This document shows, piece by piece, positions 1-48,938 of a DNA stretch of 48,938 nucleotides. The notes beneath the pieces were generated by a model. The model made no database searches. It was not told where the DNA came from and saw only the letters and a program-made list of their open reading frames with translations. Source of the DNA: a virus. Position 1 is the stretch's first letter. Every line of letters starts with the position of its first letter. A program made the translations under genes and the position numbers. The DNA is taken from positions 1-48,938 of the IMG/VR virus record IMGVR_UViG_3300040801_005257; one strand, given 5' to 3'.

Positions 1-113
1 CCTTCCCCGCCACCTCCTGAAGAGCGGCCTCGACATCCTCAGCCGTCAACAGGGAGCCTGCATCGGCGATAGGTACATCTACCGCACTCACCTGCCCCGC
101 GCCGGTCCCCCAG
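1..113. repeat. Terminal direct repeat, left copy
   Basis: Bases 1-113 are identical to 48826-48938. The repeat lies inside an open reading frame that continues in frame across the junction, so the simplest reading is a circular molecule, or a circularly permuted phage genome, whose assembly overlaps itself. A genuine short terminal repeat inside a coding gene is possible but less likely. Confidence 0.97.
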
Positions 114-610
114 TTGACGTGGGTATCATCCACCGCGTCATCCGCGATCTGGTCCGAGTCCACCGCGTCATCCGCCAACATATCGTTGGTGATGGCGTCA
201 TCGGGAATGCCCGGCGTCGCGCGCAGCACGACGATGTCCGTCGCCGTGACCACCAGCGCCACGCCCTCCAAGTCTCCCACGGTCTGCGCGTCGTCCAGAC
301 GCCCAGCCGTCGCGCCCAGATAGAGGCGGTTGCCCGGCGTCATCCCGGATCCGTACTGGAACCGGGTGCCAATGCCAAACAGCGTCACCGGCTGATCCTC
401 AGCCACCGACCGGGGGGTAAAACCTGCGACCTCGGCGGCCTCGCCGCGCGCCGTCGCATCACACATATAGACCTTGCCGTCGCTGCTCTTGATGTAACAC
501 GGCGCGGCAACGTCCAAATCCTCTCCCGCCATCAGCCCCGTCAGTTGGGGCGCGTTGCGGGCCGTCGTCAAATCCATACTCGCACTGGAACTTCGCGTTA
601 TGAGCGTCAT
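1..610 (-). CDS. Capsid decoration/fibre protein, N-terminal part (continues at the other end)
   Basis: This is the first half of a 403-residue protein that crosses the circular junction; the rest is at 48224-48825. It starts at ATG 610 behind a good ribosome site (AAGGAG). The first ~135 residues resemble the small beta-rich capsid 'cement' proteins (DUF2190 type): a short beta-barrel rich in G, V and A with a GVALVVTATDIVVLR end. From about residue 137 come short repeats of the type DDAVDSDQIADDAVD, typical of thin trimeric phage fibres. It lies between the scaffold and the major capsid gene, which fits a head-decorating protein. The fusion of a cement domain to a fibre is inferred from sequence pattern only. 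Confidence 0.75.
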   Translation of the reverse strand, partial: MTLITRSSSASMDLTTARNAPQLTGLMAGEDLDVAAPCYIKSSDGKVYMCDATARGEAAEVAGFTPRSVAEDQPVTLFGIGTRFQYGSGMTPGNRLYLGATAGRLDDAQTVGDLEGVALVVTATDIVVLRATPGIPDDAITNDMLADDAVDSDQIADDAVDDTHVNWGTGAGQVSAVDVPIADAGSLLTAEDVEAALQEVAGK

Positions 611-637
611 GCCCTTACTCCTTACTAGTTACTGTCA

Positions 638-1240
638 CTAAATGACGCCATAGGAACCCGACCGGCGCTTCCGCTGGACCAGGTCCTCTTGCGTCGTCGA
701 GGTGGGTGGTTTGGGATTCGGCCCGGGCGGAGAGCCCTGCCCATCGTCCGCAGCCACAAACTTTGCCAGCGACTTTGCATCCTCCCGCATCGCGGCCTCG
801 TCCTCACCCTGGATGCGGTCCGCCATCTCTGGCGGCAGCCCGACGTCCTGGGCGATTTGGAACTGTAGTCGCTGATGCTGTTCCACTGCAAGCTGCGACT
901 TCAGATCCTTGAGCTCTTGCTCGCGCTTCTCCGCCAGCTCCTTGTACTGCTCCTGTTCCTTGAGCCGCTGCGCCTCAGCTTCTTCTCTGGCCTTTTTCTC
1001 GGCGTCCTCGGCATCAGCTTCCCACTGCTTGCGCGCACGCGTCAAGCGGTCGCGCAAGATGCGGTCAAGCTCGGCCTGCTGCTCTGCACTGAACGTCACA
1101 CCGCTGTTCGACGGATCTCCCGTCCCGGTAGCGTCGCCCGTCTTGACGTTCGTGTCATCGCCAGCATCGGCACTCGAACCTCCGCCGCCGTCAGGCGCCA
1201 TCCACACCCGTGGTCCTCCCAACATCGAAAACACTGACAT
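638..1240 (-). CDS. Capsid scaffolding protein
   Basis: A 200-residue, strongly charged protein. A Gly/Asp-rich head (residues 1-45) is followed by a long coiled coil of about 80 residues rich in E, K, Q and R, then a short conserved-looking tail. This is the build of DUF4355-type phage scaffolding proteins, which fill the procapsid and leave or are cut before DNA enters. The position between the minor head gene and the decoration/capsid genes supports the role. Start ATG 1240 follows GGGAGG. No protease fold is visible in it. Confidence 0.8.
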   Translation of the reverse strand: MSVFSMLGGPRVWMAPDGGGGSSADAGDDTNVKTGDATGTGDPSNSGVTFSAEQQAELDRILRDRLTRARKQWEADAEDAEKKAREEAEAQRLKEQEQYKELAEKREQELKDLKSQLAVEQHQRLQFQIAQDVGLPPEMADRIQGEDEAAMREDAKSLAKFVAADDGQGSPPGPNPKPPTSTTQEDLVQRKRRSGSYGVI

Positions 1241-1299
1241 CGCTCTACCTCCCTATCCGTATTTATAACCGCCCCGTCGGGCGTAAATAAACCCACATC

Positions 1300-2232
1300 T
1301 CACGCGGTCCTCCGCGCGATCTCAGCCTGCGCTCGCGACACCATCGTTGGGGTCGTCAAACTGCTGCCCCGCTCAAACTCCGCGTGATACGGCGCCGACG
1401 ATGTCCGGCAGTTCCAATGAAACGCCGGATACATCATCGCGTCGGAAAAACGCGGCGTCCCTGTCAAATCGTAGGGCTTGTCCAAATCGCGTATCTGCCC
1501 GTGAACCCGCAGGCAGCAATCGGTTGTATTCCCTGCGATCTCCGCGATGGCCTGCTTCTGCAAGCCGGGCACGTCCTCGGCGTACGCGTCGTAAATCAGA
1601 TCCCGCGACGCGTTCTCCGCCGTGATCACCGTCCGGCGCGCCGCCAACTCCGCCGACGTCGCCCCCCGGCTGAAGACCGAGGCGTCCTGCGCCAATAATC
1701 GCTTGACCAAATCCTCGAACTTCTCACCTTGCAGCAGACCCAGGCGCAAGCCGGACTTCAGCGTCTGCGCAAGGGCGACCTGATCCTGGGCCAGCGAGGC
1801 CAACGCCTCCTCCAGCCCGATCTCTACCGCATCAAAATTGATCAAGGCCATGTTGAAGACGATGGCAAGGTTCAGACCCTGCGCGACCACGTCCAACTGC
1901 TCCCGGCCTAGGTCCTGCGCATGATCCACCACGCGCCCCTGCTGGTCCTCAATCGTGCTGCCCGCCGCATCTCGTAGCACGCCCAACCGCTGGTCGATCT
2001 GCTCGTACAGCGTGTAGTCTCTAGCCAGCGCCCGGCTCAGCGCCCGGTCGTCGTCGCCCACGCGCCACGTCGCCGCCACGGCGTCCCGGCGCTCCTGGAT
2101 GATCCCCAACAGCTCACGCCGCGCCTCCACGTAGAGATCGGCCAGGTCAGCAATCGTGGCGGACTCCAACCGGTCCAAGAATGACCGGTTCTCCACGTTT
2201 AGCCGCAGCAGGACGTCCCGAGGGTTAGCCAT
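1300..2232 (-). CDS. Minor head protein, Mu gpF / SPP1 gp7 family
   Basis: A 310-residue protein that follows the portal with a one-base stop/start overlap, as this family usually does. The C-terminal third carries the family signature: Cys residues near 'TTDCCLRVHG' and the closing HWNCRTS motif, thought to bind metal. The N-terminal two thirds are mainly alpha-helical. Members are packaged in the procapsid in a few copies and associate with the portal; in SPP1, gp7 helps DNA delivery. The family call rests on the Cys/His motif plus position. Confidence 0.85.
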   Translation of the reverse strand: MANPRDVLLRLNVENRSFLDRLESATIADLADLYVEARRELLGIIQERRDAVAATWRVGDDDRALSRALARDYTLYEQIDQRLGVLRDAAGSTIEDQQGRVVDHAQDLGREQLDVVAQGLNLAIVFNMALINFDAVEIGLEEALASLAQDQVALAQTLKSGLRLGLLQGEKFEDLVKRLLAQDASVFSRGATSAELAARRTVITAENASRDLIYDAYAEDVPGLQKQAIAEIAGNTTDCCLRVHGQIRDLDKPYDLTGTPRFSDAMMYPAFHWNCRTSSAPYHAEFERGSSLTTPTMVSRAQAEIARRTA

Positions 2233-3587
2233 CAGCCGCCCATTCCTAACGCCCGTTGTTGCTCAAGGGCCAGTTCCTGAATCTCCAGCGCTTTCCGCTG
2301 GGTCTCCAGGCTCAACATCGCCGCCTCGTCCGGCGGGAATACGTCGCGCTCTGCGATGGTGTGAGAGAAATCCCGTTCCGGCCACACCTTGCGCACAGCG
2401 CCCATCCGGAGCGCCATCTCCTGCGCCATCACCAGTGAACTGTCATATTGCTTCCGGGCCTCGATAACCCGGTCGACGATGTCGCCCAGCATCATCGTGA
2501 CGGCGCGCCCGGAGACATCGCGGTTATTGTCGCCCACCCGGCCAGCCTTCAGCTCCGGGCAGTCCTTCTCGATCTCCGTCAGCCGCTCCTGGATGTCCGC
2601 CGTCACCGCCGCAATGTTGATGTCCTCCACCAGAGCCTCGACCTTCCCCTGGGGGTTGGGGTGATGCCAGAGCTTGTCGTTGCGCTCCATCCCCGAGCCT
2701 GCCTTAGTGCCGAAGGAGACCCACTGTGGATGGATCGCCTTCCGGATCTGGGCGCCCAGATGGCTCGCCAGATCGTTCACGTCGTCGATCTTGGGAATAA
2801 CGTGGTGAAAGCAGCACAACCCCCACTCGCTGCCGCCCACCTTATGCCGTGTTACAACGACCGGCACAAAACCAAAGGGATTGGCCCAGGAATACTGCCC
2901 GCCCGGCAGCCCCTCCCTGTAATCCCATTCGCGACCATCGCGATACGTGGCGAACGACTCAGGCGTGATCTCCTGGCGGTACGTGTAGGTCTCCACCTCG
3001 CCCTCGATCCGTTCCTGGGCTTCGTACTCAAAGACCGCGTACTCCACGTTGCCGAAGCGGTCGAAGTCGGCCTCCACCAAATCGGCGGGATGGTGCACCT
3101 GAATCTGAACCGGCCTGGACCTCGTGTCGGGCGTCACCACCCGGAGCACGCCGTCGCCCAGCGCAGCCGCGTACCTAATCCACAGACTGCCCATCCGGCC
3201 CCAATGCGACCACCGCCGGATGTCGCTGATCAAGTCCGCCACCTCGGGCTCCGCGACCACCGGGTAAGGCTCCCCCGCCTCCGTCACGTCATCCTGCCCA
3301 AAGATGAGCACCTCGCCGGGCACCTTCGCCACGTAGAAATCCACCAGCCGCGACACCGGGTTGTAGATCGGCTTGATATCGCTGTAGAGCGACCGCGCTT
3401 CCTTGTAGTAGGTGGCCAGGACATTAGCCGCCGTATCGTAAACGTCGTTGAGGTAGAACCCCCACAACACACCGTAACGCGTCATCCGCGTCGCGTACGT
3501 ATCCGCCGCATCGCCCCGCCACGCCGTTAACGCTGCGCTCCATCCGCTCGTCATCGCTGACCAAAACCTCGTGAATACATTGGACAT
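2232..3587 (-). CDS. Portal protein (SPP1 gp6-like)
   Basis: A 451-residue protein between terminase and the gp7-like gene. Portals form the dodecameric ring at the DNA-entry vertex that docks terminase and later the neck. Typical features are the alpha/beta body with 'KPIYNPVSRLVDFYV', the stretch leading to 'FGFVPVVVTRHK' and the segment 'DVNDLASHLGAQIRKA', then a long helical C-terminus ending in a Gln/Leu-rich helix. Length and order match siphovirus portals. ATG 3587 is used; its ribosome site is weak, so it may be translationally coupled to the gene that ends at 3592. Confidence 0.88.
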   Translation of the reverse strand: MSNVFTRFWSAMTSGWSAALTAWRGDAADTYATRMTRYGVLWGFYLNDVYDTAANVLATYYKEARSLYSDIKPIYNPVSRLVDFYVAKVPGEVLIFGQDDVTEAGEPYPVVAEPEVADLISDIRRWSHWGRMGSLWIRYAAALGDGVLRVVTPDTRSRPVQIQVHHPADLVEADFDRFGNVEYAVFEYEAQERIEGEVETYTYRQEITPESFATYRDGREWDYREGLPGGQYSWANPFGFVPVVVTRHKVGGSEWGLCCFHHVIPKIDDVNDLASHLGAQIRKAIHPQWVSFGTKAGSGMERNDKLWHHPNPQGKVEALVEDINIAAVTADIQERLTEIEKDCPELKAGRVGDNNRDVSGRAVTMMLGDIVDRVIEARKQYDSSLVMAQEMALRMGAVRKVWPERDFSHTIAERDVFPPDEAAMLSLETQRKALEIQELALEQQRALGMGG

Positions 3588-3591
3588 TGCA

Positions 3592-3879
3592 TTACAAATC
3601 TGGGTTATCGCGCAGAACCTGGACGATGCCGTGAGAAACCGCTTCGATCAAGCGCTCGTCCTGCTCGGCAAAGCCCGCCTGCACGAGGATACTGTGAAGC
3701 ATCTCATGCCATAACACCACGCGCTGAACCTGCGGCGCCGCATCCTCATCGATCAAAATCAGGCATTCATCGTGCTTGATATGCCCGTTCAGATCATCGT
3801 CGCCATAGCTCAGATCCCGCACAAGATGCACGTCGAAATCGTAGGCCCCCACGCGCACCGTCGCCACAGCCTCGCTCAC
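3592..3879 (-). CDS. Small zinc-metalloprotease-like protein (HEMLH)
   Basis: A 95-residue protein with an HExxH motif, H58-E59-M-L-H62, preceded by a hydrophobic strand (VQRVVLW) and followed by an acidic helix (ERLIEAVSHGIVQVL). Small HExxH proteins of this kind are common in phage packaging/head operons, but their substrate is unknown to me. Its start overlaps the terminase stop by four bases (ATGA), so translation is coupled. A head maturation protease is possible, but the fold is not one of the known prohead proteases and no cleavage target can be seen here. Confidence 0.7.
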   Translation of the reverse strand: MSEAVATVRVGAYDFDVHLVRDLSYGDDDLNGHIKHDECLILIDEDAAPQVQRVVLWHEMLHSILVQAGFAEQDERLIEAVSHGIVQVLRDNPDL

Positions 3880-4697
3880 ACCTCACCTCCATACTCGCCG
3901 AAATTCTCGCCGGGATCCTCGCTGGTGATCTCATCCACACCGAGCCCGCCCAGCATTTGTACAGCGCCGCTGATGCAGTCCACACGGTCGTCGTGCGACC
4001 CATTGGGAAACGCCAGACACTCGCTGATAAACCCCTCGACATCCCAGCCATTCCCCACGACCAGATGAATCAAACCGTCCTGAATGCGGGATGACCACAC
4101 CTGCGCCCGGACGATCTTGCTGCCCACCTGCTGCGGGTTGACGCCGACAATAGGCAGCGACTGCAACGCCTCGTCCCGTTGCAGCTCCTGGCAATAGCCG
4201 CCCTGCTGCCCGCTAATCTCGACGCCTTGCACGACCTCTGGGCCATCCGCCTGCATCCGGCTCACAATATCCGGTCTGGCGTCAGCCCACGGCCCTGGGA
4301 TGTGCGCCACGTGCCAGATATAAATACGACCGGTTGAGGACCGCCCCACACGCCCCCCGGCGATGAAGTCGGCCCACGTCTTGCCCGAGACGCTCAAATC
4401 CCAATACCGCACCCACTCCAGGTCCTGCGGGACCTGGTCCACGCGGATTTGCAGAATCTCGTGCGCTTTGATCAACGCGCCTTCGAGCTGCTGGGGCGTC
4501 TGCTGAAAGAGCGCGTGAAAATCATAGTCGCCCACGACCGCACGTACCCGGTCAAGATCCGCTTCCGTGTGACGCTCCGGCCACAGCGCCTCGCCGGGCT
4601 CCCGGCCCAACGGGTCCGGCCCCACCCAGACGCCGTCCTTCATCTGCTTGATCTGGGCCTCGGTCAAATCCTGCCTACGCAGCATCCCGCACCTCAA
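3876..4697 (-). CDS. terL: Large terminase, C-terminal nuclease half
   Basis: Encodes the nuclease half of large terminase. It begins with the linker that normally joins ATPase and nuclease domains ('DPLGREPGEALWPERH', 'DFHALFQQTP') and continues with the RNase H-like nuclease ('VRYWDLSVSG', acidic residues in 'HDDRVDCISGA'). The ATPase half ends at 4675 in another frame, so the two overlap by 23 bases. The start here would be TTG 4697 or ATG 4685. The two pieces make one normal-length terminase (about 545 residues) if one base is skipped in the CTTTTTG run at the overlap. That could be a programmed +1 shift, a real gene split or a sequencing error. Confidence 0.88.
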   Translation of the reverse strand: MRCGMLRRQDLTEAQIKQMKDGVWVGPDPLGREPGEALWPERHTEADLDRVRAVVGDYDFHALFQQTPQQLEGALIKAHEILQIRVDQVPQDLEWVRYWDLSVSGKTWADFIAGGRVGRSSTGRIYIWHVAHIPGPWADARPDIVSRMQADGPEVVQGVEISGQQGGYCQELQRDEALQSLPIVGVNPQQVGSKIVRAQVWSSRIQDGLIHLVVGNGWDVEGFISECLAFPNGSHDDRVDCISGAVQMLGGLGVDEITSEDPGENFGEYGGEV

Positions 4698-5511
4698 AAA
4701 GCGGCGCCTGGGCCTCGTCGCCCAACCACAGCTTGGGGTCCAGGGCCAGCGCCGGCATGCTCAACACCGACCACCAGTCCGCCTTGGGATCGTTTGCCAT
4801 CGCTTGGAGCAGCCGGCCCGACAGATCGTCGGCGTGCCACCGGGTCTGGATAACAATGATCGCCGAACCCTTCTGGAGACGCATATAGGCCGCGGACGTG
4901 TACCAATTCCAAACCGCATCCCGCCGCGCCTTGGACTCCGCCTCGGCCCGGTCCTTAAAGGGATCGTCGATAATCACAAGGTGCCCAGGCTTGCCCGAAA
5001 TGCCTCCGCCCACGCCGGCGGCCCGCAAGCCGCCGTAATGCCCGGCCAGATTCCAGCTCTCAACGCTCCGGCTGTCCTTGGCGACGGTCACCAACCGCTC
5101 GTCGCCGGGCGGGTAGGCCAGATCCCCAAAGACCTTCCGGTACGGCTCGTCCAGCATCAGATCCCGCGCCTGCCGGCTGAAGTCCATTGCCAATGACGCG
5201 TTATAGCTGGTCACAATCACCCGCAGCTGGGGATTGCGCCCCATGAACCACGCCGGGAAGAGCACCGAGGTCGTTGTACTCTTCCAATACTGCGGCGGCA
5301 TATTCACCATCAACCGCCCCACGCCCTCCCGCCCCCCGGTTGCTACGAACCGCTCCACCTTCTGCAAGCGGACGTTGAGCGCCTGCAAGTGACGCGCGTG
5401 AGCCGGATAGACCGGTAACGCGTAAGAGCAGAACGACGCGAACTCGCGCCGGGCTAACTCCCGCCGCGCCAGCTCCCGCCGTGCGTGCTCCGCCGCCACA
5501 CGAACGCTCAC
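4675..5511 (-). CDS. terL: Large terminase, N-terminal ATPase half
   Basis: A 278-residue ATPase half of the DNA-packaging motor. The Walker A-like motif lies in 'MPPQYWKSTTTSVLFPAW', the Walker B in 'GHLVIIDDPFKD', and the coupling motif region in 'GSAIIVIQTRWHADDLSGRL'. The N-terminus has a short tandem repeat (RREL ARREL ARREFA) from repeated DNA at 5440-5495. It starts four bases inside the small-terminase-like gene (ATGA overlap). It stops abruptly at 4675, where the nuclease half takes over in the next frame; normal family members are a single chain. Confidence 0.88.
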   Translation of the reverse strand: MSVRVAAEHARRELARRELARREFASFCSYALPVYPAHARHLQALNVRLQKVERFVATGGREGVGRLMVNMPPQYWKSTTTSVLFPAWFMGRNPQLRVIVTSYNASLAMDFSRQARDLMLDEPYRKVFGDLAYPPGDERLVTVAKDSRSVESWNLAGHYGGLRAAGVGGGISGKPGHLVIIDDPFKDRAEAESKARRDAVWNWYTSAAYMRLQKGSAIIVIQTRWHADDLSGRLLQAMANDPKADWWSVLSMPALALDPKLWLGDEAQAPLFEVRDAA

Positions 5512-6230
5512 GCCTCATCCTCCTGCGCCACCGGCGACTGCGCCAACTCGCGCAGCGTCTCGGTGTCCGCGTCCTCGATCTCCTCCGGCGTCGTCGGCAA
5601 CCCCAGATCCAGCGCCTGCTTGGGCGTGTAATCGCCCAACATCTCCAGGGCCAAGCGCCGGTCACGGTGATTCCGGTAGGACGGCGTCGCCGCGCTCTCC
5701 CCCAACGCCTGAATAATCGCGGCGCGGTACTTACCAAGCGCCGAGGCCGTAAGTTTCGCGATCCGCCCCTCCATCGCCGGGTTCTTCGCCTTCCATTCGC
5801 GTATCTGCCGGTCCGAGGTCAGCCCCAACACCTCCCTCGCCAGCGCCGCCTGCGTCTCGGGATGGCGGGGCTGCGGCTGCGAAGCCCAGAGCATGTAAAC
5901 CGCCTGGCGCCAGGACCATCCCTCCGCCACCAGCGCGAAGTAATCGTCCATCCACGCCTCGGCCTGGTTCGTCTGCTCGAACAACCGCCGCGTCACCTCA
6001 CTCTTGAGCAGCGCCTCGTCCAACGGATTGCGCACCGCCTCCTCCATCCCCGGCAGGGGCGGGGAGACCTGGTCAAGCGGCAGGGCTTGAGGCGCCGGCA
6101 CAGGAGAGGTTGATGGTGTGTGTGTATCCAAAGGCGCCTCGGTTCCTGGTCCCACGTCTGCGTCCGAGTCTGAAGGTGTCGAAGATGGTGCCGACGCCCC
6201 AAGCCCTACCGCTTGCTTATCCTGAGTCAC
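5508..6230 (-). CDS. Probable small terminase / DNA-recognition subunit
   Basis: 240 residues, immediately upstream of large terminase, where the DNA-recognising small subunit normally sits. The first ~70 residues are Pro/Ser/Asp-rich and probably disordered. The middle (about 75-190) is helical, with a helix-turn-helix-like stretch around 'VAEGWSWRQAVYMLWASQ' and 'VLGLTSDRQIREWKAKNP'. The end is acidic. GTG 6230 is preferred because GGGAGG lies just before it and it overlaps the upstream stop (GTGA). The call is from position and shape; family membership is not certain. Confidence 0.6.
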   Translation of the reverse strand: MTQDKQAVGLGASAPSSTPSDSDADVGPGTEAPLDTHTPSTSPVPAPQALPLDQVSPPLPGMEEAVRNPLDEALLKSEVTRRLFEQTNQAEAWMDDYFALVAEGWSWRQAVYMLWASQPQPRHPETQAALAREVLGLTSDRQIREWKAKNPAMEGRIAKLTASALGKYRAAIIQALGESAATPSYRNHRDRRLALEMLGDYTPKQALDLGLPTTPEEIEDADTETLRELAQSPVAQEDEA

Positions 6231-6505
6231 GAATCCTCCCAATGCCCATCCGGATCGATCCCCTCATCACACAAGATTTCCCGATAGTGATTGTTCTCGC
6301 TCTCCAACTCCGTGATCCGCGCCTCAGCCGCGCGCCATCTTCGGTTTGCGCTGGCGAGATCCTCTTCCAACTCCTCGATGCGCTGGGCCTGCGCGTCGAT
6401 AATCTTGCACAGGTTATCGACGCGCCCCTTGCGCGCAGACGTCGCCCAAGACGCTCCGGCGACAACGACGCTGATTAGTGCGATGATGGTCTGCCAATCA
6501 AGCAT
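6227..6505 (-). CDS. Membrane-anchored coiled-coil protein
   Basis: 92 residues: one transmembrane segment near the start (IIALISVVVAGASWA), then a coiled coil of about 50 residues rich in E, A, R and L. A short membrane anchor with a coiled coil is the layout of inner-membrane spanin subunits and of some phage membrane accessory proteins. It lies next to a holin-like gene, which fits a lysis role, though the endolysin is far away at 33 kb. Start ATG 6505 follows AGGTGA. No function can be assigned firmly. Confidence 0.6.
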   Translation of the reverse strand: MLDWQTIIALISVVVAGASWATSARKGRVDNLCKIIDAQAQRIEELEEDLASANRRWRAAEARITELESENNHYREILCDEGIDPDGHWEDS

Positions 6506-6513
6506 CAAATCAC

Positions 6514-6906
6514 CTAGAACGGTAAATCAGACTTCGTCTGCTTGTGCACGTATTGCGACCCCGCCCAGGTCACAAAGCCATAGCCGATAGCCTGCCAATA
6601 GGGTTCAACAACACCCCAGACCTCGGCGGGCACAAATTGCAGCGCCAGTTGGGCCAACAGCGGCAGGATCAGCGAGGACAAAAAGACAAACCACCACTTG
6701 GTATCTGCCCCCAGCTTTTGAAAAAACGTGAAGCGCTCGAACAGAAACGCGATCACCGCACCCGTCGCCACACCGCGCGCCATCTGGCCCAGCAACTCGG
6801 GCAGCGGCGCCACGGCCTGAGAATCGCCATCCGCCGCCAAAACGGGCATAACGATCAAAAGAGCCGCTGCTACCATAACTAACGACACCAACCAAAACCT
6901 GCGCAT
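6514..6906 (-). CDS. Holin-like membrane protein, first gene of the late operon
   Basis: 130 residues with a signal-peptide-like N-terminus (cleavage expected after 'VLAADG') and two further hydrophobic segments, 'GVATGAVIAFLF' and 'WFVFLSSLILPLLAQLAL', ending in a short charged tail. Size and membrane pattern suit a holin, which opens the membrane for endolysin at the end of infection. A perfect ribosome site (AAGGAGG) precedes ATG 6906. It is the first gene after the strong terminator at 6941-6986, so it defines the head of the long late transcript. The holin role is inferred. Confidence 0.55.
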   Translation of the reverse strand: MRRFWLVSLVMVAAALLIVMPVLAADGDSQAVAPLPELLGQMARGVATGAVIAFLFERFTFFQKLGADTKWWFVFLSSLILPLLAQLALQFVPAEVWGVVEPYWQAIGYGFVTWAGSQYVHKQTKSDLPF

Positions 6907-6940
6907 CCTGACCTCCTTACTCTTTAATGGTCACAAACAA

Positions 6941-6986
6941 CAAAAAAAGCGCGCCAGCACAGGCCGAAACCTGTACTGGCGCGCTT
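6941..6986 (-). terminator. Strong intrinsic terminator upstream of the late operon
   Basis: A 17-bp stem with one mismatch (6947-6963 with 6970-6986), a 6-nt loop and, reading the minus strand, seven T residues directly after the stem. It would stop transcripts coming from the promoter at 7286-7314 before they reach the late genes. Confidence 0.85.
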
Positions 6987-7020
6987 CTTACGCTAACGCC
7001 ATTTAACGCTGCTACGTGCT

Positions 7021-7050
7021 AACTTGATATAATACTCATTATATCAAGTT
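7021..7050. repeat. Perfect AT-rich inverted repeat
   Basis: Two 13-bp arms (AACTTGATATAAT and its complement) around a 4-nt centre. TATAAT occurs in each arm. It could be an operator or a promoter element for the late operon rather than a terminator, since the stem has very few GC pairs. Confidence 0.7.
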
Positions 7051-7071
7051 TCCAATGAAACATAAGAGGGA

Positions 7072-7281
7072 TTATGTTGCGTTGGACAAATCGCCGCCGT
7101 GGGAAATTTTATACGTTAAACCACGGGAACCGGCAAAATCGAAGACCAACGAGCCCTTATCAATAGCTTCGAGCCTTTGCTGCTGAGTAGCGAGGAACGC
7201 AATCATGCGCGCAACCCGTTCAGATTGCACGCTGATGCTATCCTGCCCCTTCCCCACCACAACACGCAGCTCGGTCATCAT
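7072..7281 (-). CDS. Small protein, probably leaderless mRNA
   Basis: 69 residues, no recognised family. It is hydrophilic, with a helical centre (VARMIAFLATQQQRLEAIDK). A good promoter ends only four bases before ATG 7281, so transcription would start at or within the first codons and the mRNA would have no leader. A second ATG follows directly at 7278. The gene is the only thing between that promoter and the terminator at 6941-6986. This spot often holds a late regulator or antiterminator in temperate phages, but nothing in the sequence proves that. Confidence 0.5.
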   Translation of the reverse strand: MMTELRVVVGKGQDSISVQSERVARMIAFLATQQQRLEAIDKGSLVFDFAGSRGLTYKISHGGDLSNAT

Positions 7282-7285
7282 TTAT

Positions 7286-7314
7286 ATTATAAAGGTCAGA
7301 TCATGAAGGCGCAA
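7286..7314 (-). promoter_or_regulatory. Sigma-70-type promoter for the 69-residue gene
   Basis: On the minus strand, TTGCGC (7309-7314), a 17-bp spacer and TATAAT (7286-7291). The -10 box lies next to the start codon at 7281. Confidence 0.75.
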
Positions 7315-7387
7315 GAAAATGGAGCGCAGATAGACCGCCATAAGTCATATGTGAAAAACACGAGATTTATACCCAGGATCAAACTAC

Positions 7388-7426
7388 AAAAAAAGAGAGG
7401 CCCCTCCCGGATGGGAGAAGCCTCTC
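7388..7426 (-). terminator. Terminator of the integrase transcript
   Basis: Stem 7395-7408 with 7413-7426 (two mismatched pairs) and a GGAT loop. On the minus strand seven T residues follow. It sits just downstream of the gene ending at 7464. Confidence 0.8.
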
Positions 7427-7463
7427 AAAAAACAATTGCCGCGTCAGCGAAAATCCTAGAGAC

Positions 7464-7862
7464 TCAGTCCGCTTCCTTCATGGGCATTGTGGGGGTCGTG
7501 GGTTCGAGTCCCACCAGGTCCACTAGCCCGGTCATATTAGTCTTTTGGGTAGAAGACGAACCGGCATTGACGTTCAGCAAGCCTAGGGTGCCTGCCCGTT
7601 TAAGTGCTTTGCTGAGCGTCTTTTTCATGGTCTCCCGCAGCTCATCCATCGCCAGATCCGGCCCCTGGGCCAACTGACCCGTGACCAGATCGCTGTAAAT
7701 AGAGAGTGACTGGTACAGCCCGAGGAGAAACGCCCCGTCCTCATCCAACCGATCCAGCAGCGCCTTCCAGATCGGCTTTTGCAGCTTATCCGCCAGCGCC
7801 ACAATCTCCGCATCGTTCTGCGGAACCGACACCACCAACCCACCATCCTGATCCTGTGACAT
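7464..7862 (-). CDS. Small helical protein whose 3' end overlaps the tRNA fragment
   Basis: 132 residues, ATG 7862 behind AGGAGGT. Residues 1-105 look like a real soluble helical protein (ALADKLQKPIWKALLDRLDEDG, then a Leu/Ala-rich helix). The last ~20 residues (LVDLVGLEPTTPTMPMK...) are the antisense reading of a tRNA-Ala 3' half, a tail familiar from open frames that overlap tRNA genes. If the tRNA segment is the attachment core, integration would exchange the residues after it. It is the last gene of the integrase transcript; an excisionase-like role is possible but no HTH is visible. Confidence 0.6.
   Translation of the reverse strand: MSQDQDGGLVVSVPQNDAEIVALADKLQKPIWKALLDRLDEDGAFLLGLYQSLSIYSDLVTGQLAQGPDLAMDELRETMKKTLSKALKRAGTLGLLNVNAGSSSTQKTNMTGLVDLVGLEPTTPTMPMKEAD
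7483..7522 (+). other. Candidate attP core: 3' half of a tRNA-Ala(GGC) gene
   Basis: The 40 bases read as a tRNA 3' half: anticodon GGC (7483-7485), loop end AT, stem strand TGTGG, variable GGGTC, T arm GTGGG/TTCGAGT/CCCAC, acceptor strand CAGGTCC and discriminator A (7522). U at position 70 and A73 fit alanine identity (G3-U70 pair). No 5' half lies upstream. Integrases of the adjacent type commonly use tRNA 3' ends as cores because the host gene is rebuilt on insertion. Confidence 0.75.
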
Positions 7863-7887
7863 ACTTGACCTCCTGGTCTGAGATATA

Positions 7888-8021
7888 CAGAAATCCCCGG
7901 TCTGTTGATCGTCCCCAGGGTCTGGAAACCTAAGAGCCGAGCAGCTGACCGGGGATCTCTGCACATAACCATGATGGTTATGCATGATCAAACGCCGCAG
8001 CCCTGCTAGGTTTCCAGACCC
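7888..8021. repeat. Cluster of interlaced long inverted repeats near the integrase
   Basis: Three pairs are seen: 7918-7932 with 8007-8021 (15 bp, perfect), 7888-7902 with 7947-7961 (14 of 15 bp), and a 9-bp palindrome at 7964-7982. The first two pairs interlock, so they cannot both form as simple nested hairpins. This intergenic stretch (7863-8077) has no coding sequence. Integrase arm sites, a cruciform or a folded RNA are possible. Confidence 0.7.
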
Positions 8022-8054
8022 ATCCCTATTATAACGTCACCCTATAAACCTGTC

Positions 8055-8079
8055 AACGGCGCCCTACTAGGGCGCCGTT
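8055..8079. repeat. Perfect GC-rich hairpin at the integrase stop codon
   Basis: 11-bp arms (AACGGCGCCCT) with a 3-nt loop, overlapping the stop codon of the integrase. No T tract follows on either strand, so it may be an mRNA 3' hairpin rather than a classic terminator. Confidence 0.65.
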
Positions 8080-9163
8080 AATCATCCATCAACGCCAATG
8101 CCTCGCGGATTAACGCCTGCGCCATCTGCTGGCGGGACGTAGCTCCGTCGCTGCCCTCCGCACCGTTGGATGGCGCCCCGCCGCTCAACTTCGCTATCCG
8201 CGCCTGCACGTCTCGCTGAACCAGATCGTTATAGATATCCGACGTCGCCAGATTCTCGTGCATCAAATTCTTCGCCACGGCCCGGTAATCGGAGATCGTC
8301 GTCGCGTTCGCGAGGAGGTACTGTGCGTGTCCTCGCCTGGCCGCGTGCGGCGCTCGGTATCGCACCCCGGCGCGCTTACACAACCGCCGTAGATCATGCC
8401 GCAGCGTCCTGGCACGATACCGGGCAGCCTCCGCCACCGGCGCGATGTCCAAATCACCGGCCTCATCAGGCTGGATATCCGCATACCACATCGTATCCGG
8501 CGGGCACGCCTGACGCACCAACGCATCCCACTCGCGCGCTACCTCCAGCAACTCGGGAATGTGCAGCAGAAACGTCGTCGCGCTCTTGCGCAACTTCGTC
8601 CGTACCCCCAGCGCCGGGCGCTGCTCCACCGCCAACGCCGCCAGGTCCAGGGCCTGGATCGGCATCGAGACAAACGCATCGGCTCGCATCCCGGAGAGGA
8701 AGAGCAACGCAATCGCCGCCCTGGCCCGCTTGGCCCGCAGCGACGAGCTGCGCGCCGTCGCCAGCGTCGTCACCTCCGCCACCGTGTACACCGACCGCGT
8801 CGGCTGCGGCACCTGCTGCCCTGGCACCACCTGGAGGCTATCCAGGTAGAGCAGCGACAGCGAGCGATACCGGCGCGGGTGGGCCAGCTTCGCCCACCGA
8901 AAGAAAACCCGCGCCGCACTCAACACCGACTCCTGATAAGACAGCGACCACGGATCACCGTCGTTCCGGTCTGGTGAGGCCACATAATCAGGCAACGCCG
9001 GGCGCACCTCCTCCGCATTAGCGAGAGGTGTTTCATCCGCCCACACCAATATCACGCGAAGGCAGAGATCGCGATTTTCCTGAGTTCCCTGCGCGTCGCG
9101 CAACACCTCGGCGCGATAGGCAAGATGCTCCATCACGTCAAGGTAATTCTGGCGATGAATCAC
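8078..9163 (-). CDS. int: Phage integrase, tyrosine recombinase family
   Basis: 361 residues. The C-terminal catalytic domain shows the expected order: Arg in 'LFLSGMRADAF', a Lys-bearing hairpin ('RTKLRKSATTFLLHIP'), HxxR in 'HAARRGHAQYLL', then His and the nucleophile Tyr in 'LMHENLATSDIYNDL'. The N-terminal ~110 residues are the helical core-binding domain ('YQESVLSAARVFFRWAK'). GTG 9163 is preferred, with GAGGAG five bases upstream. It lies next to the tRNA-Ala 3' half at 7483-7522, the likely recombination core. It is diverged from the Xer-type protein at 24 kb, so the genome has two such enzymes. Confidence 0.85.
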   Translation of the reverse strand: MIHRQNYLDVMEHLAYRAEVLRDAQGTQENRDLCLRVILVWADETPLANAEEVRPALPDYVASPDRNDGDPWSLSYQESVLSAARVFFRWAKLAHPRRYRSLSLLYLDSLQVVPGQQVPQPTRSVYTVAEVTTLATARSSSLRAKRARAAIALLFLSGMRADAFVSMPIQALDLAALAVEQRPALGVRTKLRKSATTFLLHIPELLEVAREWDALVRQACPPDTMWYADIQPDEAGDLDIAPVAEAARYRARTLRHDLRRLCKRAGVRYRAPHAARRGHAQYLLANATTISDYRAVAKNLMHENLATSDIYNDLVQRDVQARIAKLSGGAPSNGAEGSDGATSRQQMAQALIREALALMDD

Positions 9164-9347
9164 AATTACTCCTCTGCAAAACAAACAACGCACTCATCAA
9201 CCACAGCGCCACCGTCAAAAAAGAACCGTGCAACGCATCGAGCGCATCACGCGCCTGACGCAACGCTCCTTCCTCATCGTCCGGCGCCGCCAATGTCCAA
9301 AACCCCATCGTCTCCAAGATAACCCGCAAAACCTCAACGCATGACAT
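9138..9347 (-). CDS. Small single-pass membrane protein
   Basis: 69 residues, ATG 9347 behind AAGGAGA. One hydrophobic segment, 'GSFLTVALWLMSALFVL', lies near the C-terminus after an acidic/helical stretch (DDEEGALRQARDALDAL). It overlaps the start of the integrase by 26 bases and is the first gene of that transcript. No family recognised. Confidence 0.6.
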   Translation of the reverse strand: MSCVEVLRVILETMGFWTLAAPDDEEGALRQARDALDALHGSFLTVALWLMSALFVLQRSNCDSSPELP

Positions 9348-9382
9348 ATTAATCTCCTTCTTGGTGTGGTGATTTTACATCA

Positions 9383-9412
9383 ATTATAATCATGCGCATA
9401 GGTTAGGTGCAA
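9383..9412 (-). promoter_or_regulatory. Promoter of the integrase operon
   Basis: Minus strand: TTGCAC (9407-9412), 18-bp spacer, TATAAT (9383-9388), about 35 bases before the start codon at 9347. Confidence 0.7.
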
Positions 9413-9435
9413 CATGAAACTACATATCAAGGTAC

Positions 9436-9491
9436 GGGCACACTGCACAAATCGCCATTTTTGTCCAAACATGTCCGCGTGCAGTGTGCCC
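9436..9491. repeat. Perfect 13-bp inverted repeat with a T tract on the plus side
   Basis: GGGCACACTGCAC (9436-9448) pairs with 9479-9491 across 30 bases; six T follow at 9495-9500 on the plus strand. It resembles a plus-strand terminator although no plus-strand gene is nearby. It may insulate the integrase operon or be a protein-binding site. Confidence 0.65.
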
Positions 9492-9526
9492 ATCTTTTTT
9501 ATTAAACATTATTAACCATCGATCAT

Positions 9527-10030
9527 CTAACCGCTTAGCTCTCTGAGTAGCGCATGACCAGCAGATGTCACACGAACAGATCTTTTCTTGTAATATTCAC
9601 TATCCAGCAAGCCATCATCCTTCAATTTTCGCACGTGATACCATATCTGGCTCTTCACCATGCCACATCGCGCAGCGACATCGGCGTAGGTAGGAGCCTC
9701 GCCATCTTTTGACATCTCTGCGAACGCCATCAGCACACGGTTTCTCGATGAAACACAATCCCTATCTCGAATCGGATGACCATATCTGAGTGCCCTGACA
9801 TCCATCGGTTTTAATACTACACCCCGATTATTCGTCAACACCCACGCGCCGTGATACTGTTGCACGGTCCATACAGTTGTGCCACACCGAAGGATTAAAC
9901 CTCTCGGGAGAGATCCATCTTCAAGCCACTGAGCAACGTCCCCGCGCGCATATGTATCACCACGCACCGCCCAATCTACTGGTGATGCCACGACCTCAAA
10001 TCCTAGCGAAACCCCATTCAGTGATTTCAT
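9527..10030 (-). CDS. Winged-helix DNA-binding regulator
   Basis: 167 residues. The C-terminal part (about 95-165) reads as a winged helix like that of LexA/MarR-type regulators: 'NRVLMAFAEMSKDG', recognition region 'TYADVAARCGMVKSQIWYHVRKLKDDGLL', then a wing 'KRSVRVTSAGHALL'. The N-terminal half has short beta strands and no known domain. It overlaps the previous gene's stop by four bases (ATGA), ending the early minus operon. A regulator of early or integration genes is likely; the target is unknown. Confidence 0.7.
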   Translation of the reverse strand: MKSLNGVSLGFEVVASPVDWAVRGDTYARGDVAQWLEDGSLPRGLILRCGTTVWTVQQYHGAWVLTNNRGVVLKPMDVRALRYGHPIRDRDCVSSRNRVLMAFAEMSKDGEAPTYADVAARCGMVKSQIWYHVRKLKDDGLLDSEYYKKRSVRVTSAGHALLRELSG

Positions 10031-10362
10031 GATTGCTCCGACGGCGCATCGTACCGCGTCCCGATGTCATACAGCACCCAATCCCGCACCTCGTCATCCA
10101 ACTGGGCCGCCGCCACACCCCGCAGCATACCCAGTGCGATATCGTCAAGCATAGCCTGGTCATACCCGGCGCCCAACATCGCCTCGAACAATCTGGGCCA
10201 CACATCCATCTGATCCACGTTTTGATTGGTGGCCCAGGCCAGCACCATCTCGCAAGCCCCCAATAACTCCTCAATCGTCTCCCGCTGCTCGTTAATCACC
10301 GTCACAGCAGCTTTGCGTTCGGCATCACAATCTCTTCGCCATTTCGTGTTTAGAATCTCCAT
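10027..10362 (-). CDS. Conserved-looking small acidic protein, unknown
   Basis: 111 residues from ATG 10362, chosen over an upstream start because GGGAG lies seven bases before it. Mostly helical and acidic: 'TVINEQRETIEELLGACEMVLAWA' then a Leu/Asp-rich second half. No motif I can assign. Coupled to the winged-helix gene by an ATGA overlap, and typical of the short early genes of phages. Confidence 0.6.
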   Translation of the reverse strand: MEILNTKWRRDCDAERKAAVTVINEQRETIEELLGACEMVLAWATNQNVDQMDVWPRLFEAMLGAGYDQAMLDDIALGMLRGVAAAQLDDEVRDWVLYDIGTRYDAPSEQS

Positions 10363-10382
10363 GCCACTCTCCCTTTCATCTC

Positions 10383-10649
10383 CTAACAATTATCAAACAA
10401 TGGCAACTCTGACAAATCCCGAATCTGAACTGATTTAGTTTCAGTCTCGAGGCGATCAACGACAACATTCTCATCCTTATCCAGTAGCGGCTTTGAAAAC
10501 TCGGGATCATCACGCCGAGGATGCGCACAATATAGATGTTTCCATAGTGCCGTTCTGGCGAGATATGTACATCCTCTCGCCGCACAAGCAAAAAAAATAC
10601 GCCATCCCGTCTCTGGACACACGCTGGGGAAAATAGAATCTTCGCTCAT
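10383..10649 (-). CDS. Small zinc-finger-like protein
   Basis: 88 residues from ATG 10649 (TTAGGAG upstream). Residues 17-40 contain Cys-x4-Cys-x10-His-x4-His ('CAARGCTYLARTALWKHLYC' then AH), a C2H2-like zinc-binding pattern, followed by an acidic tail. Probably a nucleic-acid or protein adaptor; specific role unknown. Confidence 0.6.
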   Translation of the reverse strand: MSEDSIFPSVCPETGWRIFFACAARGCTYLARTALWKHLYCAHPRRDDPEFSKPLLDKDENVVVDRLETETKSVQIRDLSELPLFDNC

Positions 10650-10660
10650 ATATAGGTCTC

Positions 10661-10942
10661 CTAACTGTTTGTACCAGACATAACCACACCTGGCTCTACC
10701 TCTTCCTCGGGGTGAGCAGGCAATTGCATATGATGTGTCACCGCAGGATGAAATCGCGCGCATTTACCAATCGCACAGATATACCAACGGCCAACAGAGT
10801 CTGGATTAAACCACAAATACGTCACCGCGCGAAGAGGTGGCTCGTCATTCGTTGTATATGCAGCGAGATACCAACCGAACTTCTTCGGATCACCTGCTAT
10901 CCATTCACACGTGAAGTCACCCTTCGCCAATCTCTTAGGCAT
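10661..10942 (-). CDS. Small soluble protein, unknown
   Basis: 93 residues from ATG 10942. A beta-rich core (WYLAAYTTNDEPPLRAVTYLWF, 'VGRWYICAIG') is followed by a Pro/Glu-rich tail. The pattern of 'W-Y-L-A-A-Y' then 'R-W-Y' resembles small phage proteins of the DUF551 type, but I cannot confirm that. It overlaps the preceding gene by eight bases. Confidence 0.5.
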   Translation of the reverse strand: MPKRLAKGDFTCEWIAGDPKKFGWYLAAYTTNDEPPLRAVTYLWFNPDSVGRWYICAIGKCARFHPAVTHHMQLPAHPEEEVEPGVVMSGTNS

Positions 10943-11477
10943 CCTTGCCCTCCTGTGCCAACCCCCGAATCTTCCCGATCTCCCGCCACATCGCCACCGG
11001 ATCAGCCTCCTCCCGCGCCACATCCAACCGCCGCGCGCACGCCAACATCGCCTCGGCCCGCACTCTATCCTCACCGGCGAGCTTGCCCGGCCAGCGAATC
11101 AGCCACGGCTCCCCCTCGCGATACGACGCGACGAGCTGCGCCGGCGTCACACCCTCCGCACCAGTCGCCAGCACCTGCAGACGCGCCAACGGCAGCTTCA
11201 AACTCTCCGGCATATCCACCCAGACCCCCTGCCCCGGCTCTGGCACATAATCCGGTGCGCATCGATCCAAACCGAAATCCACGTGCTGCATCTCCCCGCC
11301 GCACACGGGGCAGCCACACGTAAACGGCGTCACCCCATCCCGCGAATTCCAGTACACCTCGCGAAACCCGCAGTCCTGACACGCATACGACATCAAACAA
11401 TACGCCTCCGCATGACGCGGCCGCCGCACCCGCCCATTCGGCGGATACTGTCTTTGCAACTTCATCGTATTCATCAT
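10935..11477 (-). CDS. Zinc-ribbon protein, unknown role
   Basis: 180 residues from ATG 11477 (GGGAG upstream). Residues 30-65 hold a zinc ribbon: 'CQDCGF' and 'CGCPVCGG'. The C-terminal half is helical with many Arg and Ala ('AGEDRVRAEAMLACARRLDVAREEADPVAMW'). Such proteins often bind DNA or RNA polymerase. It lies in a run of small early genes and nearly touches the HTH/zinc protein upstream. Confidence 0.6.
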   Translation of the reverse strand: MMNTMKLQRQYPPNGRVRRPRHAEAYCLMSYACQDCGFREVYWNSRDGVTPFTCGCPVCGGEMQHVDFGLDRCAPDYVPEPGQGVWVDMPESLKLPLARLQVLATGAEGVTPAQLVASYREGEPWLIRWPGKLAGEDRVRAEAMLACARRLDVAREEADPVAMWREIGKIRGLAQEGKDA

Positions 11478-11487
11478 CAACGTCTCC

Positions 11488-11925
11488 CTATAAATCAATG
11501 TCGCTATCACCCCACCCATCCTCCCGGCCCACCAACCGCGCCACCCCCGCGCCACACACCGCGCACGAGCCGCGCACCATCACCGCATACCCCGCCGGCT
11601 CCCGCGTCACCTCACCGGCGATGCGTACCGCAGCCTTGCACCGCATACAGTACGCCTCCCCCGGCATCAGCGTCACCGGCGCCCGGACCGCATCTTGATC
11701 CAGTAGCCACGCCGCCAGCTCCGTGCCCACGAGCCACAACTGCCCCGACTCGTCGCGCACGTGCGGCGCGCCGGCGGGAATCCATCCCCGATATACCGTA
11801 TCCTTCGAAATGCCTAGCTCCTCCGCGATCTCCGAGGGCCGGTACTGCATCTCCAATAGCCTCCCCAACCGGGCCTTCAGCGTTTTCGTCATCCTGGGCC
11901 TGCGCCCTTCCCTGTGAGCCACCAT
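11488..11925 (-). CDS. HTH plus zinc-ribbon regulator
   Basis: 145 residues. Residues ~15-50 form a helix-turn-helix ('RPSEIAEELGISKDTVYRGWI'); residues ~92-130 hold a zinc ribbon with 'CMRCKAAV' and 'CAVCGAGV'. An HTH with a short target-reading tail ('GAPHVRDESGQLWLVGTELAAWL') resembles excisionase/terminase-small-type DNA binders. ATG 11925 or GTG 11922 may start it; AAGGAGG is close to both. Likely DNA-binding regulator of the early operon. Confidence 0.65.
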   Translation of the reverse strand: MVAHREGRRPRMTKTLKARLGRLLEMQYRPSEIAEELGISKDTVYRGWIPAGAPHVRDESGQLWLVGTELAAWLLDQDAVRAPVTLMPGEAYCMRCKAAVRIAGEVTREPAGYAVMVRGSCAVCGAGVARLVGREDGWGDSDIDL

Positions 11926-12007
11926 GGCCTCCTTGTATCTGTAGTGAATGTCTCACAGAATAATACGCGTGGCCGGATTTCTTGTGCTAATTGCCATCAA
12001 CCCTCAA

Positions 12008-12421
12008 CTAAATCTCCACCGGCATCGCCCGGTCCGGCATCTGCACCGGCTCGATCTCCAACACCACCCGCAACTCGAACGCGATGATCCGCAGCACCGC
12101 CAGGGCAGCCCGCACCTGGGCGTCATAGACGGCATCGATCACCACGTGCCACGTAATCGACCACGGTCGGTTATGCTGCACCGCCGTAATGTACTCAAAG
12201 AGGACATCCCACATCTCGACGAAGTCGTCCAGCTCCGCCAGGCGACACGAGATCGGGTTGATCTCCCGATCGCCGTCCGTCCGCTCGCCGCGCTGGTTCC
12301 TGGTCGTGTACGTATACACCACGCGCGTCTGCACCGCCACATCACCATCGAGCCCGTACACCCGCGACTCGATCCGCGCTTCTGCCGTCCTGTATTGTCC
12401 TGTTCCCCGCAATCTCGTCAT
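12008..12421 (-). CDS. Hypothetical protein
   Basis: 137 residues with alternating strands and helices ('AVQTRVVYTYTTRNQRG', 'WSITWHVVIDAVYDAQV', 'LRIIAFELRVVLEIEPVQ'). It has no signal, membrane segment or motif I recognise. It is a clean gene in the early operon, with about 80 bases to its neighbour downstream and 130 bases to the FtsK-like gene upstream. Confidence 0.55.
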   Translation of the reverse strand: MTRLRGTGQYRTAEARIESRVYGLDGDVAVQTRVVYTYTTRNQRGERTDGDREINPISCRLAELDDFVEMWDVLFEYITAVQHNRPWSITWHVVIDAVYDAQVRAALAVLRIIAFELRVVLEIEPVQMPDRAMPVEI

Positions 12422-12503
12422 ACCATCCTCAATACAACCTTAGCAAACCCCACAGCCTCAACGCAAGATCATTCTGATATCCGGTATCCCCAGATGGCCC
12501 AAA

Positions 12504-12574
12504 TTACAACAACAACAACAATAAAACGCCCGTTTTAGGCCCTTTTTGAGCGCTCATTGTTGTTGTTGTTGTAA
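12504..12574. repeat. Perfect 19-bp inverted repeat built of CAA/TTG units
   Basis: 12504-12522 (TTACAACAACAACAACAAT) is the exact reverse complement of 12556-12574, with 33 bases between them. The right arm encodes the poly-Gln end of the FtsK-like protein. The spacer contains a smaller hairpin (AAAACG/CGTTTT) that could terminate transcription. A perfect trinucleotide inverted repeat across a gene end is unusual. Confidence 0.8.
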
Positions 12575-13891
12575 AATTTCGCGCACCTTCCCGATGTAAA
12601 ACGGGTTCCCGTAGCCGAAAACCTCCCGGGCGATCCGCGTATCGCTATCGCCGCGCGCGTGCCGGTCCTGGACCTCCGCCGCATGCTCAGCGTTCACACC
12701 GTTGTCCACCTCCACCACGGGCGCCTCCGGAAGATCGCGCGTCGGCCCGCGCTGCCGCGCCACCGCCGCGAACATCGCCGCCGTGATGTAGGGCGCCTGG
12801 ATCATCAGCCGGCCCCGCCCCGGAATCTCGGCGTAAGCCCGACCCTTCGCCTGGAGCGCGGCGGCATCGCCGGTGCCCAAGAGGACACGGCTCTGCGACG
12901 GGCTCAACGCCTTGAACTGCACCCGCGTGCTCAACTGGTTGCGGATCGCCGTATCCAACGACGACGCCTTCCAATCCTGCCCGGCCAGGATGGACCAAAC
13001 CCCATACTTCCTGGCCCGCAGCGTCACCGTCCGCAAAGCGCCCTCCACCCGCTTGTTCTCCAACAGCGCCGTGGCCTCGTCCACCAGCAGGATCAGGGGG
13101 CGCAGCCGCTGCCCCTCGTCCACCCGGGCATTGTAGGCGGCCAGGGAATCGATCCCCAACCCCGCCTCGGAGAAGCGCGCCTTCCGCCGCTCAATCTCCG
13201 CCGTCACCCCGGCCAGCACCGCCGAGGCCGCCTCCTCCGTGTCCGCCAGCGGGTAGAGAAGCCGGTCGCTCCCCGCCAGCACGTTGAGCGTCACCCCTTC
13301 GAGATCAACCGCCACGAGCTGCGGTCGCTCCACCGCGTTCGCCATCTGGTACGCCAGCGTCTGTAGGAAAACGCTCTTGCCCCAGCCCGACGAGCCGCCC
13401 ACCGCGATGTGCACCAACTCGCTCAACGCGCCCTTTACCGTCTCCTGCTGCCCGGTCTCATTGACCGTCACCCCCAGCACCAGCCGGGAGAGAGACGGCT
13501 CGCCGCTCAACAGCCCGCGCAAATCCACCCGCGCCGGCCACAGCGCCGCCGGCAGCGCCTGAACCTGGTCGCCCGATCTCCCCTCGAATTTCAGGTTCGT
13601 CGTCATATTTTCCATATGCGACAGCGCCGCCTTGCCCTGCACATCCAGCGCCGCCGCCGCGATCCGGTAGGGCTGCGCAGCCCGCGCCCGCTCCACCGCC
13701 ATCGCGCGAACCTCGCGGTTCAACGATCCCCCGGCGATAATCACACCGATCACGACCCCCAACGCCACCAGACACACCACCGCCGCCAAGATCCCGCTCC
13801 CCGCCAGATTCAACGCTGCCCGCAAATCTCCGCGCCCATAACCTCGGGCCGCGGTCTGAGAATGCTGAACAGAAGACTTTTTCCCTTGCAT
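12554..13891 (-). CDS. FtsK/SpoIIIE-like DNA translocase
   Basis: 445 residues from ATG 13891. One or two N-terminal membrane segments (about 27-55, 'ILAAVVCLVALGVVIGVII') lead to an FtsK-type ATPase: Walker A 'GGSSGWGKSVFLQTLAYQ' near residue 164, Walker B 'LILLVDEATALL' near 265, and a final helix-turn-helix-like region ('DTRIAREVFGYGNPFYIGKVREIL') ending in five Gln. Such pumps move double-stranded DNA across or along a membrane; in plasmids and phages they serve DNA segregation or transfer. Close to parA and the iteron arrays, a role in maintaining the extrachromosomal form is plausible. It is shorter than chromosomal FtsK. Confidence 0.85.
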   Translation of the reverse strand: MQGKKSSVQHSQTAARGYGRGDLRAALNLAGSGILAAVVCLVALGVVIGVIIAGGSLNREVRAMAVERARAAQPYRIAAAALDVQGKAALSHMENMTTNLKFEGRSGDQVQALPAALWPARVDLRGLLSGEPSLSRLVLGVTVNETGQQETVKGALSELVHIAVGGSSGWGKSVFLQTLAYQMANAVERPQLVAVDLEGVTLNVLAGSDRLLYPLADTEEAASAVLAGVTAEIERRKARFSEAGLGIDSLAAYNARVDEGQRLRPLILLVDEATALLENKRVEGALRTVTLRARKYGVWSILAGQDWKASSLDTAIRNQLSTRVQFKALSPSQSRVLLGTGDAAALQAKGRAYAEIPGRGRLMIQAPYITAAMFAAVARQRGPTRDLPEAPVVEVDNGVNAEHAAEVQDRHARGDSDTRIAREVFGYGNPFYIGKVREILQQQQQ

Positions 13892-13966
13892 AACCGCCAA
13901 ACCTCCCGTATAGTGGAGGTGGAGAGGGGCTCTTGGCTGTCAACCTCTAAGCCCCCATCCACCGTG

Positions 13967-13997
13967 GTGATGGTCCTGGTTAATCCAGGACCATCAC
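13967..13997. repeat. Perfect 13-bp hairpin between the zinc-protein gene and ftsK-like gene
   Basis: GTGATGGTCCTGG (13967-13979) pairs with 13985-13997 around TTAAT. It overlaps the stop of the gene ending at 13994. There is no T tract on either strand, so termination would be weak; a binding site is possible. Confidence 0.65.
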
Positions 13998-14218
13998 GCC
14001 TTCACCGCCCCAGACGTCGCAGCATGCGTCGTCGCACCCTCACGCGCCCGCGCAGCATCCCGCGCCAGGATCATCCGCACCGCATCATCCTCCGGCAGCT
14101 CCATACACGCATCACAGAAGATCGCCTCGCCCGACGCCTGCCGCGCCTCGTACGCCGCCACGTTCTCCACAAACTTAACCTCACCACAGCATCCACACGC
14201 ACTTCCCTTAACCGTCAT
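13994..14218 (-). CDS. Small zinc-binding protein
   Basis: 74 residues from ATG 14218, chosen because GGAGG lies eight bases upstream. Two CxxC pairs, 'CGCCGE' and 'FCDACMEL', are spaced by about 23 residues as in a zinc ribbon; the tail is Ala/Thr-rich. It follows the partition repeats, so it could bind there, but nothing shows this. No family recognised. Confidence 0.6.
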   Translation of the reverse strand: MTVKGSACGCCGEVKFVENVAAYEARQASGEAIFCDACMELPEDDAVRMILARDAARAREGATTHAATSGAVKA

Positions 14219-14233
14219 CTCATAGCCTCCATT

Positions 14234-14274
14234 GATTAACTGATTAACTGACAAACCGAAAACCCGATTAACTG
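14234..14274. repeat. Three copies of GATTAACTG
   Basis: Direct copies at 14234, 14242 (sharing one base) and 14266. They lie just upstream of the zinc-protein gene, within the 307-base gap 14219-14525, and look like regulator-binding sites. Confidence 0.7.
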
Positions 14275-14385
14275 CAACGTCCCCGCTTCGATCCTGCGCC
14301 ATTCTAAGCCTGCATATATCGACTTCGATAGATAACCATCACCCTCACTCAATCGCGCGCCCTGGGCGCTCGCGCTAATTCAAAG

Positions 14386-14476
14386 GTCGCCCTTGAGCTC
14401 TGCTCAATGTCGCCCTATAGCGTCGCCCTATAAGGTCGCCCTTGCTTTTCCCAATGTCGCCCTATAACGTCGCCCT
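14386..14476. repeat. Six direct GTCGCCCT repeats: candidate centromere or iteron array
   Basis: GTCGCCCT occurs at 14386, 14409, 14422, 14435, 14456 and 14469, all in the same orientation and several spaced exactly 13 bp. Most copies continue as TATA. They lie directly downstream of the ParA/ribbon-helix-helix gene pair, the position and form expected for a ParB/ParR binding array (parS). The rest of the 14303-14525 gap shows nothing else. Confidence 0.75.
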
Positions 14477-14525
14477 TTACGACTAAAACCGCATCAACCA
14501 GACCCTGCCCGTTACTCGTTCCTCG

Positions 14526-14882
14526 TTACAACCCCGCATCCCCCTCCTCCACCTCGATCAAGAACTCAAACCGGGGGCTCTCACTCGGCATCTTCCGCAG
14601 CTGCACCTCGCCGCGCCGCAAACCCCGTAGCCCCCGCGCGATCAAAAACGACGCCAGCGACGACGCCGTCGTCTGTTCCCGATCGGCCACCCGCATCAGC
14701 TCATCCTTCAGCCAATCGGGCATATCCAGCGTGGTGCGCACCCGGGCCGCTTGGCGTTGCGCCTCCTTCCGCTGCGCCGCCGTCATCCCGCGCACCATCT
14801 CCCGCGCCTCGCCGTCCGCCACCGCATCCGCCGCCCCGCCCCCGTCGTCCATAGCCGCATCAATCAACGCATCCCAGCTCAT
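14526..14882 (-). CDS. Ribbon-helix-helix partition partner (ParB/ParG-like)
   Basis: 118 residues, overlapping the parA stop by four bases (ATGA). The central 'VRTTLDMPDWLKDELMRVADREQTTASSLASFLIARGLRGL' region reads as a ribbon-helix-helix: a short strand, then two helices. The N-terminus is acidic/Ala-rich and could activate ParA, as in ParG or ParR-like partners. A small RHH protein beside a ParA is the standard arrangement of type Ib partition cassettes, and the GTCGCCCT array adjoins its 3' end. It would bind those repeats and link them to ParA. Confidence 0.7.
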   Translation of the reverse strand: MSWDALIDAAMDDGGGAADAVADGEAREMVRGMTAAQRKEAQRQAARVRTTLDMPDWLKDELMRVADREQTTASSLASFLIARGLRGLRRGEVQLRKMPSESPRFEFLIEVEEGDAGL

Positions 14883-15658
14883 AGATCCAGCTCCCTCAGC
14901 AACCTCCGGATCACCCGGATATAACCGCCGACCGTGCCGGAGTCCGTCTTCACGCCGCGCAGCGCCCGGCACGTCTGATCATACTCAAACAGCGTCTTGC
15001 CGTTCCGCGCGGCCTCGCGGGCGCGGGTGTCCACCGGGATCGGCGGCCAAGCCCGCTCGCCAAACCGATCCGTCATCGCCGCCAACTGGTACTGCGACTC
15101 CTTCGTCGTCCGCTCCCACTGCGTGGGCAGCACGCCCAGAAACGCGCCCTGGAACGCCCCGCGCTTCTCCAGCGAGTGGGACATATTGATCGCGTCCACC
15201 GCCCCCACCACAGCGAGATCGTCCAGCGCCACCGGGATCAGGAAGTGCGTCGCCGCGACCAAAGCCCCCATCTGGAGGATGTCGGCGCCAGGAGCGGAAT
15301 CCAGGACGCACACGTCGTAGCCATCCGCCAGGCCCTCCAACGCCTCCCGCAGCTTGAAGACCCCAAAGGGGTCGGAGGAGAGCAGCCGCTTCGTCTCCGC
15401 CGTCATCCTGTCGCCCATCACCACGCCCAACCGGGGCCTGCCCGATGGCGACACCGCGTCGATGGGATCGCCGCCGGTCAACAGCGCGTGCAGGCTGGGC
15501 TTCTTCTCCAGCCCCAGGCAGTCAGCAACATTGCCCTGGGCGTCGAGATCCACCAGCAGCACCCGCCGGTCGCCCACCGTCATCCCGTGCGCCACCGTCA
15601 CCGCGGTCGTCGTCTTCCATACCCCGCCCTTCTGGTTCAAAATAGAAAGTATCTTCAT
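14879..15658 (-). CDS. parA: ParA-family partition ATPase
   Basis: 259 residues from ATG 15658. The deviant Walker A motif is 'NQKGGVWKTT' at the start, with the signature Lys (KGG) present; Walker A' is 'VLLVDLDAQGNVADCLG', and Walker B is 'YDVCVLDSAPGADI'. The position after GGV is Trp where Gly is usual. ParA proteins pull replicated plasmid or phage DNA apart over the nucleoid. It sits in an operon with an RHH partner (ATGA overlap), and its own start overlaps the preceding stop. Length fits small plasmid-type ParA without an N-terminal HTH. Confidence 0.88.
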   Translation of the reverse strand: MKILSILNQKGGVWKTTTAVTVAHGMTVGDRRVLLVDLDAQGNVADCLGLEKKPSLHALLTGGDPIDAVSPSGRPRLGVVMGDRMTAETKRLLSSDPFGVFKLREALEGLADGYDVCVLDSAPGADILQMGALVAATHFLIPVALDDLAVVGAVDAINMSHSLEKRGAFQGAFLGVLPTQWERTTKESQYQLAAMTDRFGERAWPPIPVDTRAREAARNGKTLFEYDQTCRALRGVKTDSGTVGGYIRVIRRLLRELDL

Positions 15659-16830
15659 GCCATCGCCTCCACCTCGACCCGCATCGCCTCTGCCGGCGGC
15701 ACCTGAATCCTGCCGTACTCCGTCTCCTCCCACGGACACCACCATGGCAGAGCGTCGGGGCCCATCACCGTCATCTCGTCGATACGCGCCACGTACAACG
15801 TCTTCACGCGATCTCCATGTACCGTCGTCCACCACCCCTCACCGTCTGGTTCCGGGGCCAACGACTCAAACCCATCATCAAATGCAGTCATCTCCCCGCT
15901 GTCGATCAGCACGACATAGCAGACGCGGTAGTAAACGAAGGGATGGAACCGCTCTGCCTGTAACTCCGCGCGTTTCGCCTTCTGGTACGCAAACGCCTGG
16001 GCCGACTCCAATTCCGCCTCAAAATCAAAGATCGCCGACACAAACCAATCCTCCTCCGCGATCCCCGGACAACCCTGCTCTTCCGGCATTCGCCGCAGCG
16101 CCTCGATCCCCTCCGGGGAAAGCTCCTCAATCTGCTCTCGAACCGCATCGTTATAGTGCCTCACGGCGTCTTGAATCGCTACCCGAGCCCGGCTGAGGAC
16201 GCGAGCCTGCCGAACGACTTCTACCTGATCCTTCATCCCGCCCAACTCTATTGCCGCCGTCATCCAGTGCGACCACCAGTCCCCTCCCGGGTTATTAGCA
16301 TCTGTGGGCTGCCGGGCCGTCAGGAACTCGCGCCGCAAAGCCCGCACACACTCAGTGGCCCAAAGCCCATGGTCTACTGCGATTTGTCGCGCAGAGTCGT
16401 ATCCTCCGATGGACGCCTGCGGGTCAAGGTACTCTTTCACGCGCACCAAGGCCTGCGCCCAACGCCCCTTCGCCTCCAGCGCAAACTCGGCCAACGCAGC
16501 CCGGGGACTCAACGCCCGCCCATCGTGATGCACCCGCTTCCAGTCAAAGACCGCTTTACCCTGGAGCACACGCACGCCTACCCGGAACTCCGCCTCATAG
16601 ACCTTGCCGACCACGCAAACGCTATTGGAAAACGACACGTGCAGTCCCATTGCCTCGGCCTGCGCCTCGGTGACGCCGTGCTGACCACAGAACGCCGTCA
16701 GGATCTCCGCCACAGCCTTGGCCTTCTCCGCCTCCTCGGCCTGCTTCCGCACCTCAGCCGCCGCGGCCCGTTCCGCCGCCATCGCCTGCGCTTCCTGTAC
16801 CAAATTCTCGAACACCATCACGTTCAACAT
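15655..16830 (-). CDS. Hypothetical coiled-coil protein in the partition operon
   Basis: 391 residues. The N-terminal ~45 residues are an Ala/Glu-rich coiled coil ('ERAAAAEVRKQAEEAEKAKAVAEIL'). The rest has mixed helices and strands, with 'VYEAEFRVGVRVLQGKAVFDW' early and a C-terminal beta region. I recognise no domain. Its stop overlaps the parA start (ATGA), so the two are co-translated. ATG 16830 follows GGAGGTGA. Confidence 0.6.
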   Translation of the reverse strand: MLNVMVFENLVQEAQAMAAERAAAAEVRKQAEEAEKAKAVAEILTAFCGQHGVTEAQAEAMGLHVSFSNSVCVVGKVYEAEFRVGVRVLQGKAVFDWKRVHHDGRALSPRAALAEFALEAKGRWAQALVRVKEYLDPQASIGGYDSARQIAVDHGLWATECVRALRREFLTARQPTDANNPGGDWWSHWMTAAIELGGMKDQVEVVRQARVLSRARVAIQDAVRHYNDAVREQIEELSPEGIEALRRMPEEQGCPGIAEEDWFVSAIFDFEAELESAQAFAYQKAKRAELQAERFHPFVYYRVCYVVLIDSGEMTAFDDGFESLAPEPDGEGWWTTVHGDRVKTLYVARIDEMTVMGPDALPWWCPWEETEYGRIQVPPAEAMRVEVEAMA

Positions 16831-16849
16831 CCTGTCACCTCCGTTACGT

Positions 16850-16963
16850 TCACGTATCAGAATCGCAGAACAACATCAACACGCCTACGCACATCGTAAT
16901 CACAGCACCCACCAAAAAACCGGCGCCAAACCACAAAACATCGAACAGTTGCCTCGCATCCAT
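16850..16963 (-). CDS. 37-residue membrane protein
   Basis: A short gene, ATG 16963 after GGAG. It reads M-D-A-R-Q-L-F-D-V-L-W-F-G-A-G-F then a hydrophobic helix and a Cys-Asp tail, so nearly the whole protein is one membrane segment. It sits between the PolX-like gene and the coiled-coil gene with a normal ribosome site, which favours it over the overlapping frames. Function unknown. Confidence 0.5.
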   Translation of the reverse strand: MDARQLFDVLWFGAGFLVGAVITMCVGVLMLFCDSDT

Positions 16964-17005
16964 CCCCATTCTCCATTCTTTGATTCTTCCATTCTCTGAT
17001 TCTTT

Positions 17006-17608
17006 CTACTCGAACCGCGCCACCGCCGCCTGTGACTTCATCCATAACCGCAGCCGTCCGGGATGACGATCCTCCGGGGGCCAAATTTGCACCCCAATCT
17101 CCCGGAAATAATCCGCTTCTGTTGGCACCGGCACGACCATGCCGTGGCGCCATAGATAGCCGTCCCGCTGCTTCATATTCGGGGGCATAACACCCCCATC
17201 CCAGCCGTGGGAGACCAACATCTTCACATACGCCTGCGGGCCGGTGCGAATTGCCATAATCGCGCCCCAGTTCTCCTCCGTAGCGAGGAAAAGATCAACC
17301 GCGACCCCGCTGTTGCAGTGGATCAATCGCTTATAGCGTGGGCCATTCCGGCGCACGCCAGTGTCCCACGCCAATTGCCCCTCGGCGATCAAGATATCAA
17401 TGCGCTGGTCGATCTCGGGAATGATGTCCGCCGAGCCCTTAAACAATGCCACGGCGCCCGCACCCTTTTTGGAGATCGCCACGATCTCAACGTCCTTCAC
17501 CTCCGGCGCTTGGCGGCGAATTGATCCCGCCACCGTGATCCGTTCGCACGCCGGACCCAACCACATCATCACATCCTGTGCAATCTGCTGCCCCCGTAGC
17601 AAGTCCAT
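17006..17608 (-). CDS. PolX-type nucleotidyltransferase domain protein
   Basis: 200 residues. The polymerase beta-type nucleotidyltransferase signature is clear: 'ITVAGSIRRQAPEVKDVEIV' holds the GS motif and metal ligands D39 and E41, and 'GVAVDLFLA' the third acid, D105. A later fingers-like region ends in 'DYFREIGVQIWPPEDR'. It lacks the N-terminal 8-kDa lyase domain and the PHP exonuclease of full PolX. Phages carry such reduced versions near replication genes; a repair or gap-filling role is plausible. The second active-site acid is Glu where Asp is usual. Confidence 0.8.
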   Translation of the reverse strand: MDLLRGQQIAQDVMMWLGPACERITVAGSIRRQAPEVKDVEIVAISKKGAGAVALFKGSADIIPEIDQRIDILIAEGQLAWDTGVRRNGPRYKRLIHCNSGVAVDLFLATEENWGAIMAIRTGPQAYVKMLVSHGWDGGVMPPNMKQRDGYLWRHGMVVPVPTEADYFREIGVQIWPPEDRHPGRLRLWMKSQAAVARFE

Positions 17609-17611
17609 CGT

Positions 17612-18085
17612 CTATACCTCCTCAATCCATCCCAATGCCGCTGACATTAGATCAATCCCTAGCAAATCCGCCAGCGCCAATAGTGGGATCGCCACCCGTG
17701 CCAGAGCAGCCTCGAAGTCCTCGCTCTCCGCATCCAGGTCGATCCCCGCACCCTCCCACGCCGTCACGTCGTTGAGCGCCTCACCGGCCAGATCCGCCGA
17801 CCGCGCTGCTGCCTGGGCCAGCGTCAGCGAGCCCCCAGCGTGTTCCGGCATCCAGAAGAGCCCTGCCAGCTTGCCATAAGCCGCCAGCATCTCCGTGACT
17901 AGCCGCGCCGCGAACTGCGACTCGTTCCAGCCGTCACGCCGCGTCGAGCCATTCACCGCCCGCGCCACACACATCTGCGGGGCGTCGTGTCCCAACCCCA
18001 GCACCAGTAGCTTCCGCAGCAGCGTTGCTTCCGCCGTCCCACTCATCCCCTGCTCCACCCGATCCAATACCTCGTCCCTATCCAT
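17612..18085 (-). CDS. Hypothetical helical protein
   Basis: 157 residues from ATG 18085, preceded by GGGAGG. Nearly all alpha-helical: 'NESQFAARLVTEMLAAYGKLAGLF', 'QAAARSADLAGEALNDVTAW' and 'IPLLALADLLGIDLMSAALGW'. The all-helical form recalls MazG-type nucleotide hydrolases, but the metal-binding acidic motifs are not clear, so I leave it unassigned. It overlaps nothing and precedes the PolX-like gene by three bases. Confidence 0.55.
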   Translation of the reverse strand: MDRDEVLDRVEQGMSGTAEATLLRKLLVLGLGHDAPQMCVARAVNGSTRRDGWNESQFAARLVTEMLAAYGKLAGLFWMPEHAGGSLTLAQAAARSADLAGEALNDVTAWEGAGIDLDAESEDFEAALARVAIPLLALADLLGIDLMSAALGWIEEV

Positions 18086-18119
18086 CCTGATCCTCCCTGT
18101 AGTTAACCTAATCCTGTTC

Positions 18120-18662
18120 CTAATCCTGATCCACTTCCAACCTGCGCAGATCTTCCTCCGACACCACCACGTAATACCGTCCATCGCCCCCACGCCGCGC
18201 TGTCTGTAACCCAAAGTCGCGGCGCACGATAGAGCCAACCTTCTTAGCCGTCATCTTGATGGGGAGATCGTGATGCCGGTTGACCTCGTCAGCGATGCTC
18301 TTCATACTGGTATCGCCGCGATCAAATTGCACCAAGAGCGCATCCCTTACCACACGCACCGACGGATCATCGTTCACCATCACCGTAACAGCCTCCGACG
18401 TCAGCTTTTGCCAAGGGCATGTCCCCAACCAAACTGTTAAAGAGCCGCTGTACACGACATCCTGGTAACAGTCACCCCGGATCAACCGCAGCGTAGCGCA
18501 GTTACCCCGCTCAAACCGGACCAAGATCCGATCGACCAGCACCGGCTTGGCTAACTCCGAATAGATGCCGCCCCATTCTGCACAATCCTCTCGCAAGAAG
18601 AGACGTGAGCTATCCAAATTAGTACGAACACAAAAAGCATCCTGAAACTTCCCCGACGCCAT
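18120..18662 (-). CDS. Candidate origin-binding protein next to the iterons
   Basis: 180 residues. The C-terminal ~55 residues ('KMTAKKVGSIVRRDFGLQTARRGGDGRYYVV') closely resemble the C-terminal end of the primase-helicase ('GLTSKKAGQVARKDLQLQTARNRSLGNRYAVIW'), pointing to a shared winged-helix-like module. Upstream of it is 'MKSIADEVNRHHD', another helix-turn-helix-like stretch. Its 5' end lies just outside the GTTTACA/TGTAAAC repeats; the first two repeats sit 25-41 bases before its start, so it may bind and autoregulate there. Role inferred from this layout only. Confidence 0.6.
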   Translation of the reverse strand: MASGKFQDAFCVRTNLDSSRLFLREDCAEWGGIYSELAKPVLVDRILVRFERGNCATLRLIRGDCYQDVVYSGSLTVWLGTCPWQKLTSEAVTVMVNDDPSVRVVRDALLVQFDRGDTSMKSIADEVNRHHDLPIKMTAKKVGSIVRRDFGLQTARRGGDGRYYVVVSEEDLRRLEVDQD

Positions 18663-18686
18663 CGAAACGCCCCCTTTTTGTCAACT

Positions 18687-19015
18687 TGTAAACTTATGTA
18701 AACGTTGACCGCACAATCAAGCAATAGCCAGATAAACGAGATATATATAGTTATTATCGAATAGCCCCAAAACCCCCGTTATCTCTATGTATGTTTACAT
18801 ATGTTTACAAGTTTACAGAAAAGCCGCTTAAATTCGTGCGCGTTTTGCACAAAAGCAAGTAATTATCATAAAAAACAAGCGGTAGCGGCGCGTCTGTAAA
18901 CTTTGTAAACTTTGTAAACTTTCCCAACCCCATAAAGGGGGGTATTTCTCGTTTTTTCGCTTTTGACCCCCCTATACCCCCCCTGGGAATGTTTACATAT
19001 GTTTACATGTTTACA
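18687..19015. repeat. Iteron cluster: candidate replication origin
   Basis: Eleven copies of TGTAAAC or its complement GTTTACA in four clusters: 18687 and 18697; 18793, 18803 and 18811; 18895, 18904 and 18913; 18991, 19001 and 19009. The second and fourth clusters are near copies of each other, and orientation alternates between clusters. AT-rich DNA lies between (18720-18765 and 18858-18880). It fills the 361-base gap between the primase-helicase gene and a probable DNA-binding protein gene, as expected for a plasmid or phage origin. Confidence 0.75.
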
Positions 19016-19023
19016 GAAACCCA

Positions 19024-21759
19024 TCACGCACCACCAAAACCTTGCTGTGCCGCCGCAGCTTTATTAGCTGCTTGTTCTGCTTCGCGGGCCTCCATCTCGT
19101 AGATCGCGGCCACGATGTCGCGCAGCCGGTCGTCGTCCACGCCGTAGCGGGCGCGCAGTCCTTCAATGCGCGCGGGCTCCCAGATGACGGCGTAGCGGTT
19201 GCCCAGGGACCGGTTACGCGCGGTCTGGAGCTGGAGGTCCTTTCGCGCTACCTGCCCGGCCTTCTTCGACGTCAGCCCGCGCCCCGTGTACTCCTCGTCC
19301 TCGTCCAGGTTCTCGTAGTTCATCAACTGATTAGCCCGCTGAGCTACCGTTTTCAGGGAGATGTCACGTTCCTCTGGCTCTAGATCACAGTCGATCTCCC
19401 ACTGCGCCAGGATCGCCTCTAGGATCTTGGCCGCCAGGGTCAGCCCGCGCTCTGAGATCAACTGCTCGTTGTACTGCCGCATAAAGCCGCGCAGGTCCTT
19501 CTTCAAATCTCCATCGTCCACGATGGAGACCAGGCTCAGCATCACCTGGTTGAGCCGGGGCTCAAGGGTCGCGTCCAACTGGTCGTAGTCCAGATCGATC
19601 TCGGGCCGCCAGTGCTCCAGGCGATACCGCAGCAGCAGCGCGTGGAGTTCGGGAAGTTCCTGGGTCCAGAATTCGCGCGGCAGCTCGATGGGGATGTCGC
19701 TCCGCGTCGTCGGCCCCCCCGTCTCGTGGGTCAGGCACCGGCTCTCCAGCGCCCAATCCTCGAATTTGCGCCGCGTGGAGATCACCTTCGGACCGTAGCA
19801 GACGAAGACCTCGGGCTCGAAGTCTTTCTCCTTGCTCCCGGCGCGCAGCACCATGGCCTGCGACCGTTGATACCCTGTGTTGAGAATCTTGATGATGTCG
19901 GCGGCCTCGTCGCTCATCTTGAAGTCGCCCTCGTCCATAATCAACGTCCCGCGGTACCGGTCCAGCAGCCGGAAGATGGGCGAGGTCGTCGCCGCGCCGG
20001 TGACGGTGATCGGGCGGAAGCAGAGCATGCCCACCGTCTGCAAGAAGCGGCTTTTGCCGGTTCCAGCGTCACCGAGGACGCGCAGATAGGGCAGCGTGTT
20101 GAAACAGTCATACAGCCAGGAGAAGAGGACGTAGTACGAGCTCAGCGTCTCGTAGAAGACGTTGACGTCCATATACCGGTGGATCGTCGCCTGGATCTTC
20201 CGTACCAGATCCCGCGTGGGCAGCAGCGGGCCAACCTCGGGCGCGAACCGGACCACTTTCTCCTTCAGCATCGCACTGGCCGGATTGGCGGGCACGTAGC
20301 GGATGCCGTCCACATCTACGTGTTTCGCGGTGCGGACGTTCCCGGCGCCGTCCCTTATGGCGTAGAAGGTCTTCCCGATGTCGTAGGCCGTGGCCCCCGC
20401 CGAGCCTTCCGGCGGCTGGTAGAGGGTCTCGACCAGGTTGTCGCCGATCTGCCCGCCGATCAGTTGCACCGTGACCAGCGGCTCGTCGCCGTTGGCTTCG
20501 TCCTCTTCTGCGTCCTTCTCCGCCGTTTTCAACAAGCGATCGAACTCCCGCAACTTCAAACCAGCAGCAGAAGCGAGCCGCTCGCGGTTCACGTCGCGAG
20601 TGAAATCGTCCATCCGCCGGATCAGGTCGAAGAGATAGCGCAGCCCCTCCTCGCGCTTAGAGTTGGTCAGCGTCGTGGACCGCTCCGCGACCACCTCGAC
20701 GTACATCGGGCTTCGGTGGAGGAGCTTCTCCACCGCCTCGGTCGTCATCCCGCCCTCGATCAGCCAATCGTTAGCGTCGTGAGCGGGCCAGCGCACCACG
20801 TGCAGCGTAGGACCCTGGTCCAGCGCGTCCGCCAGCGCTCGCGCGCCGGTAGCGCCCGCGTCGTCCTGGTCCAGCGCGACGAAGAGCTCCTTGTGTTTCG
20901 CCAGGAGCAGCAGCAGGCGCCGTCCTTCCTCCGTGTCGCCGATTTTCACACCGCAGAGCGCCACGGCGGGCAGCCCCAGCATCCCGAGCGTCACAGCGTC
21001 GGCTTGCCCCTCGACGACGATCATCCGGCCTTGTCCGGGAATCGCCACCCAATTCCAGTAGGGTCGCCGCTCCCCGACCAGGCTGATGGGCAAGTTGTAG
21101 TGCGGAAGAAGGCCGTCGAGCTGGCGCTTATCGCCCGCGTACGCCAGCCGCAGGCTGAGGTAGGTCACGCGCCCAAACTCCACGTGGGGATAGACCAGGT
21201 AGCCGTAGGGCGCCCCCGAGGGGATACCTAGCAATGCCGTCGGGGCGTTGCTTTGTAGGTCGATCTCGTGCATCCGCAGCTCGGCGCGCAGATTCTCCCG
21301 GTCGCCGTTCCAGTAGCCCAACCCGGCCTCCCGGATCGTTTCCTCGTCCCAGCCGCGCCCCTCGCAATACGCTGTAGCAGCAGCGCTGGCGCGCAAGTTC
21401 CGCACCATCAGCCGCGCCCCCACGGTCAGCGTATCGTGGCGCGTCCGGACCGCCAAGCGCGCCTGGACGTTGGCCTGTCCCCACTGCGGCGGCTGGATCC
21501 CGGCCCGCGCCGCCACAACCTCCACGGCGGTCTTAAAATCCATTCCCCGGTGCAGCTCCAGCCACGTAAAGACGTCACCCTGCTCACCGGTGGAGTTCCA
21601 CGTATAGATGTTCTTGTGCGTATCTACGACCAGGCTGTCGTGCCGGATGGCCCGCAGGTAGCGGCGGCCTGGCTGTTGTAGTGGTTCGTCCTCGTGAATC
21701 ACCTCGTTCAGCGGCACGAGGCGCTTTAAGTCGTCGATGTAATCTCGAAAATCATCCAT
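19024..21759 (-). CDS. Primase-helicase replication protein
   Basis: 911 residues from ATG 21759. The N-terminal ~95 residues match the DnaG zinc-domain fold ('DTHKNIYTWNSTGEQGDVFTWLE') but lack the zinc Cys. Then come a TOPRIM primase core, with catalytic Glu in 'MIVVEGQADAV' near 248 and acids in 'VALDQDDAGATGA' near 296, and a linker. A AAA+/superfamily-3-like ATPase follows, with Walker A 'LGDAGTGKSRFL' near 561 and Walker B 'GTLIMDEGDFK'. The C-terminal winged helix is shared with the gene at 18120-18662. Such proteins prime and unwind the phage or plasmid origin, and the iteron region directly follows. No polymerase gene is present, so the host polymerase is probably used. Confidence 0.85.
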   Translation of the reverse strand: MDDFRDYIDDLKRLVPLNEVIHEDEPLQQPGRRYLRAIRHDSLVVDTHKNIYTWNSTGEQGDVFTWLELHRGMDFKTAVEVVAARAGIQPPQWGQANVQARLAVRTRHDTLTVGARLMVRNLRASAAATAYCEGRGWDEETIREAGLGYWNGDRENLRAELRMHEIDLQSNAPTALLGIPSGAPYGYLVYPHVEFGRVTYLSLRLAYAGDKRQLDGLLPHYNLPISLVGERRPYWNWVAIPGQGRMIVVEGQADAVTLGMLGLPAVALCGVKIGDTEEGRRLLLLLAKHKELFVALDQDDAGATGARALADALDQGPTLHVVRWPAHDANDWLIEGGMTTEAVEKLLHRSPMYVEVVAERSTTLTNSKREEGLRYLFDLIRRMDDFTRDVNRERLASAAGLKLREFDRLLKTAEKDAEEDEANGDEPLVTVQLIGGQIGDNLVETLYQPPEGSAGATAYDIGKTFYAIRDGAGNVRTAKHVDVDGIRYVPANPASAMLKEKVVRFAPEVGPLLPTRDLVRKIQATIHRYMDVNVFYETLSSYYVLFSWLYDCFNTLPYLRVLGDAGTGKSRFLQTVGMLCFRPITVTGAATTSPIFRLLDRYRGTLIMDEGDFKMSDEAADIIKILNTGYQRSQAMVLRAGSKEKDFEPEVFVCYGPKVISTRRKFEDWALESRCLTHETGGPTTRSDIPIELPREFWTQELPELHALLLRYRLEHWRPEIDLDYDQLDATLEPRLNQVMLSLVSIVDDGDLKKDLRGFMRQYNEQLISERGLTLAAKILEAILAQWEIDCDLEPEERDISLKTVAQRANQLMNYENLDEDEEYTGRGLTSKKAGQVARKDLQLQTARNRSLGNRYAVIWEPARIEGLRARYGVDDDRLRDIVAAIYEMEAREAEQAANKAAAAQQGFGGA

Positions 21760-21935
21760 TCGGTCCCATCCTGTTCCCCTCAATTGCGTTGAATTCGGTT
21801 TGCCTGTACGATTGGCCTAGCGCGATTGGGTGTCGCACGGGCCGTTGGGCTCTTTCGCCTCGGGGGGGGCTCCCCCACAGAGTACCCCCTCAGAACTGAC
21901 CCCGAAGGGCCGTCACGTACTTCCCACTATGTGTC

Positions 21936-22118
21936 TTATGACAAACCACCCCCTTTTCCCCCTGATTCAGGCGCCCCCAGCCGTCGTTTACCACCCACCG
22001 CAGCCGCCCCCGGCGCCGTTTCCTGGACGCACTGACCGGCCCTAACAACGGAACTTTTGCGGTTCTCTTGCTGCTGACTTTCATTCGTCACCGGCGTCAC
22101 CACCATCTCCTTATCCAT
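21936..22118 (-). CDS. Possible small basic protein (weak)
   Basis: About 60 residues from ATG 22118. It is Gln/Asn- then Gly/Ala-rich and likely disordered, and overlaps the stop of the gene at 22111. It fills part of an otherwise empty 350-base stretch (21760-22110), but frame use is ambiguous because other frames are open too. The rest of the gap, 21760-21935, shows no gene. Low confidence. Confidence 0.25.
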   Translation of the reverse strand: MDKEMVVTPVTNESQQQENRKSSVVRAGQCVQETAPGAAAVGGKRRLGAPESGGKGGGLS

Positions 22119-22377
22119 TCGCGACTGTGCGCGCCGCTTGCTGTGCCTGCAACTCCTCACCGATCTGCTCATGGGCGTCGTTGCAGGCGTCGATGATCCG
22201 GTCCAACTCCGCATAGGCGCCCTGGATCAACTCCCCATAGCGCCCCGGCAGCCGGTGCGCCATCTGGCGCACACGAATCTGAAGGATGCCGGCGCTCATC
22301 TTCGCGTCCGCCAGCAGCATCGACGCCAGCTCGATCCGCTCCATACGCTGCATCTCAGCTTTGGATGGCCTGCTCAT
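22111..22377 (-). CDS. Small helical protein
   Basis: 88 residues, ATG 22377. Almost entirely helical, with Met-rich turns ('RMERIELASMLLADAKMSAGILQIRVRQMAHRL'). It starts inside the last codons of the membrane-protein gene at 22355 (23-base overlap). No family recognised. A structural or regulatory early protein is likely. Confidence 0.5.
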   Translation of the reverse strand: MSRPSKAEMQRMERIELASMLLADAKMSAGILQIRVRQMAHRLPGRYGELIQGAYAELDRIIDACNDAHEQIGEELQAQQAARTVANG

Positions 22378-22723
22378 AGATATCCCTATCTGCCTCTAGC
22401 GTGCGCTTGTGCGCCCAACTGTCGATGGCGTAGGGCACCAGCGTGCCCAGCCCTGCCGCCGCCACATCACACAGGTAGAAGAGCACCGCGTCCCAGACGT
22501 CTATGGATGCCTCGCCAGCCAGCGACCGCCACAACGCGGCCAGGACAACACCCACGACGATGGAGAGCGTGCCGTGGACGTAGGCCAGCAGCCGGTGCAG
22601 CTCGCCGCGCTCATCCACCAGGAATGGGAACGCGCGCCACGGGAACCAATGCCCCGCGAAGTTGAAGCCGAACGTCACCGTACATGCCAACCCATCTGCC
22701 AGAATTACGAACAAGTCATGCAT
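22355..22723 (-). CDS. Membrane protein
   Basis: 122 residues from ATG 22723 (GGGGG ahead). Two or three hydrophobic segments are visible: 'LFVILADGLACTVTFGFNF', 'GTLSIVVGVVLAALWRSLA' and 'VLFYLCDVAAAGLGTLVPYAI', separated by short loops and a charged C-terminal helix. The many Trp and Phe ('GHWFPWRAFPFLV') suit an integral membrane protein. Superinfection exclusion or a membrane role in maintenance is possible; nothing in the sequence decides it. Confidence 0.65.
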   Translation of the reverse strand: MHDLFVILADGLACTVTFGFNFAGHWFPWRAFPFLVDERGELHRLLAYVHGTLSIVVGVVLAALWRSLAGEASIDVWDAVLFYLCDVAAAGLGTLVPYAIDSWAHKRTLEADRDIYEQAIQS

Positions 22724-22752
22724 AAAAAAACCCCCTAAAATACTGACCTCGT

Positions 22753-22780
22753 GGTATAGTAAAGATAGGCACCTTAACAA
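22753..22780 (-). promoter_or_regulatory. Candidate promoter of the 22723 membrane gene
   Basis: Minus strand: TTGTTA (22775-22780), a 16-bp spacer and TATACC (22753-22758), about 30 bases before the ribosome site of the gene starting at 22723. Confidence 0.5.
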
Positions 22781-22857
22781 CACAGGTGCTCGGACATCCT
22801 GGTCCCTGTTGCACGGCGGCGCGGTCCCCACCCGCGCCGCCTCCTTCTTTGCACAAA

Positions 22858-22894
22858 GAAACCCCTGACACGGCGTCCCAGACCGTGCCAGGGG
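22858..22894 (-). terminator. Terminator after the tRNA gene
   Basis: Stem 22862-22873 with 22883-22894 (one mismatch), loop of nine bases, then TTTCTTTGT on the minus strand. It lies 60 bases downstream of the tRNA. Confidence 0.6.
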
Positions 22895-22953
22895 CACGCA
22901 AAGGAGGAGAAACCACGCGGGCGTCTGCGCATCACAGAGCCGCAGCCCCGCAG

Positions 22954-23025
22954 AGCCGGCAGGCGGATTTGAACCGCCGACCTCCCGCTTACGAAACGGG
23001 CGCTCTACCACTGAGCTAAACCGGC
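22954..23025 (-). tRNA. tRNA-Thr (anticodon CGT)
   Basis: Complete cloverleaf of 72 nt on the minus strand. Acceptor GCCGGTT pairs with TGCCGGC (six pairs, one U-U mismatch next to the T arm); the D arm is GCTC/GAGC, the anticodon stem CCCGT/GCGGG with loop TTCGTAA, and the T arm GGCGG-TTCAAAT-CCGCC. Anticodon CGT reads ACG (threonine). No CCA is encoded. A phage-borne tRNA may support codons enriched in the phage; it sits alone, with its own terminator. Confidence 0.95.
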
Positions 23026-23039
23026 TGAATGCAAACATC

Positions 23040-23258
23040 CTACAATCCCAATAACCCAGGCAGTGCGGGCGCACCCATAAACCGCATCGCCACGTCTTCG
23101 CCGCCGATCAACACCACGCTAGGTTCCTCGACCCACCCACTATCGCGCACTGTGTAAAGCGACGACTCTTCGTAATAGCTCTCGAAATCATCGAGAATAA
23201 TCGCCGCCGCGTCCTCTGCGGTTGGCGCCAACACCGACTCATCATTCTGCTTAATCAC
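23040..23258 (-). CDS. Small acidic protein, unknown
   Basis: 72 residues from GTG 23258, inside the last codons of the upstream gene. Acidic N-terminal half ('APTAEDAAAIILDDFESYYEESS') and a hydrophobic end ('VVLIGGEDVAMRFMGAPALPGLLGL'). No domain recognised. The start at 23258 is favoured over an upstream in-frame ATG because it avoids a long overlap. Confidence 0.45.
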   Translation of the reverse strand: MIKQNDESVLAPTAEDAAAIILDDFESYYEESSLYTVRDSGWVEEPSVVLIGGEDVAMRFMGAPALPGLLGL

Positions 23259-23838
23259 CTTCGACCCCCATCCACACTGGACGCGACCAATCGCCGGGCA
23301 CAATGAAGGCATCGCACGCTATTGCAACGCGCGCCCTAAAGCGCTCGTGCTCATCGAAGACGCAGACTTGACGCGCGTAACATGATCGCCGCTCCACCTC
23401 GTCGAAATCCACCAGCGCCAGAATGCCCTCTGCATCCGGCTCGAAGGTGGCCGTCCCGTCTGCACACTCGTCACAGAGCCAAATCTCCCCATCAGACTGC
23501 TCGCGCCGCACAAACCACATACTTGGCCCGAGAGGCCGATTACAGCGCTCACAACACATCACATCGCCAAACCCTACGGCGCGCGACGTTTGATGTTTGA
23601 CGTCAACATCGTCATCCCGACCCCACCCCCCCAACTGCATCCGGGCCTCGATCTCCACCATCACCGGCCTGAGAATCTCTTCCTCAAAACCGTAGGCCGT
23701 CAGATCGTCCAACGTCCCGCTCTTCCGCTCCAACGCAGCCAGAAAGCGCACCACCATCGTGGGCCAAAGACTATCTGGCAGCGTTCCCACCGCCGCCCCC
23801 GCGCGATCACAAAGCGCCTCGATCTCATTTTGCTTCAT
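23251..23838 (-). CDS. Zinc-finger-containing protein, unknown
   Basis: 195 residues from ATG 23838 (GAGGT ahead). The N-terminal half is helical ('LWPTMVVRFLAALERKSGTLDDL'). The middle has 'CCERCNRPLG' and 'LCDECADG', two CxxC knuckles like a zinc ribbon. The C-terminal part is beta-rich. It is the third gene behind the Xer-like recombinase; a DNA- or protein-binding role is likely. Confidence 0.5.
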   Translation of the reverse strand: MKQNEIEALCDRAGAAVGTLPDSLWPTMVVRFLAALERKSGTLDDLTAYGFEEEILRPVMVEIEARMQLGGWGRDDDVDVKHQTSRAVGFGDVMCCERCNRPLGPSMWFVRREQSDGEIWLCDECADGTATFEPDAEGILALVDFDEVERRSCYARQVCVFDEHERFRARVAIACDAFIVPGDWSRPVWMGVEGD

Positions 23839-24031
23839 CGCATACCTCATCATCCCCGCCGCCGCACCGCGCCCCATCCAGAAACGCCTTCACAATCTGC
23901 CGCAGCATCAGCGACGTATTCGGCCCCCGCGCCGTCACGTACCCACGGCGCTGCGCCTCCGCGTCCACGCCCTCCCATTGTGCCGGATACATTGTTACGT
24001 TCCGGCGCTCCGTTTTTTCCTCCATAGACAT
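23825..24031 (-). CDS. Small DNA-binding-like protein (ribbon-helix-helix type)
   Basis: 68 residues from ATG 24031 (or ATG 24025). 'RRNVTMYPAQWEGVDAEAQRRG' and 'NTSLMLRQIVKAFL' form a strand followed by two helices, as in ribbon-helix-helix repressors. It is translated from a good ribosome site next to the Xer-like gene and overlaps the next gene by 14 bases. It may regulate this operon. Confidence 0.6.
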   Translation of the reverse strand: MSMEEKTERRNVTMYPAQWEGVDAEAQRRGYVTARGPNTSLMLRQIVKAFLDGARCGGGDDEVCDEAK

Positions 24032-24053
24032 AAGCCTCCTTTGACCTTCAACC

Positions 24054-24977
24054 TTAGACTGTCGCCGTTACCCCATCCGACCTCGGGTGCGCACTGAGAT
24101 ACACCTCTCGCACGCGCCCCTGCGTCACATTCGCATACACCTGCGTCGTCGCCACACTGGCGTGCCCTAGGAGCTCCTGCACCACCCGCAGCCCCGCGCC
24201 GCCGTCCAACATGTGCGTCGCGAAGGTATGGCGTAGCAGGTGCGGCGTCACCGCCTGCGCAATCCCCGCCGCCTCCCCGGCCTGGCGCACCACCGTGCTC
24301 ACCGACCGCCGAGAGAGCCGCGACCCGAGCCGGCTCACGAAGACCGCCGTGCAGCCATCGTCTGCCTGGCGCACCGCGAGATACGCACGCATCGCTAGCA
24401 CCGCATACTCGCCCAACAGCACAATCCGCTCCTTATCCCCCTTACCGATCACGCGCAGTTCGGCGCGATCCAGGTCCACATCCTCCACGTCGAGGCCCAC
24501 CAACTCGCTAACGCGCACCCCGGCGCCGTAGAGCACCTCCATGATCGCGCGGTCTCGCAGCCCCCGCACCGTGGACGTGTCCGGCGTGTCCAGCAGACGC
24601 TGCATCTCGTCGAGCGTCAGAAAGCGCGGCAGCCGCTGCGGCACACGCGGCGCGTAGATGCGCCGGAAGATATTGCGCGACCACGCGCCCCGGCGCACCA
24701 GGAAGTCACCAAAGGCCCGCAGCTCGAAGACCCGCCGCGCGATGCTCGCCGGCACATAGTCGAGCCCGTGTAGCTGCTCCATATGCTCGCGCACCAGATC
24801 GAGCGTCAGCTCGTCAGCGACCGTCACCGCGCGACCCTGACAGAAGTCGAGGAACTGCCCGATGTCCGTGCCATAGTTGCGGATCGTGTTGGGCGAGGCG
24901 TTGTCTCGCTCTAGGTCCGCCAGGTAGCGGTCTAGCCACACGTCCATTCTGACTTCGTGCTGATTCGCTGCTGCCAT
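24054..24977 (-). CDS. XerC/XerD-like tyrosine recombinase
   Basis: 307 residues, close to the normal length of XerC/D. The catalytic set is complete: Arg in 'VLYGAGVRVSELVGL', Lys in 'VIGKGDKERIV', HxxR in 'HLLRHTFATHML', and His and Tyr in 'LLGHASVATTQVYANV'. The N-terminal core-binding domain is also typical ('YLADLERDNASPNTIRNYGTD'). A near-consensus promoter and operator-like repeats lie upstream. With ParA and an iteron origin nearby it could resolve dimers of a plasmid form; it could also integrate DNA. It differs from the shorter-motif integrase at 8 kb. Confidence 0.85.
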   Translation of the reverse strand: MAAANQHEVRMDVWLDRYLADLERDNASPNTIRNYGTDIGQFLDFCQGRAVTVADELTLDLVREHMEQLHGLDYVPASIARRVFELRAFGDFLVRRGAWSRNIFRRIYAPRVPQRLPRFLTLDEMQRLLDTPDTSTVRGLRDRAIMEVLYGAGVRVSELVGLDVEDVDLDRAELRVIGKGDKERIVLLGEYAVLAMRAYLAVRQADDGCTAVFVSRLGSRLSRRSVSTVVRQAGEAAGIAQAVTPHLLRHTFATHMLDGGAGLRVVQELLGHASVATTQVYANVTQGRVREVYLSAHPRSDGVTATV

Positions 24978-24993
24978 TGGGCCTCCTTACCAT

Positions 24994-25080
24994 TAGGTAA
25001 TTTATCGTTCCTATAGGCATTATAGCACGATATAGCATAAATTGTCAAGAGTCAATTTTAGTTTCCCGTAGGTAATGCCT
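24994..25080. promoter_or_regulatory. Divergent control region with operator-like repeats
   Basis: On the minus strand, TTGACA (25043-25048), an 18-bp spacer and TATAAT (25019-25024) form a strong promoter for the Xer-like gene. TAGGTAAT is repeated directly at 24994-25001 and 25069-25076, and AGGCATTA/TAATGCCT forms an inverted pair at 25015-25022 and 25073-25080. On the plus strand TATAGA (25086-25091) is the only -10-like element before the repressor start. Confidence 0.65.
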
Positions 25081-25094
25081 TTTGGTATAGAATA

Positions 25095-25481
25095 GTGACT
25101 GTGAGTAAATTAATGGAATTTGCGGAATGGCTTCATACAGAGATGAATCAGCGAGGCTTTGGACCGGCTGACATAGCTGAACGTGCCGATATTTCAGCAC
25201 CAACAATATCGCGGATTCTTGGCACGAGTCGGCGACCTGGGCCTGACGCCTGCGTCGCAATAGCGCAGGCTCTCCGCCTGCCGCCGGAGCTGGTCTTTCG
25301 CAAGGCCGGCCTATTGCCGGAACGCACCGACCCGGCGCCCGCCGTCACCGAAATCGTCTACCTCTTCAACCAACTGGATCAGGCCGCCCAGGAAGAGGCC
25401 CTGGTTATGATGCGCGGCTACCTACGGGAGAAACTACGCCTTGCCGAAACCACGCCCAACCCGTCGCGCGCGGACGCTTGA
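25095..25481 (+). CDS. XRE-family repressor
   Basis: 128 residues. A classic helix-turn-helix lies at about 18-62 ('GFGPADIAERADISAPTISRILGTSRRPGP'), with a helical C-terminal region that probably dimerises. It starts a plus-strand block and faces the divergent Xer-like gene, the usual place for a lysogeny repressor. Start is GTG 25095 or GTG 25101, with no ribosome site and a -10-like element only a few bases upstream, so its mRNA may be leaderless. It probably binds the operator-like repeats here or at 25603-25686. Confidence 0.8.
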   Translation: MTVSKLMEFAEWLHTEMNQRGFGPADIAERADISAPTISRILGTSRRPGPDACVAIAQALRLPPELVFRKAGLLPERTDPAPAVTEIVYLFNQLDQAAQEEALVMMRGYLREKLRLAETTPNPSRADA

Positions 25482-25524
25482 GGCTGCGCTCCTCCATCAG
25501 CAGTTCTTCGATTTCCAAACCCCC

Positions 25525-25555
25525 AACCCGGTCGTTTTTCAGCGACCGGGTTTTT
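25525..25555 (+). terminator. Terminator after the repressor gene
   Basis: Perfect 10-bp stem AACCCGGTCG (25525-25534) with 25543-25552, loop of eight bases and TTTTT. Confidence 0.85.
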
Positions 25556-25579
25556 CACATCTTAACATAGAACAATTGT

Positions 25580-25602
25580 ACCTAGCCATGCGGCTAGGTT
25601 TT
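25580..25602 (+). terminator. Second terminator behind the repressor
   Basis: 8-bp stem ACCTAGCC/GGCTAGGT around ATGC, followed by TTT. It lies immediately before the operator cluster. Confidence 0.65.
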
Positions 25603-25686
25603 AGCGCTATCGCTAACAAGTGCCCGTTGCGCTATTGACATTATAGCGCTATCGCTGTATAATTACGTTAATTCAGCGTTAACGCT
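25603..25686 (+). promoter_or_regulatory. Consensus promoter with three operator sites
   Basis: Perfect sigma-70 promoter TTGACA (25635-25640), 17-bp spacer, TATAAT (25658-25663). Operator-like sites of the same type lie at 25603-25614 and 25645-25656 (both AGCGCTATCGCT) and at 25675-25686 (AGCGTTAACGCT, a perfect palindrome). The middle one overlaps the spacer. Site spacings are 42 and 30 bp. This matches the control region of a phage early promoter, next to the repressor gene. Confidence 0.85.
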
Positions 25687-25708
25687 ATTCAATCAGGAGG
25701 ATGCAAAG

Positions 25709-26059
25709 ATGGAAAAAATTTGTATGCATTGCGGAGCAGGGATTGAGGAAAACGGGCAGTTCGGGATGTTGGAGATCTGGGAGCACGACCCGGAGATTCA
25801 CGATGATGGGCAATCACACCTCGTTGGTTACATCTGCGCGTGGCGTACTGAGTGCGCGAAGCGCAACATCGAGCGCGCCTACAACCTCGCAGAGCTGCGC
25901 AATGTCGCCCGCGATAACGAGCATTATGACCAGTACCTGTGCGATCAGGCGCGCCAGGTCGTCAACGAATTCGCCGCGCTCTCGCGCGACATCGCCCGCC
26001 ACAACGATGCGGCGGCCCGTGAAAACGGCGCCTTTGCCATCGGCGGCGGATTAGGATAG
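25709..26059 (+). CDS. Small zinc-knuckle protein, first gene of the early plus operon
   Basis: 116 residues with the best ribosome site in the block (AGGAGG). It begins 'MEKICMHCGAG', a CxxC zinc pair, then an acidic middle and a helical C-terminal half ('QARQVVNEFAALSRDIARHND'). Being first behind the operator-controlled promoter, it may be an early regulator or anti-host protein. No family recognised. Confidence 0.6.
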   Translation: MEKICMHCGAGIEENGQFGMLEIWEHDPEIHDDGQSHLVGYICAWRTECAKRNIERAYNLAELRNVARDNEHYDQYLCDQARQVVNEFAALSRDIARHNDAAARENGAFAIGGGLG

Positions 26060-26068
26060 GGAGTGGAC

Positions 26069-26125
26069 ATGAAACCACAGCCGGATGAGATTGAGTTCGT
26101 ACCAGAAATCGCAATCGCGAGTTAA
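26069..26125 (+). CDS. Possible 18-residue peptide
   Basis: A tiny frame with a proper ribosome site (AGGGAG), ending with TAA. It reads M-K-P-Q-P-D-E-I-E-F-V-P and on to A-S. It fills the gap between two operon genes, so it could be a translated leader peptide, but there is no further evidence. Confidence 0.3.
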   Translation: MKPQPDEIEFVPEIAIAS

Positions 26126-26147
26126 TTTACAATAAAGGAAGACAATA

Positions 26148-26891
26148 ATGTTATCAGACATATTGAAAAACGAGCATTTTTTGAACTTTGCAAACCTGAT
26201 TCGCATCCCGTTCGCGTCTCAGACGTGGCGCCGTCAGCATCCAGATGCACCCTTCTGGGCGCTAAACGAGCAGTTTGTCAATGTTACGCCCACTGACGTG
26301 GCATGGAACCGCGAGGATGTCATCAAGGCATTCAGCGATCTCATCCACGAGATCGTTAAGGCCGACTGGCGCCTTGACTACAGCGCAGACGACTACCATT
26401 GGTTCGTCGGTCTTCTAGACCGCGAACCAATAGAGTACCGGCCCATTATTAAAATGCTCCAAGGATATTACGCCGCCGAGGATTGGGTCTCTACGTCTGA
26501 GGCCGCTAAACTCACTGAGGAGGCAGAATCGACGTGGCGTAACCGCTGCGCAGATGGGCTCGTTCCAGGAGCCGACAAAAAGGGGAAGACATGGTTGATC
26601 CCCAGGTCTGCGATAAAACCATCGACGATCCAGCTCGTGCGCGCCGCCATTGAGGGTAATAACGTTGGCGTGCGAAAGATTGATGTTCAGCCATCTCGGG
26701 GCGTTGATCAGCCCGGCGATGAGGGGCCGGACTATATCGAAATTCGCGTCTGCCATCTTTCTAGCATTCAAAACCAGGCGCAATGGGAAAAATGCGAGCG
26801 TGCAGGCGTCCGCATCATTGAAATGCTGAACGATGCCGGTATCTACGGGTTCGAGTTTTACAATGGCATCGTGCACGGATTGAATCACTAA
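26148..26891 (+). CDS. Excisionase-type HTH protein
   Basis: 247 residues. The middle carries a MerR/excisionase-like HTH: 'WVSTSEAAKLTEEAESTWRNRCADGLVPGADKKGKTWLIPRSAIK', about residues 112-156. Either side are regions of unknown fold ('FNLIRIPFAS'-like N-terminus; mixed C-terminus). DNA-binding early regulators of this kind sit in such operons. It overlaps the helicase gene by one base (TAATG). Confidence 0.65.
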   Translation: MLSDILKNEHFLNFANLIRIPFASQTWRRQHPDAPFWALNEQFVNVTPTDVAWNREDVIKAFSDLIHEIVKADWRLDYSADDYHWFVGLLDREPIEYRPIIKMLQGYYAAEDWVSTSEAAKLTEEAESTWRNRCADGLVPGADKKGKTWLIPRSAIKPSTIQLVRAAIEGNNVGVRKIDVQPSRGVDQPGDEGPDYIEIRVCHLSSIQNQAQWEKCERAGVRIIEMLNDAGIYGFEFYNGIVHGLNH

Positions 26892-28942
26892 TGCTGCTTC
26901 GCCCCACTGACCCAACCACGGAGATCATCGCCCGCCCGCAACTCGACGGCGCGATGATCTCCGCACGCCTACCCGAGCGCGACGAGCATTTCATCAAGGC
27001 CGTCAGAGCCTGCCATCTTCGCTGGGACGGTGGCGCCTGGCGGCGCACCATCGGCGAGCTGGCTGGCGACCCCGCCGACCGCATGGTCGAGCTGTGCGTC
27101 CACATCCTCGCCGCCGGATTCTCTATCCAGATCGGCGACGAGATCGGCGCGCGCATCGCGGATCAGGACTACGCGCCCGAGCAGCGTCGGTGGATCGTCA
27201 CCGGCAAGGGCGCCTACGAAGGCTGGCTCCGCATCTGGTGGGGCTACGGAGAGCCGGACTTTTACCGGCGGGCTCAATTTCTATCCGGCTCCACCTACGA
27301 CCCCGGCACAAAGTGCGTTGTCGTGCCCATCGAATCATTCGCCGAGGTCGTGGATTTTGCTGAAATGCACGGATTTGAGGTGCACCCCAAGGCCCAGGAC
27401 CTGATCGACGCTCAGCGGCTGCGCGTGCAGTCCGCCGTCGTCGTGGACGTCGAAATTGACGAGCCCGAGACCCCCGCGTGGCGCCGACCGCGCCTCAGCA
27501 CAGAGCCGGTGGTGGTGCCCGACGACCTGCGCGACGTCGTCCCGCCGCCGGCATTCACGACCACAACCGAGATGCTCCCCCACCAAACCCCGGCCGTCGC
27601 CCACATTGAGCGCATGCGGGTGGGTGGCCTTTTTATGGACATGGGCACGGGTAAGACGCGGTGTGCTATTGAGTTAGTACACAAACGACAAAGACGTATC
27701 AGCCGTGTGATTTGGTTTTGCCCGGTCTCGCTCAAAACTACAGCAGTCCACGAGATTATTAAGCATACTGACTGTGCACCTGAACAGATCTACGCCTTTG
27801 ATGACGACACAACAACGCGCACGCTACCCCGCGCAACGTGGTATATTGTGGGTCTTGAATCTATCAGCAGCAGCGACCGAGTTACCCTGGCCGCCAACGC
27901 TATCATCGACGAACACGCGATGGTAATTGTCGATGAATCTAGCTACATCAAGGGGCATGCCTCCAAACGCACGCGCCGCATCACGCAGATGGCCAGTCGC
28001 GCCCGCTACCGGCTGATCCTCACGGGCACACCGCTCTCTCAGGGTGTTGAGGATTTGTTTGCACAGATGGCCTTCCTCGATGAGCGCGCGCTGGGATACG
28101 GCAGCTTCTATTCGTTCGCCGCCAATCATCTGGAGTATCACCCGGACTATCCGGGTCTTGTAGTCCGAGCGCACAACACCCAACACCTGGCGGCGAAGGT
28201 CGCGCCCTACATCTACCAAATTACTAAGGACGAAGCGGGTTTGGACCTCCCCAAGAAGTTATATGAGAACCGTTATTTCGACTTTACGCCCGACCAAACA
28301 TATTGGTACCACCGGGCAAAAGAAGAAATCCTGTTAAACCAACCGGATGACGAAACAGACAGCTATGTAATCTTTCAGCTATTTGGTGCGTTACAGCAGG
28401 TCGCGTCCGGCTTTTGGAACGGAACACCCTTCGTCTCTTTTGAGCACCGGCGGCTGCTCACGCTACAAACCATCTTGGACGGAATAGATGAGGACGAGCC
28501 GGTTATCATCTGGTGCAAGTATCGTTACAGCGTAGATGCTATATCCAAGGCGCTGGGCAACGCCGTTGCCCTTTATCACGGCGACCTCTCTGAGACAGAC
28601 CGGGATGCAGAATTAGCCCGCTGGCGCGCCGGTGACGCCCGTTACCTGGTCGCGACGATGGCGACAGGCGCCCACGGCCTTACCCTCACCGAGGCGCGGT
28701 ATGCCGTGTTTTACGAAAGCTCGTTCAAATACTCGGAGCGCCTTCAGGCCGAGGACCGCATCCACCGCATTGGGCAGGATCGCCGCCCAACCTACATCAG
28801 CATCTACGCCTGCTGCGGCATTGAGGAGCGCATTGAGTTGGCACTGAACCGCAAGGAGAACTTGGCCCGTGCTTTTCGCCGCGACGTGGTCCGCGCCAAG
28901 GATCGCGCGGCAAAAACCCGGCAACTCGTCGAAAATCTGTAG
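26891..28942 (+). CDS. SNF2-family helicase/translocase
   Basis: 683 residues. The SNF2 helicase core shows Walker A 'MDMGTGKTRCAIEL' near 250, the DExx motif as 'MVIVDESSYIKGH' near 347, motif III 'LILTGTPLSQGVED' near 377 and motifs V/VI 'TGAHGLTLTEARYAVFY' and 'EDRIHRIGQDR' near 623. The first ~220 residues are a separate domain that I do not recognise ('RLPERDEHFIKAVRACHLRW'). Phage SNF2 proteins remodel DNA-bound proteins or act in replication and recombination. The stop at 28942 is followed at once by a new promoter. Confidence 0.88.
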   Translation: MLLRPTDPTTEIIARPQLDGAMISARLPERDEHFIKAVRACHLRWDGGAWRRTIGELAGDPADRMVELCVHILAAGFSIQIGDEIGARIADQDYAPEQRRWIVTGKGAYEGWLRIWWGYGEPDFYRRAQFLSGSTYDPGTKCVVVPIESFAEVVDFAEMHGFEVHPKAQDLIDAQRLRVQSAVVVDVEIDEPETPAWRRPRLSTEPVVVPDDLRDVVPPPAFTTTTEMLPHQTPAVAHIERMRVGGLFMDMGTGKTRCAIELVHKRQRRISRVIWFCPVSLKTTAVHEIIKHTDCAPEQIYAFDDDTTTRTLPRATWYIVGLESISSSDRVTLAANAIIDEHAMVIVDESSYIKGHASKRTRRITQMASRARYRLILTGTPLSQGVEDLFAQMAFLDERALGYGSFYSFAANHLEYHPDYPGLVVRAHNTQHLAAKVAPYIYQITKDEAGLDLPKKLYENRYFDFTPDQTYWYHRAKEEILLNQPDDETDSYVIFQLFGALQQVASGFWNGTPFVSFEHRRLLTLQTILDGIDEDEPVIIWCKYRYSVDAISKALGNAVALYHGDLSETDRDAELARWRAGDARYLVATMATGAHGLTLTEARYAVFYESSFKYSERLQAEDRIHRIGQDRRPTYISIYACCGIEERIELALNRKENLARAFRRDVVRAKDRAAKTRQLVENL

Positions 28943-28950
28943 CCCCCCGC

Positions 28951-29003
28951 TTGACACATATTCGATACCGTATATAATGATAGATAGGTATTCGATAGCG
29001 TAT
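28951..29003 (+). promoter_or_regulatory. Second controlled promoter with operators
   Basis: TTGACA (28951-28956), 16-bp spacer, TATAAT (28973-28978). Two 15-bp repeats, TATTCGATA[C/G]CGTAT, lie at 28959-28973 and 28989-29003, 30 bp apart. Their core CGATAGCG is also found (reversed) in the operators at 25603 and 25645, so one repressor could control both promoters. Confidence 0.75.
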
Positions 29004-29018
29004 GGCAAGGAGATGAAA

Positions 29019-29771
29019 ATGGATAGAGATAGGGTTCAATTGGCGAACGAATTCTGCGACATGTTGTTCTCGACACTGAGCGCGATCGGTGAATTCCCAC
29101 AAACTGCTGATGTTGATGACGCGCAGTTAGAGGAACCCAGTCGACTCCTTCTGAATCTCATGGCACAGTATGATGACCCCGAGCCCGGCTTTATGGAGTG
29201 GATTTCCAATATGCTTATGCGTCAGGATGGAGAGTCGCGCATGGAGACATTCCCCGAGATGATGATCTTGAAAAAGTGGATCATCGAGTTTGCCGATGAC
29301 TTCGACGATGAGATGTATCGCCATCTTAAAGCTTCGCTTCTGGGGCGCGCCCGCCAGTGGCAGTTTTCTCTCAGGGACAACATCATATCTCTCGCTGAAG
29401 CCGAGGCCCAGTGGGGCCTCCAGAATCTGAGAGGAAACGCAAAGTGCCGACTGCCGATGTGGAAGATCGGCAGGAATTGGGTGACGACGAAGACAGCAAT
29501 GCATGTTGTGTATGGAGAACCATATGAAGAGGAGATAGTCATGAAGAAAGAGGTTTCGATGGATGGCGAGATTTATCTTAAACTCCGGGACGTTATTCCG
29601 GCGCTTAAGGCTCACGGACTGAAACATTTTGCGTGGCACCCGGAAAGCGACCACGCCACCCTCCATGGTGATGTGCTCCTCGCTACTAACAATGCCTTCG
29701 AGGCCGGCGAGATCACCAAAGAGCAGCTCGACCTGGTCTATGAAATCTGCGAGCCTGAGGCGTTACGGTAA
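29019..29771 (+). CDS. Unknown protein, first gene of the modification operon
   Basis: 250 residues from ATG 29019 (AAGGAG seven bases upstream). Acidic and helical in the N-terminal half ('LANEFCDMLFSTLSAIGEFPQ', 'FMEWISNMLMRQDGES'). The last ~77 residues could also be made separately, because an in-frame ATG at 29541 has its own ribosome site (GAGGAG). It has no domain I recognise. As the first gene behind the controlled promoter and upstream of the sulfur and methylation genes, it may belong to the same system or control it. Confidence 0.6.
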   Translation: MDRDRVQLANEFCDMLFSTLSAIGEFPQTADVDDAQLEEPSRLLLNLMAQYDDPEPGFMEWISNMLMRQDGESRMETFPEMMILKKWIIEFADDFDDEMYRHLKASLLGRARQWQFSLRDNIISLAEAEAQWGLQNLRGNAKCRLPMWKIGRNWVTTKTAMHVVYGEPYEEEIVMKKEVSMDGEIYLKLRDVIPALKAHGLKHFAWHPESDHATLHGDVLLATNNAFEAGEITKEQLDLVYEICEPEALR

Positions 29772-29774
29772 TCT

Positions 29775-30677
29775 ATGCGGACCCGCATCTACATCGGCCT
29801 CGATGACGACGCCAAATCTTCCGTCGTCGAACGCTACCGGGAAGAGCACGACATCCGCAAGGTCGTCGTGCTCTTCCCGGAGAAATTCGAGCCGCCATTC
29901 TGTTTCGAAGACGACCGCGTGACCTATGCCGGCGCGATTATGTATAAATATTTCTACCGCCTGCTTCAGGAGATCGACGAGAGCACACTGATCGTGCTCA
30001 ATGAGTTTCTCCGCACTCAGAACCGCTACGACCTCACCTACAACTGCGTGCGCCACTATCTCCAACAGACGCCGCACAGTCTCGTCTTCCAGATGTTCCC
30101 GCAGATCGATGACCGTGACGACTTTATGATCCTCTTCGACTTCGTCACGCAAAGCCGCTGGAAATCGCGCAAGTTCGATCTTAACCTAATCCTGGATACC
30201 GTCAGCGTGGAGGCTCAGCCGCACGCCATCCAGTTCAACCGCGTGGACGTGCGCACATCGGAGAAAACCAAGCGCCGCTACGCCAAAGAGCGCAAACGCC
30301 GTTTTGAGGAAATCGGTGCGCGGGACCCGCACACGATCCCGCGCAATCTCTACCTGATCGGCGGTCGCGACAAGCGGGACTACATCGACAAGCAGTCGCT
30401 GCCGCTCTTCGCGGACCTCGGGTTATGCGTGGCCCGCAACCAGCGTTTGAGCCGTGACAACATCGTCAGTTACCGCACTCTGGAGCCCGACCAGCGCCCA
30501 TCTACGGTGGTGGAGTTTCCCCATCGCTTTATCGAGTTTGCCGATTTTATGACAGCATCGCGGCGTACGCATTTCGACGTACTGTGCGCCGATCTGAAGG
30601 TGGACGATTGGTATTTTCAACGCTACACCGAATGGAGCGAGCGTATCCATGAAACTTGTGCAAGTCTACAGGAATGA
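29775..30677 (+). CDS. Unknown protein linked to the IbrA/IbrB-like pair
   Basis: 300 residues starting four bases after the previous stop. Its profile is soluble alpha/beta: 'RIYIGLDDDAKSSVVERYREEHDIRKVVVLFPEKFE' at the start, then helices ('NRYDLTYNCVRHYLQQTPHSLVFQMFPQIDDRDD') and a basic middle ('EKTKRRYAKERKRRFEEIGARD'). The basic patch suggests nucleic-acid binding. I recognise no family. Its last 29 bases overlap the PAPS-reductase-like gene, so they are co-translated, which suggests a partner in the same pathway. Confidence 0.6.
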   Translation: MRTRIYIGLDDDAKSSVVERYREEHDIRKVVVLFPEKFEPPFCFEDDRVTYAGAIMYKYFYRLLQEIDESTLIVLNEFLRTQNRYDLTYNCVRHYLQQTPHSLVFQMFPQIDDRDDFMILFDFVTQSRWKSRKFDLNLILDTVSVEAQPHAIQFNRVDVRTSEKTKRRYAKERKRRFEEIGARDPHTIPRNLYLIGGRDKRDYIDKQSLPLFADLGLCVARNQRLSRDNIVSYRTLEPDQRPSTVVEFPHRFIEFADFMTASRRTHFDVLCADLKVDDWYFQRYTEWSERIHETCASLQE

Positions 30678-31782
30678 CCTATCGCTGCTGGATGCGACGC
30701 GGCAGCGCGTCGCGTTCATCTTCGACAACTACGAGGACATCCACGTCTCAATTAGTGGAGGCAAGGACTCCACGGTACTGGCCCACCTGATCCTGACCGA
30801 GGCTCGGCGCCGTGGGCGCCGGGTGGGCGTCTTCTTCCTCGATGAGGAGGTCGTCTACCAATCCACCATCGACGAGGTGACGTACATTATGGAGGAGATG
30901 GCTCCAGAGGTCGTGATCCCGCTCTGGCTCCAGGTGGAGTTCCGGTTGACCAACGCCACGTCCTACGCAGAGAATCATCTGATTGCCTGGGAGGCCGGGC
31001 GCCATGAGATATGGATGCGGCCCAAAAAGTCCTACGCAATCAAATACCCGCCGTGGGACCAGGAGAACCCGATCATCCTGAATAAAAACATAGGGATGAC
31101 CTACTACGCCACGCTAAAGAACTTTGAGTCATGCTATACCGACACAGCCTTCTGCGTCGGCCTGCGCGGCACGGAGTCGATGAACCGCTGGCGCGCGGTC
31201 TCCAAGCACCCCGTCGAGATCGGCGGCCAGCGCATCTTCTGGGCCACCGACAACGGCGAGAATGTCAACTTCTACCCGCTCTACGACTGGAATTTCCACG
31301 ATGTGTGGAAATACATCTATGACCACAATCTGCGCTATTCAAAAGTCTACGACTGGCAGTTCCGGCGCGGTATCCCGGTCAACGAGATGCGGGTCAGCTC
31401 GCTCATCCACGAGAAGTCGTTCAAATCCCTCGTTGAGCTGCCGGAGTTCGAGCCAGATACCTACAATCGGCTCGTGAAACGCATTGAGGGCATCGAGATA
31501 GCCCAGGAGACCGGTAAGGACGCGAAAATGTTTCGCGCGCGTAAGCTGCCTAAAAATCACAACTCGTGGCTAGAATACCGTGACTTCCTTATTCGCACCT
31601 ACCCAAACGAGGGCGACCGCGAGATCTTTGTCAGACGTTTCTCGCGTCATCTGCAAAATGAGTACGTTGCCCGCCAGCAGTGCCGGCAGCTGATCCTCGG
31701 CGACATCGGCAATTTCGTGCCCGTCGAGAATAAACCCGATCCACGCCAAAAGTGGATCGACTACTACATGGAGGTCCTATGA
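30649..31782 (+). CDS. ibrA: IbrA-like PAPS-reductase-family (PP-loop) protein
   Basis: 377 residues. The PP-loop 'HVSISGGKDSTVLAHL' (SGGKDS at 36-41) marks the ATP-pyrophosphatase fold used by PAPS reductases, DndC and thiolation enzymes. The remainder ('GMTYYATLKNFESCYTDTAFCVGLRGTESMNRW', 'RKLPKNHNSWLEY') matches the DUF3440-type C-terminus of IbrA. IbrA is known with IbrB in E. coli (regulator pair for Ig-binding proteins) and in phages. Here it overlaps the ParB-like gene by four bases (ATGA). ATP-driven sulfur chemistry, perhaps on nucleic acid, is an inference. Confidence 0.8.
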   Translation: MKLVQVYRNDLSLLDATRQRVAFIFDNYEDIHVSISGGKDSTVLAHLILTEARRRGRRVGVFFLDEEVVYQSTIDEVTYIMEEMAPEVVIPLWLQVEFRLTNATSYAENHLIAWEAGRHEIWMRPKKSYAIKYPPWDQENPIILNKNIGMTYYATLKNFESCYTDTAFCVGLRGTESMNRWRAVSKHPVEIGGQRIFWATDNGENVNFYPLYDWNFHDVWKYIYDHNLRYSKVYDWQFRRGIPVNEMRVSSLIHEKSFKSLVELPEFEPDTYNRLVKRIEGIEIAQETGKDAKMFRARKLPKNHNSWLEYRDFLIRTYPNEGDREIFVRRFSRHLQNEYVARQQCRQLILGDIGNFVPVENKPDPRQKWIDYYMEVL

Positions 31783-32384
31783 TTATCAATACACCTGCAG
31801 ATTATCTGGAGTGGAGGGATGCTATGTCGCCGGTCTACGTGACCGGTAAGCGCAAACAGCAGATCCACATCCCGTGTGCTAATACCCTGCTCGTGGCGCG
31901 CGAGTTAATTGAGGCCAACACATACAACCCCAACTCCGTCCCGGATACGAAAATGGAGTTGCTCAGGGAAAGCATCGTCGATAACGGCTTCGCTTTCCCT
32001 GTCGTCTGCATCTTCGATCATGACCTAGAGAGGTTCGTCGTCATCGACGGATTTCATAGGTTCCTAATCAGCGGCCCCGATTGGCTGAATATGTCGCATG
32101 TCCCTGTTGCAGTGCTCTCCCACGACGCATCGCAACGGATGATCGCTACATGGCAGTTCAACAAGGCGCGGGGCCACCACCAGGTCGATCTCGACGCCGA
32201 TCTAATCCGTGCGCTGCTACAGCAGGGTATGAAGGATGAGGAGATTTGCCAGCACCTGGGTATTTCGCTGGAAACGCTCTACCGCTACAAGCAGGTCACG
32301 GGCATCGCCGAGCTATTCAAGAACGTGACCTACTCCATGCCATGGGAGATGAAAGAGGTCGAGGATGAAATGGCGATACGGTGA
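31779..32384 (+). CDS. ibrB: IbrB-like ParB-domain protein
   Basis: 201 residues. The ParB/sulfiredoxin-like core is centred on 'RFVVIDGFHRFLI' (VIDGFHR at 88-94). A helix-turn-helix follows ('MKDEEICQHLGISLETLYRYKQ', 150-172). ParB-fold proteins of this family can bind nucleotides and DNA. The pair with the PP-loop protein is typical of IbrA/IbrB, and the four-base overlap shows tight coupling. It would supply DNA targeting or a phosphotransfer step to the IbrA-like partner; which one cannot be read from the sequence. Confidence 0.78.
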   Translation: MIINTPADYLEWRDAMSPVYVTGKRKQQIHIPCANTLLVARELIEANTYNPNSVPDTKMELLRESIVDNGFAFPVVCIFDHDLERFVVIDGFHRFLISGPDWLNMSHVPVAVLSHDASQRMIATWQFNKARGHHQVDLDADLIRALLQQGMKDEEICQHLGISLETLYRYKQVTGIAELFKNVTYSMPWEMKEVEDEMAIR

Positions 32385-33006
32385 CGCCTGGGAGCATTTC
32401 CCCATCGAAGCCGGGGAAGTGTGGGGAACGGACAACGGGAGTCGGGTAGCGGTTCACAACATTTTCAATCCACTGCCTACATTTATGACGGAATCTGACA
32501 TGATCTTCGTCGATCCGCCGTGGAATCAGGGGAACTTAACTTCATTCTACACAAAGGCGTACCGTGACGATTACCAAAACTGGACCGATTTCGAGGATGT
32601 GCTATTCCAGCGCATTCGCGACGTAAATCCGGTGACGTGCTACATCGAAATAGGAAATCAGTACGTTGATGCCTGGTACGCACGGCTGGGGGGATTGTTT
32701 ACTCATCTACAGCGATGGGACGTAGTTTATTATCACAAGCACCCCACCAACATCATCCGAGGAAGTCAGGATGGGCCTACGAGCCACGACTTCGCAGGCA
32801 TGGACGAAGCAGAGGCTATCGAGATGATCGGCGAGGTCGAGGACTATAAGATCCTCGGAGATCTATGCATGGGCCAAGGCCTGGTTGGCGTCGCTGCCTA
32901 TAAGTCTGGTCGGCCCTTCGTAGGCACGGAGTTGAACAAGCGGCGCCTCGCCAACCTGATTCAGAAGACCGCGAAGCTCGGTGCTCACTGGCAACGTTGC
33001 CAGTGA
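32365..33006 (+). CDS. DNA methyltransferase (N6-adenine/N4-cytosine type)
   Basis: 213 residues. It has the catalytic DPPW motif ('MIFVDPPWNQ', 50-53) and, near the C-terminus, the SAM-binding type motif 'LGDLCMGQGLVGVAA' (about 165-178) followed by 'GRPFVGTELNKRRL'. Catalytic motif before SAM motif is the beta-class order. The protein is short and no target-recognition domain is obvious. It overlaps the IbrB-like gene by 20 bases, making it the last member of the operon; two hairpins and a terminator follow. It likely methylates phage DNA, protecting or marking it together with the upstream genes. Confidence 0.8.
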   Translation: MKWRYGDAWEHFPIEAGEVWGTDNGSRVAVHNIFNPLPTFMTESDMIFVDPPWNQGNLTSFYTKAYRDDYQNWTDFEDVLFQRIRDVNPVTCYIEIGNQYVDAWYARLGGLFTHLQRWDVVYYHKHPTNIIRGSQDGPTSHDFAGMDEAEAIEMIGEVEDYKILGDLCMGQGLVGVAAYKSGRPFVGTELNKRRLANLIQKTAKLGAHWQRCQ

Positions 33007-33044
33007 GCCGGCCCCCTAACAATCACTTACCAGGCCAAAGAATT

Positions 33045-33126
33045 ACCGGGCGGCTGAATCAAATCAGCCGCCCGGTGGCCCGGGGACGCCCACACGTTGA
33101 AGCATGGGCATCCCCGGGCGTGTTTT
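33045..33126 (+). terminator. Double hairpin terminator at convergent genes
   Basis: First hairpin: perfect 13-bp stem at 33045-33057 with 33064-33076. Second: GCCCGGGGA (33078-33086) with 33111-33119, extended by further pairs, followed by TGTTTT. It ends the plus operon and separates it from the endolysin gene on the minus strand. Confidence 0.75.
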
Positions 33127-33137
33127 GGGTCGCAATA

Positions 33138-33755
33138 TTAATCTCCCGTGCGAGCCATCGCATCGATGTCTGACTGCTCTATGCCAGCTTGTGCAAAAAC
33201 CTCCAACGGATCGACCGCACCAGGCGTAATCCACCCAGTTGTGTAGGGCGTGCGTGTCATATCGAGGTGCAGGTGATCCCCCGTGCGCCAATTCGCGAAC
33301 GTACCCAACAGCCGTCCCGGCTCAACAACATCGCCCTCGCCTACGACGGGCACTATATGAGCATACCGGGTGTAGAGCGGCGCCCCCGAGAACGTGTGCT
33401 CGATCACAACCATTGGAACGCCATACCAGTTGGCCGTCGCGTAAACAACCTCACCCCGCGCGCACGCATGCACGGTCTGGTTCTCGCGCCGCTCAACATC
33501 CCCCCGGCCACCACGATCCAGATTGATGTCAACACCGGTGTGAACATAACCGTCGTTGCGCCTACCGGTTAAATCGTGCCAAACCGCGATGTACCAGGCA
33601 TTGATGGGATACTTCGGATCATAACCAACGGGCAACATCCAACGTGGCGCTTGTGGTTCATCGGGCTGATTCACACCGGATTTGACCAGATCGTAGACGG
33701 CCCACGCCTCGCCGGCCGTCAACGTGAAGCGCTTCAAAAACGTGTCAGTTTCCAT
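33138..33755 (-). CDS. Endolysin, M23 zinc peptidase
   Basis: 205 residues. M23 metal motifs are visible: HxxxD at 'VHTGVDINL' (H72, D76) and HxH at 'GDHLHLDM' (H161, H163), with a further His in 'TRYAHIVPVV'. M23 enzymes cut peptide cross-links of peptidoglycan. The N-terminal ~40 residues look like a short helical tether. No signal peptide is seen, so release needs a holin; candidate holins are the small membrane gene just before it and the one at 6514-6906. ATG 33755 follows GGAGAG. Last gene of the late operon. Confidence 0.85.
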   Translation of the reverse strand: METDTFLKRFTLTAGEAWAVYDLVKSGVNQPDEPQAPRWMLPVGYDPKYPINAWYIAVWHDLTGRRNDGYVHTGVDINLDRGGRGDVERRENQTVHACARGEVVYATANWYGVPMVVIEHTFSGAPLYTRYAHIVPVVGEGDVVEPGRLLGTFANWRTGDHLHLDMTRTPYTTGWITPGAVDPLEVFAQAGIEQSDIDAMARTGD

Positions 33756-33975
33756 TTATCTCTCCTATCATCTTATAATCAGGTATATGAACGGGCGACA
33801 CAGATAAACGCGGATGATACGCGCTTCGTTGTGGCGCACCAAGCCCCGGACCTGGTCGCGGAACCATAAGCAACTTGGCCTGCGCCTCCGGCCCCAAATC
33901 TGGCTCATCAAAGGGTATAACGTGCGCGATGATCAGTATCACTATGATAAAAAGAGCGACGCACGGTCTCATCAT
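33745..33975 (-). CDS. Small membrane protein before the endolysin
   Basis: 76 residues with a hydrophobic N-terminus ('ALFIIVILIIAHVI') and a Pro-rich hydrophilic tail ('VPRPGPGLGAPQRSAYHPRLSVSP'). It could be a spanin/holin-like lysis helper. ATG 33975 follows the previous stop at once (TAG ATG), and its 3' end overlaps the endolysin start by 11 bases. Function inferred from neighbours. Confidence 0.55.
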   Translation of the reverse strand: MMRPCVALFIIVILIIAHVIPFDEPDLGPEAQAKLLMVPRPGPGLGAPQRSAYHPRLSVSPVHIPDYKMIGEINGN

Positions 33976-35172
33976 CTACTCGCTATTTTGATAGACCAAC
34001 GGCATAAAGACCATGTAGCTAATCCTCGGCACCGTTGGGCTGCAATCAATCCCCGCGCACGCCGTCGGCGTCGGGTACGGCGTCTCCTCCCACGGGATCG
34101 GCGTGTAGGCCGGGGTGTACGTTGGCTCATTGGTGGGTTCCGGCGTCGCCGTGGCCTGAGCCAAGTCGATGGCTATCGACGTCCCGCTTGACGTCGTCAG
34201 CGTCTCCGTCAGCGTCCCCGACGTCCAACCGCTGCTCGCCACCGCCCACGTTTTGGTCAGCGCATATTGTGTTGTGCTGATGGCGCTACTCACGGACCAG
34301 GTCAAGGCCGATGTTGATGTCACGACCGACCCAGCGCTAGCCGTGTAGGTGTCCAGCGACAAAACACCGCCCACCCACGTCTCAACCAGCGTAAACGATG
34401 TGCCGTCCGTTGCCGTGATCACGTCCACCACCTGCACCTCATCGCCGGCGACGACGCCTAGTGAAGCATAAAGGTTCCGATCTTCGCCGTTGAGCGCCAA
34501 CGTCTTCTCCCACCTCGTAATATTCGGTGGCTGCACTATCGACGAGAAAAGAGTCAGAGGCGTCCCGCTGAAATCACCAAAGATCAGAGATAATAGCAGT
34601 GCGACGAAGGCCAAAACGCTGCCGAGCACCCCAACCAGGCTTCCGTGACCACGAGCAGAACGTTCTCCGCGATCAAGCCGGTATCCCAGGGCGTCGCGCG
34701 CGCCCGGCACTCCGCGCCACACCGCCAATCGCGCCGACGCCCGCGCCATCGTCCACGCCGCCCCCGGGGGCATCCCCATGCCCATCGCCGCAGAAAGCCC
34801 CGTAGCCAACACATCAGCGCCACCCAGCAAGCCTGCGCAGCCACCAACGTTGACACCCGGCCCGTGAATGATCGCCGCAGCCCCGGCCACCCACAGCGCA
34901 TCCAACAGCACAGTATTTTCGCTGCCATAACAGGCCCCGACGAAGACAACCGTGCCGCGCAAGGAGAGTGCCCTGATCTGCGAGGCGCGCAGCACGATTT
35001 GCCGGTTGTCGTCAAGCCAGCACATACCATCCTCGCTGGGGTGTAAGAAAATCATCAATAAATCCGGGGCGTCATCGAGCTCACAACGTCCTACCTGTAT
35101 CTCCGCACCGGCGCCACCGATCCGCCGGGCGTTCTCTACGAAGCCCTCCGTCGTCACCACTACCGTCTTCAT
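33976..35172 (-). CDS. Caspase/CHAT-like membrane protein with a surface tail
   Basis: 398 residues. The first ~160 residues match a caspase-like fold: catalytic His in 'LLMIFLHPSEDG' (H44) and Cys in 'GTVVFVGACYGSENTVLL' (C81), then 'AGAAAIIHGPG'. A membrane segment follows (about 179-198, 'SLVGVLGSVLAFVALLLSLI'). The outer part is a beta/Ser-Thr-rich domain, a Thr/Pro linker ('ATPEPTNEPTYTPAYTPIP') and a C-terminal end 'YMVFMPLVYQNSE'. That linker and end resemble secreted Chloroflexota proteins. It overlaps the tail-tip gene by one base. The role is unknown; protease or signal protein is the inference. Confidence 0.75.
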   Translation of the reverse strand: MKTVVVTTEGFVENARRIGGAGAEIQVGRCELDDAPDLLMIFLHPSEDGMCWLDDNRQIVLRASQIRALSLRGTVVFVGACYGSENTVLLDALWVAGAAAIIHGPGVNVGGCAGLLGGADVLATGLSAAMGMGMPPGAAWTMARASARLAVWRGVPGARDALGYRLDRGERSARGHGSLVGVLGSVLAFVALLLSLIFGDFSGTPLTLFSSIVQPPNITRWEKTLALNGEDRNLYASLGVVAGDEVQVVDVITATDGTSFTLVETWVGGVLSLDTYTASAGSVVTSTSALTWSVSSAISTTQYALTKTWAVASSGWTSGTLTETLTTSSGTSIAIDLAQATATPEPTNEPTYTPAYTPIPWEETPYPTPTACAGIDCSPTVPRISYMVFMPLVYQNSE

Positions 35173-36593
35173 TACAGCCTCCGCTCCATTGCAGCCAACA
35201 TCACGTCTAAGCGTGAATCCACCCCGCGCGGCACAATATGTACCCCATCCGCCGCCACCTCGGTCTCGGCCACGTGGATGTACGTATCCTCGCCGGGGAT
35301 CACGTCGTGGAGCGTCACCAAATCCCCGGCGCGAATCATCCACGCCGGCCACGCGCTGCTACCGTCCGGCTTATGACACCGCGACTCCAACGATAGGTCC
35401 AAACTCGCCACCGGCCAGGCCCGCTCCTCCAGAAAGACCGTGGCGAGCCGCTCGGCCTCGTCTCGCGTTGTCATCGGCAGCCCCAACGTCATCTCTCGCC
35501 GCCCCCAGCGCGAAAGACTGTCACTATCCGTGATCCACGAAGAGCGCCATCCATCGGGCAACTCGGCGCGGACGGCGTTCACAACGCCATCCCGCCTCCA
35601 ATTTACGCGCCACCGCGCAAGGTCCGAACGCTCCAACCGCCAGGTGGGGGCGGTCTCACTAGGCCACGGCCCAAAGTGTGCCGTACCCTCGTACACGTAG
35701 ACCAGCCACCGCTCGATGCCATCCCCCAACGCCGCCATCTCCTCCAGCGCCGCCAGCATACTGCCACCCTGCCAGGTGGCGCGATCCGCCGCCACACCCG
35801 AGGCCGTCACCACCGCATCCAGAGACGTCGCTGCAAGAATCGCCGTCGCCACGTCGCTGCTCGTCGCCGGATAGACCGTGCGCACCACCACCTGCGTCAA
35901 CCGCACGGTTGCCTCGCCGCCGCCATCCGCCGTAGCTCGTAACGCGACCACCAACCCTGCCGCGTCGCCTACGGTCAACGCCACATCCGTTTCCGCCGCC
36001 GCCGTCGTTGACCAGAGCACCGTCCCGTCACCCTCGCGTATCTCGGCAATCCACGAGCCGCTGGCGATCGTCGCGACAACGTGGGCTTCCAGGCGCACAA
36101 TATCCCCGCCTAACTCAACATCATCCTCTGGGAACGAGACACAACCTTCATCACCAGAGAGAAAACTGCCATTTGCGCCAACAAAGACGCGATTATTATT
36201 GTCAGCCTGGAACCCAGCCAACGGCTGTTCTTCAGCCGTCCACATTGAATAGTCCGGTGTGCTATAAACACGCCAGAGTTCCTCGTCACGCAGCCGTAGT
36301 CCCTCGCCCTCGGCCCAGAGATCAAGCTGCCCCAGCCGCTGGCCCACACCGGAAAGCCCGGCCCCGGCGAGCAGCCCAGACCAAGCCACCTCGGACCAAC
36401 CATAAAACGCTAACTCGTCATCGGCGTCGTGATCTTGCAGCACCCACAGGGTCGGCTCCGCCCCGCCCAGCGAGACCTCCGCCGTCGCAAACCCCACGCC
36501 GGCCCGCGTTGTAAAGCGCCACGATCCGACATACTCGGTCAAATCCAGACGTCCCCAACGGGACGTCTCCGCCAGAATCTGAAGATCGTTCAC
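35172..36593 (-). CDS. Tail-tip/tail-associated protein
   Basis: 473 residues following the distal tail protein with a four-base overlap. Alternating beta strands dominate, with Trp-rich stretches ('WGRLDLTEYVGSWRF'), a central jelly-roll-like region ('ADNNNRVFVGANGSFLSGDEGCVSFPEDD') and a C-terminal 'IRAGDLVTLHDVIPGEDTYIHV'. That last part resembles the hub/baseplate-type domains that close siphovirus tails. Position between Dit-like protein and the surface genes supports a tail-tip function, perhaps with receptor contact. Confidence 0.65.
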   Translation of the reverse strand: MNDLQILAETSRWGRLDLTEYVGSWRFTTRAGVGFATAEVSLGGAEPTLWVLQDHDADDELAFYGWSEVAWSGLLAGAGLSGVGQRLGQLDLWAEGEGLRLRDEELWRVYSTPDYSMWTAEEQPLAGFQADNNNRVFVGANGSFLSGDEGCVSFPEDDVELGGDIVRLEAHVVATIASGSWIAEIREGDGTVLWSTTAAAETDVALTVGDAAGLVVALRATADGGGEATVRLTQVVVRTVYPATSSDVATAILAATSLDAVVTASGVAADRATWQGGSMLAALEEMAALGDGIERWLVYVYEGTAHFGPWPSETAPTWRLERSDLARWRVNWRRDGVVNAVRAELPDGWRSSWITDSDSLSRWGRREMTLGLPMTTRDEAERLATVFLEERAWPVASLDLSLESRCHKPDGSSAWPAWMIRAGDLVTLHDVIPGEDTYIHVAETEVAADGVHIVPRGVDSRLDVMLAAMERRL

Positions 36594-37933
36594 GGTAGCG
36601 TCCTGTAATGTGGACGCGCAAAAACCTGAACGACGCCAGTCCTAAACGCATGTGCGTTTTCACGGTCGTCGCCTAGCGCAAACGTCAGCATCTGTTCCTG
36701 ATCGCCGGGGAGTAGGTTCTCCGGCCAGAGCTGAACAGGATCACCGAACCCGTCTATGATGGGCAGGCGTTCTCCGCCGAAGTCATAGACCAACTCCTCT
36801 CTCCACCCGTCATCCTCCACGCAAGCACCCTGCGCGCAGTTGTAATACCGGAACTGCAACGTGCGGCTCTGTCGCTGCGGGATCAAAAGCAAATAATCCA
36901 GGCTGCCATCTGCTAAACCATCCAACCAGACACGCACAGGATACCGCACCGGATGAACGTACCCGCCCGGCGGGAATGAGAGAATACCAAGATCAGTCCA
37001 ACCGTTGGCGCCGGTCACAGCAGAGCGCGAGCCATATTGCATCCGCGTCAGCTCGTGACCGGAAGCAACACGCCACGTCCCATCTGAAAGATCGCCGTTC
37101 GCTAGAACGCGAAACGGCCCGGTGAAATCGCGTATCGCGTTTTGGGGCATCTCCCAGAGAAAGGCATCCCCCACAGCATACGCCTGATTGCTATATGCCG
37201 TGTTTGGATGAATCGAGATGTCTGTCTCGCTATCCTCCCCCTCCAACGTCATAGCCTGGGGGCGGTCGTTCCAGCCCATATAGATCGTCCGCAGCCGATC
37301 ACCGTCATAGTTGTTCTGCACGCGAATGCGCGCCGGCGCCGGCACATCCCCCTCCGGCGCCTCGACGACAACCCAGTTGCAGTGCGAGGGGTTATCGTCG
37401 TCCGCGTTAGTCACCTGAGCGTAGTCGGCAAAACCATTGCCATCAGGCGTTACGTCGCCGCCATATTGCGTCCAGTTGTTGCGCACTTTGAGCAACGTCT
37501 CGGCGCCGGTCCAGTATGGACCACGCTCCCAACTTACACCAATATGGCTACCACGATCCAGCGTTATCGAGCCGTTATAGAGAGGCGCTTCAAACCAGTC
37601 AGCATGCCGCGCGAGGTCACGAAAGCGCAGCACAACGCGCATATCACGCCGGTCGCTCTCCGCCCATAGTAACGCCCGCTCGAAAGCGGATTCCAGCGCC
37701 CGCACCCCATTCCAGAACGCCGCAGGCGAGAAGCCCACACGCACCGACTCCATCACGTTGAGAGCACTGTGCCCCAGCGGCATACTGCCGCGCCGGCGGC
37801 CCTGCGTGCTATCCACACGCAACGCGGGCGACGCGGGAAAATAGTCGTAAACGTGACTACCAACGTCAATGCACGTCACGGTTTCCCCCGCCGCCGTCCA
37901 CTCGATTCTGCAAACCTGAAATCTCCAGGACAT
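36590..37933 (-). CDS. Distal tail protein-like
   Basis: 447 residues right after the tape measure, where Dit/distal tail proteins sit. The first ~150 residues ('SWRFQVCRIEWTAAGETVTCID', 'GRRRGSMPLGHSALN', 'FEAPLYNGSITLDRGS') form the beta-sandwich expected of a tail-tube cap; the C-terminal half has carbohydrate-binding-like beta repeats ('ARIRVQNNYDGDRLRTIYMGWND'). Long Dit proteins with extra sugar-binding modules occur in siphoviruses. The call is by position and fold pattern. Confidence 0.65.
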   Translation of the reverse strand: MSWRFQVCRIEWTAAGETVTCIDVGSHVYDYFPASPALRVDSTQGRRRGSMPLGHSALNVMESVRVGFSPAAFWNGVRALESAFERALLWAESDRRDMRVVLRFRDLARHADWFEAPLYNGSITLDRGSHIGVSWERGPYWTGAETLLKVRNNWTQYGGDVTPDGNGFADYAQVTNADDDNPSHCNWVVVEAPEGDVPAPARIRVQNNYDGDRLRTIYMGWNDRPQAMTLEGEDSETDISIHPNTAYSNQAYAVGDAFLWEMPQNAIRDFTGPFRVLANGDLSDGTWRVASGHELTRMQYGSRSAVTGANGWTDLGILSFPPGGYVHPVRYPVRVWLDGLADGSLDYLLLIPQRQSRTLQFRYYNCAQGACVEDDGWREELVYDFGGERLPIIDGFGDPVQLWPENLLPGDQEQMLTFALGDDRENAHAFRTGVVQVFARPHYRTLP

Positions 37934-37954
37934 ACGCCTCCTATAGCACGCTCA

Positions 37955-39889
37955 TCAGCGCACGCTCATCGCACGATCGCGGGCGCGCTGCCCCGCGATC
38001 TCACCGATCCGCATCGCCCACGCCTCTGCGTCTAGAGCTGTGTTGATCGTCGGATAGACGTTGATCACCGGCGCCACCGTGCCCCCACCCTCACCGTTGC
38101 GCACCTTGTCCTGCGTCAACGGCCCAAGACGTCGCTCCAAAGAGCGCGTGGTAGCCTGATTCAACACAAATTCTCCGGCATGCACCAATGCCGGTTCAGT
38201 CTGCTGCACGTAACCGCCCGATGCAAATTGATTCATCCCGCTGTTCATCAGCGAATCAATCTCTTGCTGATTCAACCCCGAATCTCCCAACGCCTGCACC
38301 TGTTGTTTGACCATAATATTGATGACTTTCTCGGAGGGGAGACCGTTAACAGCGTCACCGAGACCACTCACTGATCCCGCTGCGGCGTCGGCCTGACCCG
38401 CAGCGACGCCAAAAGAGCTACCCAAGGCAGAAATCTTACCCACACCGCCATCGGATGCATCGGCTGCCTCATCCACCGCGTCCTTAACGGCGCCAACTCG
38501 CAGTGCATAGGTCTCCGCCGTGATTGCGCCGTTGATATACTGCTGTGTCAGACCGTCGATCACTGATTGGCCTGACCTCTCAGCCTCGGTCAGCATGCCG
38601 CTGGTTACCAGCAACTGCTCCTTTGCCTGGGTAAACTCATCCAATGACAGAGACCCCTCGTCCATCGCCTGGCTCAGCGCGTTGATTTGCGCCGCCACCA
38701 GCGACTCCTTGGACATCTCACCGAGGCCCGCCGCCGCATCCAGGAAGGCACTATGTGCGTTCAACGCCGCCTGTTCAGCGTCCCGCAGGGCATCGCGCAG
38801 TTCGTTCTGCTTTGCAACCGCGCCTGCTGTTGCGGACTCAACCCCCGCGATAGCCTGCTGATACTGATCGTGAGCTTGCACAGTCTCATAGGTGCTCTCA
38901 TTAGCATCGGCCTGCATCTCGGCGTAATACTCAGCCTGCGCCGAAAGACGGCTCGTCTCCACTGCCGTCGCTCGCAATGCGTTTTCGTGCTTATCCAACA
39001 GCGTGTTGCCAAAACCCAAGGTGTCGAAGAACGCCGCTACCGTTCCACGCGCATAGCCATATTCTGCGCGAACCTGATTGGTCTTGGTCAGCAAATCCGC
39101 CCATGCACCGATCGCCGGCCCGGCGACCACATCAACATTGCTTTTAAGCGCATCGCTCATGTTCTTGATTTCAGCCCGGAACCGTCCATACGCATCCGTA
39201 GCGCTCTCCGTGCTGTTCCCAGCCTGCTCCAACAGCACATTACCCGCATCCAACAGACCATTCAAAAACGCGATCTGCTTCTCCTCGGCAGAGAGCGCAT
39301 TAACCGACTTACCGATGCTGTCTGCATATGCCTCGTACGCATCACCCTGTTTGACGATGATGCCTAGGTTATCGGCGATCTGCGCGCTCTGTCGCTTGGC
39401 TGCGGTAGCGATGCTTTCGTAGAGGAATGGCACGTCGCCCAGCGTGGGATTCAGCTTCTGCGCTGCCTTTGCCATCTCCAGCAACTCCGGCGCCGCCGCA
39501 GAAAACGCAGCCTGCACCTCGCCGCTCGACCCTGCAACGAGCGTCAGCGTGGAGCCCATCAACGTCATATCGTCCACCGTGCCGCGTGCCGCGCCGCGCA
39601 TCTCGTTGAGGGAGATGCCCAGGCTATCGAAGCTCTCCCGCGTCTGGCGCACGGCGGCCCCGGCCTCGGCGAAGTCGAACGCCTTTTCTCCGACCTCCGC
39701 CATCGTCCTCAGCGCGCCCACCGTCAGATCGATGCCGCTCTTCAGGTCGGTTAGCGACACACTCGCCTTCTTGCTGCCGGACGCGGCCTCGGCGCCGGCT
39801 TTTTCCGTCTGGCCCAACGCATGGTTCACCCGCTGAATATCGTCACTTGCGTCGTCCTGACCGACGAGCCTGAGCTCTATGTCAGACAT
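37955..39889 (-). CDS. Tail tape measure protein
   Basis: 644 residues, the longest tail protein. It is almost wholly helical with Ala/Glu/Gln-rich coils, followed near residue 510 by a Gly/Ala/Ser stretch and, at the C-terminus, hydrophobic and structured residues ('GGYVQQTEPALVHAGEFVLNQATTRSL'). Tape measures set tail length at about 0.15 nm per residue, so a tail near 95 nm is expected. It follows the two-frame chaperone genes, as in other siphoviruses. Confidence 0.85.
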   Translation of the reverse strand: MSDIELRLVGQDDASDDIQRVNHALGQTEKAGAEAASGSKKASVSLTDLKSGIDLTVGALRTMAEVGEKAFDFAEAGAAVRQTRESFDSLGISLNEMRGAARGTVDDMTLMGSTLTLVAGSSGEVQAAFSAAAPELLEMAKAAQKLNPTLGDVPFLYESIATAAKRQSAQIADNLGIIVKQGDAYEAYADSIGKSVNALSAEEKQIAFLNGLLDAGNVLLEQAGNSTESATDAYGRFRAEIKNMSDALKSNVDVVAGPAIGAWADLLTKTNQVRAEYGYARGTVAAFFDTLGFGNTLLDKHENALRATAVETSRLSAQAEYYAEMQADANESTYETVQAHDQYQQAIAGVESATAGAVAKQNELRDALRDAEQAALNAHSAFLDAAAGLGEMSKESLVAAQINALSQAMDEGSLSLDEFTQAKEQLLVTSGMLTEAERSGQSVIDGLTQQYINGAITAETYALRVGAVKDAVDEAADASDGGVGKISALGSSFGVAAGQADAAAGSVSGLGDAVNGLPSEKVINIMVKQQVQALGDSGLNQQEIDSLMNSGMNQFASGGYVQQTEPALVHAGEFVLNQATTRSLERRLGPLTQDKVRNGEGGGTVAPVINVYPTINTALDAEAWAMRIGEIAGQRARDRAMSVR

Positions 39890-39890
39890 A

Positions 39891-40112
39891 TCACATCCTT
39901 CGTATCTTGCTTAACATGCGGCTGATAAAAAGATCGCGCCCCGCACGAACCGCATCTACCTGGTGCAGCTCCCACGGCCCGCAGTGGTAAAGCGCCATCA
40001 GCTCCTGCTCTACCACCTCGCGGGGCACCGGATGCCGGTCGTAGCGCACGGCATCCATTAGATAGATAAAGAACTCACCCTGGCTCTTGCTCGGAGCGAA
40101 AGATGCGGTCGG
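39891..40112 (-). CDS. Tail-assembly chaperone, frameshifted extension
   Basis: An open frame of 73 codons without its own good start, overlapping the end of the upstream gene and ending two bases before the tape-measure start (39889). It reads 'SKSQGEFFIYLMDAVRYDRH' then 'CGPWELHQVDAVRAGRDLF'. This is the standard place of the 'GT' extension of tail chaperones, made by ribosomal frameshifting from the previous gene. The frames differ by +1 (or -2). An internal ATG at 40058 would give a 55-residue free product, so independent translation cannot be excluded. Confidence 0.65.
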   Translation of the reverse strand, partial: PTASFAPSKSQGEFFIYLMDAVRYDRHPVPREVVEQELMALYHCGPWELHQVDAVRAGRDLFISRMLSKIRRM

Positions 40113-40308
40113 TCACGGCCCGGATCATCTCCTTCCGTGCCGCGTTCCACTCCGCCAGCGGCACCGCCGCCATATCCGGCCTCACAACCTTCCGCAACAG
40201 CCTATCTGCCGCATCCAGGTCGCCCGCATCAGCGGCCAACAGATCCGCGACGTCCGCTCCGGTCAACTCCCCAAGATCAATCTGCCACACCCGGCTCTCG
40301 TTATTCAT
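40075..40308 (-). CDS. Tail-assembly chaperone (G-like)
   Basis: 77 residues from ATG 40308 (AGGAAGG upstream). Helical and acidic ('LGELTGADVADLLAADAGDLDAADRLLRKVVRP'), with 'WNAARKEMIRAVTDRIFRS' at the end. In lambda-like phages the short product and its frameshifted longer form together guide tail polymerisation around the tape measure. Position before the tape measure supports this. Confidence 0.75.
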   Translation of the reverse strand: MNNESRVWQIDLGELTGADVADLLAADAGDLDAADRLLRKVVRPDMAAVPLAEWNAARKEMIRAVTDRIFRSEQEPG

Positions 40309-40347
40309 GCACACCTTCCTTACCCATTACTCGTTACTGGTTACTCA

Positions 40348-40749
40348 TCACGAAGATGAATAAGCCCCATCGGAGAACGAATTCAGATTGAATGTCACCG
40401 TGAAAACCACCGCGTCGTTATACTGCACCACGCGGCTCCGATTCGTGATCACCATCGCCCCGGAAATCTCTTGCTGCCCAGCGACCTTGCCCCTTGGGTA
40501 AAATTTAAGCGTGTCTTCCGTGCCAGGAACAAGTGCGTCCCACGCCGCCTCACCATCATCGTCAACAATGGTCATCGAACAACCATTGCGATATGTGATG
40601 TCTCCGGGTATGCTTTGACCATGCGTGTCACCGGCATGCGTTACATCTGGCGCCGGATGATCCTCCGGTATATTGACCTCGCGAACCCCCGTAATTGCGC
40701 CACCACTCGTTAACTCGACCTCCATTGCCTGACCAACATAGTGCGTCAT
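40348..40749 (-). CDS. Major tail tube protein
   Basis: 133 residues, beta-rich: 'AMEVELTSGGAITGVREVNIPE' at the start and 'QEISGAMVITNRSRVVQYNDAVVFTVTFNL' near the end, with a Gly/Ser/Asp loop in the middle. Such proteins stack as hexameric rings to form the tail tube. It precedes the chaperone and follows the tail-terminator gene. ATG 40749 is behind GGGAGG. Confidence 0.75.
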   Translation of the reverse strand: MTHYVGQAMEVELTSGGAITGVREVNIPEDHPAPDVTHAGDTHGQSIPGDITYRNGCSMTIVDDDGEAAWDALVPGTEDTLKFYPRGKVAGQQEISGAMVITNRSRVVQYNDAVVFTVTFNLNSFSDGAYSSS

Positions 40750-40777
40750 AATCGTTCCTCCCTGAAATTGAATGTAA

Positions 40778-41203
40778 TTACGTTCTCACCGTCGCCGTCA
40801 ACCGCAGAACCTCGACCCGGTACTGCACACCGTCCACGAGGTAATAATCCGGCTCCGTCTGGTTCTCCATCTCCAGCGTCGCCCACAGCGCGTGGGTGCG
40901 GTTAGCCTGCACCACTGCCACGGCGGCCTCTAGCAGCGCGTCCAGCATCGCCTCGGCCTCGTCGGCATCGTCACGTTGCCCGCGCCGCACATAGTTGGTA
41001 AGCTGAAAGCGCACGTCGTACCGGTCCGGCGCAAACCCCGCAGCCAACCACTCCCATCCCAGCGGATCGTTGTGCAGCGTGAAGACTGGACTCTTTCCGC
41101 CGAACGTTTTGGGTTGACTGCTGTACCCCGCCACCCACGCACCATTTGCCTGAAACAGCGCCTTCAGCGCCGCCCGTATTGCTCCTCGACCTGGCATCGC
41201 CAT
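40778..41203 (-). CDS. Tail terminator/completion protein (DUF3168-like)
   Basis: 141 residues. An alpha/beta protein with a helical start ('AIRAALKALFQANG'), central 'HNDPLGWEWLAAGFAPDRYDVRFQLTNYVRRG' and end 'YRVEVLRLTATVRT', resembling the small tail-completion family that caps the tube. It overlaps the preceding gene by one base (TAATG). Assignment is by position and pattern. Confidence 0.65.
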   Translation of the reverse strand: MAMPGRGAIRAALKALFQANGAWVAGYSSQPKTFGGKSPVFTLHNDPLGWEWLAAGFAPDRYDVRFQLTNYVRRGQRDDADEAEAMLDALLEAAVAVVQANRTHALWATLEMENQTEPDYYLVDGVQYRVEVLRLTATVRT

Positions 41204-41574
41204 TACCCGTTTGCCCTCCTCACCGCGTCATCAACATATGCCTCCACATCGCCGCGAATCGCGTCACCCTCTTCCTTGACCGTCCGCTCGTAGAATGCGT
41301 GCGAGCCGCCGCGCGCGTGCTCGATGGAGGCATACGCCACGTTTGTAGATACGGAGCCGTAAACCTGGTTGCCTTGCACGCCAACGCGCGGGAAGTGGCT
41401 GTTCTTCAACCTCCCGCTAAGAACGTGCGTAATTGCGATCACATAACGCAGCGCGCGCAGCGTGGCTTTCGCGAATGCCCCGCGCAGACCGCCTCTTGCG
41501 CTCACGTCCTCCAGTAGGCGTTTGAGTCGCGCTTGCGTCTCTGCCAACTGCTTAATTTCAATGTCAACCGTCAT
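41203..41574 (-). CDS. HK97 gp10-like neck protein
   Basis: 123 residues. Helices at the start ('IEIKQLAETQARLKRLLEDVS'), then 'SGRLKNSHFPRVGVQGNQVYGSVSTNVAYASIEH' and a charged C-terminus. The N-terminal helices plus 'VAYASIEHARGG' resemble the HK97 gp10 family that joins head to tail. It overlaps the caspase-like gene by four bases (ATGA), so both are in one translation unit. Confidence 0.7.
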   Translation of the reverse strand: MTVDIEIKQLAETQARLKRLLEDVSARGGLRGAFAKATLRALRYVIAITHVLSGRLKNSHFPRVGVQGNQVYGSVSTNVAYASIEHARGGSHAFYERTVKEEGDAIRGDVEAYVDDAVRRANG

Positions 41575-42122
41575 ACAAGGCTTCTCAATCGCGACGTCGG
41601 TTCGCCCACAATGACAAAGCCCTGATCACGCCCCTTATCTACCTTGTTCTTTGCACGCTCCAACGCCTCGCCTACGGGCGCGCCCCGCTTCAGCGCCCCC
41701 ACCACGCGGCTCATCAGCGCCCCCGCGCTGCCCAGGCCCCGCAGGCGGTCGTAGGTCGGTTTCTGGCTGGCGATCACCGCAGAAGCGCCCAAATCCTGGA
41801 AAATCTCCGGGAAAATCGTTGCCAGGCCCCAACACCCCTCCAAAATCACCACAGAGCCCGCCATAGACGGCGCAACCGTGGATAAAAAGGCGCTGGAGAA
41901 GGCCGGCTGCGTCATTGCAGCGTCGGCGAAGAGCATCTCAGTCTGCGCCGGAGACCCGTGCAGTGCGATGTAAACGAGATCGACATCCCTCAACCTATCA
42001 TAGGGAAAGGTCTGGTCGGAGAGGGGCGGCGCCGTCATCGGGCGACAAAGCACGCCGGCCCGCGCCAGGCCCAGCCAGTTGTTGAACGCGCTCTCGCGGT
42101 AACAGTAGAGTAGTGCCTTCAT
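41571..42122 (-). CDS. Caspase/CHAT-like protein in the neck region
   Basis: 183 residues from ATG 42122, overlapping the peptidase gene upstream by four bases. It has the caspase-like dyad: His in 'DLVYIALHGSPAQ' (H55) and Cys in 'SVVILEGCWGLATIF' (C97). The pattern of hydrophobic strand then HG, and hydrophobic strand then xCxG, is that of CHAT/caspase-fold cysteine peptidases; 'LGASAVIAS' matches the following strand. No membrane segment is seen. Such enzymes are not usual head-tail proteins, so this is a likely accessory gene. The substrate is unknown. Confidence 0.75.
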   Translation of the reverse strand: MKALLYCYRESAFNNWLGLARAGVLCRPMTAPPLSDQTFPYDRLRDVDLVYIALHGSPAQTEMLFADAAMTQPAFSSAFLSTVAPSMAGSVVILEGCWGLATIFPEIFQDLGASAVIASQKPTYDRLRGLGSAGALMSRVVGALKRGAPVGEALERAKNKVDKGRDQGFVIVGEPTSRLRSLV

Positions 42123-43249
42123 CGACGCCTCCGGTAAATCACATACCCACAAGCAACAAGGGTAAATCCGGACACTGTGCCGATTACATCCCACCGTCGT
42201 ATTTGTCGGCGTGTATAGCGTGCTCCCCAGTCCGAGGGAGATTCCCCGACGATCTGACTCCACGCCGCCGAAAAACTCCGCGTATTATCCATCTCGGCGA
42301 TCACGGCCTGTGCATTTCCTAGACCCAGAGCGTCTATCATGTGATATGCCTGTGCATACCACAAGGCGCTGTCGCACCACGCAGAATCACATCGCCAGCG
42401 CATTGTCTCCCAGGAATAGAGCAGACCTTCCCGGCGCGCATCGCGCACCAACTGAATTTCGTCGTCGTGCTCTGCCATCTCATTCGCTACGGCCAGGCCC
42501 TCAGTGAACCAGGAGGGCACATCCAGCCGCTTCGACGTCGGATCGAGCAGGTGCATAATCTCGTGTGGTATGGTGTCGGATGCTAACTCAGAGTTGCCAG
42601 CAACGTACTGTAACGTCACCCCGTACTCGGGGAACGCTATCCCCGAGCTCTCCACAACTGGCGATACCATCCTGTAGAAAGTTTGGTTTGCAAAAATTAT
42701 GACTCTGGGGCGGCTACCATGCTCACGCACCGCATCACCCAAGATCGCTTCGGCGCTCTCATAGCCCGCATCCCCTGCATCCATCCATGGCCCTTCCAGT
42801 CCACGGATATTCCAGTGCACGCAAACGTCAACGTGCATACCAGAATAGCATTGCCATTCAGCGGCCCGACTATTCGGATCAGGTCGCTCAACACTTTCCC
42901 AGGTGGTGCGCACCGGTTGTCCCGTTGTCGCGTCTCTGCCCTGCCAGTGGTAGCGCAACTCAGTAAGGAGCGGAAAATCAGCAACACTCATCCTTCCCTC
43001 GTACACACCAGCGTCGTTGGTAGGCACGATATTCCAATTCTCACCACTCCACGCCACCTCCACGATCAAACGCACAAACATCAGGTCTTGAGGCGGCACC
43101 CAGCGGAAAATCATCTCCTCGGGGATCTCTGCATAGGCGACGGGTTCAACATCGCCGCCGCTGTATGCTCGCACACCGACCGCGCCTGGCAGCAGGAAAC
43201 AGAGCGCTAACAACACTAGCCACTTATGCCTCACACCACACCTCCGCAA
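42119..43249 (-). CDS. Membrane-anchored zinc metallopeptidase (MA-like)
   Basis: 376 residues. A signal peptide at 9-28 ('KWLVLLALCFLLPGAVGVRA') leads to a long outer domain, then the zinc motif HEIMH (H229, E230, H233) and third ligand Glu in 'SWFTEGLAVANE' (E250), as in gluzincin peptidase-MA-like families. A C-terminal membrane segment follows (about 352-370, 'VIGTVSGFTLVACGYVIY'), with a positive end RRRR. It would sit outside the membrane, facing the surface. Its last four bases overlap the caspase-like gene, and it starts 26 bases before the end of the sigma factor gene. Confidence 0.8.
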   Translation of the reverse strand: MRRCGVRHKWLVLLALCFLLPGAVGVRAYSGGDVEPVAYAEIPEEMIFRWVPPQDLMFVRLIVEVAWSGENWNIVPTNDAGVYEGRMSVADFPLLTELRYHWQGRDATTGQPVRTTWESVERPDPNSRAAEWQCYSGMHVDVCVHWNIRGLEGPWMDAGDAGYESAEAILGDAVREHGSRPRVIIFANQTFYRMVSPVVESSGIAFPEYGVTLQYVAGNSELASDTIPHEIMHLLDPTSKRLDVPSWFTEGLAVANEMAEHDDEIQLVRDARREGLLYSWETMRWRCDSAWCDSALWYAQAYHMIDALGLGNAQAVIAEMDNTRSFSAAWSQIVGESPSDWGARYTRRQIRRWDVIGTVSGFTLVACGYVIYRRRR

Positions 43250-43736
43250 AATGGTCTACCGCGCGGCGATAGCGTGACTTCGCCGCCTCCAACGATATAC
43301 ACAGCTCGGCAGCAACGTTTTTGAATTTCATCCCCTCGGCAAAACGTAACATCAGCACCTCCTGATCACGTTCTGACAGATCAGACAGAACTATCCGCAC
43401 CGTTGCCCTGGTCCGATAATCGTTTGTTAGCGGATGGGCATGAGCCGCCTCCAGCCCGACGGTGTCCGGAAGGTGCCCCTTATGACGATAGTAATCGACC
43501 ACCTTGTGACGCAGAATCCCGTGCACCCAGGTCTTGAACGACGAATCCCGGCGCCATCGATGGAATGACCGCGTCGCGGCCAGGAACGTATCCTGGACTA
43601 CGTCGTCCACAGCCTCCGCCGGCAGGCGCATCCGTGCCCGCCGGTAGACAGCCGGTAACGTCCGTTCGCACAACGCGCCGAGCTCGTCGCGGCTCATCCG
43701 GGCGCTACGGGACCTGGTAATAGAGCAAGCGGACAT
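43224..43736 (-). CDS. ECF-type RNA polymerase sigma factor
   Basis: 170 residues. Region 2 is seen in 'DDVVQDTFLAATRSFHRWRRDSSFKTWVHGILRHKVVDYYRHKG' (about 44-87); region 4 in 'LSERDQEVLMLRFAEGMKFKNVAAELCISLEAAKSRYRRA' (120-159), with an HTH for the -35 box. There is no region 1 or 3, so it is an ECF sigma factor. ATG 43736 is preceded by AGGAG and overlaps the end of the previous gene. An ECF sigma factor inside a phage morphogenesis operon is unusual. It could reprogram host promoters or switch on its own cassette. No anti-sigma gene is obvious nearby. Confidence 0.85.
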   Translation of the reverse strand: MSACSITRSRSARMSRDELGALCERTLPAVYRRARMRLPAEAVDDVVQDTFLAATRSFHRWRRDSSFKTWVHGILRHKVVDYYRHKGHLPDTVGLEAAHAHPLTNDYRTRATVRIVLSDLSERDQEVLMLRFAEGMKFKNVAAELCISLEAAKSRYRRAVDHFAEVWCEA

Positions 43737-45201
43737 TCGTCAGCACTCCTGAGATCGTGATCGGATCGGTATATGTGAAATCCATGCCATCAACCGTGAT
43801 CGGCCCGTCGAGATCAAGCCCGGCGCCGTCGGTGTCGAGATTGACGCCTCCTGACGCCGAGACATTGAAGCTGTTCGCCACTGTCGAGCTGTAGACTGCC
43901 GTCCCACTGTCGGCCCAGACGAACGAACCGTCGTGCAGCGCCCGTGCGCCCCGGCCAGCCGCGAAGGAATACGCGCCCGCTGCGGTGTTGGACGTTCCAC
44001 CCGGGACCGCGCCGTAGAGACCGGTCACCTGGTTTTGATAGCCACCCGCCACGGTGCCGTAGGTAGCTGTGATGGAGTTCTCGCCGCCGCCGGCGATGGT
44101 CGCCACCTGGGCAATCGTACTCGCGATGGTGTTGGAGATGCCACCGCCGATGAAGGCATACCCATCAACCTGGCATGCCTGTGTCGCGGTTCCCAGGTCT
44201 TCTGTGAATACCCGGGCGTTGGATATCTCGTTAGCGTAGCCGGAGAAAATCCCGTTGTACGTGCTCGAACACGTTACAACGTGCGTCGATGTAAGACACC
44301 CCGTCGCGGAGTCTTCCAGTAGATATTCATGACTGACATTCAGCGTATGAGAACCAACGATCTTGTTTTCAAAACCACCACCGATAACGCTGTATGTATC
44401 ACCGATGGCGTTACGTTTCCCGCCCGAGATGGCGCTGTAGTCACCTGCGCCGCCACCTAGGTTACGGAGCCAGTCAAATTCGAGCGTATTCGGGTTGCCG
44501 GTCCCGATGGTATTGTATGCACCGCCGCCTATGGCCTTATTAATACCGACTGTTTGGTGATTGTGACTGCCGCCGGCAATTACACTGAGCTGGCTCGTCT
44601 GATTGCCCGATCCGCCGCCAATGAACGAGTAGCTACCATAGTCCGTATTGTCGTACCCGCCGGCTATGGTGGATTGTGCGAAATTTATCTCATTGCTGGT
44701 GCCGCCGCCGATAAAAGAATAGTAGCCGCCCTGCTGAACAATCTGCCGGGCTCCTCCTCCAACCGTTGCGTACCTACCGTAAACTGAGTTCCCCAGGCCA
44801 CCGCCAATCGTCGAGAAATGGCCATGACCCGAGACGACATTAACCTGTACACCACTACCCCACTCGCCGTCGGTGGTCGTACCGCCGCCGCCGATGAATG
44901 CGCCTACGAGACCGTCGGCTACGGCATTGCCTGAATATCCACCATAGATGTTGGGGGACGTCATGACGCCCTGCACCATCAGCCCGCCGCCTGTCACCTG
45001 TGCGCGCACGGTCTGATCCCTAGAGTCTCGGATCACCCCCTCGCCGTAAACGTCGACGTCGCCATCGACGGTGAGATCGTCGAAATAGGCTCCCTGCTGT
45101 ACCTCGGGATCGGGCGTCGTTAAAAACGCAGTGAGCCCCCCGGCCAGCGCCGACACAACCAGACAAACCGTAACCAACGCTATCACGTGTATTCTCTTCA
45201 T
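43705..45201 (-). CDS. YadA-head-like repeat surface protein
   Basis: 498 residues. A signal anchor ('VIALVTVCLVVSALAGGLTAFL') is followed by 'TTPDPEVQQGAYF' and about 350 residues of short repeats of the form xxIGGGxxNxI, as in the left-handed beta-roll heads of YadA-type trimeric adhesins ('YATVGGGARQIVQQGGYYSFIGGGTSNEI', 'AYSFAAGRGARALHDGSFVWADS'). The C-terminal 70 residues are a separate beta domain. It could be a virion-surface fibre or a lysogen surface adhesin. The anchor sequence resembles that of its neighbour at 45205 ('DPEIMQGG'). Confidence 0.8.
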   Translation of the reverse strand: MKRIHVIALVTVCLVVSALAGGLTAFLTTPDPEVQQGAYFDDLTVDGDVDVYGEGVIRDSRDQTVRAQVTGGGLMVQGVMTSPNIYGGYSGNAVADGLVGAFIGGGGTTTDGEWGSGVQVNVVSGHGHFSTIGGGLGNSVYGRYATVGGGARQIVQQGGYYSFIGGGTSNEINFAQSTIAGGYDNTDYGSYSFIGGGSGNQTSQLSVIAGGSHNHQTVGINKAIGGGAYNTIGTGNPNTLEFDWLRNLGGGAGDYSAISGGKRNAIGDTYSVIGGGFENKIVGSHTLNVSHEYLLEDSATGCLTSTHVVTCSSTYNGIFSGYANEISNARVFTEDLGTATQACQVDGYAFIGGGISNTIASTIAQVATIAGGGENSITATYGTVAGGYQNQVTGLYGAVPGGTSNTAAGAYSFAAGRGARALHDGSFVWADSGTAVYSSTVANSFNVSASGGVNLDTDGAGLDLDGPITVDGMDFTYTDPITISGVLTNVRLLYYQVP

Positions 45202-45204
45202 CGC

Positions 45205-45627
45205 TTACCTCAACCCTATCTGCTCTTCGATTGCATCCACAACACCCGGTCCCCATACAACGCGCACGGACTCCATCAGTATTTCTAAATCGTCTGGCTG
45301 CAACGCTGTGGCATGACCAATATCACCATTGACCAAAGAAATAAGCCCAAAGCACCTCGCTCTAGTATCTTGATCTGTCTCTGGATCATTGACACGCCAC
45401 CAAAGCGCGTCCTGAAAAACCTTCCTGAACGTCAGCTCCTGCGCCGGTATATTCTGAATAGGATCCTCATATTTCAGCAGAACTGATCCGAGCGGTACCG
45501 GAATCGGCGTCGGCGTAGCACCCCCCTGCATAATCTCCGGGTCGCCGCTTTGCGCCAGTAGCGCTACCAGTGCCACGAACAAGCCCACCAATAAGCCGAC
45601 AAGTCCCCATAGATAGTTGCGTTTCAT
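45205..45627 (-). CDS. Membrane-anchored protein with Thr/Pro linker
   Basis: 140 residues. An N-terminal anchor ('WGLVGLLVGLFVALVALLA'), the 'GDPEIMQGGATPTPIPVP' linker, then a helical ~90-residue domain ('QELTFRKVFQDALWWRVNDPETDQDTRARCF'). The N-terminus resembles that of the repeat protein next door, so they are probably displayed on the same surface. No enzyme motif is visible. Confidence 0.6.
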   Translation of the reverse strand: MKRNYLWGLVGLLVGLFVALVALLAQSGDPEIMQGGATPTPIPVPLGSVLLKYEDPIQNIPAQELTFRKVFQDALWWRVNDPETDQDTRARCFGLISLVNGDIGHATALQPDDLEILMESVRVVWGPGVVDAIEEQIGLR

Positions 45628-45636
45628 ACAGCCCCC

Positions 45637-46050
45637 TTATGCCAACTCCAAATAGGTCACGACCAGGTAGCCTGCGCCCTGTGTCGCCGCCCCCTGATCC
45701 CACGTCGCGACGATCCCTGTTTCTAGCGTTGTCCTGACTGGATCGCCGGCAATCCGCGCCACACCTGGCGCGTCCTCGACCAACTCGTGTTGATGATTGT
45801 TGATGATCCAGTCGGCGTCGCCGGCTTTGCCCAACTCAAAGGACGGCGGCGCGTCCCACGCTGTGGTGCGCACGACCACGGCGTCCAGGATCAAACAGTT
45901 CTCCGGCACGGTGAAGACTACGCCGGTGCTGTCGGTGTACGAGATCGCCGCCACCAACTGCTGCACGGTGCGCAGGCTTGCCAGCTCTATCAAAACCTGC
46001 GTGACGACGTCGCTGTCGATAACGGGCGCCTTCTTGATGTTGATCGGCAT
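45637..46050 (-). CDS. Beta-rich accessory capsid or neck protein
   Basis: 137 residues from ATG 46050 (GGAGG before it). Beta strands dominate ('TGVVFTVPENCLILDAVVVRTTAW', 'GAGYLVVTYLELA'). Its C-terminal pattern is like the outer domain of the decoration protein at 48224, so it may decorate the capsid or be a neck/tail protein. The position between neck genes and the surface cassette leaves this open. Confidence 0.5.
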   Translation of the reverse strand: MPINIKKAPVIDSDVVTQVLIELASLRTVQQLVAAISYTDSTGVVFTVPENCLILDAVVVRTTAWDAPPSFELGKAGDADWIINNHQHELVEDAPGVARIAGDPVRTTLETGIVATWDQGAATQGAGYLVVTYLELA

Positions 46051-46060
46051 CACAACCTCC

Positions 46061-46360
46061 TTACGGCACGAAGATGGTCACGGTGACTTTGACGTCCACG
46101 TCGCCAGAACGCACCATCTTCATCCTGCGGCAGTCGTTCTCGCCGTAGACCTGCCCAAGCCCCTTGTCCTCCACATAATGCCCCTCATCGTTCGTCGGCT
46201 CATCGCCGGTCATCAGAACGTTGATAGGGCCGCCGTGGGGCGTCAACTCGACCTGGACGACGTCCTCCATATCACCCTCGGTAAAACCGCAGTCAAACAG
46301 CGTTTTGCCGCTGTCGGTCGCGGTACAGTACAGCGTCTTTCGCGCAGTCAACGTATCCAT
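46061..46360 (-). CDS. Small beta-rich neck-region protein
   Basis: 99 residues from ATG 46360, behind GAGGTGAG. It has a repeated acidic/aromatic pattern ('CTATDSGKTLFDCGFTEGDMEDVVQVELTPHGG') and a beta end ('DVDVKVTVTIFVP'). It is among head-tail joining genes, but I recognise no specific family. A longer start upstream would run into the previous gene and is not needed. Confidence 0.5.
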   Translation of the reverse strand: MDTLTARKTLYCTATDSGKTLFDCGFTEGDMEDVVQVELTPHGGPINVLMTGDEPTNDEGHYVEDKGLGQVYGENDCRRMKMVRSGDVDVKVTVTIFVP

Positions 46361-46367
46361 GCTCACC

Positions 46368-46691
46368 TCACTTAATCTCTTCCACGACCACCCGGAGGAA
46401 GTTCTCTGTAACCTCCGGCCAGGGCCATTCCCCAACCCATCGGATGACATACTCAACGCCGCCTACGACAAGGTGGTCGCCCTCCAGGATGTCCACAGCG
46501 GGGCAGTAGGTCTCCTTCGCCTCGCGGGGCGAGTTGAGCCCCACCGTCTCGGCAATGTCCGCGCCCACCGGCATCAACGCCATAATGGACACCGACGCCA
46601 GATGTGTCTCCATCTCCCCCACACGCCCAGCGACAGCCGCCGGGGAGCGCTTTGTGCTTGCCGTCACGGTACAAAAGTCCAATGCGCTCAT
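46368..46691 (-). CDS. Head-closure/stopper-like protein
   Basis: 107 residues. A beta-rich protein with 'TVTASTKRSPAAVAGRVGEMETHL' and 'CPAVDILEGDHLVVGGVEYVIRWVGEW', the pattern of small head-closure proteins that plug the connector. It follows the connector gene and begins four bases after its stop. Assignment by position and shape. Confidence 0.65.
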   Translation of the reverse strand: MSALDFCTVTASTKRSPAAVAGRVGEMETHLASVSIMALMPVGADIAETVGLNSPREAKETYCPAVDILEGDHLVVGGVEYVIRWVGEWPWPEVTENFLRVVVEEIK

Positions 46692-46695
46692 AGAG

Positions 46696-47064
46696 TCACG
46701 TCACCTGTGAGTAATCGTCGGTCGTCGCCACAGCAGTCCAGGAGAACGCCAAATCCTCGCTCCCCAGCGAGCGCAGCAGCGTGATGTCGAAGCTCTCTGC
46801 CAGATCCGCCTTCAGCGCGCGCCAGTGCTCAACGCGCTGCGACCGGCTCTCCGACCGTGGACCCATCCGCATATCCGTGGAGCTCTTGGCGTACTTGGCG
46901 ATGGCGAAATCACAGGCCCGCAGCGCCGCTTCCTGCCAGGAATCGGAGATGTCCAGCAGTACCTGGAGCTCCTCGTCGCTGAACTCAGCATCGGTGCAGT
47001 CCGTGTCGCCTATGGCGAGCCGCAGTTTGCCCAGATTCGCCGTCAGATCGTAGGTACAGGTCAT
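46696..47064 (-). CDS. Head-tail connector (adaptor) protein
   Basis: 122 residues. Mainly helical: 'LGKLRLAIGDTDCTDAEFSDEELQVLLDISDSWQEAALRACDFAIAKYA' then a basic/Ser-rich loop and 'HWRALKADLAESFD'. The first ~60 residues are typical of gp6/gp15-like adaptors that dock onto the portal: a 'LR..IGD....EF.DEE...LL' start. It is directly downstream of the major capsid gene. Confidence 0.8.
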   Translation of the reverse strand: MTCTYDLTANLGKLRLAIGDTDCTDAEFSDEELQVLLDISDSWQEAALRACDFAIAKYAKSSTDMRMGPRSESRSQRVEHWRALKADLAESFDITLLRSLGSEDLAFSWTAVATTDDYSQVT

Positions 47065-47085
47065 CCCATCACCTCATTGTTGACC

Positions 47086-47148
47086 AGGAGGGGAGCGGCT
47101 ACTCTCGCTCCCCCCTCAGCCTCCACCAACCTACATTGACAATGTAGG
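47086..47148. repeat. Hairpins between the capsid and connector genes
   Basis: A GC-rich stem, GGGGAGCG (47090-47097) with 47106-47113, and a perfect 9-bp palindrome with a one-base centre (47130-47148) at the capsid stop codon. No T tract follows, so they may stabilise the capsid mRNA end or cause partial termination. Confidence 0.55.
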
Positions 47149-48192
47149 ATCGGCATAGGAGCCGTCGCCAAAGTAAAGAACCGCGCCGTTGGTGCGTTCC
47201 CAGACGCCCACGCCGAACTCCGCTTCCATGTACTCCGCCTGGAGAGGATAATCGTCTAACTGCGCAGCGATTCGCAGCCCCTGGAGGCTCTCCACGTCTC
47301 GCTGCCGGAAAGCCAAAGGCTTTCGCGGATCAGCAGCATCCCACGCGAAGGCGTACGAGGCCGGGCACCACGGCTTCACCCACACCTCGGCTGCGCCGAA
47401 GATGCCGATCGACCGGTTATCCAGCCGGCTGATATCCAGCGTCATGCCTGGGGCATCCGTCGCCCGGTAGACCATCCGGGGATCGGGATACGCCTCGAAG
47501 CCGTTCAGGCCGCGCACCGTGGTCTCGTTGCCCCGATTGATCGCCACCTTGACCGCGCCGCCGTGGCCGTGCTCCACCACGTCGTTGATCAGGTTCGTGA
47601 GCGCCGTCGCGGTGATGCCATCGATAGCGTCATAGTGCGTGTGCGAAGACCCGTCGAAGGTCTCGCCGTTTGGGCCATCGGGAATAGACGTGCCGTCGGC
47701 GTTGATGAGCCGCTTCACCGCCAGATCCACCTTATCCACCAGGAAGTCCTGGAACGTGTAGTTGCTGCTCAGGAAAAGCGCCCGCTTGATCTCGTACTGG
47801 ATACGCCGCAGGTGCGCCTTCTCCGCCGCCTGCACCGCCTGCGCCATGTCCGCCGGCGTATGCGTCTCGAACCACTTGCGCGTCCAACCAACAGCGTACT
47901 GGAAGAGGCGCAGCGGGAAGCCCACCGTCGCGCCGGAGACGGGCGCCTGCGTCGGCGCCCGCCCGTATTCGTCAACCTCGATCATCTCGCCGTCCACGCT
48001 GGTGCCGTAGCGGCGCTGACGCTCCGAGGTAATCTCACACAACCCAGCGACCATATCGTTGACCAGCGCGTTATGCGCAGCCACGTCAGCCGCCAGAACG
48101 GCCTGGATCGTGTCCAAACCAAACTCCGCAGCGCTCTGAAACCGCGTTGCCAGGAGCTTGCTAATGTCGTAAAGCCCGGTTTTTGTAGCCAT
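47131..48192 (-). CDS. Major capsid protein (HK97-fold)
   Basis: 353 residues. The head shell protein: a helical N-arm ('LYDISKLLATRFQSAAEFGLDTIQAVLAADVAAHNAL'), an E-loop region ('TVGFPLRLFQYAVGWTRKWFE'), a spine helix ('TPADMAQAVQAAEKAHLRRIQYEIKRALFLSS') and beta regions ending in 'DYPLQAEYMEAEFGVGVWERTNGAVLYFGDG'. It follows the scaffold and decoration genes and lacks a long N-terminal pro-region, so the scaffold is a separate protein. Assigned from pattern and position. Confidence 0.82.
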   Translation of the reverse strand: MATKTGLYDISKLLATRFQSAAEFGLDTIQAVLAADVAAHNALVNDMVAGLCEITSERQRRYGTSVDGEMIEVDEYGRAPTQAPVSGATVGFPLRLFQYAVGWTRKWFETHTPADMAQAVQAAEKAHLRRIQYEIKRALFLSSNYTFQDFLVDKVDLAVKRLINADGTSIPDGPNGETFDGSSHTHYDAIDGITATALTNLINDVVEHGHGGAVKVAINRGNETTVRGLNGFEAYPDPRMVYRATDAPGMTLDISRLDNRSIGIFGAAEVWVKPWCPASYAFAWDAADPRKPLAFRQRDVESLQGLRIAAQLDDYPLQAEYMEAEFGVGVWERTNGAVLYFGDGSYADPTLSM

Positions 48193-48223
48193 AGTTCTTT
48201 CTCCTTATCTGCTAAGCCCGGGG

Positions 48224-48938
48224 CTAAGCTACCCGCAGGGCCAGCACGTACACGACACCAGCGCCTACGTCGCTGCCGCCATCGTCATCGGTCGTCGTCA
48301 CCCGCAGCGTACCGCCCGCGGCGATCTCGTGCTGCGCATCGTCGATTTGACCCGCTCGCACCACAACCGTATCCACCCCCGACCAGTCCATAGCGTCGGT
48401 GATAGCGTTGGCGCCATTCTTGACCTGGATCGTATCCGACGCTTCCCCGGCTGCGGTATGCACGGCCCACACGTCGATGACGCGCTCCTTGTGCGTCAGC
48501 GTCACGTCCGTGTCGCCCGCAGCCCCGCCGGCGATGTCGACCCGGTGCAGCACCGGGACGCCGCCGATAACGTTGGCGTCCGCCACGTTGCCCATCACCG
48601 TACCGGTGAGGGCATTATCGGCGATCTTATCCTCGGTCACCTGGTCATCGCCAATGTGCGCCGTATCGATGGCGCCGTCCGCGATCTGATCGGAATCCAC
48701 CGCGTCATCCGCGATCATCGAGTTTTCAACCGCATCGGCGGCGATGGTCAGCGCGACAGATGCGTCGCCCAGATCGGTGTGATCTCCCGACCCGGTCACG
48801 TCGCCGCTGAAGGTATGTCCGGGGTCCTTCCCCGCCACCTCCTGAAGAGCGGCCTCGACATCCTCAGCCGTCAACAGGGAGCCTGCATCGGCGATAGGTA
48901 CATCTACCGCACTCACCTGCCCCGCGCCGGTCCCCCAG
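48224..48938 (-). CDS. Capsid decoration/fibre protein, C-terminal part
   Basis: Rest of the 403-residue protein that begins at 610 and crosses the circular junction; the 48826-48938 part duplicates 1-113. It carries the fibre-like repeats ('DDAVDSDQIADGAIDTAHIGDDQV') and then a ~105-residue beta-sandwich ('VLHRVDIAGGAAGDTDVTLTHKERVIDVWAVHTAAG', ending 'GVVYVLALRVA'), a domain often found at the tip of phage fibres or on capsid surfaces. It sits just upstream of the capsid gene in transcription order, so it is most likely part of the capsid exterior. Confidence 0.75.
   Translation of the reverse strand, partial: WGTGAGQVSAVDVPIADAGSLLTAEDVEAALQEVAGKDPGHTFSGDVTGSGDHTDLGDASVALTIAADAVENSMIADDAVDSDQIADGAIDTAHIGDDQVTEDKIADNALTGTVMGNVADANVIGGVPVLHRVDIAGGAAGDTDVTLTHKERVIDVWAVHTAAGEASDTIQVKNGANAITDAMDWSGVDTVVVRAGQIDDAQHEIAAGGTLRVTTTDDDGGSDVGAGVVYVLALRVA
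48826..48938. repeat. Terminal direct repeat, right copy
   Basis: Identical to 1-113. See the left copy: best explained as the overlap of a circular assembly. Confidence 0.97.

Follow-up and report, generated by a model that had tools for sequence, protein, structure and literature searches.

In type III-E CRISPR systems, Csx30 inhibits an ECF sigma factor, and its cleavage by the CHAT peptidase Csx29 alters transcription (PMC10028731). The protease dyad of Craspase has been given as H585/C627, with a spacing of 42 (PMC9729208), and as H615/C658, with a spacing of 43 (PMC10028731). In the open-licence literature that was searched, CHAT peptidases were described for bacterial systems, some linked to CRISPR and others not, and no paper dealt with phage-encoded CHAT proteins.

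The window analyzed here spans a whole virus record (48,938 bases). It carries an exact 113-base terminal repeat and is therefore taken to be the full, circularly permuted genome of a phage, about 48.8 kb long. It encodes tyrosine recombinases (integrases), ParA and an FtsK-like protein, from which the phage looks temperate; XerC matches were uninformative as to the host. The late genes of the window lie on the minus strand, and so do the two open reading frames for which a preliminary description had proposed a caspase or CHAT-like nature. Both frames are real, and they are listed here with the features around them.

33076-33045, minus strand: stem-loop terminator-like site (terminator scan)
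33138..33755, minus strand: M23 peptidase that closes the gene run and is probably the endolysin (Pfam Peptidase_M23, 8.3e-11)
33745..33975, minus strand: small ORF of 76 aa with an N-terminal hydrophobic segment, between CHAT1 and the M23 gene
33976..35172, minus strand: CHAT1 (P0001), 398 aa, open reading frame
41571..42122, minus strand: CHAT2 (P0002), 183 aa, soluble, single domain (H55, C97), open reading frame
41574..46368, minus strand: insert between the head-closure and gp10 genes, which abut in six relatives
42119..43249, minus strand: HExxH peptidase (MA clan), secreted or membrane-anchored, 376 aa, HEIMH at 229 (Peptidase_MA_2, E 2.9e-5)
43224..43736, minus strand: ECF-type sigma factor, regions 2 and 4 (Sigma70_r2 4.8e-13, r4 6.4e-10; TIGR02937 over its cut-off)
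43705..45201, minus strand: N-terminally membrane-anchored protein, 498 aa (membrane segment 6-24; orthologue in phage G439)
45205..45627, minus strand: small N-terminally membrane-anchored protein, 140 aa (membrane segment 6-24; orthologue in G439)
45637..46053, minus strand: protein of 138 aa lacking a membrane segment, whose gene opens the set of six shared with G439 (orthologue there)
46061..46456, minus strand: remaining gene of the seven in the insert, not found in G439

The succession of a hydrophobic strand ending in His, a strand with Cys and an alanine-rich strand, which had been noticed before, is present in both proteins, as DLLMIFLH44-P, VVFVGAC81YG and GAAAIIHG in P0001 and as DLVYIALH55-G, VVILEGC97WG and GASAVIAS in P0002. 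Local alignment of the N-terminal domain of P0001 with P0002 pairs His with His and Cys with Cys at a score of 68 (shuffled sequences: mean 31.6, sd 5.4; 0 of 1000 reach 68), and from this alignment we conclude that the two are paralogues. When the two-protein alignment served as query, a single relative came up, L085, in a 64.6 kb record (G439); this record encodes orthologues of both. H44/C81 of P0001 and H55/C97 of P0002 are kept there as H61/C99 and H55/C94, so that the His-Cys pair is conserved in all four proteins, and the starts of P0001 and P0002 agree with those of the orthologues, which likewise begin MKxL. The spacing between His and Cys is 42 residues in P0002 and 37 in P0001. CHATs usually have His-Gly at the catalytic His; this is found in P0002 and its orthologue, and P0001 and its orthologue both have His-Pro. 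P0001 and P0002 are each nearer to their own orthologue than to their paralogue, so the duplication predates the split of these phages and the same pair has stayed together in a related phage.

Among 24,736 Pfam models, the sole match of P0002 was CHAT (PF12770; E 2.5e-4, 21 bits against a curated cut-off of 24 bits) and P0001 had no match, which places the two as CHAT-like proteins beyond the curated limit of this family; the P0002 orthologue at L085 had no Pfam CHAT match. With the Pfam scan taken to E of up to 1, the pair did not match C14 caspase/metacaspase (PF00656), and neither protein matched the prohead protease families (S78, S14, S49 and the like). When a profile of 41 diverse CHAT domains of cellular origin was used, P0002 (E 1.2e-4) and the two orthologues (E 1.1e-3 and 4.6e-3) scored above all 1200 shuffles, whereas P0001 alone did not (E 0.11). 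A first profile, made from closely related TPR-CHATs, had been too narrow and gave no separation, which the diverse profile did. Profile-profile comparison by hhalign of the four phage proteins with the 41 cellular CHATs gave a probability of 91% (94% for the P0002 pair and 74% for the P0001 pair), against at most 5% for column-shuffled controls and at most 0.7% for five other protein pairs of the gene set.

The AF2 model of the P0001 N-terminal domain (residues 1-175), computed from an alignment of P0001, P0002 and one orthologue, was confident (pLDDT 81.5, pTM 0.83) and showed a caspase-type alpha/beta fold (clan CD). Its best fold matches in the PDB were Craspase TPR-CHAT/Csx29 chains (E 4.5e-5 to 2e-4, TM by query 0.52-0.56), and the solved structures that follow include the anti-sigma factor DdvA, in fifth place, and separase (TMq 0.49). 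The presence of DdvA among these matches points toward a sigma link. Among predicted viral proteins (BFVD) there was nothing at E 0.001. The model of P0002 itself, whose alignment rows were very distant, was poor (pLDDT 43), and its flavodoxin matches in the PDB were discarded for that reason. These flavodoxin matches, and the noise-level score of P0001 alone against the CHAT profile, are what a chance resemblance would draw on, with both proteins being other alpha/beta proteins without a caspase fold; given the confident model of P0001, whose best solved matches are CHAT and separase structures, together with the profile matches and the conserved dyad, such a resemblance is hardly credible. 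Judged from the profiles and the model, P0001 and P0002 carry a CHAT-type (caspase/separase clan) peptidase domain with a conserved His-Cys pair, as the preliminary description had surmised from the layout of strands, and peptidase activity is predicted from this domain and pair.

P0001 comprises the CHAT domain (1-170), a single membrane helix (179-197) with positive residues on the CHAT side, another domain (about 200-340), a Pro/Thr-rich linker and the C-terminal tail MPLVYQ. It is predicted to be a membrane-anchored protein whose CHAT domain lies inside and whose other domain lies outside, which agrees with the membrane segment and outer domain described earlier. Tails such as MPLVYQ/LPMIMQ are, we presume, reminiscent of secreted proteins of Chloroflexota. 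The orthologue in G439 (43% identity in the best segment, E 8e-48) keeps the CHAT domain with its His and Cys, the membrane helix, the outer domain and the Pro/Thr-rich linker, and has an added outer PKD domain, which is its only Pfam match. In P0002, no membrane segment was found.

P0002 had been described as a soluble protein among neck genes. It is soluble and does lie among such genes, but it is not one of them: the head-closure and gp10 genes, direct neighbours in six relatives (L003, L009, L011, L012, L023 and L027), are separated in the window by an insert of 4.8 kb with seven genes, the last of which is P0002. The neck-region position was accordingly rejected as a sign of a structural role, the region being an insert. 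The preliminary description had not mentioned the genes that accompany P0002, namely those of the ECF sigma factor, the HExxH peptidase and the surface proteins. The HExxH peptidase has a signal sequence, and HEIMH is found in both the window protein and its G439 orthologue, which scores over the Pfam cut-off. The protein at 43705..45201, for which Pfam gave no match, has glycine-rich IGGG repeats and resembles an adhesin head. For the gene at 46061..46456, no homologue was found at the loci of relatives or among the L085 matches.

G439 keeps the last six genes of the insert in the order and orientation of the window, with identities of 41% (45637), 36% (45205), 48% (43705), 36% (sigma factor), 36% (HExxH peptidase) and 54% (P0002). 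There the set sits between an S78 prohead protease gene and an ordinary HK97-type capsid gene, both unrelated to the head genes of the window, and the flanks of P0002 are unrelated between the two phages. The P0001 orthologue follows tail genes that are 42-46% identical to those of the window, in the same relative place. The window phage and G439 are the two phages found to carry the set. Neither P0001 nor P0002 was found in 40 records with a related capsid gene, and relatives with a 46-72% identical capsid protein have neither; the HExxH peptidase was absent from all 23 of these 40 records that were searched for it, and also from the L050 record. Most relatives thus do without the set, and P0001 and P0002 are accessory, not core, virion genes.

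These comparisons bear on a role in virion maturation, which the preliminary description had also entertained and in which the CHAT proteins would process capsid or tail proteins while the particle is assembled, or be carried in the virion. Both genes do lie inside the structural run, and in the two phages alike P0001 comes after conserved tail genes. However, G439 has its own ordinary prohead protease, and capsid relatives do without the pair, which together make this role unlikely; the genes flanking P0002 differ between the phages, and P0001 has a membrane segment. We consider virion processing quite improbable.

Neighbouring genes of the six-gene set overlap or are at most 9 nt apart, ribosome sites precede most gene starts, and a promoter scan found no minus-strand promoter-like site within the set. 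The first base of P0001 is also the final base of the tail gene before it, and on the 3' side of P0001 come the small hydrophobic ORF, the M23 peptidase gene and the terminator-like site. From this gapless embedding in the late run, with no promoter-like site inside the set and a terminator-like end, we infer that both CHAT genes are expressed late. A coarse scan for promoter motifs of the ECF type returned scattered matches of no value, and no target promoter was found.

A position at the end of the tail genes and before the endolysin is the usual place of lysis genes. This place of P0001, between the last tail gene and the small hydrophobic ORF with the M23 endolysin, suits the main rival reading, lysis or host killing, in which the CHAT proteins, together with the membrane-anchored and M23 peptidases, would degrade the host envelope or kill the cell as infection ends; caspase-like peptidases are also known to act in bacterial death systems (PMC12805718). 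The preliminary description had suggested, too, that host death may be triggered or blocked. Yet no M23 or lysin-like gene was found 3' of the P0001 orthologue in G439, a sigma factor and adhesin-like proteins are not parts of a lysis system, and the set is absent from most relatives, so we regard this reading as unlikely.

Wider searches returned little. With P0001 or P0002 as a single query, scans of viral and genome collections gave no matches, and nothing convincing was obtained by tblastn of P0001, P0002 or members of the set against 50,697 phage records, or with P0002 and the HExxH peptidase against 72,556 plasmids. One P0002 match (E 6.9e-4), found in 398 genomes of the phylum to which a MAG with a related capsid gene belongs, lay inside an unrelated open frame and was judged to be due to chance. 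A cellular CHAT query against the 50,697 phage records matched only one unannotated faecal phage, weakly. A different type of CHAT protein, with a coiled coil and a membrane segment, is encoded upstream of the terminase in two further phages (L023:1518-2423 and L050:7917-8732), one of which is a capsid relative; the L050 protein scores over the Pfam CHAT cut-off.

This third CHAT type, together with the temperate appearance of the phage and the action of CHAT peptidases in host immunity (PMC10028731), would fit superinfection exclusion, counter-defence or a decoy function, by which single-domain CHAT proteins would bind, mimic or cut parts of CHAT-based host immunity, or guard the lysogen. Expression in the lysogen is opposed by the tight late-run embedding without a promoter-like site of its own, and a pure decoy would have no need of the His-Cys pair, yet the pair is kept in both phages. 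On balance such a function seems quite improbable.

The reading we prefer, to which we give about an even chance, is a late-expressed, host-directed proteolytic switch that perhaps controls the ECF sigma factor. Both CHAT proteins would be made late in infection and would act on the host cell by limited, regulated proteolysis. Cleavage of a regulator by a CHAT protein may free or control the ECF sigma factor, which would then drive a late gene set, for example the surface proteins and the peptidase, and P0001 may link this cleavage to a cue from outside or from the envelope. The link between CHAT and ECF sigma factor is drawn by analogy and is put forward only as a hypothesis, since no sigma-factor inhibitor, neither a Csx30-like nor any other anti-sigma protein, was recognised in the set. 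The His-Pro of P0001, the poor model and sub-cut-off Pfam score of P0002 and the finding of the set in only two phages also count against the preferred reading. In a more specific form, which we think rather unlikely as a whole, the locus would be a CRISPR-free, phage-owned counterpart of the Craspase-sigma pathway, in which a soluble and a transmembrane CHAT govern, late in infection, both an ECF sigma factor and a surface programme, and which has been transferred as a whole among phages whose heads differ. CHAT peptidases are familiar from signalling in bacteria and from immunity linked to CRISPR; if the proposal is true, phages own CHAT machinery and use it offensively or for regulation. 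The pair could then serve as a small testable system for the activation and cleavage targets of single-domain CHATs, and may bear on the origin of Craspase-sigma circuits.

Compared with known systems, the locus places a peptidase fold that is already known in a setting, and among genes, that are new for it, without close precedent in the records and literature searched. Giant-virus proteins annotated with a caspase domain (BFVD A0A5J6VJD2 and A0A5K0U9P7) are also viral, but they belong to viruses of eukaryotes and their fold match to P0001 is very weak (E 0.45-0.5). The CHAT-coiled coil-membrane proteins of L023 and L050 are likewise phage-encoded, with a membrane segment after the CHAT domain and with His and Cys kept; they are nevertheless of another CHAT subtype without significant similarity to P0001 or P0002, and lie upstream of the terminase without the six-gene set. 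Separase, a eukaryotic clan CD peptidase, shares the fold class of P0001 by structure search, whereas the CHAT of P0001 is a single small phage domain with no sequence match to it. DdvS/DdvA of Myxococcus xanthus, an ECF sigma factor with its transmembrane anti-sigma factor (8rw5), offers a related fold in a membrane protein and a link to an ECF sigma factor, although DdvA has no sequence match here and no anti-sigma domain was recognised in P0001. From Craspase TPR-CHAT/Csx29 and CASP-sigma, the window set differs in having no Cas7-11, TPR part or recognisable Csx30 or Csx31 (there was no TPR in P0001 or P0002 and no Cas7-11/gRAMP or Csx30 match among the scanned set proteins), and in lying in a phage late run with surface proteins, an HExxH peptidase and a second, membrane CHAT. 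With the same system it shares the CHAT fold, a similar His-Cys spacing and an ECF sigma factor in the locus.

An exact terminal direct repeat of 113 bp (1-113 and 48826-48938) marks the analysed phage record as a circular (permuted) genome that is complete; its ends are spanned by the protein that precedes the capsid gene. A Burkholderiaceae MAG includes a contig (L008) with a capsid relative at 50% identity; this would be a prophage or a misbinned phage contig.

A plus-strand gene island is present in the window and might represent a DNA modification or defence set:

26148-33006, plus strand: HTH protein, SNF2 helicase, PAPS-reductase domain with DUF3440, second HTH protein (ParB-like as read) and probable DNA methylase

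Between the membrane-bound CHAT-type protein P0001 and the M23 peptidase lies a small gene, possibly holin or spanin-like:

33745-33975, minus strand: 76-aa ORF with a hydrophobic N-terminal segment

The outer part of the P0001 orthologue in the second phage (L089:371-1981, minus strand) contains a PKD domain, which is absent from P0001. A motif of the form PE[IV]xQG (VE in one protein) recurs shortly after the N-terminal membrane segment in four anchored proteins, which come from both phages:

window 45205-45627: anchored protein
window 43705-45201: anchored protein
L085:6477-6896: anchored protein
L085:10428-11243: anchored protein

Among the ORFs scanned, E[IV]xQG was rare in the remaining ones. 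The motif may be what is left of an anchor, or a site of processing.

An unannotated faecal phage record of 8.7 kb gave a weak CHAT-like match (MT836801.1:1316-2002, 24.5%, E 5e-3). Two other phages encode CHAT proteins of a third type, in which a membrane segment follows CHAT (L023:1518-2423 and L050:7917-8732, 46-53% identical to each other). The L023 member has a coiled coil, the L050 protein exceeds the Pfam CHAT cut-off, and in both loci a terminase lies downstream.
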